Origin: Candidatus Zhuqueibacterota bacterium
GTDB lineage: Bacteria > Zhuqueibacterota > Zhuqueibacteria > Zhuqueibacterales > Geothermadaptataceae
Assembly: GCA_030950365.1 (NCBI GenBank)
Contig: JAUZRQ010000043.1
Coordinates: 1-64,000 of the forward strand
Reading direction: 5' to 3'
Length of the DNA stretch: 64,000 nt
The notes below the pieces were generated by a model. It searched no databases. It saw nothing but the letters and a program-made list of their open reading frames with translations, and was not told where the DNA came from. Below are positions 1 to 64,000 of the stretch, piece by piece. How positions within the stretch are numbered: position 1 is the stretch's first letter; each line of letters opens with the position of its first letter. The translations under genes and the position numbers were made by a program.

Positions 1-529
1 ATGCGATCGCTTATCATTCAAAATCGCCGTAGGCGTGGCATGGATCTCCCTTAATCCGCGGCAAACCGTGTTCATCCGTGGCTCATTGCCCTGCCAGCGA
101 CAACCATCAGTGAAAATCAGTGGTTTGTTCCCCCTCCAAACGTGAAGCCGCAACATCGAGATAAAACGACCAACCATTGCAAGAATCCAAACTCCACAAG
201 CTGGAAGCTTGTGCCACAACTTCGCCCGCCATGGCAAGAAGCCCGAAGCCGCAAGCTGGAAGATTGCGCTACTACTTCATTCGCTCTTACGAGAAACGAA
301 ACCCAAGTACACAGCGAAGCGGGGTTTTTGAAAAGGGTGGTTCACGGTCAAATTGCGCAGCATGCCAGAAAAGACCATGCACCAATAATCAGCAAGTAAG
401 CCCCCCCACCCCAGGCGCCAACGGAGTCCTGCGGTGCGCAATCATTGGTTTGACCACGCCGGGGTTTTACTCATTCATTTAAGGATGGATGCACCATTCC
501 CCCCCTCTAGCCGCCGTTCATCGGCCGGC
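1..529. repeat. Repeat-filled spacer without a gene
   Basis: I see no credible gene here. The stretch is built from degenerate dispersed repeats that recur in other spacers of the window. At about 45-93 is a phrase of the type CGTGTTCATCCGTGGCTC, at about 108-127 a phrase of the type TCAGTGAAAATCAGTGGTTT, and at 200-275 two copies of CAAGCTGGAAG-TTG-GC. Short open frames cross it on the plus strand, but they are low-complexity readings of these repeats and lack ribosome binding sites. Confidence 0.6.
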
Positions 530-1723
530 TCAAATCATCCGCAGCGCTTGCGACAAGTCGTCGATCAAATCGTTGACATGCTCGATGCCCACCGAAAGCC
601 GGATCATGCCCTCGGTGATGCCGGTTTCGGCCAGCTCCTCCGGACTGTACGTGGAATGCGTCATGCTCGCCGGATGTTCGATCAGCGTATCCACATCGCC
701 GAGACTCACGGCCAGGGTCATGAGCTTCACGTTGTTCAGCAACGTGATTGCGGCCTCTCGCCCACCCTTGACTTCAAACGTGATCATGCCGCCAAAACCA
801 GACATTTGCTTTTTGGCCAGCTCATGCTGTGGATGCGTACTCAATCCCGGATACCACACGCGCGCCACTTTCGGATGAAAGGCCAGGTATTTGGCGATGC
901 GCATGGCGTTGAATGCGTGCCGTTCCATGCGCACGGGCAGGGTTTTCAGGCCGCGCAACAGCAGCCAGGCATTGAACGGGCTGATGCAACCGCCAAGATC
1001 GCGCAGGATTTCGCCGCGGGCCACATCGATAAATTCCGCATCGCCGATGAGAATGCCGCCGATGGTATCGCCATGGCCGCCAATGTATTTGGTGGCGCTG
1101 TGCAGCACAATATCGGCGCCCAGCTCCAGCGGCCGCTGGAAATACGGCGTGGCAAACGTATTGTCCACCAGCACTTTGGCGCCATGCCGGTGCGCTACTT
1201 CCGAACAGGCCGCGATATCCAGAATGCTCAGCGTGGGGTTGGCCGGCGTTTCGATGTACACCAGGCGGGTATCCTTGCGTAAGGCCTTTTCGATATTCGC
1301 CGGATCGGTGGCATCCACTTCGATGACATGAATGCCGAGCCGGGGCATAAGCTCGTGGAACAGTTTATGTGTGCCACCATACAGGGTGTTGCTGGCCACG
1401 ATGGACTCGCCGCTTTTCACCAGCGTCAGCACGGCGGTCACCGCAGCGGCCATGCCGGATGAGAGCGCCAGCGCCTTTTCCCCACCTTCGAGATAGGCCA
1501 TTTCGCGTTCGAGAGCCGCCTGCGTCGGATTGCCAAGCCGGGTGTAGATATAGCCCTCTTTTTCGCCGGCAAACAGCGCGGCGCCCTCCTCGGCGCTGGC
1601 AAAGGCAAAGGTCGAGGACTGATAGATCGGCGTACTGATCGCGCGCGTCGCCGGGTCCGGGCCGCCGAAACCGTGCACACAAATGGTCGCAAAATGCTTC
1701 TTTTTCAACTCTTCCCGATCCAT
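530..1723 (-). CDS. Methionine gamma-lyase-type PLP enzyme (Cys/Met metabolism family)
   Basis: A 397-residue cytosolic PLP enzyme of the Cys/Met metabolism (trans-sulfuration) family, with full family length. The best match by memory is methionine gamma-lyase, which splits methionine into methanethiol, ammonia and 2-oxobutyrate. Visible landmarks are the YTRLGNPT phosphate-binding loop (Tyr60-Arg62), Asp187 in VDNTF, and the PLP lysine Lys212 in HSATKYIGGHGD. The C-terminal block SLGDVDTLIEHPASMTHS is typical of the gamma-lyase branch. The residue equal to Cys116 of the Pseudomonas enzyme is Gly117 (LYGGT instead of LYGCT), so cystathionine gamma-lyase/synthase or O-acetylhomoserine chemistry cannot be excluded. 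The start has a GGAG about 8 bases upstream. The next gene upstream on this strand is gdhA, separated by a terminator, so it is probably its own transcript. Confidence 0.85.
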   Translation of the reverse strand: MDREELKKKHFATICVHGFGGPDPATRAISTPIYQSSTFAFASAEEGAALFAGEKEGYIYTRLGNPTQAALEREMAYLEGGEKALALSSGMAAAVTAVLTLVKSGESIVASNTLYGGTHKLFHELMPRLGIHVIEVDATDPANIEKALRKDTRLVYIETPANPTLSILDIAACSEVAHRHGAKVLVDNTFATPYFQRPLELGADIVLHSATKYIGGHGDTIGGILIGDAEFIDVARGEILRDLGGCISPFNAWLLLRGLKTLPVRMERHAFNAMRIAKYLAFHPKVARVWYPGLSTHPQHELAKKQMSGFGGMITFEVKGGREAAITLLNNVKLMTLAVSLGDVDTLIEHPASMTHSTYSPEELAETGITEGMIRLSVGIEHVNDLIDDLSQALRMI

Positions 1724-1807
1724 AAATACTCTCCGTGTTTCGGTTTAGGTTTTCCCACTCTCAGCAATCCGCAAAGATGGCCCATGCAGACGTTGCGCTG
1801 TGAACAT

Positions 1808-1846
1808 AAAAAAAGCCCGCCCGAGATGCTCGCATCCGAGCGGGCT
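1808..1846 (-). terminator. Rho-independent terminator of gdhA
   Basis: On the minus strand the arms AGCCCGC and GCGGGCT, with an inner partly paired segment, form a GC-rich hairpin followed directly by seven T. It lies about 15 bases after the gdhA stop. Confidence 0.85.
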
Positions 1847-1859
1847 GTTGCCGCCGTAA

Positions 1860-3122
1860 TTATGGATAAATGCCACGAACGCGAATGGCCTCGGCTACAC
1901 GATCCACGGCCAGCGCATACGCGCCACGGCGCATGCTCACGTTGTACTTCTTGCTGGTCTCAAGCACATCGTTGAAGCTTTTGACCATGACATCGAGCAG
2001 GTTCTGGTTGATATCGTTTTCTTTCCAGAAGAAGCTGTAGTTGTCCTGCACCCACTCGAAGTAAGACACGGTCACGCCGCCGGCATTGGCGAGGATGTCC
2101 GGAATCACGAAAATCCCGTTGTCATCCAGAATCGGATCGGCGCCGGGCGTCGTCGGCCCGTTTGCGGCCTCGGCGACGATGCGCGCTTTGATGGATGACG
2201 CATTTTCTTCGGTGATCACGTTCTCCAGCGCCGCCGGCACCAGCACCTCGCACTCCAGCGCCAGCAACTCTTCATTGCTGATCGAATCAGCCTCGGGATA
2301 GCCCACCACCGAACCGGTCTTCTGTTTATGCTCCAGAACCGCCCTCGGCGAGAGCCCATTCGCATTATAGATGCCGCCGCGCGAATCGGAAACGGCGATG
2401 ATTTTCATGCCATGATCCTCATGCAACAGCGTCGCCGCCACCGAGCCGGCATTCCCATATCCCTGAATCACCGCACGCGCGCCATTGAGATCAATATTCA
2501 GATGCTTTGCCGCTTCGACAATCGTGTATACGCAGCCACGGCCCGTGGCTTCGAAACGGCCCAGCGAACCACCTATAGACGTTGGCTTGCCAGTCACAAT
2601 ACCAGTAACCGTGTATCCGCGCATCATGCTGTAAGTATCCATGATCCAGGCCATCACCTGCGGATTGGTGTACACATCGGGAGCCGGGATGTCTCGTTCT
2701 GGCCCAATAAACGGCGCCAGTTCCGTCGCAAATCGACGCGTGAGGCCTTCCAATTCTTCGTCATTCATCGCTTTCGGATTGCAGACCACACCACCCTTAC
2801 CGCCACCGAACGGAATACCCACAACCGCACATTTCCAGGTCATCCAGCTTGCCAATGCCCGAACCTCATCCAGGGTCACATCCGGATGGTAACGGATACC
2901 GCCCTTGGCCGGCCCACGCGCGGTATTATGCTGAACGCGGTATCCAGTAAACATCTTGATTCGGCCATCCCGCATTTTCACAGGGAAATGAAACGTCAGC
3001 TCTCGTTCCGGATACCGGATGCGCTCGCGGATGTTTTCGTCCAGGTCCAGCAACTCTGACGCTGCATCGAAGGTCTCCAACGCAGCTTGCCAGGGATTAT
3101 ATTGTGCCTTTTGCTCGGACAT
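1860..3122 (-). CDS. gdhA: Glutamate dehydrogenase
   Basis: A Glu/Leu/Phe/Val dehydrogenase of about 420 residues that interconverts glutamate and 2-oxoglutarate plus ammonia, linking nitrogen and carbon metabolism in the cytosol. The N-terminal substrate domain has ARGPAKGGIRYHPDV and the catalytic lysine region KCAVVGIPFGGGKGGV, then PAPDVYT. The Rossmann domain has the dinucleotide loop GYGNAGSVAA. I place the start at the ATG at 3122 because GGAGGTGG sits 5 bases before it. An upstream ATG at 3134 would add four residues, but it overlaps that ribosome binding site. Coenzyme preference cannot be told by eye. A strong terminator follows. Confidence 0.95.
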   Translation of the reverse strand: MSEQKAQYNPWQAALETFDAASELLDLDENIRERIRYPERELTFHFPVKMRDGRIKMFTGYRVQHNTARGPAKGGIRYHPDVTLDEVRALASWMTWKCAVVGIPFGGGKGGVVCNPKAMNDEELEGLTRRFATELAPFIGPERDIPAPDVYTNPQVMAWIMDTYSMMRGYTVTGIVTGKPTSIGGSLGRFEATGRGCVYTIVEAAKHLNIDLNGARAVIQGYGNAGSVAATLLHEDHGMKIIAVSDSRGGIYNANGLSPRAVLEHKQKTGSVVGYPEADSISNEELLALECEVLVPAALENVITEENASSIKARIVAEAANGPTTPGADPILDDNGIFVIPDILANAGGVTVSYFEWVQDNYSFFWKENDINQNLLDVMVKSFNDVLETSKKYNVSMRRGAYALAVDRVAEAIRVRGIYP

Positions 3123-3977
3123 GGCCACCTCCATAGTTAATTGGATGGTTGATTATAAATTAAAAAATCGCTGCTAACAACAGAGGCAGCGATTTTCATT
3201 ATCAAGATCAAGGTCATGAACACCATTTGAATGCATCGGGCAGACCAGACGAGATTGCCCAGAGAAAGGCCAATGCCGATAAGTCGAAGCGAACGTAGAA
3301 ATGGAATGGTTTGAGAACAAAGAATGCCTTGCTGGCGGCAAGACGGGCGTTGATCGCGAGCGGTCAGCGGGCCTGTGGCTGCACAGCGGATTTTCTCACG
3401 CGGCTTAACGCCGCTATGTAAGAAAATGGGGGAGGTCATGATCCTGGTTTCAAACTTCGCACAACGCCTCACTCATCCTATCCTGAATACGCAACTCGAA
3501 GCAAAGGAAACACACCGCAAAACCAGAACGCCCTATATTATAAAATTCCAGCAAAATTTCCAACAAAAAAAGCGCTTACTACAATTTTTTCTTATAAAAA
3601 TTTCGCAACTGTTCAGCCTCTTACCTGTCATCGCGAGGAGCGGAGCGACGACGCGATCTCATTGGCATATTTGCAAAAAGAGATCGCCACGAATCTGCCT
3701 TTCGGCGGCTGCTCGCCATAACTGGCAAAATTTCATCAAACGGGAATAACTGAATAGCTATTAAATTTCTCGATTCAGGGCCAATTTGAGCCAGATGCGG
3801 CATCCTCGTTCAGCGCTGTTTCCGGTCTCTTCCCGAAACCCTTGCTTCGAATCAGTTCAGGCCATTTTCAGGGAGCCTATTCAACTATGGGGGGCAAAAC
3901 CACCCTGCGCGTCATGCCCGCTTGCCGTGCAGGGCCCACCGCAATGCCAGCCCATTGGGGAATCATTCCTGCCGGTT
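3123..3977. repeat. Spacer with a MITE-like element and other repeat remnants
   Basis: No credible gene. It holds one copy of the MITE-like element (3605-3758, listed separately). The remainder is AT-rich sequence after 3480 and degenerate sequence up to the glycosyltransferase end. Short open frames on both strands have no family features and no ribosome binding sites. Confidence 0.55.
3605..3758. repeat. MITE-like dispersed element, copy 1
   Basis: About 154 bp bounded by imperfect terminal inverted repeats, GCAACTGTTCAGC at the left and ATAACTGAATAGC at the right. The inside carries TCATCGCGAGGAGCGGAGCG and GACGACGCGATCTC. Read on the opposite strand it aligns along most of its length with the copy at 25123-25297. 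Confidence 0.7.
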
Positions 3978-4982
3978 TCAGGCAACGCAAATAAAATCTG
4001 TACCTTCATTGCAGCCATTTGCCAACAAAAAGTTTCGGATTTTTTCGCGCGCGTCCGGCCGGCCCACGCAGACGAGCACCAGGGCGCCGTCGCGCGCCAA
4101 TTGCGAATAATGCATCACCGGCAGGCCGGCCCAGGTTTTGCCCATCTTTTTGGCATCCACATCCACCAGCGCTTCGGGTTCAAAGCCGTGATGCCGCAGC
4201 AGGCGCAAAAGCCGGCGGCTTTCCGGTCCGCCGCCCCACAGTCGCAGCCGCCGGCCGGGCAACAGCGTGCGGGCGGCATGCTCGACTTTGAGCCGCAAAA
4301 ACGCCCCGGCCCGGTAGCGCTGCGAGCGCCGCGATAACCGCCCGGAGTGATCGTACCAGCAGTACAGCACGTCCGGCACTTTGGCCATGCGTACGCCGCG
4401 CTCCCACAGCCGCAAAAACAGCTCGTAATCCTCGGGGAAATCTCCATCCCGGTAGCCACCTGCGGCCAGCAGATCCGCCCGGCGCAGCATCAGGGTCGGA
4501 TGCGCCAGCGGCATTTCGATGAGCCGGTTGCGGTCGATCTCCGCTTCGCTGCGCACGGTATTGAGCCAGCCAATGTAGCGGCGCATGCCTTCGGTGACTC
4601 GGCTTGCAGGTTGCATATCCACCAGGCAGCCAATCCCCCCGAGATGCGGATGCTGCTGCGCGAAAGCCCACTGTTTTTCGAGCCGTTTTTGCAGGGATTC
4701 ATCATCAGCGTCCATGCGCGCGATCCATTCGCCCCGGGCCTGCAGCAAGCCGAAATTGAGAGCAGCCACCAGCCCGGCGTGCGGCCGTCGGAGCAGCCGC
4801 ACGCGCGGATCCGAAAACCCGGCGGCGATATCGGCCGAGCCGTCGGTGGAACCATCATCCACGATGAGGAGCTCGAATTCCGCAAACGTCTGCTGCAGGA
4901 TGCTTTGCACCGCCCGGGCAAGCCAGGACCGGGCATTGTAAACCGGCAGGAGCACGCTGATCTTGGGTGGAAGAGCTGGCAT
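3978..4982 (-). CDS. Family 2 glycosyltransferase with C-terminal nucleotide-binding domain
   Basis: 334 residues. Residues 1-235 form a GT-A glycosyltransferase: SVLLPVYN near the N-terminus, VDDGST at 41-46, the metal-binding motif MDADDE at 90-95 and FPEDYELFLRLW at 182-193, where the acidic pair would be the catalytic-base region. It would transfer a sugar from a nucleotide sugar to a glycan or lipid at the cytosolic face of the membrane. No membrane segment is visible. The last hundred residues are a separate Rossmann-like domain with WGGGPESRRLLRLLRHHG at 249-266, like the N-terminal domain of PglD-type sugar-modifying enzymes, so the protein may bind a second nucleotide or CoA-type ligand. 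It lies 132 bases downstream of the EndoQ/UvrD fusion on the same strand, without an obvious functional link. Acceptor and donor are unknown. Confidence 0.88.
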   Translation of the reverse strand: MPALPPKISVLLPVYNARSWLARAVQSILQQTFAEFELLIVDDGSTDGSADIAAGFSDPRVRLLRRPHAGLVAALNFGLLQARGEWIARMDADDESLQKRLEKQWAFAQQHPHLGGIGCLVDMQPASRVTEGMRRYIGWLNTVRSEAEIDRNRLIEMPLAHPTLMLRRADLLAAGGYRDGDFPEDYELFLRLWERGVRMAKVPDVLYCWYDHSGRLSRRSQRYRAGAFLRLKVEHAARTLLPGRRLRLWGGGPESRRLLRLLRHHGFEPEALVDVDAKKMGKTWAGLPVMHYSQLARDGALVLVCVGRPDAREKIRNFLLANGCNEGTDFICVA

Positions 4983-5114
4983 GTTGGTCGAAAATTTTGC
5001 CGGGGGTTGGATGTTGGGTTCATAGCCGCCGCGCGGCGGTCAGAGACCGCCTCTGCGCATCACGATATCGCTTCCGCAACTTTTGGTCTCGGCATCTCTC
5101 GTTTCAGAAAAACA

Positions 5115-8100
5115 TCAAAACAACTCCAATTGATTAGATGCCGGCGCTGGTTTCTTTTTGCGCGCGGGTCTCCGCGTTTTTTCGTATTGCTTGAGTTCCT
5201 CTTCGATATCCATCAAAAACCGCGAGGGTGATGTCTTGTAACTTTTGCCGAAGAGCGACCGTTTTTTGCTGCGCACCAGAAAAAGTTGCTCCTTCGCCCG
5301 CGTCATGCCCACGTAAAACAGCCGCCGCTCTTCGGCGGGATCGCTCTGCATTCCGGCCAAATCGAGCGGCAGCAACTTTTCCTCGCAACCGACGATGAAC
5401 ACCACCGGGAATTCCAGTCCTTTGGCTGCGTGCAGGGTCATGAGCGCCACGCGTTCCGCCGCCTCGTTCCCGGCATCGGTTTCTTTCTGCAGCAAAATAT
5501 AATCAAGAAAATCGGGAAGACCCGGATGCAGCCGCGCGATGCGCACCAGCCGCTGCCAGGATTCGTGCCGGTCGTTTTTGGCGGACAGCACCTGGCGCCA
5601 GCCATCGAGAAGGTACAAATGCTGCAAGGCCATCATAAGGCCGGCGGTTTGCAGCTTGTGACGGAATTCTTCGGCCTCGGCCAGAAACCGCCTTGTCCCC
5701 TGAGTTGCCGGCTGCGGCATACCGGTCATGCTTTCGAGGCGCTGCTTCACCTTCTCCCACGTCAGGGGGTGCACCGGGGTTGCTTCCAACTGCGCGCGGA
5801 TCATTTCGGCCGTCTTCGGCCCGACGTGTTCCACGGCAAATTGCAGCAACCGCGCCACCTCACCAGGGAATATTGGCTGATCATGGGCCAGTTGCACCAG
5901 TGTTAAAATCTCACGCACGCCATCGCGGGCAATCAGCGGCCGGTCGCCGGACACGCGGTAGGGAATCCCGTGCCGGGATAGCGCTTCCTCGAGATGGCTG
6001 CGCTGCTGGTTGAGGCGGTAGAGCACGGCAATATCGCCGAAGCTGCGCTGCGCATCTTCCTCGCTTTCCACCCGGCCCGAGTCCTGTGAAAACATGCTGG
6101 TGCCGCCCACCAGTTTTTCAATCTGATGCACGATGTACTCCGCCTCGGCCTTTTCGGTCGGCGCATCGTAAATCACCAACTGCCCCTCGGCATACATCTT
6201 TGCGGTCAGCGGCGGAATGTCCGGCAGCGCATCCTTACGGATCACCTGCGTTGACGCGTCCAGCAGGTGGCTGGCCGAACGGTAGTTCTCCGATAGATGC
6301 AGTACCTTCGCGCCCGGGAAATCCGTTTCAAACTGGCCGAAAAAGCGCACGTCCGAGCCGCGAAAGCCATAAATGGCCTGATTGGGATCGCCGATGGCCG
6401 TGAGCTGCACGCCGTCGCCCACCAGCAATTTCAGCAGCTCGTGCTGCACGGCGTTCAAATCCTGATATTCATCCACGAAAATATAGCGATAGCGCTGGCG
6501 CAGTTCATCCCGCACTTTTTCCTGTTCGCTCAGCAACCGCACCGATTCCAGCAACAGGTCATCAAAATCCACCAGGCCGCGCTGGCGCAGCGCATAGTTG
6601 TACTGCGCCACCTGTTCCGGCGCGTCGGCGAATTGTCCGGTGGCCTTCCAGCGACCGATCTCCTCAACCCGGCGGTTCCGCTCAGCGGCCGACAGCTCCG
6701 GCCAGAGGCCGGCAGCCACGACCTCCACCTCATCCGGACTCGCCAGCCGGAACCCGGCCGGCAATTCGGTTTGTTTGATAAACCGCCGCAGCAGTTGCAG
6801 GCAGAAGCTATGAAACGTGCCCACGGTGATGCCGCGCGCATCCTCGCCCAGCCGTTTTTGCAAACGCTCGTGCATTTCTTCTGCGGCGCGATTGGTAAAC
6901 GTGATGGCCAGAATGCGGTCTCCTGGAACAAAGCACTGCACCACGTGCGCAATGCGGTACGTGAGGGTGTGGGTTTTGCCGGTGCCCGGCCCGGCCACGA
7001 TGAGCAAATGTCCGCCGGTGTGGGTCACCGCACGCCACTGCGCTGAGTTCAAATCCTCGGGCAATTGCATGCCGAGCTGAATGTCGGCCGCCTGCAGGGG
7101 CCGCGACTCCGGTGGGAAATACGTTTCGCTCTCCTCTTCCATCGCCGTTTCGAGCTCGATATCCGTGCTCACGATCTCGGACTCCGGCGGCTCGAGCTCC
7201 TGCTTTGGCGATGCCTGTTCCGTTTCCGGTTTGGCGCGCGACGGCGCTTCTTCCGGTTGCCGGCGCACCGCTTCGGTCTCTTCTTCCGCGAAAAAGGTGA
7301 ACTGCTTGTCGATGTCGGCGCGCTCGGCGTCGTCGAAAATGCGCACCACGCCGTACTCGCCGTCGTATCCCGCAGCGATGTACACCTCGCCCGCGCGCAT
7401 ACGGCGGATGCCCTCGGCGATGACGCTGCCGGCCACCTGCGAAATCTCTTCCAGCGGCGCATCCATGAGGATATATAGCTCATTGCCCAGCTTCGCCAGC
7501 ATCTGAAGAAACAGGCTCTGCACTGCTTTGCTGCTGGCGCCCACGTTTTTGGCCTCGGCGATGACTTCCGGCAGCGGCACCAGGCTGTAATACGGCCGCC
7601 AGCGCGGTGGCTTTTCGCCCTCGGGACGATCGGCCAGTTCCTCCACGCGCGCCATCACGCCCACCGTCACCGGCTTGCCGCACTTCGGGCACAGCCCTTT
7701 GTTGGCCAGAGTTTCGCGCGGATGCAGCCGCACGCCGCACTTACGGTGGCCATCGTAATGGTATTTGCCCTCCTCGGGGAAAAACTCAATCGTGCCCAGA
7801 AGCCCGCGATCGTCGGGATCGGCCAGCGCGCGGTACAGGCCCGGATAGCTGAATTCGGTGTCAAATATCGTAGCCTCGCGCGCCAGCTTCTGCGGCGAAT
7901 GCGCATCGGAGTTGGAAACCAGCACGAACGGATCGAGCTGTTTGAGTCGCCAGTTCATGGGCGGGTCGGACGACAGTCCGGTTTCCACGGCAAAAATGTG
8001 CGAGGTCAGATCGCCGAAGCAGTCTTCGATGCGGTCGAAGCCGCCCTTGGAGCCCAGCGCCGAAAACCACGGCGTCCAGATGTGCGCCGGCACCAGAAAC

Positions 8101-8573
8101 GCCAGCGGCCCGGCTTCGAGGGTGATTTCCAGCAGATCGCGCGAATCCAGTCCCAGAATCGGACGGCCGTCGGAGCGGATGTTGCCGATGGCGTCCAGCC
8201 GCGCCTGGATGGTCTCGGCCACTTCAAAATTGGGCGCAAACACCACGTTGTGGATTTTGCGCACGCGATCCATTTTTTTGTAAATGTTGGAAATTTCGGC
8301 CGTCAGCATGAACCGCACCGCCCCCTGGCAGGCCGCCGGCACTTCGTCCTGCGTGACGCGGGCATATTCGGGTTTGAGCTTATACAACCCCTCTTCGACC
8401 GGCTCCAGCTTCTGCTTCAGCTCCTCCATCCAGCCGGGATGCACAAAATCCCCGGTGCCCACAATCTGGATGCCCTTGAGCTGCGCCCACTTCGAAAGAT
8501 GTTCCAGATTGAGCTGCTTGCTGGTGGCGCGGGAAAAATGGGAATGGATATGCAAATCGGCAACATATTTCAT
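5115..8573 (-). CDS. EndoQ-like PHP nuclease fused to UvrD/PcrA-type helicase
   Basis: 1152 residues with two enzymes in one chain. Residues 1-420 match the endonuclease Q family, which nicks DNA 5' of deaminated bases: PHP metal ligands DLHIHSHFS (6-14), GTGDFVHPGW (39-48), TAEIS (91-95), VPAHIWTPWFS (161-171) and NSDAHSP (221-227), then a zinc-finger-like insert with Cys279, Cys295 and Cys298. An acidic, proline-rich linker fills about 425-500. Residues 505-1120 are a superfamily-1 3'-5' helicase: Walker A AGPGTGKT (527-534), TFTNRAAEEM (558-567), DEYQD (701-705), GDPNQAIYGFRGS (728-740), NYRS (763-766), LHAAKGLEF (1047-1055) and VGMTRAKEQL (1088-1097). All motifs look intact. The tail is lysine-rich and ends in NQLELF, close to the bacterial beta-clamp consensus QL(S/D)LF. 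A role in repair of deaminated DNA, with nicking and unwinding coupled, is my inference. Confidence 0.92.
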   Translation of the reverse strand: MKYVADLHIHSHFSRATSKQLNLEHLSKWAQLKGIQIVGTGDFVHPGWMEELKQKLEPVEEGLYKLKPEYARVTQDEVPAACQGAVRFMLTAEISNIYKKMDRVRKIHNVVFAPNFEVAETIQARLDAIGNIRSDGRPILGLDSRDLLEITLEAGPLAFLVPAHIWTPWFSALGSKGGFDRIEDCFGDLTSHIFAVETGLSSDPPMNWRLKQLDPFVLVSNSDAHSPQKLAREATIFDTEFSYPGLYRALADPDDRGLLGTIEFFPEEGKYHYDGHRKCGVRLHPRETLANKGLCPKCGKPVTVGVMARVEELADRPEGEKPPRWRPYYSLVPLPEVIAEAKNVGASSKAVQSLFLQMLAKLGNELYILMDAPLEEISQVAGSVIAEGIRRMRAGEVYIAAGYDGEYGVVRIFDDAERADIDKQFTFFAEEETEAVRRQPEEAPSRAKPETEQASPKQELEPPESEIVSTDIELETAMEEESETYFPPESRPLQAADIQLGMQLPEDLNSAQWRAVTHTGGHLLIVAGPGTGKTHTLTYRIAHVVQCFVPGDRILAITFTNRAAEEMHERLQKRLGEDARGITVGTFHSFCLQLLRRFIKQTELPAGFRLASPDEVEVVAAGLWPELSAAERNRRVEEIGRWKATGQFADAPEQVAQYNYALRQRGLVDFDDLLLESVRLLSEQEKVRDELRQRYRYIFVDEYQDLNAVQHELLKLLVGDGVQLTAIGDPNQAIYGFRGSDVRFFGQFETDFPGAKVLHLSENYRSASHLLDASTQVIRKDALPDIPPLTAKMYAEGQLVIYDAPTEKAEAEYIVHQIEKLVGGTSMFSQDSGRVESEEDAQRSFGDIAVLYRLNQQRSHLEEALSRHGIPYRVSGDRPLIARDGVREILTLVQLAHDQPIFPGEVARLLQFAVEHVGPKTAEMIRAQLEATPVHPLTWEKVKQRLESMTGMPQPATQGTRRFLAEAEEFRHKLQTAGLMMALQHLYLLDGWRQVLSAKNDRHESWQRLVRIARLHPGLPDFLDYILLQKETDAGNEAAERVALMTLHAAKGLEFPVVFIVGCEEKLLPLDLAGMQSDPAEERRLFYVGMTRAKEQLFLVRSKKRSLFGKSYKTSPSRFLMDIEEELKQYEKTRRPARKKKPAPASNQLELF

Positions 8574-8996
8574 GGTCCGGGCTCCGGCAAAAAATGCATT
8601 TCGTCCTGTTTATCATCAAGGCCGATTGATGTCGATTGGAATTTTTGGCCGCCTGGCCGCTGCGCCGTGTGTCACCCTGCAGATCACTACCCGACGATAG
8701 ACAAAATGCTAACAAAAGTGTAACACAATTGCAAGCGGAATTTGGCGGATAAAACGAAAATACCCGATGGTGTATGAGCCATGGAAACGTTGCCATGGGT
8801 TTATTTCAATGGCAGATGCCCATTAATGGCGCTGAATTTTTAAAGCCAAAGCGAACACGGATAACACGGATGACGTGGATAGTCACAGATATCGATTAAT
8901 TGGATATTTTATTAATCCGCGTTGCATCCGTGGCTCTAATTCGACAGTGGAATTCTGCGAAATCAGTGGTATTTCAAAACCCAAAGACCTTTGCCC

Positions 8997-9066
8997 GATC
9001 CTACTTCCGACGGTGTATTCATGGCAAGCATTCGCGTCAATACACGGTCACAGACCGGGTAGGATC
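8997..9066. repeat. Double-hairpin repeat element, copy 1
   Basis: 70 bp beginning GATCCTAC and ending GTAGGATC. The right half has the small hairpin ACACGGTC-ACA-GACCGGGT and the left half keeps the arm GACGGTGT. The outer ends are inverted repeats of each other. It belongs to the same family as 18470-18542 and 18682-18755. Confidence 0.75.
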
Positions 9067-9554
9067 GGATACTGCACGAACAACCGCGTAGCGGTGGCAT
9101 GTATCCCGAAAATCCGATCAGAGTGCTCATGAAAAATATGCATTATCGCCCTCGTCACAAAATGCTTTGCGCCCTTTGCGCACTCCGCGGTTCCTCCCCC
9201 AAAACCGCAGTTCCAGGCCAGCGTCTCCGGCCCACAAGGGGCCGGGATTACAGCAATTATCCGTCTTCATAAATACATAGTCAGAGACCGTGTGGGATCA
9301 TTGCGACATTCGCTTCATCCGCGTGCCGTCCGGTTGCATCCGTGGCTAAACAATCCATCCGTGCCCTACTGTGAAATCCGTGGTTTCCCACAACCGGAAG
9401 ACGTTTCCTGATCCTTCAATGGCCATCCAGACCACCAAGCTACCGTTTCCTACCGAATCGTTACATTTTGCTTGAGGAACACCTTGAAAAATGATAGATT
9501 TAACCGCTTACGCTTTGAATGGCCAGACAGCAGGTACCTGATCTCATCAAAGGC

Positions 9555-9577
9555 CCCAGGCACCTCTCAGGTGCCTG
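9555..9577. terminator. Perfect hairpin upstream of the permease gene
   Basis: CCAGGCACCT-CTC-AGGTGCCTGG is a 10-bp perfect stem with a 3-base loop, followed by TTTCTCG. The T-tract is weak, so termination is possible but not certain. Upstream, CAGGTACCTG could compete for pairing with one arm. It resembles the terminator hairpins at 53650 and 54452. Confidence 0.4.
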
Positions 9578-9668
9578 GTTTCTCGTGCCTCAAAGAATAA
9601 TCTTCTCCAGTGCGATGTGACTTCTCCTGGCAAACCGGCTAACCGCAACCGAAATGCGAGGAACCGCC

Positions 9669-11057
9669 ATGCGCCGCTTGATTGAAACCACGTTCCGCTT
9701 TCAAGAGCTGCAAACCGACTTCAAAACCGAAATCATGGCAGGGGTGACCACGTTCATGACCATGGCGTACATCCTGTTCGTACAACCGGCCGTGCTTTCC
9801 GCCTGCGGCATGGACGCCGGCGCTGTGTTCGTGGCCACCTGCGTATCCAGCGCGCTTGCCACCATTCTCATGGGCGTCATGGCCAACTATCCCATTGCTC
9901 AGGCGCCGGCCATGGGCCACAACTTCTTTTTCGCCTTCGCCGCCGTGCCGATGATCGCCCGCAGCCTGCCGGAACATGCCGTGGTCGAGCCGTGGCAGGT
10001 CGCCCTCGGCGCGGTGCTCATCTCCGGCCTGATTTTTTTCATCCTGTCCTACACCCGCACCCTCGACGGTCTCATTCAAGCCATTCCGGCATCCCTGAAA
10101 AACGGCATCGCCGTGGGCATCGGCCTGCTGATTGCGCTGGTGGGCCTGCAGTGGGCCGGGCTGGTGGTGGATGCGCCAGGCACGCTCATGCGGCTGGGCA
10201 ATTTGCACAGTCCGCCGGTACTGCTGGCGTTGTTCGGGCTGGTGCTGACCGCGTCCCTCCTGGCGCTGCGCGTTCGCGGCGCCATCCTGATCGCCATCCT
10301 GGTCACAGCCGTGGTGGGCCTGCCGTTCGGATTCACGAAATACCAGGGCGTGATCTCGCTGCCGCCTTCGGTGGCACCCACCTTTTTCAAGCTGGATTTG
10401 CTCGGCGCCATCGACATCGGATTGGTGAGCGTCATTTTCACGTTTTTCATTCTGGATTTTTTTGATACGGTTGGCACGCTTATCGGTGTAAGCGAACAGG
10501 CAGGATTTATTAAGGATGGCAAGCTGCCGCGTGCCAAAGAGGCCCTGCGCGCCGATGCCGCGGGCACGGTAATGGGAGCGTTCATGGGCACGTCCACCAT
10601 CACCAGCTACATCGAGAGCGCGGCCGGTATTTCCGCCGGCGGCCGCACTGGCTTCGCCAATGTCGTCACCGGGATTTTGCTGCTGCTGTCGCTGCTGTTT
10701 TCACCGCTGATCAAAATGATCGGCTCACCGCTGCCGTACACCATGGTCATGGCCGATGGCGCGCGGCTGGAGCTACAGCTTTATCCGGTAGTGGCGCCGG
10801 CCCTGATCATCGTCGGCAGCTTTATGATGAGCGCTGTAACGCGCATCCGCTGGAACGATCCCACCGAGGCCCTCCCCGCGTTTCTCACCATCGTAATGAT
10901 GCCGTTCAGCGGCTTTAGCATCACCGAAGGCATTGCGTTTGGTTTTATTTCGTATGCGCTGGTCAAAACGCTGGCAGGCCGCCATCGCGAGGTGCACTGG
11001 CTGATTTACGCCTGTGCGCTGTTGTTTGTGGCAAGGTATGTTTTTATGGCCGATTAG
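9669..11057 (+). CDS. NCS2 family purine (guanine/hypoxanthine-type) permease
   Basis: 462 residues with about twelve hydrophobic segments, in the inner membrane. It matches the AzgA/PbuG branch of nucleobase-cation symporters. The N-terminus has TDFKTEIMAGVTTFMTMAYILFVQP and then NYPIAQAPAMGHNFFF, the conserved half-helix that binds the base in this family. Farther along are FFDTVGTLIGVSEQAG and GTSTITSYIESAAGISAGGRTG, both family signatures. I chose the ATG at 9669 because GAGGA lies 6 bases before it; the in-frame ATG at 9654 would add five residues. Its substrate is probably hypoxanthine, guanine or adenine, taken up with protons. No purine riboswitch core is visible upstream. It converges with the ceramidase-like gene. 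Confidence 0.92.
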   Translation: MRRLIETTFRFQELQTDFKTEIMAGVTTFMTMAYILFVQPAVLSACGMDAGAVFVATCVSSALATILMGVMANYPIAQAPAMGHNFFFAFAAVPMIARSLPEHAVVEPWQVALGAVLISGLIFFILSYTRTLDGLIQAIPASLKNGIAVGIGLLIALVGLQWAGLVVDAPGTLMRLGNLHSPPVLLALFGLVLTASLLALRVRGAILIAILVTAVVGLPFGFTKYQGVISLPPSVAPTFFKLDLLGAIDIGLVSVIFTFFILDFFDTVGTLIGVSEQAGFIKDGKLPRAKEALRADAAGTVMGAFMGTSTITSYIESAAGISAGGRTGFANVVTGILLLLSLLFSPLIKMIGSPLPYTMVMADGARLELQLYPVVAPALIIVGSFMMSAVTRIRWNDPTEALPAFLTIVMMPFSGFSITEGIAFGFISYALVKTLAGRHREVHWLIYACALLFVARYVFMAD

Positions 11058-11077
11058 GTTCTGGATGGAAGCAATTA

Positions 11078-11104
11078 AATACCAGGCACCATGAAGATGC
11101 CCGG
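11078..11104. terminator. Hairpin between convergent genes
   Basis: TACCAGGCACC and TGCCCGGTA pair over nine bases with one mismatch and a short ATGAAG-type loop. There is no long T-run. It lies between the permease stop and the stop of the convergent ceramidase-like gene, so a shared terminator is plausible. Confidence 0.4.
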
Positions 11105-11121
11105 TATTATCATGCATTCAA

Positions 11122-12435
11122 TCATAATCCGCCACTTACTTCCGCAATCAGCGCAACCGCTGTCCGCCGCACCCGCTCCTCGGCATCGACTGCAAAATGA
11201 TTGGGATGGCCATAAAATTTGTGTGCTTCGAGCACCTCATATCCGCCTTTCGGGATTTCGGCCGCCGGCGGCAAATAGCCGAAGTTGCCATTGGCATACC
11301 CGCATACAACCACCACTTCCGATACCGCCTGCCGGATCGCCAGACTCGTTTCGGCAAACACCTCAAACGGCAGCGCCAGGAACACCATTTCTCCGATTCG
11401 AAGCGCTTGCAGCTCCACCTGTAATTCGGACCGATCGCCGTAGCGCTGCGCCATACGCCGTGCCCAGGCGAGACAGGCTGACTGGATCACGCGCTCTTCT
11501 TCGGATGATGCCGCTTTCACGGCATGTTCGTACTGGGCAATCGCCTCAGTCCATCCGTGGCCAGATGCAAACGGTGCATACGGCACGGTCACGGCCCTGG
11601 CCACGGCGCCGATTTGCGGAAACATTTCGGCCGATTGATTGTCCAGAGTTTGCAAAAGCTGATTCCGTAAACGCAGGCCCGCGCTTCGTACTAGGTTGTG
11701 GTTTCCCTGGCGCCGTGGGTTGACATTGCCTGCAGCGCCATTCAGAAACAGAGCCTCCGTATTTGGCCCGAGAGAAGTTTTGAGGTACTGGATCGCTGCG
11801 CCAGGGAAATCGGCGGAGACCTTGCGGTTGTCCGCGCCGAGGATGGTGGGATGGCAGCCACAGTGAAACATGACTAGCGGGGCATGTTCAGCGCGTTCCG
11901 GTTCCGCCAGCAGCACTGTCAGCATGCGGTCAACGACGCCATACGGATCGGGCGCCGGATGGATGCTACCTTTCTCGATACGTGCACGCCGATTGATACC
12001 GATGTCGGTTTCGCCGATTGCACGGCGGAGTCTCGCTGGTCGCAGGGCCTTCCAGGCCGCTAAACCTGCCGCTACAACACTTTCAAGACAGCACTGCATC
12101 CAGGCTTCATCACGATCGCCGATGCCGATGGTGTACATGCTCGCCGGCGCGGAATGCGTGTGAGTGGCGGCGATGAAAATGGCCGCAACCGGCAGCTCGG
12201 TGTGGCGCTGAATTTCCTGTTTGATCAAACGGATATCTCCGTATTCCAGCCCAAGAAGATCGCAGGATAAAATCAGTGCGCCGCTGTCACCATCCGTCAG
12301 GGCGAGCGCGCGGACGAAAACCGGGTCCAGCACCCCGATGTTGCCCTGCTGCCGTAGCGCGTATCCGGCAAGATGGATGCCCGGCGGCGGCGTGATATCC
12401 TGCATCGCAAAACCCATTTCCCATCTCTGCTGCAT
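11122..12435 (-). CDS. Neutral/alkaline ceramidase-like hydrolase
   Basis: 437 residues matching the N-terminal catalytic domain of neutral/alkaline non-lysosomal ceramidases, amidases that use zinc. The start MGFAMQDITPPPGIHLAGY is the family's opening motif. AATHTHSAPASM (the HTHS zinc-site region), HCGCHPTILGADNRKVSADFPGAA and NGAAGNVNPRRQ follow in the usual order. There is no obvious signal peptide and the usual C-terminal immunoglobulin-like domain is missing, so it is probably cytosolic. Many short bacterial members have no known substrate and need not act on ceramide. GGAG lies 8 bases before the chosen ATG, though an ATG six codons downstream is possible. It is the last gene of a tight three-gene set with the ROK regulator and cutC (gaps of 62 and 36 bases), which hints at a sugar or amide degradation role. 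Confidence 0.8.
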   Translation of the reverse strand: MQQRWEMGFAMQDITPPPGIHLAGYALRQQGNIGVLDPVFVRALALTDGDSGALILSCDLLGLEYGDIRLIKQEIQRHTELPVAAIFIAATHTHSAPASMYTIGIGDRDEAWMQCCLESVVAAGLAAWKALRPARLRRAIGETDIGINRRARIEKGSIHPAPDPYGVVDRMLTVLLAEPERAEHAPLVMFHCGCHPTILGADNRKVSADFPGAAIQYLKTSLGPNTEALFLNGAAGNVNPRRQGNHNLVRSAGLRLRNQLLQTLDNQSAEMFPQIGAVARAVTVPYAPFASGHGWTEAIAQYEHAVKAASSEEERVIQSACLAWARRMAQRYGDRSELQVELQALRIGEMVFLALPFEVFAETSLAIRQAVSEVVVVCGYANGNFGYLPPAAEIPKGGYEVLEAHKFYGHPNHFAVDAEERVRRTAVALIAEVSGGL

Positions 12436-12471
12436 AAGCCATGCTCCAATTGAGTTAAAAGGAATACGCCG

Positions 12472-13161
12472 CTACGCCATAGAATCCAGCGCGCGCACCA
12501 GTTGTTCGACCTTTCTCGCATCCACCTGCCCATCGTGCGCTTCAGGGGTGCGAACGCCGCGCCCGACGTGAAACTCCTGCACCCCGGAACCGGCGGCGAT
12601 CCGAACAATGTTCGCCACCGTAATGCCGCCGGCAGCAATGAGTCGCAGCCGATCGCCCGCCACGCGTTGCAGCGCCGCCAGTTGCTCGATTCCCTCCACG
12701 GCTGTTTTAGCCTGCGCCGAGGTCAGAACACGGTCGGCCAGACCGCTGTCAATCAGCACATCCAGGGCCTGGAACGGATCGGCGGCGCGGTCGAATGCCC
12801 GGTGAAAGGTCACGCCGATATCGCTATGTTCGGTCAAAATTTCGCGCAGGGTATCGATATCCGGCTGATGGTCATGAGTGAGTAGGCCGATGACCACGCC
12901 ATCCACGCCCATTTCGCAAAACACGCGCACGTCCTGACGGATCAGCAGCACCTCGCCGCGGGAAAAGCCATGAAAATGGTTTTGCGGCCGGACCATCACG
13001 CGGATGGGTATGGAAACGGATTTCAGGATGGCCTCGACGAGCGCGTATGGGGGCGTCAGGCCGTCGCGCCGCAGGTCGTGTACCACTTCGAGGCGGTGCG
13101 CCCCCCCGGCCTCCGCCCGGATGGCATCTTCAACGGATGTGGCTATAATTTCCAGAAGCAT
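12472..13161 (-). CDS. cutC: CutC family TIM-barrel protein
   Basis: 229 residues covering the whole CutC family length. It opens LLEIIATSVEDAIRAEAGGAHRLEV and contains IRVMVRPQNHFHGFSRGE, DGVVIGLLTHD, VTFHRAFDRAADP and RLIAAGGITVANI, all in the order seen in CutC. The family was named for copper homeostasis in Escherichia coli, but that role is disputed and the fold suggests a small-molecule enzyme. Here it sits between a ROK-family sugar regulator and a ceramidase-like hydrolase, which argues for a catabolic rather than a metal role. The start is the only ATG at the family N-terminus, without a strong ribosome binding site. Confidence 0.88.
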   Translation of the reverse strand: MLLEIIATSVEDAIRAEAGGAHRLEVVHDLRRDGLTPPYALVEAILKSVSIPIRVMVRPQNHFHGFSRGEVLLIRQDVRVFCEMGVDGVVIGLLTHDHQPDIDTLREILTEHSDIGVTFHRAFDRAADPFQALDVLIDSGLADRVLTSAQAKTAVEGIEQLAALQRVAGDRLRLIAAGGITVANIVRIAAGSGVQEFHVGRGVRTPEAHDGQVDARKVEQLVRALDSMA

Positions 13162-13223
13162 GGTTTCGCGGATTGGTTGATTTCCTGAATGGCTCGTCGT
13201 GCGCCGGCCTTGCCGGTCATTCT

Positions 13224-14459
13224 TTACGCGGCGGCCATAGCGGATTCGGGTTCAGCCTGAAACAGCGGGCGCATGACCAATACCGCCATGCCAAGGATTT
13301 CACCCTTGCGACCCAGACTCGAAGGCAGCACTTTGATCGGCATCTCGTTGGTTAATAAGAAATACCGGCTTAGCGTGCGATGGATTTCCTGCAAATAAAG
13401 CTCTTTGTACGCCGCCAGTTTGCTATTAATAAAGATAGTCGAGACATCGATGAAGTTGAGCAGATTGCCCAGCGCCATGCCCAGCGCCTGCGCTGAACCT
13501 CGCAAAGAACGGACGGCCGATGCGTCACCGTGTTCCACAGCTTCAAGAATGCAATCGATATCCACCGGTGGTGGATTCTCACGACAATATTTTTTCAAGA
13601 TCGGGCCAGGATTGCGCATCGCTTCACGGATAATCGCTGGAAAGGCCACCAGGGTTTCCAGGCACCCTTTTTTTCCGCAGGCGCACGGATGGCCGTCGGG
13701 ATCAATGACCATATGGCCCAGTTCGCCGGCCAGACCATTCACGCCGCGATAAATGTTGCCGTTCAGTACCAGTCCGGAGCCCAGTCCGACATCGATATCC
13801 ACGCTGAGGAAATTATGAATGCCTCGGGCCTCGCCCAGCCACATTTCAGCCAGCGCCGAAGCGCGGGCATCGACCTCCAATACCACGGGCATTTGAAAAT
13901 GCCGTTGTAGATCCTCGACCAGTGGCATGTTCTCCAGGCTGCTGAGATTGCTGGCAAGCAAAATGCGGTCGGCTTCCTCTCTCATCACTCCCGGGTGCGA
14001 CACACCAACACCAATGATTTTGCGTTTATCCACCTGGCTTTCGTTGATGACATTTTCGATGAGCGTGCGCATATGCTGTAACAGAGAATCGTAGCCTTCA
14101 CCGGGATCAATGGGTACGGTGGCTTCGGCTGCGGTGCTGAAATCGAGCCGAACCACGGCGGCCCGAATGAACTCCGGCGTCAAATCCACACCGACCGCAA
14201 ACGCGCCATCCGGATTGATGTCTAGCATCACCGGCTTGCGGCCGCCGGTTGAATCGCCTTCGCCAATTTCCTGCAACAACTGGTCTTTAATCAGGCCGCC
14301 GACGATTTTCAGTACCGCCGGGTCGCTCAATCCCGTGCTGCGCGCCAGCTCCGCTCGGGATTTAGGCCCCTGCTCCCGGATAATGCGCATCACCAGGGCC
14401 CGATTTAATTTTTTCAGCAGGCGTGGCCGACTGCCTGCTGACGTAAGTCTGGTTTCCAT
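13224..14459 (-). CDS. ROK family transcriptional regulator
   Basis: 411 residues. Residues 15-70 are a winged helix-turn-helix (NRALVMRIIREQGPKSRAELARSTGLSDPAVLKIVGGLI by type), followed by a ROK kinase-like sugar-sensing domain: FAVGVDLTPEFIRAAVV, VSHPGVM, LVLNGNIYRGVNGLAGELGHMVID and the zinc motif CACGKKGCLETL. NagC- and XylR-type members of this family are repressors released by a sugar. The chosen ATG has AAGGAG 8 bases upstream. It probably controls its own operon with cutC and the ceramidase-like gene. A short dyad TAACTTAGTTA at 14668-14678, about 210 bases upstream, is a possible but unproven operator. Confidence 0.9.
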   Translation of the reverse strand: METRLTSAGSRPRLLKKLNRALVMRIIREQGPKSRAELARSTGLSDPAVLKIVGGLIKDQLLQEIGEGDSTGGRKPVMLDINPDGAFAVGVDLTPEFIRAAVVRLDFSTAAEATVPIDPGEGYDSLLQHMRTLIENVINESQVDKRKIIGVGVSHPGVMREEADRILLASNLSSLENMPLVEDLQRHFQMPVVLEVDARASALAEMWLGEARGIHNFLSVDIDVGLGSGLVLNGNIYRGVNGLAGELGHMVIDPDGHPCACGKKGCLETLVAFPAIIREAMRNPGPILKKYCRENPPPVDIDCILEAVEHGDASAVRSLRGSAQALGMALGNLLNFIDVSTIFINSKLAAYKELYLQEIHRTLSRYFLLTNEMPIKVLPSSLGRKGEILGMAVLVMRPLFQAEPESAMAAA

Positions 14460-14974
14460 GTCATAGGCTCCTTCCGTCGCTGGGTTCTCAGGCCGTCCGC
14501 CTCATCAACCTGCTTTGGGAAAAACATTCCTGTTTGCACTTTGGGGAAACGGCTCCTAAAGTGGTTTTTGGCACGCCTGGAGGGATAAACCATGCAAAGG
14601 GAGATCGCGTACCGGATCGGCTGGACATCCTGTACGCATGCTGGTTTTGTCCCCCAGGCGCCTTCATTAACTTAGTTATTTTAGTTGTGGGAATATACAT
14701 CGGCCGGTTAAGGATGTCAAGGAAATTCAGGAGTAGGGGCCGCAAAGCAACCGAACCTATGAATTGAACACATGATTGGATATGGAAATCAACGGTCATT
14801 TTGAACCATTTTAAAACCGTCGAGTGCGCCGAAAATGCAGATATAAAACTCTGCGCACTCAGCGGTTCAAACAAAAAACTTTCACAACAGCGTTCCTGCC
14901 ATGCCCATAAAATCAGTCCTCGGGAAAACTCCTAATCAGTGCAAATCTGTGAAATCAGTGGTTGATTTCCCCCT
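14460..14974. repeat. Spacer upstream of the ROK gene with repeat remnants
   Basis: No credible gene. The ROK-proximal half is AT-rich near 14665-14700 and contains a TAACTTAGTTA dyad. The distal half ends in AATCAGTGCAAATCTGTGAAATCAGTGG (14935-14963 region), one of the dispersed phrases found in many spacers here. A 128-codon open frame on the minus strand (14488-14874) has no family resemblance and I do not call it. Confidence 0.5.
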
Positions 14975-15544
14975 TCATTCCAGCAACTCCGGCTGGTAGC
15001 TGTCGTAACTTTCATCCGTGCCGGAAATATCCACCCGGAACGCCGTGGTAAAGCGGTTGAAATAGTTGGTCAGCCCGATCACGCAGCCAATCTCGACGAT
15101 CTCGGGCTCCGAATAGTACCGCTTCAATTCGGCCATATCCGCATCGCTCACGCGGTGCGCATCGGTGGACATCTTCTCCGCCAGACGCAACGCCGCTTTC
15201 ACGGCCGGCTCGAACCGGTCGCTGGCTTCAAAATCCCGCAGCGCCTTCAGATCCTCTTCCGAATAGCCGATCTGCTTTGCCAAAGCAGTATGCGCGGCCA
15301 GTCAGTAGCGGCAGGCATTCACCTGCGAGACTTTGACAAACAGCAGCTCCTTGAGTTTAAACGGCACCTGTCCGCTAAACATCACGGTGCGGTAGTGATC
15401 GATAAGCGTGGTCAAATAATCCGGCACCTGAGCAATGGTTTTGAACGCGTTCGGCACATTGCCGCGCTCGCGCAGGTATTTATCGAAAATCTCTTTCACC
15501 CTACCGGTGGCTTCCTCCGGCTCGATGCGTTTCAATCGTCCCAT
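14975..15544 (-). CDS. AhpD-like (carboxymuconolactone decarboxylase family) protein with in-frame TGA, probable selenoprotein
   Basis: Read through one TGA (15302-15304), the frame gives 189 residues of a complete CMD/AhpD-type protein: MGRLKRIEPEEATGRVKEIFDKY, VPNAFKTIAQVPDYL, LKELLFVKVSQVNACRY-U-LAAHTALAKQIG, then a helical C-terminus ending QPELLE. The family's redox pair is CxxC followed by xxxH; here it reads Cys78-Arg-Tyr-Sec81-Leu-Ala-Ala-His. The TGA thus falls exactly on the second redox Cys, and the frame continues with normal conservation for another hundred codons. A stem-loop 13 bases after the TGA fits a bacterial SECIS. Sec-containing AhpD-like proteins are known in bacteria. 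It overlaps the aroQ-GAF gene by 13 bases, so it is translationally coupled to the shikimate genes. A nonsense mutation or a sequencing error (TGC read as TGA) is the alternative. Confidence 0.8.
15272..15288 (-). promoter_or_regulatory. SECIS-like stem-loop in the AhpD-like gene
   Basis: On the mRNA strand CTGCTTT-GGC-AAAGCAG is a perfect 7-bp stem with loop GGC, so a G opens the loop. The loop begins 20 bases after the TGA. Bacterial SECIS elements are described as short stems with a G in the first two loop bases, 16-37 bases after the UGA, and this fits. Confidence 0.6.
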
Positions 15545-16419
15545 ACAATCTCCTCGAAGTTGAAATGCCGTCCCAACTGGTCCGCCATGCGTTCCAGATA
15601 CCAGCGGTCGTGCTCGTGAAAGGCATCTGGCCGATGGCTATCGATATCGATTTCCCCCACAATGCGGTCCTCGCTGTAGATCGGTACCACGATTTCGGAC
15701 CGGGTTTCCACGCTGCAGGCCAGATAGCGCGGATCGGCGTTCACATCCGGCACAATGATGGTGGCTTCTTCGGCCACGGCCGCGCCGCAAATGCCCTGCC
15801 CCACCGGGATGCGCGTGTGCGGCGAGGGCGCGCCGATGAAGTTATGCAAACGCAGTTCTTCGCCCTCGAGCAAATAGATGCCGGTCCAGTCGAATTTCGG
15901 AAAGCGCTCGTGCAACAGTTGCACGGCCCGCCGCAGCCGCGCATCGGTGCCGGCCAGCGACGCCGCCTCGCCGGCAAACTGCTCCACCACCGCATGCCCC
16001 AGCAGCGCTTCGACGCCATACACGTAGCTGTCTTTGCGGTGACCGGCGATCTGCAGCAAGCACACCGGTTCAATTACCGAGACGCGTCGGAAGTCCTCGC
16101 GCTGATGAATGTCGCTCAGATGCACTTCCACCGTTGGCAGCCCTACCGCTGCGATGGCATCGCGCAGGGCAAGGCTGTAATGCGTAAACGCTGCCGGATT
16201 GATGACCACGCCATTGACTTCGGTGCGTGCGGCATGCAGCCGGTCGATGACCGCGCCTTCGTGGTTGGATTGAAAGAAATCGAGGTCCACGCCGTATTCG
16301 GCGGTGGTGTTGCGAATGTAGGTATTCACTTCATCAAGGGTGTCACAGCCGTAGATTTCTGGCTCGCGGCTACCCAGCAAGTTCAGATTGGGTCCATGTA
16401 TGATGAGAATACGGTTCAC
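15532..16419 (-). CDS. aroQ: Type II 3-dehydroquinate dehydratase fused to fRMsr-like GAF domain
   Basis: 295 residues, about twice the length of AroQ. Residues 1-142 are a complete type II dehydroquinase (third shikimate step): LIIHGPNLNLLGSREPEIYG with Tyr23, QSNHEGAVIDRLH, INPAAFTHYS with Asn74, and EVHLSDIHQREDFR with His100. Residues about 155-295 are a GAF domain of the free methionine-R-sulfoxide reductase family: WTGIYLL, RIPVGQGICG with Cys211, YLACSVETRSEIVVP with Cys235, then EIDIDSHRPDAF. The spacing of 24 between the two Cys equals that of Cys94 and Cys118 in the E. coli reductase. The first family Cys is replaced by His201. The domain may reduce methionine sulfoxide or may sense redox state. 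It overlaps aroK by ATGA and the AhpD-like gene by 13 bases. Confidence 0.92.
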   Translation of the reverse strand: MNRILIIHGPNLNLLGSREPEIYGCDTLDEVNTYIRNTTAEYGVDLDFFQSNHEGAVIDRLHAARTEVNGVVINPAAFTHYSLALRDAIAAVGLPTVEVHLSDIHQREDFRRVSVIEPVCLLQIAGHRKDSYVYGVEALLGHAVVEQFAGEAASLAGTDARLRRAVQLLHERFPKFDWTGIYLLEGEELRLHNFIGAPSPHTRIPVGQGICGAAVAEEATIIVPDVNADPRYLACSVETRSEIVVPIYSEDRIVGEIDIDSHRPDAFHEHDRWYLERMADQLGRHFNFEEIVWDD

Positions 16420-16976
16420 AGTCTATCCTCCAGCAGACAGAGCAAATGATGAAAGGTCTCCTCTTTCGTCCAGCCATCTTTGCATTCCAGCGTCAGATCA
16501 GCCTGCATGTAAAAGGGCTCGCGCTCGGCCAGCAAGGCGCGGATGAAGCTCAGCGGATCGCCCGGCGGCGCCTGCCGCAGAAGCGGCCGGGTGGTATCGT
16601 GACGCAATTGCACCAGCAACTGCTCCGGAGAACGTTTAATATACACGGTGAGGCCGGATTCTCTCAGATAGGACCAGGCCTGCGGCCGTGCCGGAGTGCC
16701 ACCGCCCAGGGCCACCACCCGCCCCTGCAATTTCGATACGCTTTTCAGGGCCTCGAGCTCGAGCTGGCGGAAATACGGCTCGCCATATTTGGCGAAAATA
16801 TCGGCGATGGTCATGCCCTGCTCGCCTTCGATGAGCACATCGATATCGACGAACGGCCATTCGAGCATCTCGGCAAGCCGCGCGCCAAGGTGCGTTTTGC
16901 CGCTGCCCATGAATCCCAAAAGATAAATGTTTTTATCCGCCGTGGCTTTCAAGATGGGCGATTCTCGTTCAACCAT
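16416..16976 (-). CDS. aroK: Shikimate kinase
   Basis: 186 residues, standard length. It phosphorylates shikimate with ATP in the cytosol. The P-loop is GFMGSGKTHLG near residue 21. VDIDVLIEGEQGMTIADIFAKYGEPYFRQLELEAL carries the shikimate-binding Asp and Arg, and VVALGGGTPARP is the GGG motif. The lid region has the arginine in TTRPLLR. Its stop overlaps the aroQ start in an ATGA, so the two are translationally coupled. The 160-base gap to aroC holds a small dyad, AGATACC and GGTATCT (17053-17078). Confidence 0.95.
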   Translation of the reverse strand: MVERESPILKATADKNIYLLGFMGSGKTHLGARLAEMLEWPFVDIDVLIEGEQGMTIADIFAKYGEPYFRQLELEALKSVSKLQGRVVALGGGTPARPQAWSYLRESGLTVYIKRSPEQLLVQLRHDTTRPLLRQAPPGDPLSFIRALLAEREPFYMQADLTLECKDGWTKEETFHHLLCLLEDRL

Positions 16977-17137
16977 GGTCCGTCAGTTTGTTCGGAGTAG
17001 CGCTTAAACTTTTGGCATTTGTATGCTTAAATATCGGTCATCCATTGACATCAGATACCTTGAAGACAAATGGTATCTCTCATCAGTTTGATTAAATTTA
17101 ACGCATTTTCCGCACGAATGCAGCCTATTTTTGTCAT

Positions 17138-18331
17138 TCAGCGCTGGCGGACGTATTCCTGCCAGGCATCATAACGCGTCCGAATTTCGTTCAGCGAATC
17201 GCCGCCGAATTTTTCCAGCACGGCGTCGGCCAGTACCAGGGCCATCATGGCCTCGCCAATAACGCTGGCGGCGGGCACCGCGCACACATCCGAGCGCTCT
17301 CGGTGTGCCGCTACCGGAGCTTTGCTTACGATGTCCACGGACTGCAGTGGTTGCATCAGCGTGGCAATGGGCTTCATGGCCACACGCACCACGATGGGCA
17401 TGCCGTTGGAAATCCCACCTTCGATGCCGCCGGCGTGGTTGTGGTTGCGCGCGAACTGACGCCGATCGGCATCGTAAAATATTTCATCGTGCACCTCGGA
17501 GCCAAACCGGCAGGCGCCGCCTAAGCCATCGCCAATCTCCACCCCTTTCATGGCTTGAATACTCATCATCGCCATGGCCAGACGCGCGTCCAGACGACGG
17601 TCCCACTGCACATGGCTGCCAAGACCGACCGGCACGTTGTAAGCCACCACCTCAAAAATGCCGCCCACCGTATCACGATTGGCTTTGGCTTGATCAATGC
17701 GCGCCATCATCGCCTGTTCTGCCTCATGGTCCAGACAGCGCACCGGCGACATATCGGCGCGGGCGTTGAGCTCGTTCAGCGGCAGGGTCCACTCCGGTTT
17801 GCCATAGTCGATGAGCGAATACGGGCTGCGCACATCCGCCAGTTGCACCACGTGGCTGGCAATGCCGATGCCGAGCTGCTGCAGAAACTGTCGGGCCAGC
17901 GCGCCCAGCGCCACGCGCGTGGCGGTTTCTCTTGCCGAAGCGCGTTCCAGGATATTGCGCATGTCGCGCTGTTGATATTTGATCGCGCCGGCGAGGTCGG
18001 CGTGACCGGGCCGCGGCACGGTGACGCGTTTGGCGCCGGTGTCCTCGCCTTCTACGGGCATGATCGTGTGCCAGTTTTTGAAATCGCGGTTTTCGATCAT
18101 CAGGCTGATGGGACTACCGAGGGTGTGGCCGAAGCGCACGCCGGACAGAACGCGCGCCCGGTCTTTTTCGATGCGCATGCGACCGCCGCGGCCATAGCCC
18201 TGCTGCCGCCGCGCCAGTTCGTGATTAATGGCATCCACCGATATCGGCACATCGGCGGGCATGCCTTCGAGGATACCCACCAACGCCTGTCCATGCGACT
18301 CGCCGGCGGTGCGGAATGTCAATCGGGTCAT
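17138..18331 (-). CDS. aroC: Chorismate synthase
   Basis: About 397 residues. It makes chorismate from EPSP, needing reduced FMN. The start MTRLTFRTAGESHGQALVGILEGMPADVPI is the canonical family N-terminus. GYGRGGRMRIEKDRA, HADLAGAIKYQQRDMRNILERASARETATRVA and HNHAGGIEGGISNGMPIVVRVAMKPI follow. I place the start at the ATG at 18331, though an ATG directly before it (18334) is equally possible. A longer frame from 18400 adds a basic stretch without homology. No clear ribosome binding site is visible. Upstream is a spacer of about 420 bases with double-hairpin repeats, so aroC-aroK-aroQ-AhpD may be a separate transcript. Confidence 0.95.
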   Translation of the reverse strand: MTRLTFRTAGESHGQALVGILEGMPADVPISVDAINHELARRQQGYGRGGRMRIEKDRARVLSGVRFGHTLGSPISLMIENRDFKNWHTIMPVEGEDTGAKRVTVPRPGHADLAGAIKYQQRDMRNILERASARETATRVALGALARQFLQQLGIGIASHVVQLADVRSPYSLIDYGKPEWTLPLNELNARADMSPVRCLDHEAEQAMMARIDQAKANRDTVGGIFEVVAYNVPVGLGSHVQWDRRLDARLAMAMMSIQAMKGVEIGDGLGGACRFGSEVHDEIFYDADRRQFARNHNHAGGIEGGISNGMPIVVRVAMKPIATLMQPLQSVDIVSKAPVAAHRERSDVCAVPAASVIGEAMMALVLADAVLEKFGGDSLNEIRTRYDAWQEYVRQR

Positions 18332-18753
18332 CATGTTTTTTATATTGGTGAAAGTGAGTTGGTGAATGAATTTTATGCGAAACTTTATGGAAAAACGCAA
18401 TCCAAAATCGTCATATAACCTGAATTTCTATTTTTTGTCACACAATCACATACCAGCGAACTCTTTCCCGATCCCACACCGTCTCTGACGGTGTTTCATG
18501 GCAAATACTCAAGAAATACACGGTCCCAGACCGTATAGGATCATTTCGCCCCAAAACTGTATTTATCCATTGCCCGGGAAATCCAATTCACAAATTTTCT
18601 CATCCGCGTTCCATCCGCGTCCATCCGTGGCTCAAACCAACCATGCTAATCTGTGCTAATCAGTGTAATCTGTGGTTCCCAATCCAGCACCATCTCCGAC
18701 GGTATTTCCAATGTACCGACCTCAAGAAATACACGATCACAGACCGTGTAGGA
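18332..18753. repeat. aroE-aroC spacer with two double-hairpin elements
   Basis: No gene. The spacer holds two copies of the double-hairpin element (18470-18542 and 18682-18755, the second touching the aroE stop). Between them is a block of phrases of the type CGTTCCATCCGCGTCCATCC and GCTAATCAGTGTAATCTGTGG (18605-18680). Confidence 0.7.
18470..18542. repeat. Double-hairpin repeat element, copy 2 (best copy)
   Basis: 73 bp. The left half is GATCCC followed by ACACCGTC-TCT-GACGGTGT, a perfect 8-bp hairpin. The middle is TTCATGGCAAATACTCAAGAAAT. The right half is ACACGGTC-CCA-GACCGTAT followed by AGGATC. The two hairpins differ by a matched C/G exchange in both arms, so each keeps its own pairing. 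Confidence 0.8.
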
Positions 18754-18755
18754 TC
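18682..18755. repeat. Double-hairpin repeat element, copy 3
   Basis: 74 bp with the same order as copy 2: CACCATCTCCGACGGTAT, a middle ending CTCAAGAAAT, then ACACGATC-ACA-GACCGTGT and AGGATC. It ends at the aroE stop codon, so the last two bases overlap the gene. Confidence 0.75.
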
Positions 18756-19635
18756 ATGGTGTCGTTCCGTGATTACCGAAAGTATCCCGGCCCATCAGAA
18801 TAGACACGAGATGCTCCCGCAGCGGCTGATAAAACTCCGCCGCATTGAACTCCCGTTCCAGCCAGACTTCCAGCGAACGCACGCCCTGAAAAATCAGCAT
18901 GCCCAGGCCATCCACCGTAGCGGCGCCGGTTGTCTGCGCCATTTGCAAAAAACGCGTGCGCAGCGGATTGTACACCAGATCCACATACACGCAATCCGGG
19001 CGGAACAGCAGCTCCGGCAACGGACTCGCCTCAACGTCCGGCGCCATCCCCACCCGCGTGGCGTTGATCACCAGGCTGCCCGCCGGCAGTTCCATCGCTT
19101 GCTCCAGCCCGGCCACATCACCGCCAAAAGCCGCCGCCAGGGTTTCGGCACGCTCTCGCGTTCGATTATAAATAAGCAACGCTTGCGCTTCCGCCTGCTG
19201 CACCGCCCGGCACACCGCCCGCGCCGCGCCGCCGGCACCCAGCACCAACACCGTTCGCCCGCGCATCCCGACGCCGCTTTCCCGCAGGCTTTGCAAAAAG
19301 CCCGCGGCATCGGTATTCGTGCCCAGCAGCCTGCCCTTCCGGAACACAATGGTGTTCACCGCGCCGATGGCCTGCGCCTCTGCATCAATCTCATCCAGCC
19401 AGCGCATGACGGCCTGCTTGTGCGGCAGGGTCACGTTCAAGCCGGCGACTCCCAGCGCCCGCGCGCCCAGCAGCGCCATCTCGAGCTGCTCCGCTGGCAC
19501 TCGAAACGCATGGTAACAGTACGGCAAATCGTATTCTTGGATCAGAAATCGGTGCAACGTCGGAGACAACGAGTGGGCAATGGGATCGCCAATGACGCCC
19601 AGAAGGCCGGTCTTGCTCGAGGTCGGCATGCTCAC
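18754..19635 (-). CDS. aroE: Shikimate dehydrogenase (NADP)
   Basis: 293 residues. It reduces 3-dehydroshikimate to shikimate. LGVIGDPIAHSLSPTLHRFLI binds the substrate, LNVTLPHKQAVMRWLDEIDAEAQAIGAVNT carries the catalytic Lys and Asp, and VLVLGAGGAARAVCRAV is the dinucleotide loop. The block YNRTRERAE, with basic residues after the second strand, fits NADP use. The start ATG overlaps the aroA stop by four bases. The C-terminus is about 15 residues longer than usual and polar. Confidence 0.95.
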   Translation of the reverse strand: MSMPTSSKTGLLGVIGDPIAHSLSPTLHRFLIQEYDLPYCYHAFRVPAEQLEMALLGARALGVAGLNVTLPHKQAVMRWLDEIDAEAQAIGAVNTIVFRKGRLLGTNTDAAGFLQSLRESGVGMRGRTVLVLGAGGAARAVCRAVQQAEAQALLIYNRTRERAETLAAAFGGDVAGLEQAMELPAGSLVINATRVGMAPDVEASPLPELLFRPDCVYVDLVYNPLRTRFLQMAQTTGAATVDGLGMLIFQGVRSLEVWLEREFNAAEFYQPLREHLVSILMGRDTFGNHGTTP

Positions 19636-20936
19636 CCCACAACGCTTGCAAGCCGTTCAAAAAATCCCGGGAAACTGATATCGGCCGCGGCAATATTCTC
19701 GATGATGGTCTCGCCCGCGGCGATCAGCCCGGCCACAGCAAAGGCCATCACGATGCGGTGATCGCCGTGGGAATCCACCACCGCGCCACGCAGGGCCGCC
19801 GGCCCCTGGATGCGCAAGCCATCTTTCAGCTCTTCCACACGCGCGCCCATGCGGCTCAGGTTGATCGCCACTGCGCGCAGCCGGTCGGATTCCTTCACGC
19901 GCAACTCTGCAGCATCCCGGATGACCGTCTCGCCATTAGCCTGAGTGGCCAAAACTGCCAGAATAGGAATCTCGTCGATAAGCAGTGGAATTTCGCTGCC
20001 GCGGATCTCCGCGCCGGTCAGTTCGCTGCTTTCGACTTCGAGATCGGCCACCGCCTCCCCATGGAGGTCGCGGTGGTTGTGCCAGTGGAGCACCGCCCCC
20101 ATCTCTTTTAGCTTTTGCAGAAAATAAGCCCGGGTTGGATTCACGCCGAGGTTGAGCAATTTCAGCCGCGCCTTCGGCACCAGCAGCGCCGCGGCGATGA
20201 AAAACGCCGCCGAAGACAAATCCCCCGGAATCTCGAAATCGCTCGCCTGCAATGCGGACGGCAGCACCGTGATGCGGCGCCCGTCCACCTCAACCGGCAC
20301 GCCCATGTGGCGCAGCATGATTTCGGTATGATTGCGGCTCTGCACCGGTTCGATGACCGTGGTGGGGCCATCCGCAAACAGGCCCGCCAGCAGCAAACAC
20401 GATTTCACCTGCGCCGAGGCCACCGGCAGCTCGTGCTGCATGCCGCGAAGCCGTCCGCCGAAAATTGTAAGCGGCGCGAAGCCACCATCATGCGCTTCGA
20501 TCCCTGCGCCCATACGCTGCAGCGGCTTGATAATGCGCCGCATGGGCCGCCTGCGCAAACTGCCATCGCCGTCGATTTGCGACCGGAATGGCTGCCCGGC
20601 GAGAATACCGCTCAGTAGCCGCATGGTGGTGCCGGAGTTGCCGGCATCCAGCGGGCTTGCGGCCGGATGCAATCCTCGCAGCCCAACGCCGTTGACGATC
20701 AGCCGGCCGTTGTCGGCCGTCATGGGCACGCCCAACGCTTCAAGACAGGTGCGCGTGCTGTGCACATCCTCGCCGGGCGCCAGGCCCAGGATCGTGCTTT
20801 CGCCTTCGGCAAGGGCAGCAAGCATGAGCGCGCGGTGAGAAATGGATTTATCTCCCGGCATGCTCAGGGTGCCCCGCAATTGTGCGGCTCTTTGGATCTT
20901 TGCACGCTGGCCTTTGACCTGGATGATGCTCGACAC
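19632..20936 (-). CDS. aroA: 3-Phosphoshikimate 1-carboxyvinyltransferase (EPSP synthase)
   Basis: 434 residues. It joins shikimate-3-phosphate and PEP. LRGTLSMPGDKSISHRALMLAALAEGES has the substrate lysine, LDAGNSGTTMRLLSGILAGQPF is the second signature, DGSLRRRPMRRIIKPLQRMGA the arginine block, and LRVKESDRLRAVAINLSRMGA plus DHRIVMAFAVAGL the last ones. The first motif has GNSGTTMR rather than the classic GNAGTAMR; whether this alters glyphosate sensitivity I cannot tell. The start codon reads as GTG, five bases after tyrA, and the end overlaps aroE. Confidence 0.95.
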   Translation of the reverse strand: MSSIIQVKGQRAKIQRAAQLRGTLSMPGDKSISHRALMLAALAEGESTILGLAPGEDVHSTRTCLEALGVPMTADNGRLIVNGVGLRGLHPAASPLDAGNSGTTMRLLSGILAGQPFRSQIDGDGSLRRRPMRRIIKPLQRMGAGIEAHDGGFAPLTIFGGRLRGMQHELPVASAQVKSCLLLAGLFADGPTTVIEPVQSRNHTEIMLRHMGVPVEVDGRRITVLPSALQASDFEIPGDLSSAAFFIAAALLVPKARLKLLNLGVNPTRAYFLQKLKEMGAVLHWHNHRDLHGEAVADLEVESSELTGAEIRGSEIPLLIDEIPILAVLATQANGETVIRDAAELRVKESDRLRAVAINLSRMGARVEELKDGLRIQGPAALRGAVVDSHGDHRIVMAFAVAGLIAAGETIIENIAAADISFPGFFERLASVVG

Positions 20937-20941
20937 GGTTG

Positions 20942-22084
20942 CTACCTCGTCTGACAGTGAAATCCACGTCCTCGCAGCAGCTCCATCGCCCTTTGCCTCT
21001 CGGATTGGGACGCAAATGCCAGTCTCAGGGTGCCGCCTTCGTTTTCACGCACTTTCAGCACTTCAATATCCTTGATGTTGATATCCGCCTCGGCCAGGGT
21101 GGTGGCGATGGCCGCAATGATGCCCGGCCGATCTTCGACTTCTACGGAAATATCGAAATGAGGATTCAAAAATCCGCGCGTGTCGGTGGGGATCGAAAGG
21201 CGGCTTTTGGCTGCGTTTTCGAAATCGGCTTCCAGCTCGCCGCGCTGCAGCCGCTGCTCCATCTCGCGCAGGTAATCCACAAAGCCCTGCATTTCATTCT
21301 GGATCGGCCCGTAATTGCTATCGAGAATGTCCTTCCAGATGGTGTACGGACTGGATGCAATGCGCGTCATGTCACGGAAACCGCCGGCGGCCATTTTCAG
21401 ATACAGCGGGTTATCGCGGTTTTTCTCGGCCACGAAATTCATCAGCGCCACGGCCAGAAGTTGGGGCAGGTGGCTCACCGCCGCCGCGATGCGGTCATGC
21501 GTGGCGGCGTCAATGAGCACGGGATGCGCGCCGAGATCGGCGACGAATCCGGCCAGCGCCTGCACGGCCTCGGGCGGGGTATCGCTCCCGGGGGTCAGTA
21601 CGTACAGCGCATTTTGAAACAGAAACGGATCGGCGTTGGCCAATCCCGGTTTCTCAGCCCCCGCCATGGGATGCCCGCCAATGAACACCGGCACCCCGTG
21701 GCGAAACAGCTCCGATGCCATGCTAACAATATCGGTCTTCACACTGCATACATCAGTGAGGATCGCCGCCCCGGGGGCGCTCTCAGCCAAATCGAGCAGC
21801 ACGCGGCGTGCCGCGGCAACAGGCGTGGCGATGACAATCAGATCGGCCTGTTCACAGGCTTGGGGCAACTCCTCGGGGGCGAACGCCGCATCCACCATTT
21901 GCTGCTCCAGTGCCATCGTCGTGACTTCGGGGAAATCCACGCCGCTCAAGTGCGTTTGCGGACGAAAGCGCCGCACGGCCCGGCACAGAGACCCGCCGAT
22001 CAAACCAAGCCCGATGATGGTGACGTGGGTCAACAGGGGCATGGTTGTTTGATTGTCTTGCATGAATCCCGTGTTGCTGGTCAT
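20942..22084 (-). CDS. tyrA: Prephenate dehydrogenase with C-terminal ACT domain
   Basis: 380 residues. It converts prephenate to 4-hydroxyphenylpyruvate, the step to tyrosine. The NAD loop is VTIIGLGLIGGSLCRAV, then DVCSVKTDIV, FIGGHPMAGAEKPG and ATHDRIAAAVSHLPQLLAVAL with the catalytic His. Residues about 305-375 form an ACT domain (FDISVEVEDRPGIIAAIATTLAEADINIKDIEVLKV), the usual site for tyrosine or other amino-acid feedback. Start choice is open: the ATG at 22084 adds about 14 residues before the family N-terminus MPLLTHVTIIG. It is followed after five bases by aroA. Confidence 0.93.
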   Translation of the reverse strand: MTSNTGFMQDNQTTMPLLTHVTIIGLGLIGGSLCRAVRRFRPQTHLSGVDFPEVTTMALEQQMVDAAFAPEELPQACEQADLIVIATPVAAARRVLLDLAESAPGAAILTDVCSVKTDIVSMASELFRHGVPVFIGGHPMAGAEKPGLANADPFLFQNALYVLTPGSDTPPEAVQALAGFVADLGAHPVLIDAATHDRIAAAVSHLPQLLAVALMNFVAEKNRDNPLYLKMAAGGFRDMTRIASSPYTIWKDILDSNYGPIQNEMQGFVDYLREMEQRLQRGELEADFENAAKSRLSIPTDTRGFLNPHFDISVEVEDRPGIIAAIATTLAEADINIKDIEVLKVRENEGGTLRLAFASQSERQRAMELLRGRGFHCQTR

Positions 22085-22394
22085 GTTTTTATCCGATACC
22101 CAGCTCTTATCGGAATGACAAAATGGCTTCTAAAAATTGAGTAGACTTCCGTATGGATGCCGCTGCGATTTTCTCTTTCTCAATGAACGCCCACATTGAC
22201 AATGGAAAATAGAACACTGATGACACAGATGGCACCAATCATCACAGATTTTGAAAAACTGATTCCAGGACGCTGGCCTCAACGCCTGCAGTGGCCATCA
22301 TCCTCGGCCCTTAAAAATCAGTGTTCATCCGTGCAATCAGTGGTTTACTCTCAACGGGAACAGCGCCCATGCCACACCGCCGTCTAAACAGGAT
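22085..22394. repeat. trpS-tyrA spacer with dispersed repeats
   Basis: No gene. Phrases of the types ACACTGATGACACAGATGGC (22214 region) and TCAGTGTTCATCCGTGCAATCAGTGG (22320-22345) belong to the same degenerate family as other spacers here. The trpS stop lies at its left end. Confidence 0.5.
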
Positions 22395-23378
22395 TTATCC
22401 CAATCCGATTTTTTCTTTCACCCGGTTCACCGTTCGTTCGGCAATGGGTCGAACCTTGTCGGCGTTTTCTTTAAGCAGATTCTCGATATATGCCGGATCA
22501 CGGGTAATTTCGGCATAACGCTTCTGCACCGGCGCCAGCCCTTCGATGACCACTTCAGATAGCTCGCGTTTCAAATCGGCGTAGCCCTTGCCCTCGAAAT
22601 GCGCTTCGATCTCTTCCTGACTCTTTTGTGTGAACAGTTGATAAATCACCAGCAGGTTGTTCACACCCGGACGGTTTTCATCAAACCGGATTTCGCGCAA
22701 CGAATCGGTGGTGGCCCGGGCAATTTTTTTGCGGATGGCATCCGGTTCATCCAGCAAATGAATGGACGCGTCGGCATGCTCATCGCTTTTGCTCATTTTT
22801 TTTGTCGGCTCCTTGAGGCTCATGATGCGAGCGCCCACCTTCGGGATAAACGGCTCAGGCACTTTGAACACGTCGCCGTACATGGAATTCATACGCTCGG
22901 CCACATCGCGCGTCAGCTCGATGTGCTGCTTCTGATCTGCGCCCACCGGGACGATATCCGAATCATACAGCAGAATATCCGCGGCCATGAGCGCGGGATA
23001 ATCGAACAGGCCCACACTTACCTGCTCTTTCTGTTTGGCCGATTTTTCTTTGAACTGGGTCATGCGCTGCATCCAGCCCATGGGGATATAGCAATTGAGA
23101 ATCCACGCCAGTTCGGCATGTTCCTTGACATGTGACTGCACGAAAAGCACCGATTTCTCCATGTCGATACCGCAAGCCAGTAGCAGCCCGGCCAGCTCGC
23201 GGATTTTGGTGTGCAGGGTCTTCGGATCCTGCGGCACGGTGATAGCATGCAAATCCACAATGCAAAATATGTTGTCAAACTCATCCTGTGAGGCCACCCA
23301 GTTGCGGATAGCGCCCAGGTAATTGCCGATATGAATATGTCCCGTTGGCTGAATTCCAGAAAACACGCGCTTCTTCAT
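22395..23378 (-). CDS. trpS: Tryptophanyl-tRNA synthetase
   Basis: 327 residues of a class I aminoacyl-tRNA synthetase charging tRNA-Trp in the cytosol. [27 protein letters not shown] contains the HIGH-type motif (HIHIGN), [20 protein letters not shown] is the ATP/Trp-site block and TKKMSKSD the KMSKS loop. The ATG at 23378 follows GAGGAGG; an ATG four codons upstream (23390) is also possible. Its presence inside the aromatic cluster fits shared control with tryptophan synthesis, since the charged-tRNA level is what the trp attenuator measures. Confidence 0.95.
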
Positions 23379-23482
23379 GATCCTCCTCATCGTAGATCGT
23401 GGTTATGTCGCATTGTGAATGTTTCTCAACAGCAAATTCATTGTGCTTGTCGCAGGGCCGACCATTTCGCCAGGAGCTCGAA

Positions 23483-24535
23483 TTAGCCGGCGGCCAGGGC
23501 TTTAGCCGGTGGCAGTCGCAGGTCCATCTTTTTACCTATGGCCTGTGAAATGATCTGGCATTCCTGCATCAGCTTTTCGAACTGCGCCGGGTACAGAGAC
23601 TGCGGCCCGTCGGACAGGGCATTCTCCGGGTCGTGGTGCACCTCGATGATCAGGCCATGCGCACCCGCCGCCACCGCGGCCCGGGCCATCGGCGCCACCT
23701 TGTCGCGAATGCCGGTGCCGTGGCTGGGATCGGCGATCACCGGAAGATGGCTCAGCTTCTGAAACACCGGGATAGCGGAAATGTCCATGGTGTTGCGGGT
23801 GTAATTTTCAAACGTGCGGATGCCCCGCTCACACAGAATCACCTCGTAATTGCCGCCTGCCATGATGTACTCGGCCGACAACAGGGTTTCCTCGATGGTC
23901 GCGGCCATGCCGCGCTTGAGCAGCACCGGCTTGCGTACGCGGCCCAGCGCTTTGAGCAGGTCGTAATTTTGCATGTTGCGCGCGCCCACCTGCAAAATAT
24001 CGGCGTATTCCATCACCAGCGGCACCTTGTTTTTATCCATCACTTCGGACACCACCAGCAGGCCGTATCGATCGGCAGCTTCACGCAGCATGCGCAGGCC
24101 CTTTTCTCCGAGTCCCTGAAACGAATACGGCGAGGTGCGCGGTTTGAAAGCCCCTCCGCGCAGCACTTTCGCGCCGGCGCGTTTCACCGCCGCGGCGATG
24201 GTATCGATCTGCTCTTCGGATTCCACCGAGCACGGCCCGGCCATCACCACCACTTCATCGCCGCCGATCACCACGTCCTTGATGCGGATAATCGTGTCTT
24301 CGGGATGAAACGTCCGGCCCGCCAGCTTGTACGGCTCGGTGATACGCAGCACTTCGTACACGCCTTCCATCACCTCGATGGTGCGCGGATCAACACCGCG
24401 CTTATCACCAATGGCGCCGATGATGGTTTTGCTCACCCCGGTGGATCGGTGCACATCGAAATTCATGTTCACCAAACGGGCAATCACCTTCTGAATCTGT
24501 TCTTCGGTTGCATTTTCTTTCATGACGACCACCAT
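23483..24535 (-). CDS. aroF: 3-Deoxy-7-phosphoheptulonate (DAHP) synthase, type I beta with N-terminal regulatory domain
   Basis: 350 residues. It condenses PEP and erythrose-4-phosphate, the entry step of the shikimate route. Residues 1-70 are the ferredoxin-like regulatory domain ([29 protein letters not shown] by type) of the Thermotoga-type enzymes, where it gives Phe/Tyr inhibition. The barrel has [69 protein letters not shown] and [10 protein letters not shown], all catalytic blocks. AAGGAGG sits 8 bases before the ATG. It lies 12 bases after a separate chorismate mutase gene; the two often form a feedback complex or a fusion in other bacteria. Confidence 0.95.
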
Positions 24536-24547
24536 GTTTATCCTCCT

Positions 24548-24856
24548 TCACTCCGGCTTCGATTTTCTACGATTTGGGAGGGCCAGGATGATATCCTTTT
24601 CCAGATGCCGCGATTCATCGATGATGCGCTCGAAAAGGCGCTTCACGGCCTGCTGGGGCAATGGCCCCTGATTCAACCGCTGCAGTCGCTCAAAAATCTG
24701 CCGCTCCCGCTCGGGATCGTACACCGGCATTTTGCGCCGCTTTTTGATGCGACCGATCTCCATAGTGCACCTGGCCCGCTCATTGAGTAGTTGCAACAAC
24801 GCTTCGTCAATTTCGTCGATTTTCTGGCGCCAGTCGTCAATATCCAATTTTTTCAT
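24548..24856 (-). CDS. Chorismate mutase (AroQ-type, monofunctional)
   Basis: 102 residues, all helical. It rearranges chorismate to prephenate, feeding tyrosine and phenylalanine. WRQKIDEIDEALLQLLNERARCTMEIGRIKKRRKMPVYDPERERQIFERL contains the Arg in LNERA, the Lys in IGRIKK and the PVYDPERE block that form the active site of AroQ-fold mutases. The C-terminal helix has RLFERIIDESRHLE. It lies 12 bases before the DAHP synthase gene, so a shared allosteric complex is likely. No prephenate dehydratase is seen in the window. Confidence 0.9.
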   Translation of the reverse strand: MKKLDIDDWRQKIDEIDEALLQLLNERARCTMEIGRIKKRRKMPVYDPERERQIFERLQRLNQGPLPQQAVKRLFERIIDESRHLEKDIILALPNRRKSKPE

Positions 24857-25503
24857 AAAACGGGGTCTCTTTCACTGTCTATGTGTTTAGCGCAGCCCGG
24901 GCTGCAATCAGCCTGGGTGTACATGAATGGGTTTCTTATTCAAAACTTTGCAATTTACAAATTTTTTTGCTGGAAAGCATTAAAAATCACGCCTGTGTAA
25001 TGGTTTTTGCTGATGTTCCTTTCACGAATGACGCTTTGCTATGCATCAAAGAGGAGTTCACCACAAAGGTACAAAGTGCTCAAAGAAAAATCATCTTTTT
25101 AAAGACATAGCGCTTTATAATCGTAACTTTTCAGTTCATTTCGTTTGATGAAATCTTGCCCGTCATCGCGAGCAGCCGCCGGAAGGCGGGTGCGCCTGTC
25201 CGACTGCTGGCGGAAGCCGATCTGTTTGCAATTATAACAATGAGATCGCGTCGTCGCTCCGCTCCTCGCGATGACGGGTATGAGACTGAACAGTTGCTTA
25301 ATCAGCGCTAATCAGTGAAATCTCTGGTTTTGCTTGAATGGCACTCTCCTCATCGACCCAACACCGTTTCCGAACGGTATTTTGGGGCTGGCAAAAGCGT
25401 TCACCATAAAGAGCACAGAGGGCGACAACAATCCGCGAACATCCGTGTCCATCCGTGGCTCATCATTACCATCCAGCCGCCACCATCCACTCAAACAGCC
25501 CGA
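24857..25503. repeat. trpA-chorismate mutase spacer with several repeat families
   Basis: No gene. From left to right: AT-rich sequence (24940-25020), a CACAAAGGTACAAAGTGCTCAAAG block (25055-25090), the MITE-like element copy 2 (25123-25297), an AATCAGTGAAATCTCTGG phrase (25308-25330), a left half of the double-hairpin element (25354-25381, ACACCGTTTCCGAACGGTAT), and AACATCCGTGTCCATCCGTGGCTC (25438-25463). Such a spacer inside the aromatic cluster probably separates two transcripts. Confidence 0.65.
25123..25297. repeat. MITE-like dispersed element, copy 2
   Basis: 175 bp bounded by GTAACTTTTCAG and CTGAACAGTTGC. The inside carries TCATCGCGAGCAGCCGCC and GAGATCGCGTCGTCGCTCCG. It is nearly colinear with the reverse complement of 3605-3758. 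Confidence 0.75.
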
Positions 25504-26307
25504 TCACTCCTCCGAAAGCGCCGCACGCATGGCGGCAACGAAGTGCCGCACCCGCCGGATCGCTTCATAGGGATGCCCCGCAGCTTCGATCTCCCGGATC
25601 ACCGCGCTGCCCACGATCACGCCGTCGCAGTACCGGGTGAGCCGCCGGGCCATTTCGGGACCGGACACGCCGAATCCCACCAGCACGGACTTCGTGGTCT
25701 GCTCCCGCAACCGCTGCAGAAACTGCCGCGTGCTGTCCGGCAACCGGTCGCGCGCGCCGGTCACTCCGGTCACCGAAACCGCATACACAAATCCGCTGGA
25801 CTGCCGGTTGATGCGCTCGATGCGGTGCGGTGGCGTGTTCGGCGACACCAGATGGATCCAGTCCAATTCCAGTTCCGCCGCCCGGCGCAGGAGGTCGGCG
25901 CTCTCCTCCGGCGGCAGGTCGGGAACGATAAAGCCATTGGCGCCAGCGGCCCGGGCCTCGCGGAACAGCGTATCCCAGCCGAATCGCATGAACGGATTGG
26001 CATAGCCCATGAGAATCACCGGTACCTGCGGCTGCGCCTGTCGGAAGCGCGCCAACAGGTCGAGGCTTCCGGCTACGGTGGTTCCGGCTTGCAGCGCCCG
26101 CTGCGACGCCGCCTGGATGGTCGGCCCATCCGCCAGGGGATCGCTGAACGGCACGCCCAGCTCGATCACATCCGCGCCGGCCTCGGCGATGGCCTGCATT
26201 AGCGGCACCGTGGCCTCTGGCTGTGGAAAACCGGCCGTTATATAAATAGAAAGAATTTTCTGACCTTCGCGCAAACGGGCCTCGATAGCGGTGGACAACC
26301 GGCTCAT
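25504..26307 (-). CDS. trpA: Tryptophan synthase alpha subunit
   Basis: 267 residues. It cleaves indole-3-glycerol phosphate to indole in the alpha-beta complex. [55 protein letters not shown] has the catalytic Glu and Asp ([14 protein letters not shown]), with [20 protein letters not shown] and [13 protein letters not shown] downstream. The ATG at 26307 overlaps the trpB stop (ATGA) with GGAGGGA upstream. A longer frame from 26373 is only a read into trpB. Confidence 0.96.
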
Positions 26308-27527
26308 ATTCGTCCCTCCGCCATGGCACCAGCCACCGTTTGCATGTCCTTGTCGCCGCGCCCGGAAAGGCAAATGACGATGGAATGATCTTTCGGCAAT
26401 TGCGGCGCCAGCTTCATGGCCTCGGCCACAGCGTGCGCGCTTTCCAGCGCGGGAATGATGCCTTCGGTGCGTGACAGAAACGCGGTCGCCTCCAGCGCTT
26501 CCTGATCGGTCACCGAGGTGTAGCGCACCCGGCCACGATCATGCAAAAACGCGTGCTCCGGCCCCACGCCCGGGTAGTCCAGCCCGGCGGAAATCGAATG
26601 CACCGGACTGATCTGGCCGTCGTCGTCCTGCAGCAGGTAGGTCATCATGCCGTGCAAAATACCCGGCGCGCCATACGACAGCGTGGCGGCGTGCTGCCCC
26701 GGACCGCTGCCAAAGCCGCCCGCTTCCACACCGACAAGCTGCACCGCCTCATCCTGCAAAAATGGATAAAACATGCCCATAGCGTTGGAGCCGCCACCGA
26801 CGCAGGCGATGACCGTGTCCGGCAGCCGGCCTTCCAGCGCCAGATGCTGCTCACGGGTTTCGCGGCCAATCACCGATTGAAAATCGCGCACCATCTGCGG
26901 ATAGGGATGCGGCCCCACCACCGAACCGATACAGTAAAACGTGTCCTGCACATGGGTCACCCAATCGCGGATGGCCTCGTTGATGGCGTCTTTGAGGGTG
27001 CGGCTACCGGTCTCCACCGGCACCACACGCGCGCCGAGGAGCTGCATGCGGAACACGTTCAACTTCTGCCGCTCGATGTCCTCAGAGCCCATGTACACGA
27101 TGCACTCCAGTCCGAACTTTGCCGCTACCGTGGCCGTGGCCACGCCGTGCTGCCCGGCGCCAGTTTCGGCAATAATACGCCGCTTGCCCATGCGCCTCGC
27201 CAGCAAAAGCTGGCCGATCACATTGTTGATTTTGTGCGCGCCAGTGTGGTTCAAATCTTCGCGCTTTAGATAAATGCGCGCGCCTTCCAACGCCTTGCTC
27301 AGCCGGTCGGCGCGGGTGAGCGGATTCGGCCGGCCGGCGTATTCGCGCAAATAATGTTTAAATTCGCTTTGAAACTCCGGATCCTGCCGGGCCTCGGCGT
27401 AGGCCCGCTCCAGTTCTTCGAGCGCCGGCATCAGAATTTCCGGCACCAGTTTGCCGCCATACGCGCCGAACCGGCCGCGCGCATCAGGCAATTGGGAAAA
27501 CCGGACGGTCTGTTCGCTGCCAATCAC
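26304..27527 (-). CDS. trpB: Tryptophan synthase beta subunit
   Basis: 407 residues. A PLP enzyme joining indole and serine to tryptophan. [20 protein letters not shown] opens the TrpB1 class. [28 protein letters not shown] carries the PLP lysine, [17 protein letters not shown] the substrate loop, [15 protein letters not shown] the phosphate loop and [10 protein letters not shown] the C-terminal serine of the PLP ring site. It overlaps trpF by 44 bases with an apparent GTG start, and trpA by 4 bases. Confidence 0.96.
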
Positions 27528-28149
27528 GTCGTACCTTTCTCAGTTGTTGAAACAGTTCGTGCAATTTGTTTGCATCTTTAACGCCCGGCGCCGATTCCAC
27601 GCCACTGTTCACATCCACGGCGTAGGGCCGGACGTCGTTAATAGCCTGCAAGATATTATCGGGGCCAAGGCCACCCGCCAGAATCAGCCGCAGGTCCTCC
27701 GGCAATTGTTTTGCATGCTGCCAGGCGAACGGCTGCCCCGTGCCGCCGTAAGCATCGCGGCGGTAGGTATCCAGCAGCATGGCATCGATGTGCCGGCGGT
27801 ACGGCTGCCATTGCTCGGGCAATATGTCGTTCCGCACTCGCACTACGCCGATGCGTTTGAAGTCGGACAACGCGCCGGCCGCTTCCGGGAGATATGGGCC
27901 ATGAAACTGAATGGCGTGCAGCGGCACCTCCCTGGCGATGCGCCGAATCGCCTCGGGCGGCGTATCCACAAACACGCCCACCCGGCACACCCCGGGCGGC
28001 AACTGGGCGCTGATTTCGGCCGCATGACCGGGCTCCACAAATCGCGGACTTTTGCGGTAAAAGATGAATCCCACTGCATCCGCGCCAAGGTCGACGGCGC
28101 GCCGGGCGTCCTCAAGCCGCGTGATGCCGCATATCTTCACTCGAACCAC
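27484..28149 (-). CDS. trpF: Phosphoribosylanthranilate isomerase
   Basis: 221 residues. An Amadori-type isomerization between TrpD and TrpC steps. [35 protein letters not shown] gives the catalytic Cys, [12 protein letters not shown] and [10 protein letters not shown] follow. [42 protein letters not shown] gives the Asp and phosphate site. The start looks like GTG with GGAG before it. It overlaps trpC by 38 bases and trpB by 44, so translation is tightly coupled. Confidence 0.95.
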
Positions 28150-28936
28150 GATTAAACTCCTCGAGCAGTTGTTTCAGAGCCTCGCCCGGATGCTCCGCGC
28201 GCATGAAATGCGTGCCAATCAGCACGGCGTGCACCCCGGCATCGCGCATGCGGCGCAGGTCTCCGGCCGAATGGATGCCGCTTTCGGCCACCAGCAGCGT
28301 GTCCCTGCCGGCCAGCGGCGCCAGTTTTTCGGTCACAGCCAGATCAACCCGGAACGTGCGCAAATCCCGGTTGTTGATGCCGATGATGCGCGCGCCGGCG
28401 GCCTGCGCCTGTTCCAGCTCGGCTTCGTTATGCGCTTCCACCAGCGCCTGCATGCCGAGGTCGTGTACCAGTTGCAAAAACGCTGTGAGCTCATCGCGGC
28501 TCAGGATGGCGGCGATGAGCAGCACTGCGTCCGCGCCGAACGCCCGCGCCTCGAGAATTTGATACGGATCGACAATAAAATCCTTGCGCAGAATGGGCAC
28601 CGACACCTGACTGCGAATCTGCCGGATGTGCTGAATCGATCCCTGAAAAAAGCGTTCATCGGTGAGCACGGAGAGCGCGCTGGCGCCGGCCTGCATGTAA
28701 TCACGGGCGATATCCAGCGGCGAAAACGCCTCACGGATGACGCCCTCGGAGGGCGAGGCTTTTTTCATCTCCGCAATGATCGCCAGACCGCTTTTTTGCA
28801 GGGCACGGTCCAGCGGCAGCGGCGGTTCGACCCCGCGAATCATGTGCTCGAGATCCGTGGGCTTCAGGAATTGCCGGTGCTGCTGCAGCACGTTTTGTTT
28901 GTGGGCGATGATTTTTTCGAGAAACCGATTGTGCAT
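28112..28936 (-). CDS. trpC: Indole-3-glycerol phosphate synthase
   Basis: 274 residues. It closes the indole ring with loss of CO2. IIAEMKKASPSEGVIREAFSPLDIARDYMQAGASALSVLTDERFFQGS, PILRKDFIVDPYQILEARAFGADAVLLIAAIL, ALVEAHNEAELEQA, IIGINNRDLRTFRVDL and VAESGIHSAGDLRRMRDAGVHAVLIGTHFM are the family blocks, with catalytic Lys and Glu all present. It begins the trpC-F-B-A unit; 620 bases of repeats lie between it and trpGD upstream. Confidence 0.96.
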   Translation of the reverse strand: MHNRFLEKIIAHKQNVLQQHRQFLKPTDLEHMIRGVEPPLPLDRALQKSGLAIIAEMKKASPSEGVIREAFSPLDIARDYMQAGASALSVLTDERFFQGSIQHIRQIRSQVSVPILRKDFIVDPYQILEARAFGADAVLLIAAILSRDELTAFLQLVHDLGMQALVEAHNEAELEQAQAAGARIIGINNRDLRTFRVDLAVTEKLAPLAGRDTLLVAESGIHSAGDLRRMRDAGVHAVLIGTHFMRAEHPGEALKQLLEEFNRGSSEDMRHHAA

Positions 28937-29557
28937 AACGGCTGCCTGGTTTGTTGTAAAAATTGGTGTAAGGCTTTGGGCAAATTACCTCAAAGGCGTT
29001 AAAAATGAATTCACCACAAAGACACAAAGAGCACAAAGAAAGACGGCCTTTTCATTTACCATCATCAGTGTCAATCAGTGTAATCAGTGGTTCCATTCAA
29101 ATTGCTCCACGCCACTCATCCAATCCAGCACCGTCTCCAACGCGAGCTATGGATTATAAAAAAATCGTTTTCATCACGAAGAGCGCGAAGGACACGAAGA
29201 AAAAGCCGTTTGAATTCCTAATTCTTCGTGAACTTCGTGGCCTTCGTGGTTCATAAAACTTTCTACTAAATCGACAATTCACCACAAAGACACAAAGAGC
29301 ACCAAGAGCAAAAACAATCCGTGCTCATCCACGTTAATCCGTGGCTCATCATTTTCAACCTCTCTCCCACCTCGATCAAGTCTTCAGAAAATGCGGAAAA
29401 AGCGTTCACCACGAAGAACATGAAGGTCACGAAGAAAAAGCGTTTGCATTCTTCTTTTGTGTCTTTGTGGTTATAATCTATCTCAACCCAGGGCTTACAT
29501 TCTCTCTGTGAACTCTGCGCCTCAGCGAGAGACTCTGATTTCTGAGACCTCTCGCCG
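28937..29557. repeat. trpGD-trpC spacer dense in iterated repeats
   Basis: No gene. Blocks of the type TTCACCACAAAGACACAAAGAG recur at about 29007-29046 and 29278-29312. At 29176-29256 CACGAAGAGCGCGAAGGACA faces TTCGTGAACTTCGTGGCC and can fold back on it. Further CACGAAGAAC and GTGTCTTTGTGG copies lie at 29408-29475, GTGTCAATCAGTGTAATCAGTG at 29070, and a left half of the double-hairpin element at 29123-29146. It ends in CTCTGCGCCTCAGCGAGAG. Its base pattern shows short quasi-periodic iteration. Confidence 0.7.
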
Positions 29558-31204
29558 TTAGGCCGCCAGCCGCTGCGTGAACTGTCGCAGTGCGTTCAAC
29601 TTTTGCAACGCCGCGCCGGAATCGATGCTCTCAGCGGCCATGACTGCCGCCTCACGCAGGTCCTCTGCCAGTCCCGCCACATAAATCCCAGCCGCCGCGT
29701 TGGCAATTACGATGTCCCTGGCTGGGCCTTTTTCACCGGAGAGAATGCGCTCGGCAATAACCGCATTGGCCTCGGCATCGCCGCCAGCCAGCCCATCCGC
29801 CGACGCCGGGAGTCCGAAATCTGCGGCAGTGAGCGTGTACTCGCGAATCTCGCCATGCACCAGCTCGGCCACGTGCGTCTGGCCGGCCAGCGAAATCTCA
29901 TCCATCCCCTCTTCGCTGTGCACCAGCAACACGTGCTCCGCCTCCAATTGCTGTAATACTTCCGCCAGCAGCCGCAGCAGTTTGCGGTCGTACACGCCAA
30001 TGAGCTGCCGCCGCACACCGGCCGGATTGGTGATGGGCCCGAGGATATTGAACACCGTACGCACGCCCAGCTCGCGGCGCGGACCAATGGCATGCTTCAT
30101 GGCGCCGTGCAATTTCGGCGCAAACAGAAAGGCCAGTCCCACCTCCTCCAGGCACCGCGACATTGCCTCGGGCTCGAGATCGATCTGCACGCCCAGCGCC
30201 TTCAGCACATCCGCGCTGCCGCTTTTACTGGATACGCTGCGGTTGCCGTGCTTGGCCACCGGCACGCCCGCGCCTGCGGCCACAAACGTGGCCACGGTAG
30301 AAATGTTAAACGTATGCTTGCCATCGCCGCCGGTGCCGCAAAGATCGATGGTATTCGGCTGCGGCATGCGCACGCGCGCGGCTTTCTCGCGCATCGACGC
30401 CGCAAAGCCCGCGATTTCGGCCGGTGTCTCGCCTTTCATGCTCAGGGCTACCAGAAAACCTCCGATTTGCGCCGGTGTGGCCTGCCCGTTCATGATGCAG
30501 TTCATCGCCTCGTAGGCCTCCCGCCGGTCCAGGTTCTGCCCGGCCAGCACTTTGCCGATCATTGGCTGCAACATGACACTCTCCCTCTTGTTTGCAAATG
30601 ACGGTTGATTCTGCGTTCGCGTAGCGGGCGTTTTCACATAATAATCCAGAAAATTGCGCAACAGGGTTCTGCCGGCTTCCGTGAGCACCGACTCCGGATG
30701 AAACTGCACGCCCACCACGGGCAACGATTGGTGCTCGAGGCCCATGATCAGCCCGGAATCCGTGCGCGAAGTCACGCGCAGGTGCTCGGGCAGGCTTGCT
30801 TCCTCCACGATCAGTGAGTGGTAACGCGTGGCCGGAAACGGATTGGGCAATCCGGCATACACGCCGTGCCCGTCGTGATGGATGGCGCTGATCTTGCCGT
30901 GCATGAGCTCCGGCGCCCGCACCACGCGCCCGCCGAACGCTTCGGCAATGGCCTGGTGGCCGAGACACACGCCCAGAATCGGGATGCGACCGGCAAATTC
31001 GGTGATCGCCGCAAGGGTGATGCCGGCGTTGCGCGGCACGCCCGGTCCGGGCGAAATAACGATGGCATCTGGCGCCATCTCGGCAATTGTTTGCAAAGAA
31101 ATGGCATTGTTGCGGTTCACAACCACCTCGACGCCCAGCTCGCCAAAATACTGGGCCAGGTTGTAGGTGAAACTATCGAAATTGTCGATGATGAGAATCT
31201 TCAT
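29558..31204 (-). CDS. trpGD: Anthranilate synthase glutaminase fused to anthranilate phosphoribosyltransferase (TrpG-TrpD)
   Basis: 548 residues with two enzymes. Residues 1-190 are the class I glutamine amidotransferase subunit of anthranilate synthase: NFDSFTYNLAQYF, ISPGPGVP, the nucleophile Cys80 in GVCLGHQ, and His169 with Glu171 in VQFHPES. Residues from about 213 are the phosphoribosyltransferase: MIGKVLAGQNLDRREAYEAMN, LCGTGGDGKHTFNIST (PRPP loop), KHGNRSVSSKSGSADVL and LGPITNPA. The same fusion occurs in enteric bacteria. The linker (191-210) is polar. An ATG at codon 211 (30574) has GAGGGAGAG upstream and could give a free TrpD, a likely relic of two adjoining genes. The gene starts 11 bases after trpE. 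Confidence 0.95.
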   Translation of the reverse strand: MKILIIDNFDSFTYNLAQYFGELGVEVVVNRNNAISLQTIAEMAPDAIVISPGPGVPRNAGITLAAITEFAGRIPILGVCLGHQAIAEAFGGRVVRAPELMHGKISAIHHDGHGVYAGLPNPFPATRYHSLIVEEASLPEHLRVTSRTDSGLIMGLEHQSLPVVGVQFHPESVLTEAGRTLLRNFLDYYVKTPATRTQNQPSFANKRESVMLQPMIGKVLAGQNLDRREAYEAMNCIMNGQATPAQIGGFLVALSMKGETPAEIAGFAASMREKAARVRMPQPNTIDLCGTGGDGKHTFNISTVATFVAAGAGVPVAKHGNRSVSSKSGSADVLKALGVQIDLEPEAMSRCLEEVGLAFLFAPKLHGAMKHAIGPRRELGVRTVFNILGPITNPAGVRRQLIGVYDRKLLRLLAEVLQQLEAEHVLLVHSEEGMDEISLAGQTHVAELVHGEIREYTLTAADFGLPASADGLAGGDAEANAVIAERILSGEKGPARDIVIANAAAGIYVAGLAEDLREAAVMAAESIDSGAALQKLNALRQFTQRLAA

Positions 31205-31215
31205 GGCACTCCCAC

Positions 31216-32703
31216 TTAAATGCCTTCAAATCCGCTTTCCGCCAGCGCAATGGCATGACGGATGGCGTTGCTTTTGTGAATGGTCTCTGCATATTCGCGC
31301 TCCGGGATGGAATCGGCCACGATGCCGGCCCCGGCCTGAAACCGCGCTGTACCGTTGTGAATTTCCAGCGTGCGAATGGCAATGCACGTATCCAGATTGC
31401 CGGAGAAATCCAGGTAGCCGAGGGCGCCGGCATACAGACCACGCGCTTCCGGCTCCAGCTCTTCGATGATTTCCATGGCGCGCACCTTCGGGGCGCCGGT
31501 CACCGTGCCGGCCGGGAAACAAGCCCGAAACGCATCGATGGCATCCAGACCATGGCGCAGCCGCCCGCGCACCTCGGAGACGATGTGCATCACGTGGCTG
31601 TATTTTTCGATGATCATGTTTTCCGATACGCGCACCTCACCGAAGCGCGCCACGCGTCCGATGTCGTTTCGGCCGAGGTCCACCAGCATCACGTGTTCGG
31701 CGCGCTCTTTTTCGTCCGCCAGCAGCTCGGCAGCCAGCCGGTCATCTTCTTCGGCATTGCGGCCGCGAGGCCGGGTGCCGGCAATGGGCCGCACCACGAC
31801 CTCGCCCTGCTCCACGCGCACCATCAACTCCGGACTGGAGCCGATGATGCTACGCTGGTTCTGCCGCAAAAAGTACATGTAAGGAGAAGGATTGATTAAC
31901 CGCAAAGCTCGGTAAACATCGAAAGGATCGGCCGCAACCGGCCTGGTAAATTTCTGCGAAAGAACGACCTGAAAGATATCGCCGGCCCGGATATAGTCTT
32001 TGGCCTGGCGCACGGCTTCGCAAAAATCGTCGCGCTGGAAATTGGCTACCACGTTGGCATGCACACTCTCGATTTCAGTCCGCGGCTCGGCTTCAAAAGG
32101 TGTTTTTAGCGCGGTGCGGGTCTCCTCGAGACGTTCCAGCGCCTGGGTGTAGCTCGTTTTCAAATCCGCGCCATCCTCGAGAAACACATTGGTGATGATG
32201 ATGATGCGATGCCGCAGATGATCAAACGCCAGGATGGTATCGTAAAAGCCGAATTCGGCCATGGGCGTATCTCCGGGCAGGGCGTGGCGGCCGGGCAGGG
32301 CTTCCAGCAACCGGACGGTGTCGTAGCCGAAATAGCCGACCATTCCGCCGGAAAACCGCGGCAATTCCGGATTGGGCACGAATTGGTATCGCCGCAGCCG
32401 GTTTTGCAAATAGGCAAAAATATCGGTTTCATGCGCATGCGTGGGACCGTCGGCCTGCTGCACTCGCACGCGCTGGCCGTCAAAGCGGATGACTTCCCGG
32501 GCATTGCGGCCGAGGAACGAAAATCGGGCCAGGGTCTCGCCGCCCTCCACCGATTCCAGCAAGAAGCCGTCACCCTGATGGCCGCACAGCCGCAGGAAGG
32601 CCGCCGCCGGGGTCAGCATATCGGCCAACAGCGAAGTGGCCACGGGAATTACATTGCCGTGCATGGCGAGTCGTTGAAATTCTGCAAAGGATGGTGGTTG
32701 CAT
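31216..32703 (-). CDS. trpE: Anthranilate synthase component I
   Basis: 495 residues. It makes anthranilate from chorismate with ammonia delivered by TrpG. The N-terminal feedback site has the LLES motif (residues 48-51, GDGFLLESVEGGETLARFSFLG by type), the tryptophan-binding element of the family. The chorismate domain has PIAGTRPRGRNAEEDDRLAAELLADEKERAEHVMLVDLGRNDIGRV, FPAGTVTGAPKVRAMEIIEELEPEARG and AGAGIVADSIPEREYAET. I chose the ATG at 32703, with AGGA 5 bases upstream and the family N-terminus at once. A longer frame upstream would run through the leader and attenuator. First structural gene after the attenuator. Confidence 0.97.
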   Translation of the reverse strand: MQPPSFAEFQRLAMHGNVIPVATSLLADMLTPAAAFLRLCGHQGDGFLLESVEGGETLARFSFLGRNAREVIRFDGQRVRVQQADGPTHAHETDIFAYLQNRLRRYQFVPNPELPRFSGGMVGYFGYDTVRLLEALPGRHALPGDTPMAEFGFYDTILAFDHLRHRIIIITNVFLEDGADLKTSYTQALERLEETRTALKTPFEAEPRTEIESVHANVVANFQRDDFCEAVRQAKDYIRAGDIFQVVLSQKFTRPVAADPFDVYRALRLINPSPYMYFLRQNQRSIIGSSPELMVRVEQGEVVVRPIAGTRPRGRNAEEDDRLAAELLADEKERAEHVMLVDLGRNDIGRVARFGEVRVSENMIIEKYSHVMHIVSEVRGRLRHGLDAIDAFRACFPAGTVTGAPKVRAMEIIEELEPEARGLYAGALGYLDFSGNLDTCIAIRTLEIHNGTARFQAGAGIVADSIPEREYAETIHKSNAIRHAIALAESGFEGI

Positions 32704-32723
32704 GGCTATCCTCAATGTATTGC

Positions 32724-32761
32724 AAAAAAAAATCCCACCTCGCTTCATTGAGGTGGGATTT
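32724..32761 (-). terminator. Attenuator terminator of the trp genes
   Basis: On the minus strand AAATCCCACCTC and GAGGTGGGATTT pair over 12 bases around an 8-base loop, running straight into nine T. It lies about 20 bases before trpE and 37 after the leader-peptide stop. Its 5' arm is also part of a second possible pairing (the antiterminator). Confidence 0.9.
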
Positions 32762-32894
32762 CTATGTCTAAATGCTAAATTACGAAATTGACGAAACTTT
32801 AAGTTAATCCAGACATAGCCTTCCCACCTCTGGCGTAATAATAATACCAGTACCAAAACCAAAAACCGAAGTTCACGAAATAGGTGGAAAGGCT
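32750..32894 (-). promoter_or_regulatory. trp attenuator: competing RNA segments 1, 2 and 3
   Basis: Segment 1 (32882-32894, AGCCTTTCCACCT) pairs with segment 2 (32817-32829, AGGTGGGAAGGCT) over 13 bases with one G-U. Segment 2, extended to 32811-32830, also pairs with segment 3 (32750-32769) over 17 of 20 positions, and segment 3 contains the 5' arm of the terminator. The aromatic codons of the leader peptide lie between segments 1 and 2. A ribosome stalled on them would cover segment 1 and free segment 2 for segment 3, preventing the terminator. Confidence 0.85.
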
Positions 32895-32903
32895 GATTTT
32901 CAT
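32799..32903 (-). CDS. trpL: trp leader peptide rich in Trp, Phe and Tyr (34 residues)
   Basis: ATG at 32903, TAA at 32799-32801. The peptide begins MKISLSTYFVN and continues with the run FGFWFWYWYYYY (residues 12-23), then ARGGKAMSGLT. It holds three Trp, four Phe and six Tyr codons within residues 8-23. Its role would be to be translated in cis and report charging of the aromatic tRNAs, as for TrpL of enteric bacteria, not to act as a protein. A frame upstream of the ATG is open to 33002, but it begins before the predicted transcription start, so I use the 34-codon reading. No strong ribosome binding site precedes it. Confidence 0.88.
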   Translation of the reverse strand: MKISLSTYFVNFGFWFWYWYYYYARGGKAMSGLT

Positions 32904-32948
32904 GGTTTGTTTGCTGACGGTTGAATATTTGTACAAAAAATTTTGCGC

Positions 32949-32977
32949 AATATAAACAAAACGTCGTGTCTTGTCAA
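32949..32977 (-). promoter_or_regulatory. Sigma70-type promoter of the trp leader
   Basis: On the minus strand TTGACA (32972-32977) and TATATT (32949-32954) are separated by 17 bases. Start of transcription would fall near 32942, about 40 bases before the leader ATG, giving a leader RNA of about 220 bases to the terminator. Confidence 0.75.
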
Positions 32978-33347
32978 GAAATTTTTTATAAAATTGATTC
33001 AAAAATTAGCGCGGTATTTCGGAATGCTATTAAACCACGAAGCGCACGAAGGTGAAATTTCCATAAAGTTAATTCTTTTTTAAACAAAATGTTGGCTATT
33101 TTTCTTTCTAAGCATTCAACCTATGGTGCTTTTTATCATTCCAGTTTTCATCGGCGACCCAATGAGAGCCGCTGAAATGCCGGATTCTCACACCCGGATG
33201 ATTCCATGGGATTAGTGAAAGTCTGTGAAATCATTGGTAAAATAGTCTTTTCATCATTATTATTCTCACTTTACAAGCATCGTTAGCTGAAAGGATAACG
33301 CGTGTAGATAAAACTACTCATTCTGCCATGCACCTCAAAGGAATAAT
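32978..33347. other. Spacer between the trp promoter and the outer-membrane gene
   Basis: AT-rich, with one CCACGAAGCGCACGAAGG repeat phrase (33034-33052) and a GTGAAATCATTGG phrase near 33225. No gene seen. AAAGGA at 33338 is the probable ribosome binding site of the next gene. Confidence 0.5.
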
Positions 33348-34313
33348 TTGAATAAGAAATCTGTCTTATTGAATAAACTCCACTCTACCAACTCCAAGCA
33401 GAACGGTGCCATGCACAGAATTGCTCTGCTGATTTGCTTATTATCCTTTCCCAGGCTGGCGAGGGCCGGGGCCTGGACGCAGAAGCAACACGGCTATTAT
33501 CTGAAGATCTCCACCCATTATCTCTTTACCACAAAAGAATTTAACCACGAAGGAACCCGCCTGGATATTTTTCAGGAACGGCTTATCTATAAAAACACTT
33601 CGTTCCGGGATATCAATGTAACGCTATATGGCGAATACGGCCTGTCCGATCGCATGACGCTGATTGGCTCGCTGCCGGTGAAAGCACTCACCTCCCGGCG
33701 CACAGAGCTGATTTTCGGCGGCCAGGTGCAGCGGGATGTGGTGACTACCACCGTCGGACCGGCCGATTTGTATCTGGCCAGCAAGTTTGGCTTGTGGAAA
33801 AGACCGTTGGTGGTTTCGCTGCAAGCCGGCATCAAAGTGCCGCTGGGATACAATGCCAAACCGACCAACGACGGCCCGCCGCTGGGCACCGGCCACGTGG
33901 ATATGGACCTGCAATGGCTTTTCGGTGTCAGCCTGTATCCGCTGCCCGGGTATGTGACAGGCGCCCTGGGTTACCGATACCGCAGCGGCCGGTTGCATGA
34001 TGAATGGTTCTTCTCCATCGAAGCCGGCCTCAGCGCCGGGCGGTTTATGTTCAAGGTCAATCTGGACGGGTTGAAAAACACCGTGACCCCGCCCGATATC
34101 GTCGGCCAGCCGGTGACCACGCCGCTGCCCGGAGGCGGCGGCGCCCTGCCCAACATCATCATCGGCGATCAGGATATTTTCAAGATCAGTCCCTCGGTCA
34201 TTTACCATTTTCGGCCGCGCTGGGCCATACAGGCTGAAGCGTTGCATATCTTTGCCGGGAAGGATACGATCAGTGGCACGATTTATTCGTTGGGCGTGAT
34301 GGTGCTCAGGTAA
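33348..34313 (+). CDS. Secreted outer-membrane beta-barrel-like protein of unknown function
   Basis: 321 residues. A hydrophobic signal MHRIALLICLLSFPRLARAGAW begins at the internal ATG (33411). The earlier TTG at 33348 has AAAGGA about 6 bases before it and would add 21 polar residues, so both starts are possible. After the signal come many alternating hydrophobic-polar strands (YYLKISTHYLFTT, NVTLYGEYGLSDRMTLIGSLPV, LVVSLQAGIKVPLGYNA, GYVTGALGYRYRSG, AIQAEALHIFAG), as in transporter-like outer-membrane barrels, and the chain ends in LGVMVLR. I do not recognise a specific family. It stands alone, convergent with the DUF3179 gene, with a strong hairpin between. Confidence 0.75.
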   Translation: MNKKSVLLNKLHSTNSKQNGAMHRIALLICLLSFPRLARAGAWTQKQHGYYLKISTHYLFTTKEFNHEGTRLDIFQERLIYKNTSFRDINVTLYGEYGLSDRMTLIGSLPVKALTSRRTELIFGGQVQRDVVTTTVGPADLYLASKFGLWKRPLVVSLQAGIKVPLGYNAKPTNDGPPLGTGHVDMDLQWLFGVSLYPLPGYVTGALGYRYRSGRLHDEWFFSIEAGLSAGRFMFKVNLDGLKNTVTPPDIVGQPVTTPLPGGGGALPNIIIGDQDIFKISPSVIYHFRPRWAIQAEALHIFAGKDTISGTIYSLGVMVLR

Positions 34314-34326
34314 GAGAGAGGGATCA

Positions 34327-34363
34327 AACCATCCCGGGCACCTTCGCGGTGTCCGGGATGGTT
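34327..34363. terminator. Strong hairpin between convergent genes
   Basis: AACCATCCCGGGCACC-TTCGC-GGTGTCCGGGATGGTT is a 16-bp stem with one mismatch and a 5-base loop. It lies 13 bases after one stop and 10 before the other. No T-tract on either side, but position and strength suggest a bidirectional terminator. Confidence 0.6.
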
Positions 34364-34372
34364 ACAGGTCGG

Positions 34373-35050
34373 TCAATATTTCAAAAATTTGCTATCCGGA
34401 TGCTCCGCCACCCAGCGGTTCCAGCGGGTAAAAGTCGATTGAAACTCCGGCAGCACGCGGTCTTTGAAGGTCCCGCTGATGCAGGTCAGGCCGTCCGTAC
34501 CTTCCAGATGGTACCACAAACTCTCGGTTTCATAATCATACAGCACAAACGTATTCCGATAGGTCCATCCGCTGGCGCTGAGGGTCAACGCCTGCTCATC
34601 GATTTCCCGGCTGTACACGGCAGCCAATCCGATGAGCGGTCAGTAGGCCACGGCCACGTGCGTCTTGCCGAACGATTCATCGGCGATCTCGTGCCAGGTC
34701 ATCACCGAAATGGGATAAGCCCGTGCCTCGTTGTTGATGACCGTTCCCAGCACAAGAAAGGTTTCTCTTGGGTCCGGATATCCGGCATCCCCGGGACTGA
34801 GCATCTCCGGCTTCAAAATCGGTCGGATAGCGAACGGCCCGAGGCCAAATTGAAAATTTTGGGCCACAAAGCCATATTTCTGCACCGCATGCGTCACGTC
34901 CCATTCTTTTCCAGTGCGATCGATGATCAAAATCTTTTCATCGCGTTGCACCACCCGGGCATCGCCACCGGGACCGTTCGCATCTTTGTTGCAAGCAAAG
35001 GCGGCCAGACTGCCCAACACGGCAACGGTTGCAGCGATCTTTTGGATCAT
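34373..35050 (-). CDS. DUF3179 domain lipoprotein with in-frame TGA, probable selenoprotein
   Basis: Read through one TGA (34640-34642) the frame gives 225 residues. MIQKIAATVAVLGSLAAFAC is a lipoprotein signal with cleavage before Cys. The body follows the DUF3179 pattern: VLGTVINNEARAYPISVMTWHEIADESFGKTHVAVAY-U-PLIG, SASGWTYRNTFVLYDYETESLWYH, and a C-terminal TRWNRWVAEHPDS. The family reads VTYCPLCG or VTYCPLTG here, so the TGA (codon 137) sits exactly on the first conserved Cys and the downstream 88 codons keep the family pattern. A long stem-loop starts three bases after the TGA. The function of DUF3179 is unknown; a redox or metal role of the Cys is inference. I prefer selenocysteine to a pseudogene. 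I prefer the ATG at 35050 to one at 35152 because it begins the signal. Confidence 0.78.
34595..34636 (-). promoter_or_regulatory. SECIS-like stem-loop in the DUF3179 gene
   Basis: On the mRNA strand CTCATCG pairs with CGATGAG, then after a one-base bulge ATT with AAT, then GGCTG with CAGCC around the loop CCGTGTA. The stem begins three bases after the TGA and the loop about 20 bases after it. The first loop G is in third place, slightly off the usual rule. Confidence 0.5.
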
Positions 35051-35596
35051 AAATTCTTCCGGACAATAAGCCAACTTTTTGCTCTGCTCCATTAAACCCG
35101 TCACCGGGATTAAATATTCCGCAGGGTGACAGAGCTCATCTTCGCCTTGCAATGCACCGAATTTGGCCTTTTCACCAGACTATTCCATACCATGGGCTTG
35201 CAGACCATAATTTTTTTTAATAGAACCTATTCAAGGGTATGCAATTTTTTGTCGGCAAATGGGCAAAATTTTGCACAGATGAAACATATCATGAATAGCA
35301 GTATTTTTTAATAATTGTTTAATAATTACTTAGCTTAAATCAATTATCAAATTTTTCTATGGCATATCATTTGCAAACAATGCGGCGACCATCTATGCAG
35401 GTAGCGCGCAGCTTTGCGCGGCATCCTCGGTTTTTACTCCGTTTCATTCCAATCCTTTGCTGCGCCTGCTGGATGCGTGTGAGGAGGTACATGACCGGCA
35501 GGAGCAAATTCATTATCAAAACCGATGAAAAACTCGGGATATACGCAGGACGTCGTAGTCAACCGAGGTGATCATCGTAACGAGAGGGAGTGAGTT
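35051..35596. other. Divergent intergenic region upstream of susC
   Basis: AT-rich between 35200 and 35370, including TAATTGTTTAATAATTA. It should hold the promoters of the DUF3179 gene and of the susC-susD pair, but I cannot assign them. A 70-codon frame at 35359-35571 has no recognisable family and is not called. Confidence 0.4.
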
Positions 35597-38500
35597 ATGA
35601 GCAGGTTCTTCCGTATCTTACTCAGTCTTATCGTTGTTGGTGTACTCATCCCTTCCCTGGTTTTAGCCCAGACGGGCACGATTAAAGGCAAGGTGGTGGA
35701 TGCGAACACCGGAGATCCGTTGCCCGGGGCAAACGTCCTCGTGCAAGGAATGGAGGTTGGTGCCGCGACCGATGTCGACGGCAATTATACCATCAGTGGT
35801 GTACCCATCGGAACGCGGACCGTGGTTGCCCGCTTCATCGGCTACAAGACTCAGGTCAAGACAGTCGATGTGGCTGCTGGCACTGTGGCCGAGCTGAATT
35901 TTGAACTGCAGGAAACCGTCCTGCAGCTCGATGAAATCGTGGTGACCGGTGCCGGTGTGGCTTCTGAAAAGAAACGCCTGGGCAATACCGTGGCCACGAT
36001 CAACACGAAGGCACTGGAGACGGCCCCTGTATCCGATTTGTCCCAGATGCTGCAGGCTCGAGAACCAGGTGTGTCGGTTCTAACATCAGGAGGTTTGGTG
36101 GGTGAAGGCGCCCGAATCCGTATTCGCGGTACGTCCAGTCTTTCGCAATCCAATGAGCCGATCGTGTACATCGACGGTATCCGCGTGGACAATTCCGGTG
36201 GTTTTGCGGGTACGTTCTACACCGGTGGTGGCGGTAGCCCCTCGCGCCTGGATGACATCAACCCGGATGCCATCGAGCGCATCGAGATCCTGAAAGGGGC
36301 CGCGGCGGCCACGCTGTATGGTACGCAGGCATCGGCCGGTATCATTCAGATCTTCACCAAGAAAGGCACGTTCGGTAAACCGCGATTTACCCTGGAAATC
36401 GAACAATCCGCGCTAACTTATCCCGATCGCTACAAACCGAACACCGGATTTGCACGCAGTGAGGAGCAAGCTCAACGCATGAGCGAAGTTTACGGTGAAA
36501 CGATCCGTCCGTACGAGCTCTATTCCAGAAACTTCGTGAAAGAATTGCTGGATGTTGGCTACAGCCAGACCTACTCTTTATCGGTTAGCGGAGGTGGCTC
36601 GGGCGTGACCTACTTCCTCAGCGGCCGATTCCAGCAAACAGATGGTCCTTACAATCCACAGCCGGAAGATTTTGCCACCGGTCCCGATTTCGAACCGAAA
36701 GAGCCGGGTGGTTCGAATGACTTCCTGCGCCGCGGTCAGTTCTCGGCGAGCGTAAACATCGTTCCGTCCAATAAATTGAACATCCGCGTGAGCACGGGCT
36801 ACTCCAACGTGCATCAGGAGATTCCGGACAACAACAATAACATTTACGGCGTTGTTTCTTTGGCCATGTTCGGTAAACCCGAATGGGCCAATCGGAACAA
36901 CAAACAAGGCACGGTGGCGTTCGCGACGGTTCGCGAAACGACCTACCAGGAAAACAAAGACAACACCGATCATGCTTATGTGAGCCTTTCGACCAACTAC
37001 AAGCTCACCAATGAAATCAACATCGACGCGACGTTTGGTGTCGATTTTGTGAGCCAACGGAGCTCCTCGTACCGTCCGTTCGGCTGGAACGTGGACGGCA
37101 AGACCGGCGCCGAAACCGATGGCAGTCTGGTGATCGGTAAACGTGAGCACAAGGAATGGACGATCGACGTGAAAGCCAACTGGAACAAGAACTTCACTAA
37201 AGATATTTCTTCCTCGCTGGTGGTTGGTTTCCAGGGCTTTAATACCGTGGCATCCTTCTCTCAAGGCGCAGGCACCCGTTTTTCCGGTCCTGGCCTCGAG
37301 GTGTTAGGCGCAACGGAAGATCAAACCGCTATTTCTAGTTTTTCCGAAGTGATTAACGCCGGCTGGTTTTTGCAAGAACAAATTGGCTATAAAGACTACC
37401 TGTTTGTAACGGCAGGTATTCGATTTGATGCGAACAGCGCTTTTGGGTCTGAGTTCACGACCCAGTCCTATCCAAAACTTAGTTTGTCATTCGTACCGAC
37501 TCAGGCTTTCCCGAATATGTCCACCGACTTTTTGTCCACGTTGCGTTTGCGCGCGGCCGTTGGGCAGTCGGGTCAACAGCCAGGAGCATTTGATCAGTAC
37601 ACCACCTTCCGTCCCTTTACGTCTTCGGCAGGTCCTGGTGTGGCCCCCGGAAACCTGGGTAACCCGAAGCTGAAACCGGAAGTTTCCACCGAATACGAGG
37701 CCGGATTTGAAGCAGGGATGTTCAACGAGAAGCTGGGATTGGAATTCACTTACTGGAATCGAACGGTGAGCGATGCCCTCGTGGCCCGGCAGTTCCCGCT
37801 TTCAGGTGGTTTCCGCTCCCTGCAGTTGGATAACATCGGCGAAATCAAGGCCTGGGGTCTGGATATCGCCGCACGCTTCAACGCGTATCGTTCCGAAAAC
37901 CTCGATATCGAGATTTTCGCCAATGGCGCGTACCTGCAAGAAGAAGTGACCGATCTTGGCGGTGCCCCGCCGTTGAAGGCTGGCGGTTCCTATCCGCGCT
38001 ATCGTAACTTCATCGAAGAAGGTTTGCCGCCGGGTGCCCATCTTGGCGCCAAATTGGACCGCAGCCTGCAATATCCGATCGATATTAATGGCGATGGCAA
38101 GGCGGATAGCGAACAGGATCTGTTGAACTACTTCAGCCAGCCGCGTGATCCGGGTAGCTTTGCACCGGTGATCGTGGACGAAGACGGTGACGGCGACCTG
38201 CTGGATCACTATCTCGGCAAGCCCACTCCGGACTGGTCGGGTTCCTTTGGTTTCAACATCAGCTTCATGAAACGTTTTCGGATTTCTTCGTTGTTCGAAT
38301 ACAAAGCGGGCAACTACTACGTGAACAACCTGACGGACGCTTTCCGGAAATCGCACCCGTTGATCGGACGCAACGTTCCGGAAGCTTCGAAAACCGAGCT
38401 CATTTTGCTCAACCCGAACAGCACGCCTGAAGAGCGTCTGGCAGCGGCCAAACGCTGGGTGGAAGAGTTCCGTGCCCTGGCGCCGTACAGCGGTCTGAAT

Positions 38501-38797
38501 GCCATCGAAAAGGCCGACTTCGTGCGCTGGCGTGAGCTCAGCATTTCGTACGACGTGCCGCGTACCATCGCTGCTCGCTTTGGTCTGCGGAACGCCACCA
38601 TCAGCCTGGCTGGCCGGAACATTGCCCTGTGGACCGGCTACTCCGGCATCGATCCTGAGCTGAACGCAATCGGTCGTGAAGGTAGCAGTGGTCCTTTGCC
38701 TGGCGTCAATATCAATGACAACTTCCTGGACGGCGTCGAGGCCTTTGGTTTTCCGATTCCGCGACAGTTCGTCTTCTCGCTGCGTGTCGGTTTCTAA
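35597..38797 (+). CDS. SusC/RagA family TonB-linked outer-membrane receptor
   Basis: 1066 residues. Signal peptide MSRFFRILLSLIVVGVLIPSLVLA, then a carboxypeptidase-regulatory-like domain (GTIKGKVVDANTGDPLPGANVLVQG to about residue 110), a TonB-box-like LDEIVVTGAG, the plug (VSVLTSGGLVGEGARIRIRGTSSLSQSNEPIVYIDGIRVDN, with NPDAIERIEILKGAAAATLYG), and a long beta-barrel ending in RQFVFSLRVGF. It imports large substrates, typically oligosaccharides or peptides, across the outer membrane using TonB energy. GAGGGAG precedes the ATG. It is followed after 79 bases by its SusD partner. No glycoside hydrolase or sensor lies next to the pair, so the substrate is unknown. Confidence 0.95.
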   Translation: MSRFFRILLSLIVVGVLIPSLVLAQTGTIKGKVVDANTGDPLPGANVLVQGMEVGAATDVDGNYTISGVPIGTRTVVARFIGYKTQVKTVDVAAGTVAELNFELQETVLQLDEIVVTGAGVASEKKRLGNTVATINTKALETAPVSDLSQMLQAREPGVSVLTSGGLVGEGARIRIRGTSSLSQSNEPIVYIDGIRVDNSGGFAGTFYTGGGGSPSRLDDINPDAIERIEILKGAAAATLYGTQASAGIIQIFTKKGTFGKPRFTLEIEQSALTYPDRYKPNTGFARSEEQAQRMSEVYGETIRPYELYSRNFVKELLDVGYSQTYSLSVSGGGSGVTYFLSGRFQQTDGPYNPQPEDFATGPDFEPKEPGGSNDFLRRGQFSASVNIVPSNKLNIRVSTGYSNVHQEIPDNNNNIYGVVSLAMFGKPEWANRNNKQGTVAFATVRETTYQENKDNTDHAYVSLSTNYKLTNEINIDATFGVDFVSQRSSSYRPFGWNVDGKTGAETDGSLVIGKREHKEWTIDVKANWNKNFTKDISSSLVVGFQGFNTVASFSQGAGTRFSGPGLEVLGATEDQTAISSFSEVINAGWFLQEQIGYKDYLFVTAGIRFDANSAFGSEFTTQSYPKLSLSFVPTQAFPNMSTDFLSTLRLRAAVGQSGQQPGAFDQYTTFRPFTSSAGPGVAPGNLGNPKLKPEVSTEYEAGFEAGMFNEKLGLEFTYWNRTVSDALVARQFPLSGGFRSLQLDNIGEIKAWGLDIAARFNAYRSENLDIEIFANGAYLQEEVTDLGGAPPLKAGGSYPRYRNFIEEGLPPGAHLGAKLDRSLQYPIDINGDGKADSEQDLLNYFSQPRDPGSFAPVIVDEDGDGDLLDHYLGKPTPDWSGSFGFNISFMKRFRISSLFEYKAGNYYVNNLTDAFRKSHPLIGRNVPEASKTELILLNPNSTPEERLAAAKRWVEEFRALAPYSGLNAIEKADFVRWRELSISYDVPRTIAARFGLRNATISLAGRNIALWTGYSGIDPELNAIGREGSSGPLPGVNINDNFLDGVEAFGFPIPRQFVFSLRVGF

Positions 38798-38876
38798 TCG
38801 TCTGAATGAGGTTGTGAGCTCGGGGCAGGGGCGCTTTAGCCCTTGCCTCCGAAAACGTGTATGTTGAAACCAAAAC

Positions 38877-40208
38877 ATGGAGAACAGGTCTATGTTAGCA
38901 AAAATCACCCAAAAGCTTGTAGGGAATGACAGGCGGAGTTCGCGTATCGTCTCGCTTTTCGCCTGCTGCCTCATCGCCCTCGGCTTGATCGGCTGCGAAG
39001 ACCCGTTGAAGGTCGAAAACCCGAACAGCCTTCTGGAGACGGATCTGGATAATCCCATCGCTGCTGCCGGTATCGTGAACGGCGCGCTGGGAACCGCTGC
39101 CCAGGGCATTGGTTTCGTGCTGGCCCCTTACTCCACCGTAACCGATGAAGTCACCTGGATCGGCTCCCGGAATGCATGGAACGACCTCAACAAAGGCAAA
39201 GTCACGGACATTCAGAATGAGTTCGTGGACAATGCCATGAAGTTCATGCACGAAGGGCGCTGGATGGCCGATAAGGCCGTAGCTCAGATGGAAAAATTCG
39301 ATGCCGATGGCGTGCTCGAAGATCGCTCGCTGTTGTCCAGGGCCTATCTCATCGCCGGTATGGTACGCATCTACATTGCGGACTGGTTCGATGATTGGGC
39401 CTTCTCCAATAAAACCGAACCGGCCCCGGCCGTCGGAAAGGACAACATGAGTGTGGTTTATGACGATGCCATCGAGCTTCTGACCAAGGCGGTCAATGTG
39501 GCTCGCGAAGTGGGCGACCAGGAACTGGAAGCCCGGGCGCTGGCCTGCCGCGCTCGCGCCAAACATGCCAAAGCCATCTGGCAACTGCTCAATCCCCCGG
39601 GCCAGGCCCCGGCCAATCCTTACGTGAATGCCGGTGCGGATGATGCGGCGGCTGCCCTCGGTCTGGTCGACAACAACTGGAAATGGCAGTTAATGTTCGG
39701 CGTGGGGCGTGAGTGGAATGATACCGCCTGGCAGATCAACGGCCGCAAAGAGCTGGCCTTCGTTGCCGATATCGCCGATGATCCCATCGATGGCGTTGAT
39801 GATCCTCGCATCGTGGCCGCCATTACCGAATTCACCGATATCGATACTTGGGGCGGAACAAACTACTCCCCCATCACCGTGGTATCGGCCCGGGAAATGC
39901 ATCTGATCATCGCTGAAGCCAAACTGGCCAGCGGCGATGAAACGGCCGCAAAGACGCACATCAACATGGTACGTGCGATGGATGGCCTGACCGCGTTGGA
40001 CAATCAGATTCCGGTCGGTGACATGCTGGCCCATGAACGCCGGGCTAACCTGTTCATTCAGGGCCGCCGTCTCAACGATATGTACCGCTTCGGCATCAAG
40101 GATCCGGAATGGGACGTGAATTCCCCGGCCTATACGGTTCCGGGATCGTTCCTGCCGATTACGATCAGCGAGCGTCGTGCCAATCCGCTGATCCCGATCA
40201 GCGACTGA
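38877..40208 (+). CDS. SusD/RagB family outer-membrane lipoprotein
   Basis: 443 residues. It has a long n-region, then IVSLFACCLIALGLIGC, a lipoprotein signal with the lipid Cys at about residue 40, and EDPLKVENPNSLLETDLDNPIAAAGIVNGAL, typical of the SusD/RagB start. Helical TPR-like repeats follow (YLIAGMVRIYIADWF, ALACRARAKHAKAIWQLL) and the family end HERRANLFIQGRRLNDMYRFG with SERRANPLIPIS. It binds substrate as a lid over the SusC barrel at the cell surface. An ATG five codons in (38892) is an alternative start. A terminator follows. Confidence 0.93.
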   Translation: MENRSMLAKITQKLVGNDRRSSRIVSLFACCLIALGLIGCEDPLKVENPNSLLETDLDNPIAAAGIVNGALGTAAQGIGFVLAPYSTVTDEVTWIGSRNAWNDLNKGKVTDIQNEFVDNAMKFMHEGRWMADKAVAQMEKFDADGVLEDRSLLSRAYLIAGMVRIYIADWFDDWAFSNKTEPAPAVGKDNMSVVYDDAIELLTKAVNVAREVGDQELEARALACRARAKHAKAIWQLLNPPGQAPANPYVNAGADDAAAALGLVDNNWKWQLMFGVGREWNDTAWQINGRKELAFVADIADDPIDGVDDPRIVAAITEFTDIDTWGGTNYSPITVVSAREMHLIIAEAKLASGDETAAKTHINMVRAMDGLTALDNQIPVGDMLAHERRANLFIQGRRLNDMYRFGIKDPEWDVNSPAYTVPGSFLPITISERRANPLIPISD

Positions 40209-40231
40209 TCCAAATCTGACGAATATTCAAG

Positions 40232-40258
40232 GTGGTCCGGTATCGGGCCACCTTTTTT
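40232..40258 (+). terminator. Rho-independent terminator after susD
   Basis: AAGGTGGTCC-GGTATC-GGGCCACCTT forms a stem of about ten pairs, continued by seven T. Confidence 0.85.
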
Positions 40259-40528
40259 TGTTGCCCGTATGCCATTAATTGATCATCTCGGGAATCCTTT
40301 TTTCGCAGGTAACGTTTAACCCGTATGGACGAGAAATTTTCCTTATCGCTGTCTGCAAAATTTATTGTATTCTGTCTGGAAAATTCCTAAATTGCCAGCG
40401 AACCAACGGGTGTCTTTTGCTGAAGGCCGTTTCATGAAATTAAAAGCTGTTCTTATTTCTCAAAACTGCCCGTTGCCGACCGATGGAATGAGAAAAATCC
40501 ATCCATCATCAAAAAGCGGGGTAGATTT
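40259..40528. other. Spacer before the lipoprotein gene
   Basis: No gene or strong repeat seen. It is AT-rich around 40330-40450 and probably contains the promoter of the following envelope genes. Confidence 0.35.
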
Positions 40529-41074
40529 ATGAGACAAGCATCCGCCACTTTTCCGATAGCGGTTCGGCAACGAGCTGTCTTTCAGAGAGCCATCGCGTTT
40601 CTGGTGCTTATGTCAGCCGCTTTAATGGGCTGTAGTTCGAGCAAGCTGTTCCAGCGCCATAAGACGGTGACCATTTACAACCTGGCCGATAAAACCGATC
40701 GGCGCGACGTGCTGAATGCCAGCGCCATAGTGCTGCGCGGCTACAACTTCACCATTCAATACGCCAATGCCGCGGCATATCAATCGGCGCTGAAAACGCA
40801 CTGGCGGATCATCGAAGAAACGGCTCCCACGGCGGATGGCGATGAAGTCATCGAGCTGCGGGATCGCGCGCTGATTCATTTCACCGCCAAGGGCTATCAG
40901 GGGCGGCAACTGTCGCTGGTATCCAGCAAGATCGAGTTCGAAATTCAGATGCGGTCGTCCGAAAACGACAAATGGATTACCATTTCGCCTGATCCGCGCT
41001 TTAAAGATCAGTACAGCCATATCGTCGATCAGATTCAAAATCGGCTGTATCGCCTGGGATATCGATTCAATTGA
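40529..41074 (+). CDS. Lipoprotein of unknown function
   Basis: 181 residues. A basic n-region and AIAFLVLMSAALMGC, a lipoprotein signal with the lipid Cys at about 35, then a small domain of mixed strands and helices: KTVTIYNLADKTDRRDVLNASAIVLRGYNFTIQYANAAAYQSALKTHWRIIEE and later SLVSSKIEFEIQMRSSENDKWITISPDPRFKDQYSHIVDQIQNRLYRLGY. I do not recognise the family. It overlaps or abuts the next envelope gene and may form a unit with it and the GWxTD gene. Confidence 0.75.
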   Translation: MRQASATFPIAVRQRAVFQRAIAFLVLMSAALMGCSSSKLFQRHKTVTIYNLADKTDRRDVLNASAIVLRGYNFTIQYANAAAYQSALKTHWRIIEETAPTADGDEVIELRDRALIHFTAKGYQGRQLSLVSSKIEFEIQMRSSENDKWITISPDPRFKDQYSHIVDQIQNRLYRLGYRFN

Positions 41075-41148
41075 GCGCGAACCGGCCGGACACCGACCGG
41101 TTCAGGGTACAGAGAATGGAGGGATTGAAAATGCGAGGGAGGAAAATC

Positions 41149-41805
41149 ATGCGATATCCGACTCCGATGCGTGTGATGTCCGTTCTGTTGATTGTTGCCC
41201 TGATCGGGGTGCAGACCGTTTCGGCCATGGCCGAGGCTAAAGATGTCAAGCGCAAAGCCCGGGTTGCCTTCATCGGCGTGTATTTTGAGAAAACCCCCGA
41301 ACGCACCCAACAGCGGTTCTCCCGCCGGATTCTTTCGATGCTCGAGAACGTTCCCGCATTCGATGTCATCAACCCGGACGAGGTGCGTCAGCAGGTATCG
41401 TCCGACCTGATCGATAAAGCACTGGCCGGCCCGTCTAAAGAGCTATTGTTTCAAATCGCCGGGCGTCTGGATGTGGATTACCTTTACGGCGGCAATCTGG
41501 CCAATCAAAGCCGGGACGAGAGCCGGGTTTTGCTGGTCGGCGAACTATTCCGCGTGGATCGCAAGGACCGGCTCTACAACCGGTTCGAAATCGCTCGCTA
41601 CACCAGCGAGTTGACCGACACCATGAAGAAATTCCACAAACAGTTTGTGAAAACGGTATCGGTGCAATATCAGGCCCAGAAAACCGTCTGGCCCTGGCTG
41701 GTGCTGGCGGGAGTGGCTGTTGCCGGTCTCATCGCCATGAGCCTGACCAGTTCCAGGTCCAATGCCGAGGGCACTGGCCCGGGGCCGATTACTGACAGAC
41801 CTTAA
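41149..41805 (+). CDS. Membrane-anchored periplasmic protein of unknown function
   Basis: 218 residues from the ATG at 41149, which has GGAGG 6 bases upstream; earlier in-frame starts (41071 TTG, 41116, 41131) lengthen the n-region only. Signal MRYPTPMRVMSVLLIVALIGVQTVSAMA, then a domain VAFIGVYFEKTPERTQQRFSRRILSMLENVPAFDVINPDEVRQ followed by DVDYLYGGNLANQSRDESRVLLVGELFRVDRKD. This pattern resembles CsgG/FlgT-type folds (a conserved strand, then a subunit counting a low-mass partner), but I rate that weak. A C-terminal membrane helix WPWLVLAGVAVAGLIAMSL is followed by a short tail. Confidence 0.7.
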   Translation: MRYPTPMRVMSVLLIVALIGVQTVSAMAEAKDVKRKARVAFIGVYFEKTPERTQQRFSRRILSMLENVPAFDVINPDEVRQQVSSDLIDKALAGPSKELLFQIAGRLDVDYLYGGNLANQSRDESRVLLVGELFRVDRKDRLYNRFEIARYTSELTDTMKKFHKQFVKTVSVQYQAQKTVWPWLVLAGVAVAGLIAMSLTSSRSNAEGTGPGPITDRP

Positions 41806-41954
41806 CCTTCCGCAGCAACCCGGGCCGTTCGGCCTGCCGCCATTGGATTTTGCCGAAAAAATCCGGTAACAAAATGAATCCACATTTCGGCCAGTCGATG
41901 TTGTAGAGGAGGGCGAATCATTCTTTTGTACACGCAATCAAGGCGGCAAGTTGT

Positions 41955-43766
41955 ATGCGGTATTGTATAGGACAATGGCAAAAGCCTGGCCTGATTCTAT
42001 TGCTCCTTGCGTTTTTTATTGTTGCCGGTCTGGCGCATGCTTCGGGCAAATCGAAGTCCAAGCCCCGTTATCTCTCCCTGACGTATGAAGAGATTCTTAG
42101 CGATACCCTCTCCATCTCACTGGAACAGTACTACCTCGACCGGATGTACGCCGCGTCAGATTCAGTTTTTCATGCCGAATTTGAGGCCGAATTTCTGCTA
42201 ATCCTCACACAGCGGCAGAAAAAAGAATACCTGTCGCTACCGACCCTTCAGGACAAAAAGGACTTTATCGCTCGGTACTGGCGCGCCTATAATCCCAATC
42301 CGCTGCTGGAGCAAAACGACCGCTTGCTGGATCACATTCGTCGCGTGGCCTATGCGCGCAAAAATTTCGCCTCCTACCATCCCCCCTACATCGATGATCG
42401 CGGCAAATATTACATCAAATATGGCGAGCCTTCGGTGCGCTATGTGGACCCGGGCGGCATTCGTCGAATTGCGCTATTCAGTCCCGGATTGTATGAGCAG
42501 ATCGAGCGCTACTACACCATGGGCACGGCACCGCCGCAACTGTACAGCGTACCTGCCAACGAAACCTGGGGTTACGAAAACGTGGCCCGCAATTTTGTGG
42601 TGCACTTTGTCTGGAAGGGGCAGGAATTCAAGGAAATCAAAAGTCTGGCCGAGATCGTGCGATCGGGGAAGCGATCCAACATTGCCTGGCAATGGAGTGA
42701 TCTGTTAAAGCGCCGGGCCAGCGTATCGCCCATTCTGGGGGAAGCCGCCGCACAGGTGGAATCTTTTGAAGTGGAACTGCTGCACATGGCCTTCAGCGGC
42801 GGCGATGGCTTCAGCGGCGAACGCGTAAGCACCGGCACGGCGCACGAAAAAATGATCATTCGCCTGCAAGACAGCGAAGAAGAGCTGCTCAAATATCGCA
42901 AACTGGTGCCGCCGGCCTCCTATGATCCCATCCGTGCCGTGAACCGGTTGAAATTTACCGAGTCCATTTCGCAATTCCGCGGTACCGGCGGCAAAACCCG
43001 GGTCGCCATCCGGATGCTGGCGCCGCTGCGCAAAAACCTAGTGCCCGTGAACGACACCCGGCTGGACACGCTGCGGCTTGAGTTCGCCGCGATGCTGCGT
43101 AACCGGTTTTTTTCGGTACTCGACAGCACCTTTGAATGGCAGCGATTTCCCATTTATGTGGCCAAAAATTTCGGCCTGCCGTTCGCCGTGGGCCAGCTCG
43201 TACTGGAGGCGCGGCCGCAGAGAGGGGAGCTCACCCTGCACCTGCGCGATTATGCAACCGGCCAGCTCGGTTTCAAAAAGCAAATCATCCGTCTGCGTGA
43301 CTTCAATTCGCCTTTTTTGAATATGAGCGACATTCAATTTTACACGCCGCTACCGTCCGACAGCCTCAAGAATGTGCTGCCGGTGATAGTCATCAACCAG
43401 ATTGATCTGGTGCCCTATCCGTCAGTCCGCATCCGCCGCTCTCAGCCGCTGTACTGCTATTTTGAAATTTACAATCTGCAATCGTCCGGCATCACCGGCA
43501 GCTACGAAATCGCCTATACCGTGTCTTCAGAGAAAAAATCGCAAACGATTTTTCAAAAAATCTCACGCATGATTTCTGGCAGCAAGGATGTATCTATCAG
43601 CCTCAAGCACGCACAGCCGATCTATCAGGACACCGCGCGAGAGCTGATTGCTCTGGATTTGAGTCAGCTCAGCCGTGGCCAGTATACGCTGGAAATCACC
43701 GTTTCCGACCCCGCTGATGCCGACCTTTCCGTGAGCCAATCGCGGCAAATCATTATTGATCATTGA
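41955..43766 (+). CDS. GWxTD domain-containing secreted protein
   Basis: 603 residues. Signal GLILLLLAFFIVAGLAHA, then a region with KKDFIARYWRAYNPNPLLEQNDRLLDHIRRVAYARKNFASYHPPYIDDRGKYYIKYGEPSVRYVDPGG, the GWxTD-domain pattern (a W, NPxP, NE-like helix, DRGKYYIKYGEP). GTAPPQLYSVPANETWGYEN continues it. The second half is strand-rich and ends in a domain that could be immunoglobulin-like (YTLEITVSDPADADLSVSQSRQIIID). These proteins are common in FCB bacteria and Acidobacteria and remain unassigned; a surface or gliding/secretion link is only suspected in the family. Confidence 0.82.
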   Translation: MRYCIGQWQKPGLILLLLAFFIVAGLAHASGKSKSKPRYLSLTYEEILSDTLSISLEQYYLDRMYAASDSVFHAEFEAEFLLILTQRQKKEYLSLPTLQDKKDFIARYWRAYNPNPLLEQNDRLLDHIRRVAYARKNFASYHPPYIDDRGKYYIKYGEPSVRYVDPGGIRRIALFSPGLYEQIERYYTMGTAPPQLYSVPANETWGYENVARNFVVHFVWKGQEFKEIKSLAEIVRSGKRSNIAWQWSDLLKRRASVSPILGEAAAQVESFEVELLHMAFSGGDGFSGERVSTGTAHEKMIIRLQDSEEELLKYRKLVPPASYDPIRAVNRLKFTESISQFRGTGGKTRVAIRMLAPLRKNLVPVNDTRLDTLRLEFAAMLRNRFFSVLDSTFEWQRFPIYVAKNFGLPFAVGQLVLEARPQRGELTLHLRDYATGQLGFKKQIIRLRDFNSPFLNMSDIQFYTPLPSDSLKNVLPVIVINQIDLVPYPSVRIRRSQPLYCYFEIYNLQSSGITGSYEIAYTVSSEKKSQTIFQKISRMISGSKDVSISLKHAQPIYQDTARELIALDLSQLSRGQYTLEITVSDPADADLSVSQSRQIIIDH

Positions 43767-44110
43767 TCCCTCCCATTGCATCATTCCGTCCATTTTTCGT
43801 AGAATTTTTGAAAACCTTTTGCTACATACTGCGTATAGATGAAGCGGCTTTGGGTTCCTTTCAACGCTCTTGTATTCAGCGAGCGAAGTTTTTGGCAAGT
43901 AAAACCCGGCCGTACCGGCCAATGCGACTCTGCTGGAATCCCGACAGGATCGTCGGTAAAGATTAAAACACATCGCTTTTGTAGAAGAACCATAAGCCCT
44001 CCGAAACGGTCACATAAGCGAGCGTGACGGGCAACTGCTGTTTCGTAGATCAGAAAATTCTGTGGTTTTCTCAATCGATCATAATTAATCCAAATCACAA
44101 GGAGACTGGT
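43767..44110. other. Spacer between the GWxTD and LolA-like genes
   Basis: No gene or clear repeat. A CCGGCCGTACCGGCC dyad lies at about 43906-43921. The last 60 bases hold the AAGGAG of the next gene. Confidence 0.35.
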
Positions 44111-44845
44111 ATGCGTTTACGTCCATTCACTCTCACAGCCCTGTTTCTGATTTTTGCACTGCCTTTTATCCTATCCGCACAAACCGTTGATGAGCTCATT
44201 CAAAAAAATATCGAAGCCACCGGCGGTTATGAGAAATGGAAATCATTGAAGACCATGAAAATCACCGGCACCATTCAGATGCAGGGGATGGAAATGCCGT
44301 TTGTTCGGTATTCCAAGCGGCCCAACAAACTGCGCATCGAGGCGACCATGCAGGGACAAACCATCGTGCAGGCCTACGATGGCCAAACCGCCTGGTGGAT
44401 ATTCCCGTTCATGGGCTCTACCGAGCCGCAGAAAATGCCCAAAGAGCAGGCCGAAGACATCATCGAACAGGCCGAATTCGACGGGCCACTGATCGATTAC
44501 AAAAAGAAAGGCCATAAAGTCGAACTGGTGGGCAAAGAAGATGTGGAAGGTACCGATGCCTACAAGCTGAAAATCACTCTGAAAAGCGGACAGGTCATTT
44601 ACACGTATCTGGACAGCGAATATTTTCTGGAAATCAAACAGACGGCAAAACGCAGCCGCCAGGGAAACGAACTGGAAGTTTTCAGCATTTACGGGGATTA
44701 CAAAGAAGTCGATGGCCTGCTGCTCCCCCACTCCATTATCATCCAGGCCGGTCCGCAGACCACCAATCTGGTGATCGAAAAGGTCGAATTCAACATCGAT
44801 CTGGATGATGATTTCTTCATCATGCCTGCCAGCGAAGGCAAATAG
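44111..44845 (+). CDS. Secreted LolA-like outer-membrane lipoprotein-sorting-type protein
   Basis: 244 residues from the ATG at 44111 (AAGGAG 9 bases upstream). Signal MRLRPFTLTALFLIFALPFILSA, then AQTVDELIQKNIEATGGYEKWKSLKTMKITGTIQMQGMEMPFVRYSKRPNKLRIEATMQGQTIVQAYDGQTAWWIFPF, the half-barrel pattern of the LolA/LolB-type fold often annotated as outer-membrane lipoprotein-sorting protein. EVDGLLLPHSI and VEKVEFNIDLDDDFFIMP close it, typical of the family. It would bind lipid or acyl chains in the periplasm; specific partners are unknown. A longer frame starting at 44024 is not supported. A terminator follows. Confidence 0.82.
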   Translation: MRLRPFTLTALFLIFALPFILSAQTVDELIQKNIEATGGYEKWKSLKTMKITGTIQMQGMEMPFVRYSKRPNKLRIEATMQGQTIVQAYDGQTAWWIFPFMGSTEPQKMPKEQAEDIIEQAEFDGPLIDYKKKGHKVELVGKEDVEGTDAYKLKITLKSGQVIYTYLDSEYFLEIKQTAKRSRQGNELEVFSIYGDYKEVDGLLLPHSIIIQAGPQTTNLVIEKVEFNIDLDDDFFIMPASEGK

Positions 44846-44882
44846 TTATTGCATTACCACCATCATACCACTGATTCCATCC

Positions 44883-44926
44883 GGCCGTCAGGGTGCGCCC
44901 GGCGGCGCGCCTGACGGCTTTTTTGT
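44883..44926 (+). terminator. Rho-independent terminator
   Basis: GCCGTCAGG and CCTGACGGC pair over nine bases around a GC-rich loop that itself contains a small stem, followed by six T. Confidence 0.85.
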
Positions 44927-44950
44927 GCACGTCAATTTGGGGAGGCATTA

Positions 44951-47900
44951 ATGCGAAAACAAGTCTTCTTTCCAGTATTCATGGCGCTGTTCGGCTTTGG
45001 TGCGGCGCTGGCCGGTTCTGCAGACGATCAGCCCAAAATCACTTCGGCGACGTTCGGTGCCATCCAGGCGCGGCACATCGGACCGGCGATAACCGGTGGA
45101 CGCATCATGGACATCGAGGCCGTGGCCCGGTCGCCACGCATCATCTGGGTAGCCACGGCCAGCGGCGGCGTGTGGAAATCCACCAATGGCGGCGTCACCT
45201 TCAAACCGGTATTCGACAAGCACACGCAGTCCATTGGCGCGCTGGCCATCGATCAGCAGCATCCGGATACCGTCTGGGTGGGCACCGGCGAAGGTTGTGT
45301 GCGCAACAGCGTTTCGGTGGGCGACGGCATTTATAAAACCACCGACGGCGGCGATACCTGGACACACCTCGGTCTGGAAAACACCGAGCGCATCAGCGAT
45401 ATTCTCATTCATCCCGAAAACTCCAACATCGTTTATGTGGCCGCGCTGGGTCATTTGTGGGATGCCAACGAAGAGCGCGGCGTATTCAAAACCACCGATG
45501 GCGGCAAAACCTGGGAGAAAATTCTCTATGTGGATGAGAATACCGGCTGCGCCGATCTGGCCATGGATCCGCAGGAGCCGAACATTTTGTATGCCGCCTT
45601 GTGGGAGTTTCGCCGCTGGCCGTACTTTTTTAAATCCGGCGGCCCGGGGAGCGGCCTGTATAAAAGCACCGATGGCGGCAAGACCTGGAAAAAATTGACC
45701 AACGGCCTGCCCAAAGGCGACCTCGGCCGCATTGCCATCGCCGTGGCGCCATCCCGACCCAACCGCGTGTACGCGGTGGTCGAAGCCGAAAAAACCGCGC
45801 TTTACCGCTCCGATGACCTCGGCGAAAGCTGGCAAAAGGTCAACTCCTCGTTCAACGTCATTGCCCGCCCGTTCTATTTCGGTCATTTATTTGTCGATCC
45901 GGAAGACTACAACCGCGTGTACAAGCCCGGCCTCAGTCTGGGCATCAGCAGCGACGGCGGGCAGTCGTTTACCTCGCCGTTTTCCGGTGGTTTCGGCGGC
46001 GGCGTGCATTCGGATCACCACGCCATGTGGATCAATCCCGGTAATCCGTTTCATTTGTTGCTCGGCACCGATGGCGGCGTGTACGAATCCCTTGACCGCG
46101 GCAATACCTGGCGCTTCCTGCGCAACCTGCCGGTGTCGCAGTTTTATCATGTCAGCTATGACATGGCCGATCCGTACCACGTGTATGGCGGTTTGCAGGA
46201 CAACGGCTCCTGGATGGGCCCGTCCCGCAGTCCCAATGGCATCGAAAACCGGGACTGGCAGAACATCGGTGGCGGCGATGGCTTCTACGTATTCGCGGAC
46301 CCGGCAGATCCGAACGTGATTTATGCCGAAGCCCAGGGCGGCAACCTGTACCGCTTCGACCGGCGCACCGGCGAACGCAAGGAAATCAAGCCCATGCCCG
46401 GCGAAGGCGAGCCGGAATACCGGTTCAACTGGGATACGCCCATCGCGCTGAGCCCGAACCGGCCGGAAGTGCTTTACACCGGCAGCCAGTTTTTGTTCCG
46501 CTCGCGCGATCAGGGCGAAAGCTGGGAAAAAATTTCACCCGACCTCACCACCAACGACCCGCAAAAACAACGGCAAAAGACCTCCGGCGGGCTGACGCCG
46601 GACAACACCACGGCGGAAAACCACTGCACCATTGTCACCATTGCCGAGTCGCCGCTGGACAGCAACGTGATCTGGGTGGGCACGGATGATGGTAATCTGC
46701 AGCTCACCCGGAACGGCGGCCGGACGTGGAGTAATGTGGTGAAACATGTGCCCGGACTGCCGCCCCACACCTGGGTGAGCAGCGTGGAACCCGGACATCA
46801 TCAGCCCGGGACGGCCTATGTGACGTTCGATGGCCACCGCACCGGCGACATGAAAACGTATGTGTACAAAACCACCGATTTCGGCCAGACCTGGCAATCG
46901 CTGGCCACGGAGGCCATCCAGGGCTACGCGCACGTGATCCGCGAAGATATGGAAAATGAGAATCTGCTGTTTTTAGGTACCGAGTTTGGGTTGTATGTGA
47001 GCCTCGATGGCGGCCGCCAGTGGGCCCGGTTCACTGGCAACGTGCCGCCAGTATCGGTGCGCGACCTCGCCATTCATCCGCGCGAGGCCGACGTGATTCT
47101 GGCCACGCACGGCCGCGGCATCCTGATCATCGACGACATCACGCCGCTGCGCCATTTGACCGCGGATATTCTCACCGCCGATGCGGCGCTGCTGCCCTCG
47201 CGACCGACCATCCGCCGCACTCCGGTGGCGTTTCAAAACTTCCCCGGCGACGCCGAGTTTGTCGGCCGCAATCCCAGCGACGTGGCGTCCATCACCTATT
47301 ACATGAAAAAGCGGCATTTGTTCGGCGATTTGCGCATCGAGGTTTACGATCCGCAGGGCCGGTTGCTCAAGAAAATTCCGGGCACCAAGCGGCGTGGGCT
47401 GAACCGAGTGCAGTGGAATATGCGCCTGAAGCCGCCCCGCGTGCCGCCGGCGCCGACCCTGGCGTTTCGGGCGATGTTTGGTCCCATGGTGCCGGAAGGC
47501 CGCTACACCATCAAATTGATCAAAGGCAAGAAGACCTACGCGAGTTATGTTGACGTGCTGCCAGATCCGAACTCGCCGCATTCGGCCGAAGACCGCAAGC
47601 GGCAGCAGGAGACGGTTATGACGCTATACCGCATGCAGGAGGACCTGGCCTATATCGCCGAGGCCATCACGGATTTGCGCAAACAGGCCGAATCGCGGGC
47701 GGCGAAGCTGAAATCACGCGACCGGCTGGCGCACGAGCTGCGCCGTTTTGCCGAGCGTCTCACCAACCTGCATCAAATTCTGGTTTCAGATGCCAGAAGC
47801 ATTTTCGCCGGCGATCCAAAACTGCGCGAAAAAGTGGTGGATCTATACGGCGCCGTGAGCAGCTACGGCGGCCGGCCCAGTGAATCGCAACTGAAGCGCA

Positions 47901-48067
47901 TGCGGTTTTTGCAAAGCGAGATTCACAAAGCCGAATCCCGATTCAAAACGCTGGTGGATAAACGGCTTCCGGCACTAAACAAGAAATTGCGCAAGAAAAA
48001 GCTGCCGGAGTTGCGGCTGATGAGCCGGGAATCGTTTGAACAAAATCAGGGCGGCATGGGTCAATAG
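44951..48067 (+). CDS. Secreted BNR/Asp-box (VPS10/sortilin-like) beta-propeller protein
   Basis: 1038 residues with signal MRKQVFFPVFMALFGFGAALAG. About eleven Asp-box copies are spread over residues 75-720, such as STNGGVTF, TTDGGDTW, TTDGGKTW, STDGGKTW, SDDLGESW, SSDGGQSF, SLDRGNTW, SRDQGESW, TRNGGRTW, TTDFGQTW and SLDGGRQW, implying a multi-bladed propeller as in the VPS10/sortilin-type and xyloglucanase-like families. The last 300 residues hold a strand-rich segment and a coiled-coil-rich tail (LRKQAESRAAKLKSRDRLAHELRRFAERL). No catalytic residues can be assigned. It is a paralogue of the gene at 50425, with the same plan. GGGGAGGC precedes the ATG. It stands alone between terminator and repeat spacer. 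Confidence 0.9.
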   Translation: MRKQVFFPVFMALFGFGAALAGSADDQPKITSATFGAIQARHIGPAITGGRIMDIEAVARSPRIIWVATASGGVWKSTNGGVTFKPVFDKHTQSIGALAIDQQHPDTVWVGTGEGCVRNSVSVGDGIYKTTDGGDTWTHLGLENTERISDILIHPENSNIVYVAALGHLWDANEERGVFKTTDGGKTWEKILYVDENTGCADLAMDPQEPNILYAALWEFRRWPYFFKSGGPGSGLYKSTDGGKTWKKLTNGLPKGDLGRIAIAVAPSRPNRVYAVVEAEKTALYRSDDLGESWQKVNSSFNVIARPFYFGHLFVDPEDYNRVYKPGLSLGISSDGGQSFTSPFSGGFGGGVHSDHHAMWINPGNPFHLLLGTDGGVYESLDRGNTWRFLRNLPVSQFYHVSYDMADPYHVYGGLQDNGSWMGPSRSPNGIENRDWQNIGGGDGFYVFADPADPNVIYAEAQGGNLYRFDRRTGERKEIKPMPGEGEPEYRFNWDTPIALSPNRPEVLYTGSQFLFRSRDQGESWEKISPDLTTNDPQKQRQKTSGGLTPDNTTAENHCTIVTIAESPLDSNVIWVGTDDGNLQLTRNGGRTWSNVVKHVPGLPPHTWVSSVEPGHHQPGTAYVTFDGHRTGDMKTYVYKTTDFGQTWQSLATEAIQGYAHVIREDMENENLLFLGTEFGLYVSLDGGRQWARFTGNVPPVSVRDLAIHPREADVILATHGRGILIIDDITPLRHLTADILTADAALLPSRPTIRRTPVAFQNFPGDAEFVGRNPSDVASITYYMKKRHLFGDLRIEVYDPQGRLLKKIPGTKRRGLNRVQWNMRLKPPRVPPAPTLAFRAMFGPMVPEGRYTIKLIKGKKTYASYVDVLPDPNSPHSAEDRKRQQETVMTLYRMQEDLAYIAEAITDLRKQAESRAAKLKSRDRLAHELRRFAERLTNLHQILVSDARSIFAGDPKLREKVVDLYGAVSSYGGRPSESQLKRMRFLQSEIHKAESRFKTLVDKRLPALNKKLRKKKLPELRLMSRESFEQNQGGMGQ

Positions 48068-48393
48068 GTGTAAGGCTGTCGCATGAAGTTGCCCAATTCT
48101 CCGAAGGAAAGATTGACGCTCGCAGAGCTCTCCGGGCACGCAGAAGGTATTTTGCTGGATTGTTACTGTTTTTTTTACTGGAACACGGATAATACGGATG
48201 ACGCGGATGCACACGGAGAGGCATTTTCTCAAAGTCTGCTGTCCTGACACGCAAAATTCTTTGTGAACTTTGTGGTGATTATTCTTAAACTGCTTCAACA
48301 GCCATGCTCCGTGTTTCATCCGCGTCCATTCGTGGCAAAAACCACTGACCTCGGAAATCAATTTGAACTGAACAGAATGCACGCAAAACCGTT
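48068..48393. repeat. Spacer with dispersed repeats
   Basis: No gene. AACACGGATAATACGGATGACGCGGATGC (48181-48208), CAAAATTCTTTGTGAACTTTGTGG (48251-48275) and CATCCGCGTCCATTCGTGG (48317-48336) are members of the degenerate families seen across the window. Confidence 0.6.
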
Positions 48394-49338
48394 ATGGCCG
48401 ATCGATCCGATGCAAACTCCGTCCGCGTGGCCGCGGTGCAGGCCGGCGCTTATTTGATGGATAATCCGCGCACGCTCGATAAAGCCCTGCAGCGCATCGA
48501 CGAAGCGGTGGGCCAGGGAGCAAAGCTCATCGTGTTTCCGGAGGCGTATCTGCCGGGCTATCCCCGCGGTCTCTCCTTCGGCGCCGTGGTGGGCCACCGC
48601 TCGCCAGAAGGACGAAACCTGTTTGCCCGCTATCAGGCCGCGGCGCTCAGCCTGGACAGCCCGGAAATCGACAAACTGCGAAAGGCGGCCAAACGCCATT
48701 CGGTGTATCTTGCCGTGGGCATTGTGGAGAAGGCGGCCAGCCATCCGCGGGGTACCCTGTACTGCACCTTGCTAATCATCGACCCCGCGGGCGAAATTCT
48801 CCACCGGCATCGCAAGTTGAAACCGACCGCCAGCGAACGGCTGATCTGGGGCGAGGGCGACGGCCGCTCGCTTGACACGCACGCCACCCCGTTCGGCCGC
48901 ATCGGCGGGCTCATTTGCTGGGAAAACTACATGCCGCTGGCGCGGATGGCCCTGTACCGCAGCGGCATCGAGATCTACCTTGCCCCCACCGCCGACAGCC
49001 GCGATTCCTGGCAGGCTAGCATGCGCCACATCGCCTGCGAAGGCCGCTGTTTTGTCATCACCTGCAATCAGTTTGTGACCCGCGAGCACTATCCAGCCGA
49101 TTTGCAAGTGCATCCCGAGGTGCAGCAACGCGGCGAGGTGCTGTGCCGCGGCGGTAGCGCCATTCTCGATCCGTACGGCCGCTATCTGGCCGGGCCGCTT
49201 TACGATGAAGAAGGCATCCTGTACGCCGACCTCAATCTCAGCCTGATCGCCGAAAGCCGGTTTGATTTTGATGTGGCCGGCCACTATGCGCGCCACGACG
49301 TTTTCAGGTTTCAGGTGAAAGGCCAGGATTTTGAATGA
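48394..49338 (+). CDS. Nitrilase (carbon-nitrogen hydrolase)
   Basis: 314 residues, cytosolic, full length. The catalytic triad is Glu50 (VFPEAYLPGYPRG), Lys141 (HRHRKLKPT) and Cys175 (IGGLICWENYMPLARMALY). The last motif is the nitrilase proper version (CWENYMPL), rather than the amidase or N-carbamoylase one. It would hydrolyse organic nitriles to acid and ammonia, but the substrate is unknown. It is 50 codons after a repeat spacer and next to a cupin regulator that may control it. There is no strong ribosome binding site. Confidence 0.92.
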   Translation: MADRSDANSVRVAAVQAGAYLMDNPRTLDKALQRIDEAVGQGAKLIVFPEAYLPGYPRGLSFGAVVGHRSPEGRNLFARYQAAALSLDSPEIDKLRKAAKRHSVYLAVGIVEKAASHPRGTLYCTLLIIDPAGEILHRHRKLKPTASERLIWGEGDGRSLDTHATPFGRIGGLICWENYMPLARMALYRSGIEIYLAPTADSRDSWQASMRHIACEGRCFVITCNQFVTREHYPADLQVHPEVQQRGEVLCRGGSAILDPYGRYLAGPLYDEEGILYADLNLSLIAESRFDFDVAGHYARHDVFRFQVKGQDFE

Positions 49339-49492
49339 ATTATGAGGCCTTCTCCTGCAAAAAATCTCTCCCCCCTCGGGCTAACGGAAGCCGCCCTTGC
49401 TTTGCGTACGCCTCCCCTCGTGTGTGATTGCCTCGCCTGCCTCATATTCTTTGCGCCCTATTAAAAGTTTTGCAAAATTAACGTGATTATTC

Positions 49493-49522
49493 TTGCATTT
49501 TATAATTAAAAGTTTTTATTAT
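49493..49522 (+). promoter_or_regulatory. Possible promoter of the XRE-cupin gene
   Basis: TTGCAT (49493-49498), an 18-base spacer and TATTAT (49517-49522) lie in an AT-rich stretch about 70 bases before the ATG. Confidence 0.4.
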
Positions 49523-49590
49523 TACAAATTCATTTCTTCCCACCACACTCAATTAGGATTATTGTCATCAAATCCAGAAATTGCAGAGAC

Positions 49591-50145
49591 ATGACCGAGT
49601 TCAATATCGGCGAACGGTTACGGCGGCTGCGACAGCAGAAGAATCTATCCTTGCGAGAGTTATCTCGACGCTCTGGCGTTTCGGCCACACAGATTTCTGA
49701 AATCGAGCGCAATTTAACGGCTCCCACGGTACCCACGCTGATGAAAATCATCGCAGCGCTGGGGGCTAACACCAGTATTTTCTTTCAGGATGAAAAGCCG
49801 GCCCGCATTTCCTTGGTGCGCCGGTGCGAACGCACGCAAATCATCGATCGCAAAAATAATGTATTTGTCGAATCGCTGACCACCGGCATCACAGGCTCCG
49901 CTTTGAAAGCCATTATTGCGCATCCGCAGCCTGGCGTGGTCAACATTCCGGGCGGCTACAAGCACGAGGGCGAGGAGCTCATTTATGTCATTAAGGGTGC
50001 CATCGAGGTGACGATTGAGGGCGAAAGATTTGTTCTGAACGAAGGCGATTGCATCCATTTCCACGGCGATCTCCGCCACACCATTCAAAACATCTCCGGT
50101 GGTGAGGTAGAAGTGCTTTCTGTCGTGACCCCGCCGAATTATTAA
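49591..50145 (+). CDS. XRE-cupin transcriptional regulator
   Basis: 184 residues. Residues 3-60 are a helix-turn-helix of the XRE/Cro type (IGERLRRLRQQKNLSLRELSRRSGVSATQISEIERNLTAPTVPTLMKI), and residues 100-182 a cupin (VVNIPGGYKHEGEELIYVIKGAIEVTIEGERFVLNEGDCIHFHGDLRHTIQN), as in PuuR- and HipB-type regulators that sense a small molecule. The effector is unknown. It lies 252 bases after the nitrilase and before a BNR protein gene. It could regulate either or itself. Confidence 0.9.
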   Translation: MTEFNIGERLRRLRQQKNLSLRELSRRSGVSATQISEIERNLTAPTVPTLMKIIAALGANTSIFFQDEKPARISLVRRCERTQIIDRKNNVFVESLTTGITGSALKAIIAHPQPGVVNIPGGYKHEGEELIYVIKGAIEVTIEGERFVLNEGDCIHFHGDLRHTIQNISGGEVEVLSVVTPPNY

Positions 50146-50424
50146 GCCTGCATCTCCTTCCCCATGAACGAAAATGCAGGGTCAGCGCCAATCTGCGCCA
50201 ACGTCATTCTACACCCCATTCATTCGTCATTCTGTATTAAACATCTTTCCCTGCTGATAGTCTGAATATTGACAAACGCCGAATGGCCAATCGAATTCAT
50301 CCCTCATTGTCTTTATCCAATTCAGCGAAATGCATCCTTGAATTGGTCTGAATTCCATGGCATCTGCGACGCCCTTCAATCAAATTCATGTGGCATTGAA
50401 TCGAGTAAACCGGGAGGCAGGAAA

Positions 50425-53637
<3,213 letters not shown>

Positions 53638-53647
53638 TGGGAGTGAC

Positions 53648-53683
53648 AAACGCCAGGCGCCTTCGAAGCGCCTGGTGTTTTTT
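53648..53683 (+). terminator. Rho-independent terminator (CCAGGCGCC type)
   Basis: CGCCAGGCGC and GCGCCTGGTG pair around TTCGAA, followed by a run of six T. It is preceded by ACAAACG, as is the hairpin at 54450. Confidence 0.85.
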
Positions 53684-53733
53684 AATTCCTCTTATTGACA
53701 TTGATTAGCAATTCTTTTAAATTGTAATTTACA

Positions 53734-54030
53734 ATGCAAATTAAAAAATCTGCCATCCAACAAAATGAAACGACCATGAAAGAAATCCAATACAATGACT
53801 TAGTTGAAAATCCTTTAAAAATACTCGAATTGATTCGAAGCGGCGAAAAAATTCTAATTAAAAAAAATAAAAGCCAAAATCTGGCTGTAATCCTGCCTTT
53901 TAATGTTTACCAGGAACCTGATATTAATCGCTCATCAACAAAACGCCCTCTGGGGATATTAAAGGACAAAGCAAGCTATAAAATCAATAAAGATTTCAAA
54001 ATCACAGACGGGGAATTTCTGGCTTCATGA
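53734..54030 (+). CDS. Antitoxin of the Phd/YefM type
   Basis: 98 residues from the first ATG; the family-like start is MKEIQYNDLVENPLKILELIRSGEKILI at 53776, so a start there is equally likely and neither has a good ribosome binding site. The pattern (short N-terminal DNA-binding strand, KNKSQNLAVILPFNVY, then a flexible C-terminal tail) fits Phd/YefM-type antitoxins, which bind the toxin and repress the operon. The region is clearly AT-richer than its neighbours, suggesting transfer. It overlaps the toxin by ATGA. Confidence 0.82.
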   Translation: MQIKKSAIQQNETTMKEIQYNDLVENPLKILELIRSGEKILIKKNKSQNLAVILPFNVYQEPDINRSSTKRPLGILKDKASYKINKDFKITDGEFLAS

Positions 54031-54428
54031 AATATCTCTTAGATACACATGTCCTACTATGGGCACTTTTTGATGAACGCAAAATTCCTTCCAAAACCGC
54101 TTCTGTAATCGAAAATCCGCAAAATGAAATTGTTGTTAGCGTGATTACCTATTGGGAGCTTTCTCTTAAATATGCACTGGGAAAATTGGAACTTAAAGGG
54201 ATTCTACCCGAAGAACTCCAACAAACTGCAGAACATATTGGCTTTGAAACCTTACCATTAAGTCCCGCAGATGCGATAAGCTTTTATAGATTGCCACGTA
54301 TCAAACACAAGGACCCTTTTGACCGTTTGATTATTTGGCAGGCTATCTGCCAGAATTTGACTTTAATCTCAAAAGACAGTTTTGCAAAACGTTATAAAAA
54401 ATTTGGTCTTAAACTACTTTGGGAATAA
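54027..54428 (+). CDS. PIN domain toxin (VapC-type ribonuclease)
   Basis: 133 residues. Acidic residues of a PIN nuclease are in place: Asp6 (YLLDTHVLLWAL), Glu44 (YWELSLK), Asp96/Asp99 (KDPFDRLIIWQA) and Asp117 (LISKDSF). VapC-type proteins cut RNA, often initiator tRNA or rRNA, and are neutralised by their partner. The partner here is of Phd type. The start overlaps the antitoxin stop. AT-rich like the antitoxin. Confidence 0.88.
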   Translation: MKYLLDTHVLLWALFDERKIPSKTASVIENPQNEIVVSVITYWELSLKYALGKLELKGILPEELQQTAEHIGFETLPLSPADAISFYRLPRIKHKDPFDRLIIWQAICQNLTLISKDSFAKRYKKFGLKLLWE

Positions 54429-54449
54429 TTACAAGATATAGATCACACA

Positions 54450-54488
54450 CAAACGCCAGGAACCTTAAGGGCGCCTGGCATTTTTTTA
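54450..54488 (+). terminator. Rho-independent terminator (CCAGGCGCC type)
   Basis: ACAAACGCCAGG precedes CCTTAAGG, GCGCCTGGC and a run of seven T. It shares its flank and arms with the hairpin at 53648, so the toxin-antitoxin pair is bracketed by two similar hairpins. Confidence 0.8.
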
Positions 54489-54629
54489 GACAGCATTTTC
54501 AATAAAAAAATATCTTTTTCCCCTAAAAACCCCCTGCGTGCCCGGCGCCTCTGCGAGTCCATTTTCGTTCTTTATAGCGAATCCACTGCCTTTCTATCCT
54601 GCAAACTCTATCAACAAGTACCGGCCCCC

Positions 54630-56771
54630 TCACTTTTCCAGCACGACGGCCGCCGAATTGGCCGGGATGGTGATACTGCCGGTAAATGCCACCGGGGAGG
54701 GCGCTTCCGGGGTCACCACCACCAGCTTACTGCTTCCACGGGGCAAGCGAACGGCTACTTCAATATCTGCCTCATAACTGTAATTCACCACCACAACCGC
54801 TCTTTTTTGATTTTGCGGATGGACAAAAACAGAATAATGCGCATAACGCGTTCCTTTGTGCCGCACTTCCGCGCCCAGGGTACCCTGAAACGTGCCCTGC
54901 CACAAATAGTCGCTGAATTTGCGCCGCAGCGTATCCACTTTCTTGCCATAATCGATCGTCAGCGGAAATTCGTCCAGCCGGCCTTTGAAATTGCGCGGCT
55001 CATAACTGATGATGTACCGGTTCATCAGCGCAAGATTGATCATGTTGCGATCGTTGTAGCCCGACACGGCAATCATCATTTCCTGCTGCGGTGCCACATA
55101 CCTGTGCAGCGCCACATGATTCAAATCCACGCGAAAATAGGACAGATGATACTGCTGGAATTGCAAATCGTAATTGCCCTCGCCGGCAAACAAATAGTCC
55201 GGCTTTTGCTGCGCTGCGATGCTGTGAAACTCTCCGGCCAGCAGCGCATCCCCGCCGTAGATGTACGCCGGAACCGCATGGCCGTGTGAGGCATCAAAAC
55301 AGTACCGCGCGCCGCCGTGATGCTGATTTTCATCGTATAGCATACCATCCGCCCCCAGGAGGATCGATTTAACGAATTCCTGGCCGGCGATCCGCCGCCA
55401 CTCCGCCGAGAGCGGGCACAGCGGCGAGAACCGATGCGTGTTGATATCCGCCAGTTGCGTCGCGGTCTGGTAAGCATAGCCACCATAATAGTGCGGCTCC
55501 CCATACGGGTCTTTCGTGGCATATCGGATCAGTACATTCTGGTACCATGCCGTGGCGCGGTCGGCCCAGGTGTATTTGTTGAAAAGAATCACCTTGACGC
55601 CCATATTCTGGATCTCCCGGATCGCCTCGGCCAGGTCATCGCGCGTGCCAAGACGGGGATCGGTATCATGCGACGGATTATCGCTGTCCTGCCCGCCCAG
55701 GGTCCAGCCGGTCACCTGAATGGCCTGAACCCCGTGCCGGGCGCAATCCCGACCAATGCCGATCAGGTCCCGGTAGCGGTACCGGATGTCGCCCTCCGGA
55801 TTGTTGAGATGAATCTGCTGCCAGGCATGCACCTGCCGCAGCCAGGCCGGCTTCGGCGGCGCATGGAACCAGGTGTTGCGCCATTGTTTGTAAATATCCG
55901 CGCCGCGGTGCCAGCTTCCCTGATACAGCTGCAACACCACCGGAGAGAGCCGGCCTTTTTGCCGCGGCCCCACAAACGGAAAATGCACCACCGAAAACTC
56001 GAGCTGCACCGGCTGGCCCTGCAGCGTATCTACACGCGGATTCACGCCGGTATCCCAGAACTCATAGCCGATATATCCCGGCTTCAGCCGCGCCATGAAC
56101 TGCACCAGCTGACTGGCGGTCGTATCATGATAGCCGACATACAGGCCCCGATCGCCGGCATCGAGCAGGGAAAACGGGGTATCCGGCGTTTGCAACATCT
56201 GCGTGGGATAATCCACAGCGAAATAGCCTGGTTGATTGTCGAATTTGGGAAAAAGCCGCAATTCCCTCATCCCGCCGTATTCCATGCCAAGCTGGCGAAA
56301 AAGACCATCTGGATGCGGACGCGTGAAATCGGCCAGAATGGGCCAGCAAACGGTTTCCACCGCGTAAGAACTGCGGTTGTCGATCTCCGCGCTAAACACC
56401 AATCCGTCCCTGGTCAGTTCGACGATCCCCATAAAATCGATTTCCAACTTGCCGCCGTTCCGGCTGCGGAGCCGTTTCCAGGTAAACTGGATTCGTTTTC
56501 GCTTCGAGTCCACTGAAATGGCCGGACCGGGCTGATCCTTCCCGTAAACCGGATTGAACCGCTGCTTCGGCAGCGGCACATCCATCCGGAAGGCACGGCC
56601 GAGCTCGGGGCGTTTTTGAATCACCCAGCCATCGCGTTTGCTGATGAGCTGTTCCAGCGCGCCAGTCTCCTTGTTGAATACGACCTTCATTCGGGCATTT
56701 TCCAGGACGAGATCCCCGGCGGGGACGGATAAAGGCAGGACCAGCAGAAGGGGCATCATCATCCAGCGCAT
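54630..56771 (-). CDS. Secreted TIM-barrel glycosidase-like protein (DUF6259-type)
   Basis: 713 residues. Signal MRWMMMPLLLVLPLSVPAG (ATG with AGGAG 6 bases upstream). An N-terminal beta-sandwich runs to about 290, then a barrel with HAWQQIHLNNPEGDIRYRYRDL, VQAIQVTGWTLGGQDSDNPSHDTDPRLG, VKVILFNKYTWAD, SILLGADGMLYDENQHHGG and FAGEGNYDLQFQQY. GADGMLYDE resembles the catalytic-acid strands of GH36/GH31-type folds, and this is how the DUF6259 family is usually placed. A C-terminal beta-sandwich ends in GSITIPANSAAVVLEK. The substrate is unknown. Confidence 0.78.
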   Translation of the reverse strand: MRWMMMPLLLVLPLSVPAGDLVLENARMKVVFNKETGALEQLISKRDGWVIQKRPELGRAFRMDVPLPKQRFNPVYGKDQPGPAISVDSKRKRIQFTWKRLRSRNGGKLEIDFMGIVELTRDGLVFSAEIDNRSSYAVETVCWPILADFTRPHPDGLFRQLGMEYGGMRELRLFPKFDNQPGYFAVDYPTQMLQTPDTPFSLLDAGDRGLYVGYHDTTASQLVQFMARLKPGYIGYEFWDTGVNPRVDTLQGQPVQLEFSVVHFPFVGPRQKGRLSPVVLQLYQGSWHRGADIYKQWRNTWFHAPPKPAWLRQVHAWQQIHLNNPEGDIRYRYRDLIGIGRDCARHGVQAIQVTGWTLGGQDSDNPSHDTDPRLGTRDDLAEAIREIQNMGVKVILFNKYTWADRATAWYQNVLIRYATKDPYGEPHYYGGYAYQTATQLADINTHRFSPLCPLSAEWRRIAGQEFVKSILLGADGMLYDENQHHGGARYCFDASHGHAVPAYIYGGDALLAGEFHSIAAQQKPDYLFAGEGNYDLQFQQYHLSYFRVDLNHVALHRYVAPQQEMMIAVSGYNDRNMINLALMNRYIISYEPRNFKGRLDEFPLTIDYGKKVDTLRRKFSDYLWQGTFQGTLGAEVRHKGTRYAHYSVFVHPQNQKRAVVVVNYSYEADIEVAVRLPRGSSKLVVVTPEAPSPVAFTGSITIPANSAAVVLEK

Positions 56772-57117
56772 GGGCTACTCCTGAATTAGGCTTGTTTCGA
56801 AGTTCGGCATAAATTACAGGGCTTCGCGCCGGAATCCAATGGGAAACGTACGATTGGCGCGGCCACTTTTTTGTATTTTTCCTATTAAACTCAACAGGTC
56901 AGCATATATAAGCTCTACAAAATCCAGTAAATCCTGTTTACCCTGACAAGCTATTTTTCGACGGGATAAACGGGACCAATCGGATGATTTTATTGACAAA
57001 AGTCAAAACATGCCTCTGAAAAGGGTTTGCTTATCAGCGCAAAATTCGCTTGCCTTCCGTTAAAATCCTTCTAACTTTCCCCCATATTCAGCAGGCGAAT
57101 AACCACAACATAATGAT
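56772..57117. other. Divergent intergenic region before argH
   Basis: No gene. It contains a short AT-rich middle and a GACAAGC...GACGGGATAAACGGG phrase. It should contain promoters for both flanking genes; I cannot place them. Confidence 0.35.
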
Positions 57118-58581
57118 ATGTCGGATAAGTCAATGGCAAACAGCAAAAAAGTATGGCAGGGGCGTTTTGAACAGGGGCCGGCGGCTATCATGGAAGCATT
57201 TAGCCGGTCGGTGGATACGGACCAATTCATGTGGCGCGAGGATATTGCCGTCAACCGGGCATGGGCCACGGCGCTCAAGGAGGCTGGCATCTACTCGGCG
57301 GACGAGCTGAAACGAGTGCTTGCGGCCCTGGACACCATCGAGGCGGAGTTTGAGCAAGATCGGTTTCAATTCCTGCCAGCCGATGAAGACATTCACGTGG
57401 CCATTGAGCGGCGGCTGACCGAACTGGCCGGTGACGCCGGCGCGAAAATCCACACCGGGCGCAGCCGCAATGATCAGGTGGTGACGGATTTCCGGCTGTA
57501 TTTGCGCCGCAAAGGCGCGCGCTGGTTGCAAGCGCTGATCGATCTTCAGGCACAGCTTGTGGCCCTCGCCGAGCAGCACCGCCACGTGGTGTTGCCCGGC
57601 TACACCCACCTGCAGCAGGCGCAACCGCTGGCGCTGGCGCACGTGCTGCTGGCCTATTTCTGGGGTATCCACCCCACTCTCGAGCGACTGCGGGATTTTT
57701 ACCCGCGTCTCAACCGATTGCCGCTGGGCAGCGGCGCGCTTGCCGGCGCAGGCTTCCCCATCGACCGCCAGCGACTGGCGGAACAGCTCGGCTTTGATGA
57801 TGTGACGCCCAATAGTATCGAAGCCACGGCCAACCGCGACTTTGCGGCCGAGTTCTTGTTCATCGTGGCCGGATTTTACACCTTTCTCAGCCGCGTTTGC
57901 GCCGAATGGCAACTGTGGAGCAGTCAGGAATTCCGTTTCATCGACTTTTCCGATGCCTTTGCCACGGGCAGCAGCATGATGCCGCAAAAGAAAAACCCGG
58001 ATGCCATGGAACTCATCCGGGGCAAGGCCGCCGTGGCCATTGCCGCGCTGCAGCAGATGTTGATTCTGCAAAAGGGCCTGCCCCTCAGCTATCAACGCGA
58101 TTTGCAGGAAGACAAGCCTCTGACTTTTCGCATTATTCAGGAGCTCAGGCCAGCGACCGAGCTGTTCCGCGAGGCGGTAGCCACGGCGCGGTTTCATCCC
58201 GAGGCCATGGCCGCCCGCATTGACGATGTGCTGTATGCCACCGACCTGGCCGATTTTCTGGTCAGTCGGGGCGTGCCCTTTCGCGAGGCGCATGCCATTG
58301 TGGGCCAGCTCGTGCGCGAGTCTGAACGGCGGGGTGTTCCGCTATCCCGATTGCCGCTGACCGTTTACCGCCAGCATTCGCCGCATTTCGATGCGTCGGT
58401 GTTTGAAATGTTCGAGCCGCAGGCGAGCCTGGCGCGCCGCAACGTGGAAGGCGGCACCGGCCCGCAAGCCGTGGAGCAACAGCTCGAAAAAGCACGCAAC
58501 GTTTTGCAGGAATACCGGTCTTATCGCTGGATTGCCAAGGGCTCGCAAGGCAGAAGAGGTTTTCGAGCAAGAAAAAAATGA
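57118..58581 (+). CDS. argH: Argininosuccinate lyase
   Basis: 487 residues. It splits argininosuccinate into arginine and fumarate in the cytosol. WQGRFEQGPAAIMEAFSRSVDTDQFMWREDIAVNRAWA, DEDIHVAIERRLTEL, KIHTGRSRNDQVVTDFRLYLR, GYTHLQQAQPLALAHVLLAYFWG, and the signature GSSMMPQKKNPDAMELIRGK are all in place, with the catalytic Ser in the last. The five N-terminal residues before MANSKKVWQGRF are uncertain. It stands alone; no other arginine genes are near. Confidence 0.96.
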   Translation: MSDKSMANSKKVWQGRFEQGPAAIMEAFSRSVDTDQFMWREDIAVNRAWATALKEAGIYSADELKRVLAALDTIEAEFEQDRFQFLPADEDIHVAIERRLTELAGDAGAKIHTGRSRNDQVVTDFRLYLRRKGARWLQALIDLQAQLVALAEQHRHVVLPGYTHLQQAQPLALAHVLLAYFWGIHPTLERLRDFYPRLNRLPLGSGALAGAGFPIDRQRLAEQLGFDDVTPNSIEATANRDFAAEFLFIVAGFYTFLSRVCAEWQLWSSQEFRFIDFSDAFATGSSMMPQKKNPDAMELIRGKAAVAIAALQQMLILQKGLPLSYQRDLQEDKPLTFRIIQELRPATELFREAVATARFHPEAMAARIDDVLYATDLADFLVSRGVPFREAHAIVGQLVRESERRGVPLSRLPLTVYRQHSPHFDASVFEMFEPQASLARRNVEGGTGPQAVEQQLEKARNVLQEYRSYRWIAKGSQGRRGFRARKK

Positions 58582-59159
58582 TCAGTTCTCGCTGAGGCGC
58601 AGAGCTCGCTGAGGGTATTCCTATTAAACAAGGTAATTGTTCAGCCGTATCAACAATTTCGATATTTAAATTGTCATTCCAGTTTTTTTCGCCATTCCGC
58701 GAAAGAGGAGTGGCAAAAAATACCGGAATTTTCTTCCCTGACCAATAAAGGATATGGGATGCCGACATTTCAGCGTCTCCCTTGCGGTCACTGCTGAAAG
58801 CCGGAATGGCAAATAACGGCACATGCTGAATAGTTACTTAACTTGCTTAATTCATAAATTTCTCACGCAAAGACGCCAAGTCGCAAAGAAATAATGCCTC
58901 ATGATTGCGCTTGATAAAAAACTTCGTCTTTAAACCTCAATGGTAGATAAACCTTTTATGCATTAGATTGATCAACACTTTGCGTTCTTTGCGCCTTTGC
59001 GAGATGAATTATCCATGTTAAAAAGCTCGATATCTGGCGTTATAACAGGATCACATCCGCGTTTGATCTGTGTCCATCCGTGGCTGGTACACGGATGAAG
59101 CCGCAACCATGAATAATAAATTTGAAGGCCCATTTTCCACTCAAAATACAGGGATTTTT
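58582..59159. repeat. Spacer with MITE-like element and iterated repeats
   Basis: No gene. It holds copy 3 of the MITE-like family (58632-58837), then facing blocks CACGCAAAGACGCCAAGTCGC (58862) and TTTGCGTTCTTTGCGCCTTTGCGAG (58979) that can fold, and ATCCGCG...TGTGTCCATCCGTGGCTGG (59053-59087). Confidence 0.65.
58632..58837. repeat. MITE-like dispersed element, copy 3 (different interior)
   Basis: About 206 bp bounded by GGTAATTGTTCAGCC and GCTGAATAGTTAC. The interior has GTCATTCCAG near the left and CCGGAATGGC near the right, unlike the interior of copies 1, 2 and 4, while the ends are the same. Confidence 0.65.
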
Positions 59160-60362
59160 ATGAAAGTGTTTTTGCTCCGGCGTTTGTGGACGGTGCTTTT
59201 TCTTGCTGCAACCGCTCTTACCCTCTCTCAAGCTGCCGCGCAATCAGGGCGGTTTGCCGTCATTAAAGGCCGGGTGACGGACAAAGAAACCCGCAAACCG
59301 TTATCCGATGTTAACGTGTTCCTTTCCGGCACATCCCTCGGTGATGCCACGGATTCGTTGGGATATTACGCCATTGAGCATGTGCCGCCGGGCGTGTATG
59401 AACTGGTGGTGTCGCGCATCGGCTATGAAACGGTGGTGTGGAATTTGAAGGTTTTCGCCGGTGAAAGCCCCACCCTCAATTTCAAATTGGATGTCAAAGT
59501 GCTTGAAATGCCCGAAGTGGAAGTATCGGCGGCCAAGATCAAGCGTTGGAAAAAGCGGCTTAAAAAATTCACCGAGCTGTTTTTGGGCACGTCGGAAAAT
59601 GCACGCCGGTGCACCATTTTGAATGCGCACGTGATGGATTTTGAAGAAACCCGACGCGGGCGTACTTTTAAGGCTGTGGCCCGTGCGCCCATTGAAATTG
59701 ACAATCAGGCGCTGGGATACAAAGTCATTTTTTTCCTCGAGGAGTTCGTGGCGGAGGGCGAGAACGTGCGCTTCTGGGGGAAAACCCAGTTTCAGGAATT
59801 ACCGGCAAAACATGAAACCCAGGCCAGGCGATGGCACGATAACCGGCTGCGGGCGTATCAGGGGTCGTTTCGTCATTTCGTTGTCTCCGCATTGCGCAAC
59901 CGGTTACAGGACGACGGTTTTCTGGTATTCAGCATGCCGGCGTGGGGACTGAGCCGCCGCCAAACGCCCAAACGGCAGATCATCAAGCCCACCTTCCTGC
60001 AGCCGGGCAGCCACGATTTTGAGGTGCAACTGGCCTTTGAGGGAATTCTGGAAATCGTGTACACCCGCGAAGAAGAGGAGCCGGATTATGTCTGGTACCG
60101 CATCAAACGCCGGGCGCCGCTGGGACGCTGGAAACCCGGTGATTACATCGACGAGCAGCGGCCGAAAGACCAGGTGTCGTGGATCCGGCTCAATATTCCG
60201 CTCGCGCTGATGGACACCACCGGCTATGTGTACGAGCCGTATGCCATCACCACCTACGGCTACTGGGGCTGGGAGCGCGTGGCCGACATGCTGCCGCGCG
60301 ATTATGTGCCGGCTCCGTTTGATGCGCAGGCCTGGCGCCCCCGTAATGCCAACCAGCCATGA
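59160..60362 (+). CDS. Secreted protein with carboxypeptidase-regulatory-like domain
   Basis: 400 residues from the ATG at 59160; in-frame ATGs at 59070 and 59109 would only lengthen the N-terminus before the signal MKVFLLRRLWTVLFLAATALTLSQAAAQ. Residues about 30-110 are a CarboxypepD_reg-like domain (FAVIKGRVTDKETRKPLSDVNVFLSGTSLGDATDSLGYYAIEHVPPGVYELVVSRIGYETV). The remainder is strand- and loop-rich (FRHFVVSALRNRLQDDGFLVF, TGYVYEPYAITTYGYWGWERVADMLPRDY), similar to proteins annotated only as regulatory-domain surface proteins. Function unknown. It converges with the acetamidase-like gene. Confidence 0.8.
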   Translation: MKVFLLRRLWTVLFLAATALTLSQAAAQSGRFAVIKGRVTDKETRKPLSDVNVFLSGTSLGDATDSLGYYAIEHVPPGVYELVVSRIGYETVVWNLKVFAGESPTLNFKLDVKVLEMPEVEVSAAKIKRWKKRLKKFTELFLGTSENARRCTILNAHVMDFEETRRGRTFKAVARAPIEIDNQALGYKVIFFLEEFVAEGENVRFWGKTQFQELPAKHETQARRWHDNRLRAYQGSFRHFVVSALRNRLQDDGFLVFSMPAWGLSRRQTPKRQIIKPTFLQPGSHDFEVQLAFEGILEIVYTREEEEPDYVWYRIKRRAPLGRWKPGDYIDEQRPKDQVSWIRLNIPLALMDTTGYVYEPYAITTYGYWGWERVADMLPRDYVPAPFDAQAWRPRNANQP

Positions 60363-60365
60363 AGA

Positions 60366-61376
60366 TTACAGGCCCAGCACCTTCTTCGGCATGTGCATCG
60401 CTACCAGCACGTGCGGTACATCCACCACCTCGGCGATGTGCAGATCGCCGGCCAGCGAGCACAGCACGTAGGCTTCCGTGCGACTCAGCCCGTGTTCCTC
60501 GACCAAGTAATCGATCATGTAGCGGGTGGCCTTTTTGGTGGCTTCGTCGATGGTGGTGGCGAAGGCCGTGACGGCGTAGTAGTCATCGGTTTCATACTGC
60601 GGCTCGGGCAATTTCCGCCGGTTTTTCAACACTTCCACCTGATAAACGATGCGCATGGGCGCTTCCACGGCCGTACCGCACACCTCGCCCAGTCCCTGCG
60701 CGGCGTGCGTATCGCCGATCGAAAACAGCGCGCCTTCCACGAACACCGGAAAAAATACCGTGACCCCTTCGGTGAGGAACGGATTGTCCATGTTGCCGCC
60801 GTTGGCGCGCGGCGGGATGGTGGACAGCAGCGAATCGGTATCCGGCGCCACGCCCATCACCCCGGCAAACGGCCTGAGCGGAATCTGAATTTTATCATTG
60901 AATTTCGCTACGCGGGCATCTTTGCCCAGGGTAAAGGTTTTGAGGTAGGCGTCTTTGAACTCATCGGCCAGAAAACCAAATCCCGGCACCACGGCGCTCC
61001 ATCCCCAATCCCCCACTTCAATTTTCAGCAGCTTCACCGCTAGCACATCTCCCGGCTCGGCGCCTTCCACATAAACCGGCCCGGTGAGCGGATGAATGGG
61101 ACTGAAATCCAGATTTTTGACATCCTCCACGGTGGAATTCGGCGTCAACTGGCCATCGGTGGCTTCTTTGGTATATGCCTCAATCACCGCGCCGGAGGGC
61201 ACCCGCGCCACCGGCGGGATGATCCGGCTGAATTTATTGTGCGTCTGATCTGCGGTGATGGTGAAATCGGGTTCCGGCACTGTCACGGTCTTTTCGCCTG
61301 TCTGGCATGCGATCAAAGCGGCTACAACCATACCGCCAATGACGATTGCCTGGTACCGTTTCAAGAAAGCAACCAT
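60366..61376 (-). CDS. Acetamidase/formamidase family lipoprotein
   Basis: 336 residues from the ATG at 61376, which has GGAGGGAGA 6 bases upstream; a longer frame from 61433 is unlikely. The signal VAFLKRYQAIVIGGMVVAALIAC has its lipid Cys in ALIAC. The enzyme domain shows FSRIIPPVARVPSGAVIEAYTKEATDGQL, HPLTGPVYVEGAEPGDVLAVKLLKIEVGDWG, and the family block SIGDTHAAQGLGEVCGTAVEAPM, with a catalytic Asp/His set. The family hydrolyses formamide or acetamide to ammonia and the acid. Members are usually cytosolic, so a lipoprotein signal here is unusual. Confidence 0.85.
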   Translation of the reverse strand: MVAFLKRYQAIVIGGMVVAALIACQTGEKTVTVPEPDFTITADQTHNKFSRIIPPVARVPSGAVIEAYTKEATDGQLTPNSTVEDVKNLDFSPIHPLTGPVYVEGAEPGDVLAVKLLKIEVGDWGWSAVVPGFGFLADEFKDAYLKTFTLGKDARVAKFNDKIQIPLRPFAGVMGVAPDTDSLLSTIPPRANGGNMDNPFLTEGVTVFFPVFVEGALFSIGDTHAAQGLGEVCGTAVEAPMRIVYQVEVLKNRRKLPEPQYETDDYYAVTAFATTIDEATKKATRYMIDYLVEEHGLSRTEAYVLCSLAGDLHIAEVVDVPHVLVAMHMPKKVLGL

Positions 61377-61775
61377 GGCATCTCCCTCCATTTCTGATTC
61401 AAAATATCCGCCTGCCCTGTGACCGGCAGTCAATCTGCTTGATGCTGCAAATTAGCAGACAGGCATCCCTCAGGCAACGAAATTCGAACGAGACAAAGAG
61501 GCAGTGACCGAACGGTGGCAATGACAGGCAAAACGTAACTATTCAGCCATTTTTTTCGATTGATGATATCTTGCATGTCATCGCGTGAAGCAGCCGCGAG
61601 GCGGGCGCGTTTGTCCCACTGCTGGCGGATGGCGCTCTCTTTGCGGATAGGCTAATGAGATTGCTTCATCACTCCGCCCCTCGCAATGATCTGTGGGTAA
61701 ACTTCTTCAAATGTCCGCTCTGGTCGCTATTTTATTAGAACCCACTGAAATCGACGCAACAGAGAGGACAGCCCC
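61377..61775. repeat. Spacer with MITE-like element
   Basis: No gene. It holds copy 4 of the MITE-like family (61535 to about 61703) and CGTTTGTCCCACTGCTGGCGG inside it, shared with copy 2. The rest is not distinctive. Confidence 0.6.
61535..61703. repeat. MITE-like dispersed element, copy 4 (decayed right end)
   Basis: Begins GTAACTATTCAGCC; the interior is colinear with copy 2 (GCATGTCATCGCG, CACTGCTGGCGG, AATGAGATTGC). The right terminal repeat is mostly lost. Confidence 0.6.
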
Positions 61776-63143
61776 ATGGCGCGAAACGTGATAATTCCTT
61801 CGGATCCGGCGCTGCCCCAGCTCGAGATGATTCGGGAACGCCCCCTCTTCATCGCACGATTGCAAAAGGCCATTGCAGCCTCTCAGGGCGGTGGTCTGAC
61901 CGTAAACGACATTTTCATCACCGAATGCCAGCACCGCAAAGGCGTTACTTGCCGGCTGCTCATGGAGGTCGAATTCCAGACCGCGGAGGGTTACCGGGAA
62001 TGGCAAACCTACATCGTGCGAGCGGGCCGCCCGGACGACAACAATTTAGATCAGCAGTATCAAACGACCCAACAAAATGATCTTGCGACGCCGCGTTTTG
62101 GCCCGCCGGTGCTTTTTTGGCGCGAGTGGAACTTGCTCCTCTGGGCCTATCCCAACGATCCCAATCTACCCGGCTTGAGGCTACTGGAAGATGCCGAAGC
62201 GCTGTCGGCTTACATCAAAATGCATCCCGAGCGCATTGGGCTTGAGAGCCCATCCGTTTTGCCTCTCTCGCTCAAACGGCAAAAACTAAAAGTCGTGCCT
62301 GGCAAACGCGGTGGCTTTTTGGTTCAGTTGCATTACCGGCATCCGGCCGGAGACGAAAAATCGCATACGGTATATGCCAAACTGTTTCGCAAAGGGTATG
62401 GCCGTGAGGCCTATGAACTGCTTCAAACCATCTGGCAGCATCCGCTCAGGCAATCCGGCGATTTGCAAATTCCCCGACCGTATGCTTTCGATGATGAGCG
62501 ATCAATCATGTGGCAGGAGGCCATTCAGGGCGTCCCCCTTTCCAAAAACATCGAGTACCTGCAGGGCGCCGAGACGCTGGCCGCGGAAATTGGTGGCAAA
62601 CTGGCCACGCTGCACGCCATCCGTGTCTGGTTGCCCGAGCAAATGACCCTGGACTATCAGCTCAATGAGATTCAGCAGGCGGCAGACCGAATTTCACGAA
62701 AATTCCCCGACTATGCCGACCGCGCCAGGCAGCTCGCCACGCGTTTGCAAAAGACAGCGCAGCGGTTTTCGGGGCGTTTGCGCACGCTGGTGCACGGTTC
62801 GTTCAAATTTAGCCATATTCTGATCACGCCTACCGGCATCCAGCTTATCGACTTTGACGCGGCCAACCTCGGAGATCCCGGTTACGACGTTGGCCGCTTT
62901 ATGGCGCACATCCTCAAAATGCAGGCTTCGGGCAAATTGCCGTCCGAACTGGCGCAAGCTATAAACCAGCAATTTTGTCAGGGCTATAATGAACGCGCAC
63001 AAACGCCCTTGCCGCAGGATTACATCAACTGGTTCTGCGCCAGCCACCTGCTGGCCAGCCAGGCATTTAAATCGGTAAAAAAGAATAAGCCCGCCCTGCT
63101 GGATGCGCTTTTCGACTTAGCGAATGCGTATTGCCTGGATTGA
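61776..63143 (+). CDS. Aminoglycoside-phosphotransferase-fold protein with degenerate catalytic loop
   Basis: 455 residues, cytosolic. The C-terminal 280 residues fit the APH/choline-kinase-type fold: SIMWQEAIQGVPLSKN, LATLHAI, then LVHGSFKFSHILITPTGIQLIDFDAANLGDPGYDVGRFMAHIL. The catalytic loop is normally HGDxxxxN; here it reads His340-Gly-Ser342-Phe-Lys-Phe-Ser-His347, so both the catalytic Asp and the metal Asn are replaced, while the metal Asp359/Asp361 in LIDFD remain. It may be a pseudokinase. The first 170 residues are an unfamiliar domain. It is alone, 32 bases from the mannosidase-like gene on the other strand. Confidence 0.78.
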   Translation: MARNVIIPSDPALPQLEMIRERPLFIARLQKAIAASQGGGLTVNDIFITECQHRKGVTCRLLMEVEFQTAEGYREWQTYIVRAGRPDDNNLDQQYQTTQQNDLATPRFGPPVLFWREWNLLLWAYPNDPNLPGLRLLEDAEALSAYIKMHPERIGLESPSVLPLSLKRQKLKVVPGKRGGFLVQLHYRHPAGDEKSHTVYAKLFRKGYGREAYELLQTIWQHPLRQSGDLQIPRPYAFDDERSIMWQEAIQGVPLSKNIEYLQGAETLAAEIGGKLATLHAIRVWLPEQMTLDYQLNEIQQAADRISRKFPDYADRARQLATRLQKTAQRFSGRLRTLVHGSFKFSHILITPTGIQLIDFDAANLGDPGYDVGRFMAHILKMQASGKLPSELAQAINQQFCQGYNERAQTPLPQDYINWFCASHLLASQAFKSVKKNKPALLDALFDLANAYCLD

Positions 63144-63149
63144 GAGCCC

Positions 63150-64000
63150 TTAGGCATGATAGTAGCTCCACACGCGCAGCCAATTGTGATGCAGAGGCGC
63201 ATTGGCGCGAACGGTTTTGGCCTCGCCGGGCAGCAAATCGAAAAAGTTGTCATCAAAAAACACACCGGCCACCGGATAATGCAAATAGACGCCCCGCGCA
63301 TAGCGATCGGTCTGCACGCGCACGCTCGTTTCATCCACGCGGGACAGGCTCAGTCGCGGCTTGTTCATGGACATGTGCTTGGGCCGCGTTAAGGTGTAGA
63401 TACGGGTTGCCGTGCGACCGTCATCGGTTTGCAGGCGGAGGTGCAACAGCGAATCCTGCCGGATATGGCCAAAATCCGGAATATCAATCTCTCCAAGATC
63501 AATCGTCGGACCGCGGTCCTTGAAAGCAAACTCTTGTTCGAATCGTGTCTCACTGGCAAGCGACAGCACCCGCACCTGCACCGTTCCCTGCAACATTTCG
63601 GCCGAATCGGACAGGACCAGTAGCCGGCCACGGCGCTCCACGTCCGGATCGAATTGGATGCTGTGTTGCTGGCGGAAAACCACGATCAGCGGCTGGAAGG
63701 CTCTTGTGAGAGCATAGTACGCCGCCTTGGGCTTGATGAAGTAATCCACGGCGCTCCAGGAGATCGCCGGCCAGCAATCGTTTAGCTGCCAGATCACCGT
63801 GCCGGAGAAATCGAATGCATGGCAGCGCCAATGTTCCACGGCATAGCGCAGGTAATCGCCATGCACGAGATTGGAAAGATAGACCAAATATTCAAAATCA
63901 TCGCGAAGGCGGTACAGCGCCCCGATGAATTTGAGCAGCCGCTCGTTTTTCGCCGGACTCTCGTAATGATTACGGGAATCAAATAACAGCGACTGCACAT
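63150..64000 (-). CDS. Beta-mannosidase-type glycoside hydrolase (GH2), C-terminal part, cut by the window edge
   Basis: The 3' end of a longer gene that enters from beyond base 64000. The visible 280 residues contain GTVIWQLNDCWPAISWSAVDYFIKPKAAYYALTRAFQPLIVVF, the conserved C-terminal block of GH2 beta-mannosidases after the catalytic barrel, then strand-rich sandwich domains (RFEQEFAFKDRGPTIDLGEIDIPDFGHIRQ) and the end NWLRVWSYYHA. It would remove mannose from mannans or glycans. The catalytic residues and signal lie outside the window. Confidence 0.85.
   Translation of the reverse strand, partial: VQSLLFDSRNHYESPAKNERLLKFIGALYRLRDDFEYLVYLSNLVHGDYLRYAVEHWRCHAFDFSGTVIWQLNDCWPAISWSAVDYFIKPKAAYYALTRAFQPLIVVFRQQHSIQFDPDVERRGRLLVLSDSAEMLQGTVQVRVLSLASETRFEQEFAFKDRGPTIDLGEIDIPDFGHIRQDSLLHLRLQTDDGRTATRIYTLTRPKHMSMNKPRLSLSRVDETSVRVQTDRYARGVYLHYPVAGVFFDDNFFDLLPGEAKTVRANAPLHHNWLRVWSYYHA

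Follow-up and report, generated by a model that had tools for sequence, protein, structure and literature searches.

Ahead of trpE in the window, by which we mean the whole 64,000-nucleotide stretch of DNA analysed here, lies what is very probably a ribosome-mediated attenuator that reads Trp, Tyr and Phe codons together and serves a fused trp-aro-tyr operon as an OR switch with three inputs. Computation recovers the parts of this element, the alternative pairings of its RNA, an antiterminator whose formation depends on where a ribosome stalls, the conservation of the arrangement in relatives and a match between leader codons and operon genes across the phylum. With moderate confidence, we place the switch within a modular system that spans the lineage: whenever operons fuse or divide, their leader codons are rewritten to match, the Phe and Tyr codons being removed after a split.

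Leader Peptide and Promoter

The sequence-only reading that preceded this work had proposed a 34-codon leader peptide with three Trp, four Phe and six Tyr codons, behind a TTGACA-17-TATATT promoter. The minus strand carries this ORF exactly as described, down to the base, the aromatic count holds for codons 8-23, and a consensus scan located the promoter with 11 of 12 positions matched (Table 1). The promoter score is modest by itself, since a score of 11 also arose in 5 of 200 shuffled versions of that upstream region; a similar box stands at a similar place ahead of most relatives' leaders. What precedes trpE is a short ORF that can be translated and in which codons for the products of the operon cluster.

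The core of the peptide, FGFWFWYWYYYY, is aromatic at 11 of its 12 residues and ranks first among the 95,324 twelve-residue stop-free windows in the six frames of the 64 kb; the next-best stretch elsewhere in the window reaches 7 of 12. A chance aromatic run was rejected as the source of the leader, the expected number of stop-free windows with at least 11 of 12 aromatic residues being about 5e-8 in the whole set. No clear Shine-Dalgarno sequence precedes the ATG of the leader (CAGCAAACAAACCATG), unlike the trpE start, which has GAGGA ahead of it. Elsewhere in the window, a Trp-rich frame, GWPFWWLRRWWWR, was seen at 60521-60566 on the plus strand.

Genes Downstream of the Leader

The cluster had been said to serve all three aromatic amino acids, and the genes bear this out: chorismate mutase (CM), DAHP synthase (DAHPS), trpS, tyrA and aro genes follow behind trpA, in the minus-strand order trpE-GD-C-F-B-A, chorismate mutase, DAHP synthase, trpS, tyrA, aroA-E-C-K-Q. 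A second PF00793 match in the genome was discarded as a DAHP synthase, being KdsA-like, 281 aa long and located beside CTP synthase. The trpS gene lies between DAHP synthase and tyrA in the window and was not found in the operon in the relatives examined. The products of trpE, trpGD and trpC (28112-32703; 1,317 residues) contain zero Trp, the figure for other long proteins of the window being about 1%.

Between trpA and chorismate mutase there is a gap of about 650 nt in this genome (24857-25503), where relatives have the two genes near-contiguous. No consensus promoter, terminator or second Phe/Tyr leader was found in this gap ahead of chorismate mutase. Given its length, the case for read-through into the aro half draws on the relatives in which the genes nearly touch. 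Repeated stretches resembling GTGCTCTTTGTGTCTTTGTGGTGAA occur in the long operon spacers 24857-25503 and 28937-29557, and perhaps represent a dispersed intergenic repeat that widened the gaps in this genome.

The pheA gene of this genome sits away from the fused operon, and no Phe-rich ORF or Phe leader was found upstream of it. Among 18 genomes searched, 17 have pheA, apart from the fused operons. Phe-rich short ORFs were seen upstream of the free-standing pheA in family f7 (L120:4948-5076 and L121:5078-5143; SSFYFSFFFFGPRSGARR and RFFFFYFFGSEPGS), and are probably a pheA attenuator.

Table 1. Features of the leader region and of the operon behind it, in window coordinates.
Feature	Coordinates	Strand	Basis
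Promoter TTGACA-17-TATATT	32949-32977	-	11/12 consensus match; similar box in most relatives with leaders
Leader ORF, 34 codons, MKISLSTYFVNFGFWFWYWYYYYARGGKAMSGLT	32799-32903	-	ATG 32903-32901, TAA 32801-32799; homologous leaders in relatives
Regulatory codons 8-23, Y F V N F G F W F W Y W Y Y Y Y	32835-32882	-	codon count
Arm 1 (partner of arm 2 in the 1:2 protector stem; 32894-32882 with 32829-32817, 13 pairs)	32882-32894	-	folding; arm shuffles
Arm 2 (antiterminator 5' side; encodes RGGKAMS)	32811-32830	-	pairing; arm shuffles; compensatory changes
Arm 3 (antiterminator 3' side; 32830-32811 with 32769-32750; 32761-32750 = terminator 5' side)	32750-32769	-	17/20 pairs; compensatory changes
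Arm 4 (32741-32730, pairing with 32761-32750) and T-run (32732-32724), intrinsic terminator, 12 pairs	32724-32741	-	pairing; relatives
trpE	31216-32703	-	TIGR00564 over cut-off
trpGD fusion	29558-31204	-	NF011201 over cut-off
trpC	28112-28936	-	profile annotation
trpF	27484-28149	-	profile annotation
trpB	26304-27527	-	profile annotation
trpA	25504-26373	-	profile annotation
Chorismate mutase (type II, AroQ-class CM)	24548-24856	-	PF01817
DAHP synthase (DAHP_synth_Bsub)	23483-24535	-	sole class-I DAHP synthase found in genome
trpS	22395-23390	-	TIGR00233
tyrA (prephenate dehydrogenase, ACT domain)	20942-22084	-	sole one over Pfam cut-off in genome
aroA	19632-20936	-	profile annotation
aroE	18754-19635	-	profile annotation
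aroC	17138-18400	-	profile annotation
aroK	16416-16976	-	profile annotation
aroQ (type II dehydroquinase), C-terminal GAF domain fused	15532-16419	-	last of aro cluster

Competing Stems and the Stalled Ribosome

A 13-bp stem 1:2, an antiterminator 2:3 with 17 of 20 pairs and a 12-bp terminator with nine T just before trpE had been claimed for the leader RNA. All were recovered at the positions of Table 1, the terminator with zero mismatches and with three of the nine T forming its last stem pairs, and folding of the leader RNA, proposed at the time as a check, confirms the competing 1:2, 2:3 and 3:4 pairings. An intrinsic terminator therefore stands between the leader ORF and trpE, together with a mutually exclusive antiterminator and protector, and these are kept in relatives. 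The folding energy of the leader RNA lies 4.5 sd under that of shuffles, none of 200 being equally good. Without a ribosome, 2:3 outranks 1:2 in stability (-33.9 vs -27.3 kcal/mol), so the ground state depends on 1:2 forming first.

A terminator-like match on the plus strand at 32739-32757 was dismissed as the same hairpin seen from the opposite strand. In the 64-kb window, Rfam returned no leader, T-box or riboswitch family at gathering score, and its eight weak matches, up to E = 5, included no leader-peptide family. The element gives no T-box match, and it departs from the classical Rfam Trp_leader, both by this search and in having control codons that are not Trp alone.

We modelled stalling by folding the RNA that lies in front of the ribosome, prior to synthesis of arm 4, with an assumed footprint of about 14 nt behind the P site and 11-14 nt ahead of the A site. 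When codons 8-20 occupy the A site, the part of the antiterminator in competition with the terminator has a probability of at least 0.98 of forming before arm 4; at codons 21-23 the probability of 2:3 drops, to an extent set by the assumed footprint, and from codon 24 through the stop it is 0. The permissive stall range includes Phe codons 9, 12, 14 and 16, Trp codons 15, 17 and 19 and Tyr codons 8, 18 and 20, so that each amino acid has codons able to relieve termination. Tyr codon 21 probably falls inside the range as well, and for a ribosome halted at the final one or two Tyr codons (22-23) the model predicts no antitermination. Once arm 4 is made, the terminator is favoured at equilibrium, which makes the decision a kinetic one, as in other attenuators. 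In folding, the position of the stall decides which stem forms.

Leader Codons Follow Gene Content Across the Phylum

Across 82 genomes of the phylum, the trp and aro clusters yielded 63 leaders, which fall into four classes; leaders were sought as aromatic-dense short ORFs, and Phe/Tyr-poor or leaderless cases are therefore under-counted.

(i) Class A comprises 20 trp operons without CM-DAHPS-tyrA, whose leaders carry Trp codons, as a rule WWWW (means of 3.6 W, 0.8 F and 0.7 Y). It includes three operons (f5, f9, f11) with DAHP synthase but without CM or tyrA, and three of the trp-only leaders still carry 3-4 Phe+Tyr codons. That classic trp leaders have Trp only, as the earlier reading put it, is right for these sister operons.

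(ii) Class B comprises 29 aro/tyr operons without trp genes, preceded by Phe/Tyr leaders with 0-1 Trp (mean W 0.1, F 3.6, Y 4.3), such as MFYFFYNYYFYFTCSGKG, MKGCFSDIFYFFYYYFLFRDRGGIGK and MNYHYYNFYYYYFYEPCGG. A Phe+Tyr attenuator on separate CM-DAHPS-tyrA-aro operons is apparently widespread in the phylum. Leaders of this class were seen at L105:6744-6800, L106, L107, L110, L155, L168, L186 and about 20 other loci. In f10, three genomes lack any TrpE domain, and the leaders of their aro operons are Phe/Tyr-only.

(iii) Class C comprises the 11 mixed leaders that stand before fused-lineage operons in f1, f7 and some of f2 (means of 2.9 W, 1.9 F and 3.7 Y), for example QYFWFWRFYYY, NFYWYFIWYYY, AYWFWYWYYY and RFYWSYWYW.

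(iv) Class D comprises three mixed leaders of f3 (mean W 3.0, F 1.3, Y 2.7; HHWFWYWYYHISGG), ahead of an operon of the form CM-(TrpB-like)-DAHPS-tyrA-aro in which the TrpB-like gene is trpB_rel. The TrpE domain is absent from all three f3 genomes. These HHWFWYWYY leaders were seen at L178:1096-1191, L188:5588-5683 and L189:6555-6644.

Trp codons match the presence or absence of trp genes in 63 of 63 leaders. Counted as family-and-class votes (24 units), the association gives Fisher p = 5e-7 for Trp and 8e-6 for Phe/Tyr, values that ignore deeper family kinship. Trp and Phe/Tyr codons occur together in all 11 fused-lineage leaders, and also in the three f3 leaders with the TrpB-like gene. Fused status was assigned by family for L046 and L048, whose contigs stop before CM, and the fusion is visible on a second contig of the genome for L044 and L041 (L180 and L181). 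No leader was seen ahead of trpE in L053, L054 or L048.

Among the mixed leaders, composition is kept and residue order is not (GFWFWYWYYYY, NFYWYFIWYYY, RFYWSYWYW, HHWFWYWYY). The pattern W-[FY]-W-[FY]-[FY] was rejected as a phylum-wide leader signature, being unspecific, with counts resembling those of a reversed-pattern control. Phe codons are uneven in the fused leaders, mostly 1-3, with 0 in L044 and 1 in L046, L047, L049 and L050. The attenuator reading stands in that the codon mix tracks gene content; it is qualified in that Tyr 22-23 stalls are predicted to be ineffective and in that Phe is thin in relatives.

Fusion, Reversal and Conservation of the Stems

On the TrpE tree the fused label needs two changes, against a mean of 11 when labels are shuffled. 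The tree places the gain of the fusion once, below f1 + f2 + f7 + f14, and its loss once, within f2 at genus g4. For f14 and some of the f7 rows, the fused label on this tree was taken from incomplete contigs or from family membership. The g4 genomes do not have the aro-tyr genes after trpA, and the two of their leaders that could be read are CWWRQWW and CSWGHWW; the fused sister genus g5 has RFYWSYWYW and RFNFWGYWYW. Two further g4 genomes have no leader ahead of trpE.

The proposed comparison with relatives found both the aromatic codons and the stems conserved. In f1, f7 and some of f2, the mixed leaders come with the 2:3, 1:2 and terminator pairings. The 2:3 pairing is equalled or beaten by just 0-11 of 300 arm shuffles in each of the 11 mixed leaders, and 1:2 by 0-15 of 300 in ten of them and by 63 of 300 in L051. 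Changes on both sides of a pair were found in 4 of 8 pairs of 2:3 (10 cells) and in 4 of 8 pairs of 3:4 (9 cells), counts that lean on the chosen register because the arms were aligned by hand; none of 500 shuffles reached these cell counts. Among close relatives, the TrpE of same-order genome G014 is 82% identical over the same residues, and a TrpE search of genome contigs returned a single close contig, from a KSB1 MAG, together with three remote contigs without a comparable leader.

Proposed Mechanism and Alternatives

When all three charged tRNAs are plentiful, the leading ribosome would reach the stop codon (32801) and cover or clear arm 2, whereupon arm 3 would pair with arm 4 and transcription would end before trpE. 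When the supply of tryptophanyl-, tyrosyl- or phenylalanyl-tRNA runs low, the leading ribosome would stall at one of codons 8 to about 21 and sequester arm 1; arm 2 would be freed, 2:3 would form before arm 4, and the polymerase would continue. We infer in this way that the leader is translated, that transcription terminates or reads through, and that each single tRNA elicits a response. An OR switch fits this operon because the sole class-I DAHP synthase and the common-pathway genes are needed whichever product runs short. As to its history, a trp operon whose leader had Trp codons may have joined once with an aro-tyr operon whose leader had Phe/Tyr codons, the two codon sets joining with them.

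It is possible, but in our view unlikely, that the leader has two inputs, Trp and Tyr, with Phe codons minor because Phe synthesis (pheA) is controlled elsewhere. Trp and Tyr codons occur in every fused leader and Phe codons number 0-1 in five, but the four Phe codons of the window leader all lie within the permissive stall range. Likewise, pheA stands apart from the fused operons and has its own Phe-rich ORF in f7, whereas the pheA of this genome has none upstream; Phe also requires DAHP synthase and chorismate mutase, which the fused operon supplies. Corynebacterium glutamicum AroR, as described in PMC11802643, sets a precedent for leader codon types that are not all sensed. We retain the three-input reading, in which Phe is the weakest of the inputs.

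That the element is an ordinary Trp attenuator, its Phe/Tyr codons being incidental, U-rich and serving to prevent structure in the loop that separates arm 1 from arm 2, seems quite improbable. Phe/Tyr codons are found in every fused leader and are few in the leaders of trp-only operons, even though those Trp-only sister leaders share the same layout. The lack of any Trp codon in trpE, trpGD and trpC looks as if tuned for Trp starvation, but separate aro-tyr operons bear Phe/Tyr-only leaders, and the split genus g4 lacks Phe/Tyr codons yet retains the attenuator. A signal residing in the peptide itself, either a TnaC-like aromatic nascent chain arresting the ribosome or a trans-acting peptide, is most improbable: the aromatic run does lie close to the end of a short ORF and trans roles are known for peTrpL (PMC7298713), but residue order is not conserved, composition follows gene content, and the leader has both an intrinsic terminator and stems that compete.

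Significance and Relation to Known Systems

Pooling Trp, Tyr and Phe in one leader solves a control problem, because the common pathway must run if any one product is short, and the three-input reading would achieve this pooled aromatic control in a single cis element, with no need of a regulatory protein. In the phylum, nature has run an experiment in which operon joining, separation and re-separation each come with a matching change of control codons, so that how cis-regulation keeps pace with operon rearrangement becomes directly testable. If the modular reading is true, leader composition is a readable record of the end products that an operon serves, and leader codons would be a simple predictor of operon function in uncultured phyla.

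Leader-peptide attenuation is textbook material. Leaders that read several amino acids belong mainly to branched-chain and aspartate-family operons, ilvGMEDA (Ile, Val, Leu) and thrABC (Thr, Ile) being examples, and the leader peptides of pheA and pheST carry Phe codons.

The trp leaders of E. coli (trpL) and of Actinobacteria (PMC1262725) resemble the window leader in having a promoter, an ORF with control codons and a protector, antiterminator and terminator before trpE. Known trp leaders carry Trp codons only, ahead of trp-only operons, whereas the window leader combines Trp, Tyr and Phe codons ahead of a trp-aro-tyr supraoperon; it also differs from trp leaders in placing its control codons between arms 1 and 2, with arm 2 inside the ORF. 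Enterobacterial pheA and pheST leaders follow the same attenuation principle but read Phe only (PMC11802643).

Among leaders on the common pathway, AroR of C. glutamicum attenuates the aroF (DAHP synthase) operon, as PMC11802643 relates from Neshat et al. 2014. Its codons are Phe-Tyr-Phe, and it responds to Phe, the availability of Tyr having no effect. It differs from the window leader in having no Trp codons and in coexisting with a separate trpL for the trp operon, and it is closer to the leaders on the stand-alone aro-tyr operons of the sister families. Attenuators were also predicted ahead of tyrA-containing supraoperons (PMC1173090, Table 7); these are large aromatic clusters too, but the passages on them do not analyse leader peptides or codon content, and the term 'leader' is absent from the text. 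The same paper mentions a trp-aro cluster in Desulfovibrio.

Like the window leader, those of ilvGMEDA, thrABC and the S. aureus ilv-leu operon, the last with Ile and Leu codons (PMC5794164), combine codons for several end products of a branched pathway, but these belong to the branched-chain and aspartate families and are not aromatic. A search of the open-access literature found no description of a single leader that combines Trp, Tyr and Phe. The mechanism is that of classical attenuation; within that literature, the proposed three-input aromatic variant is new.
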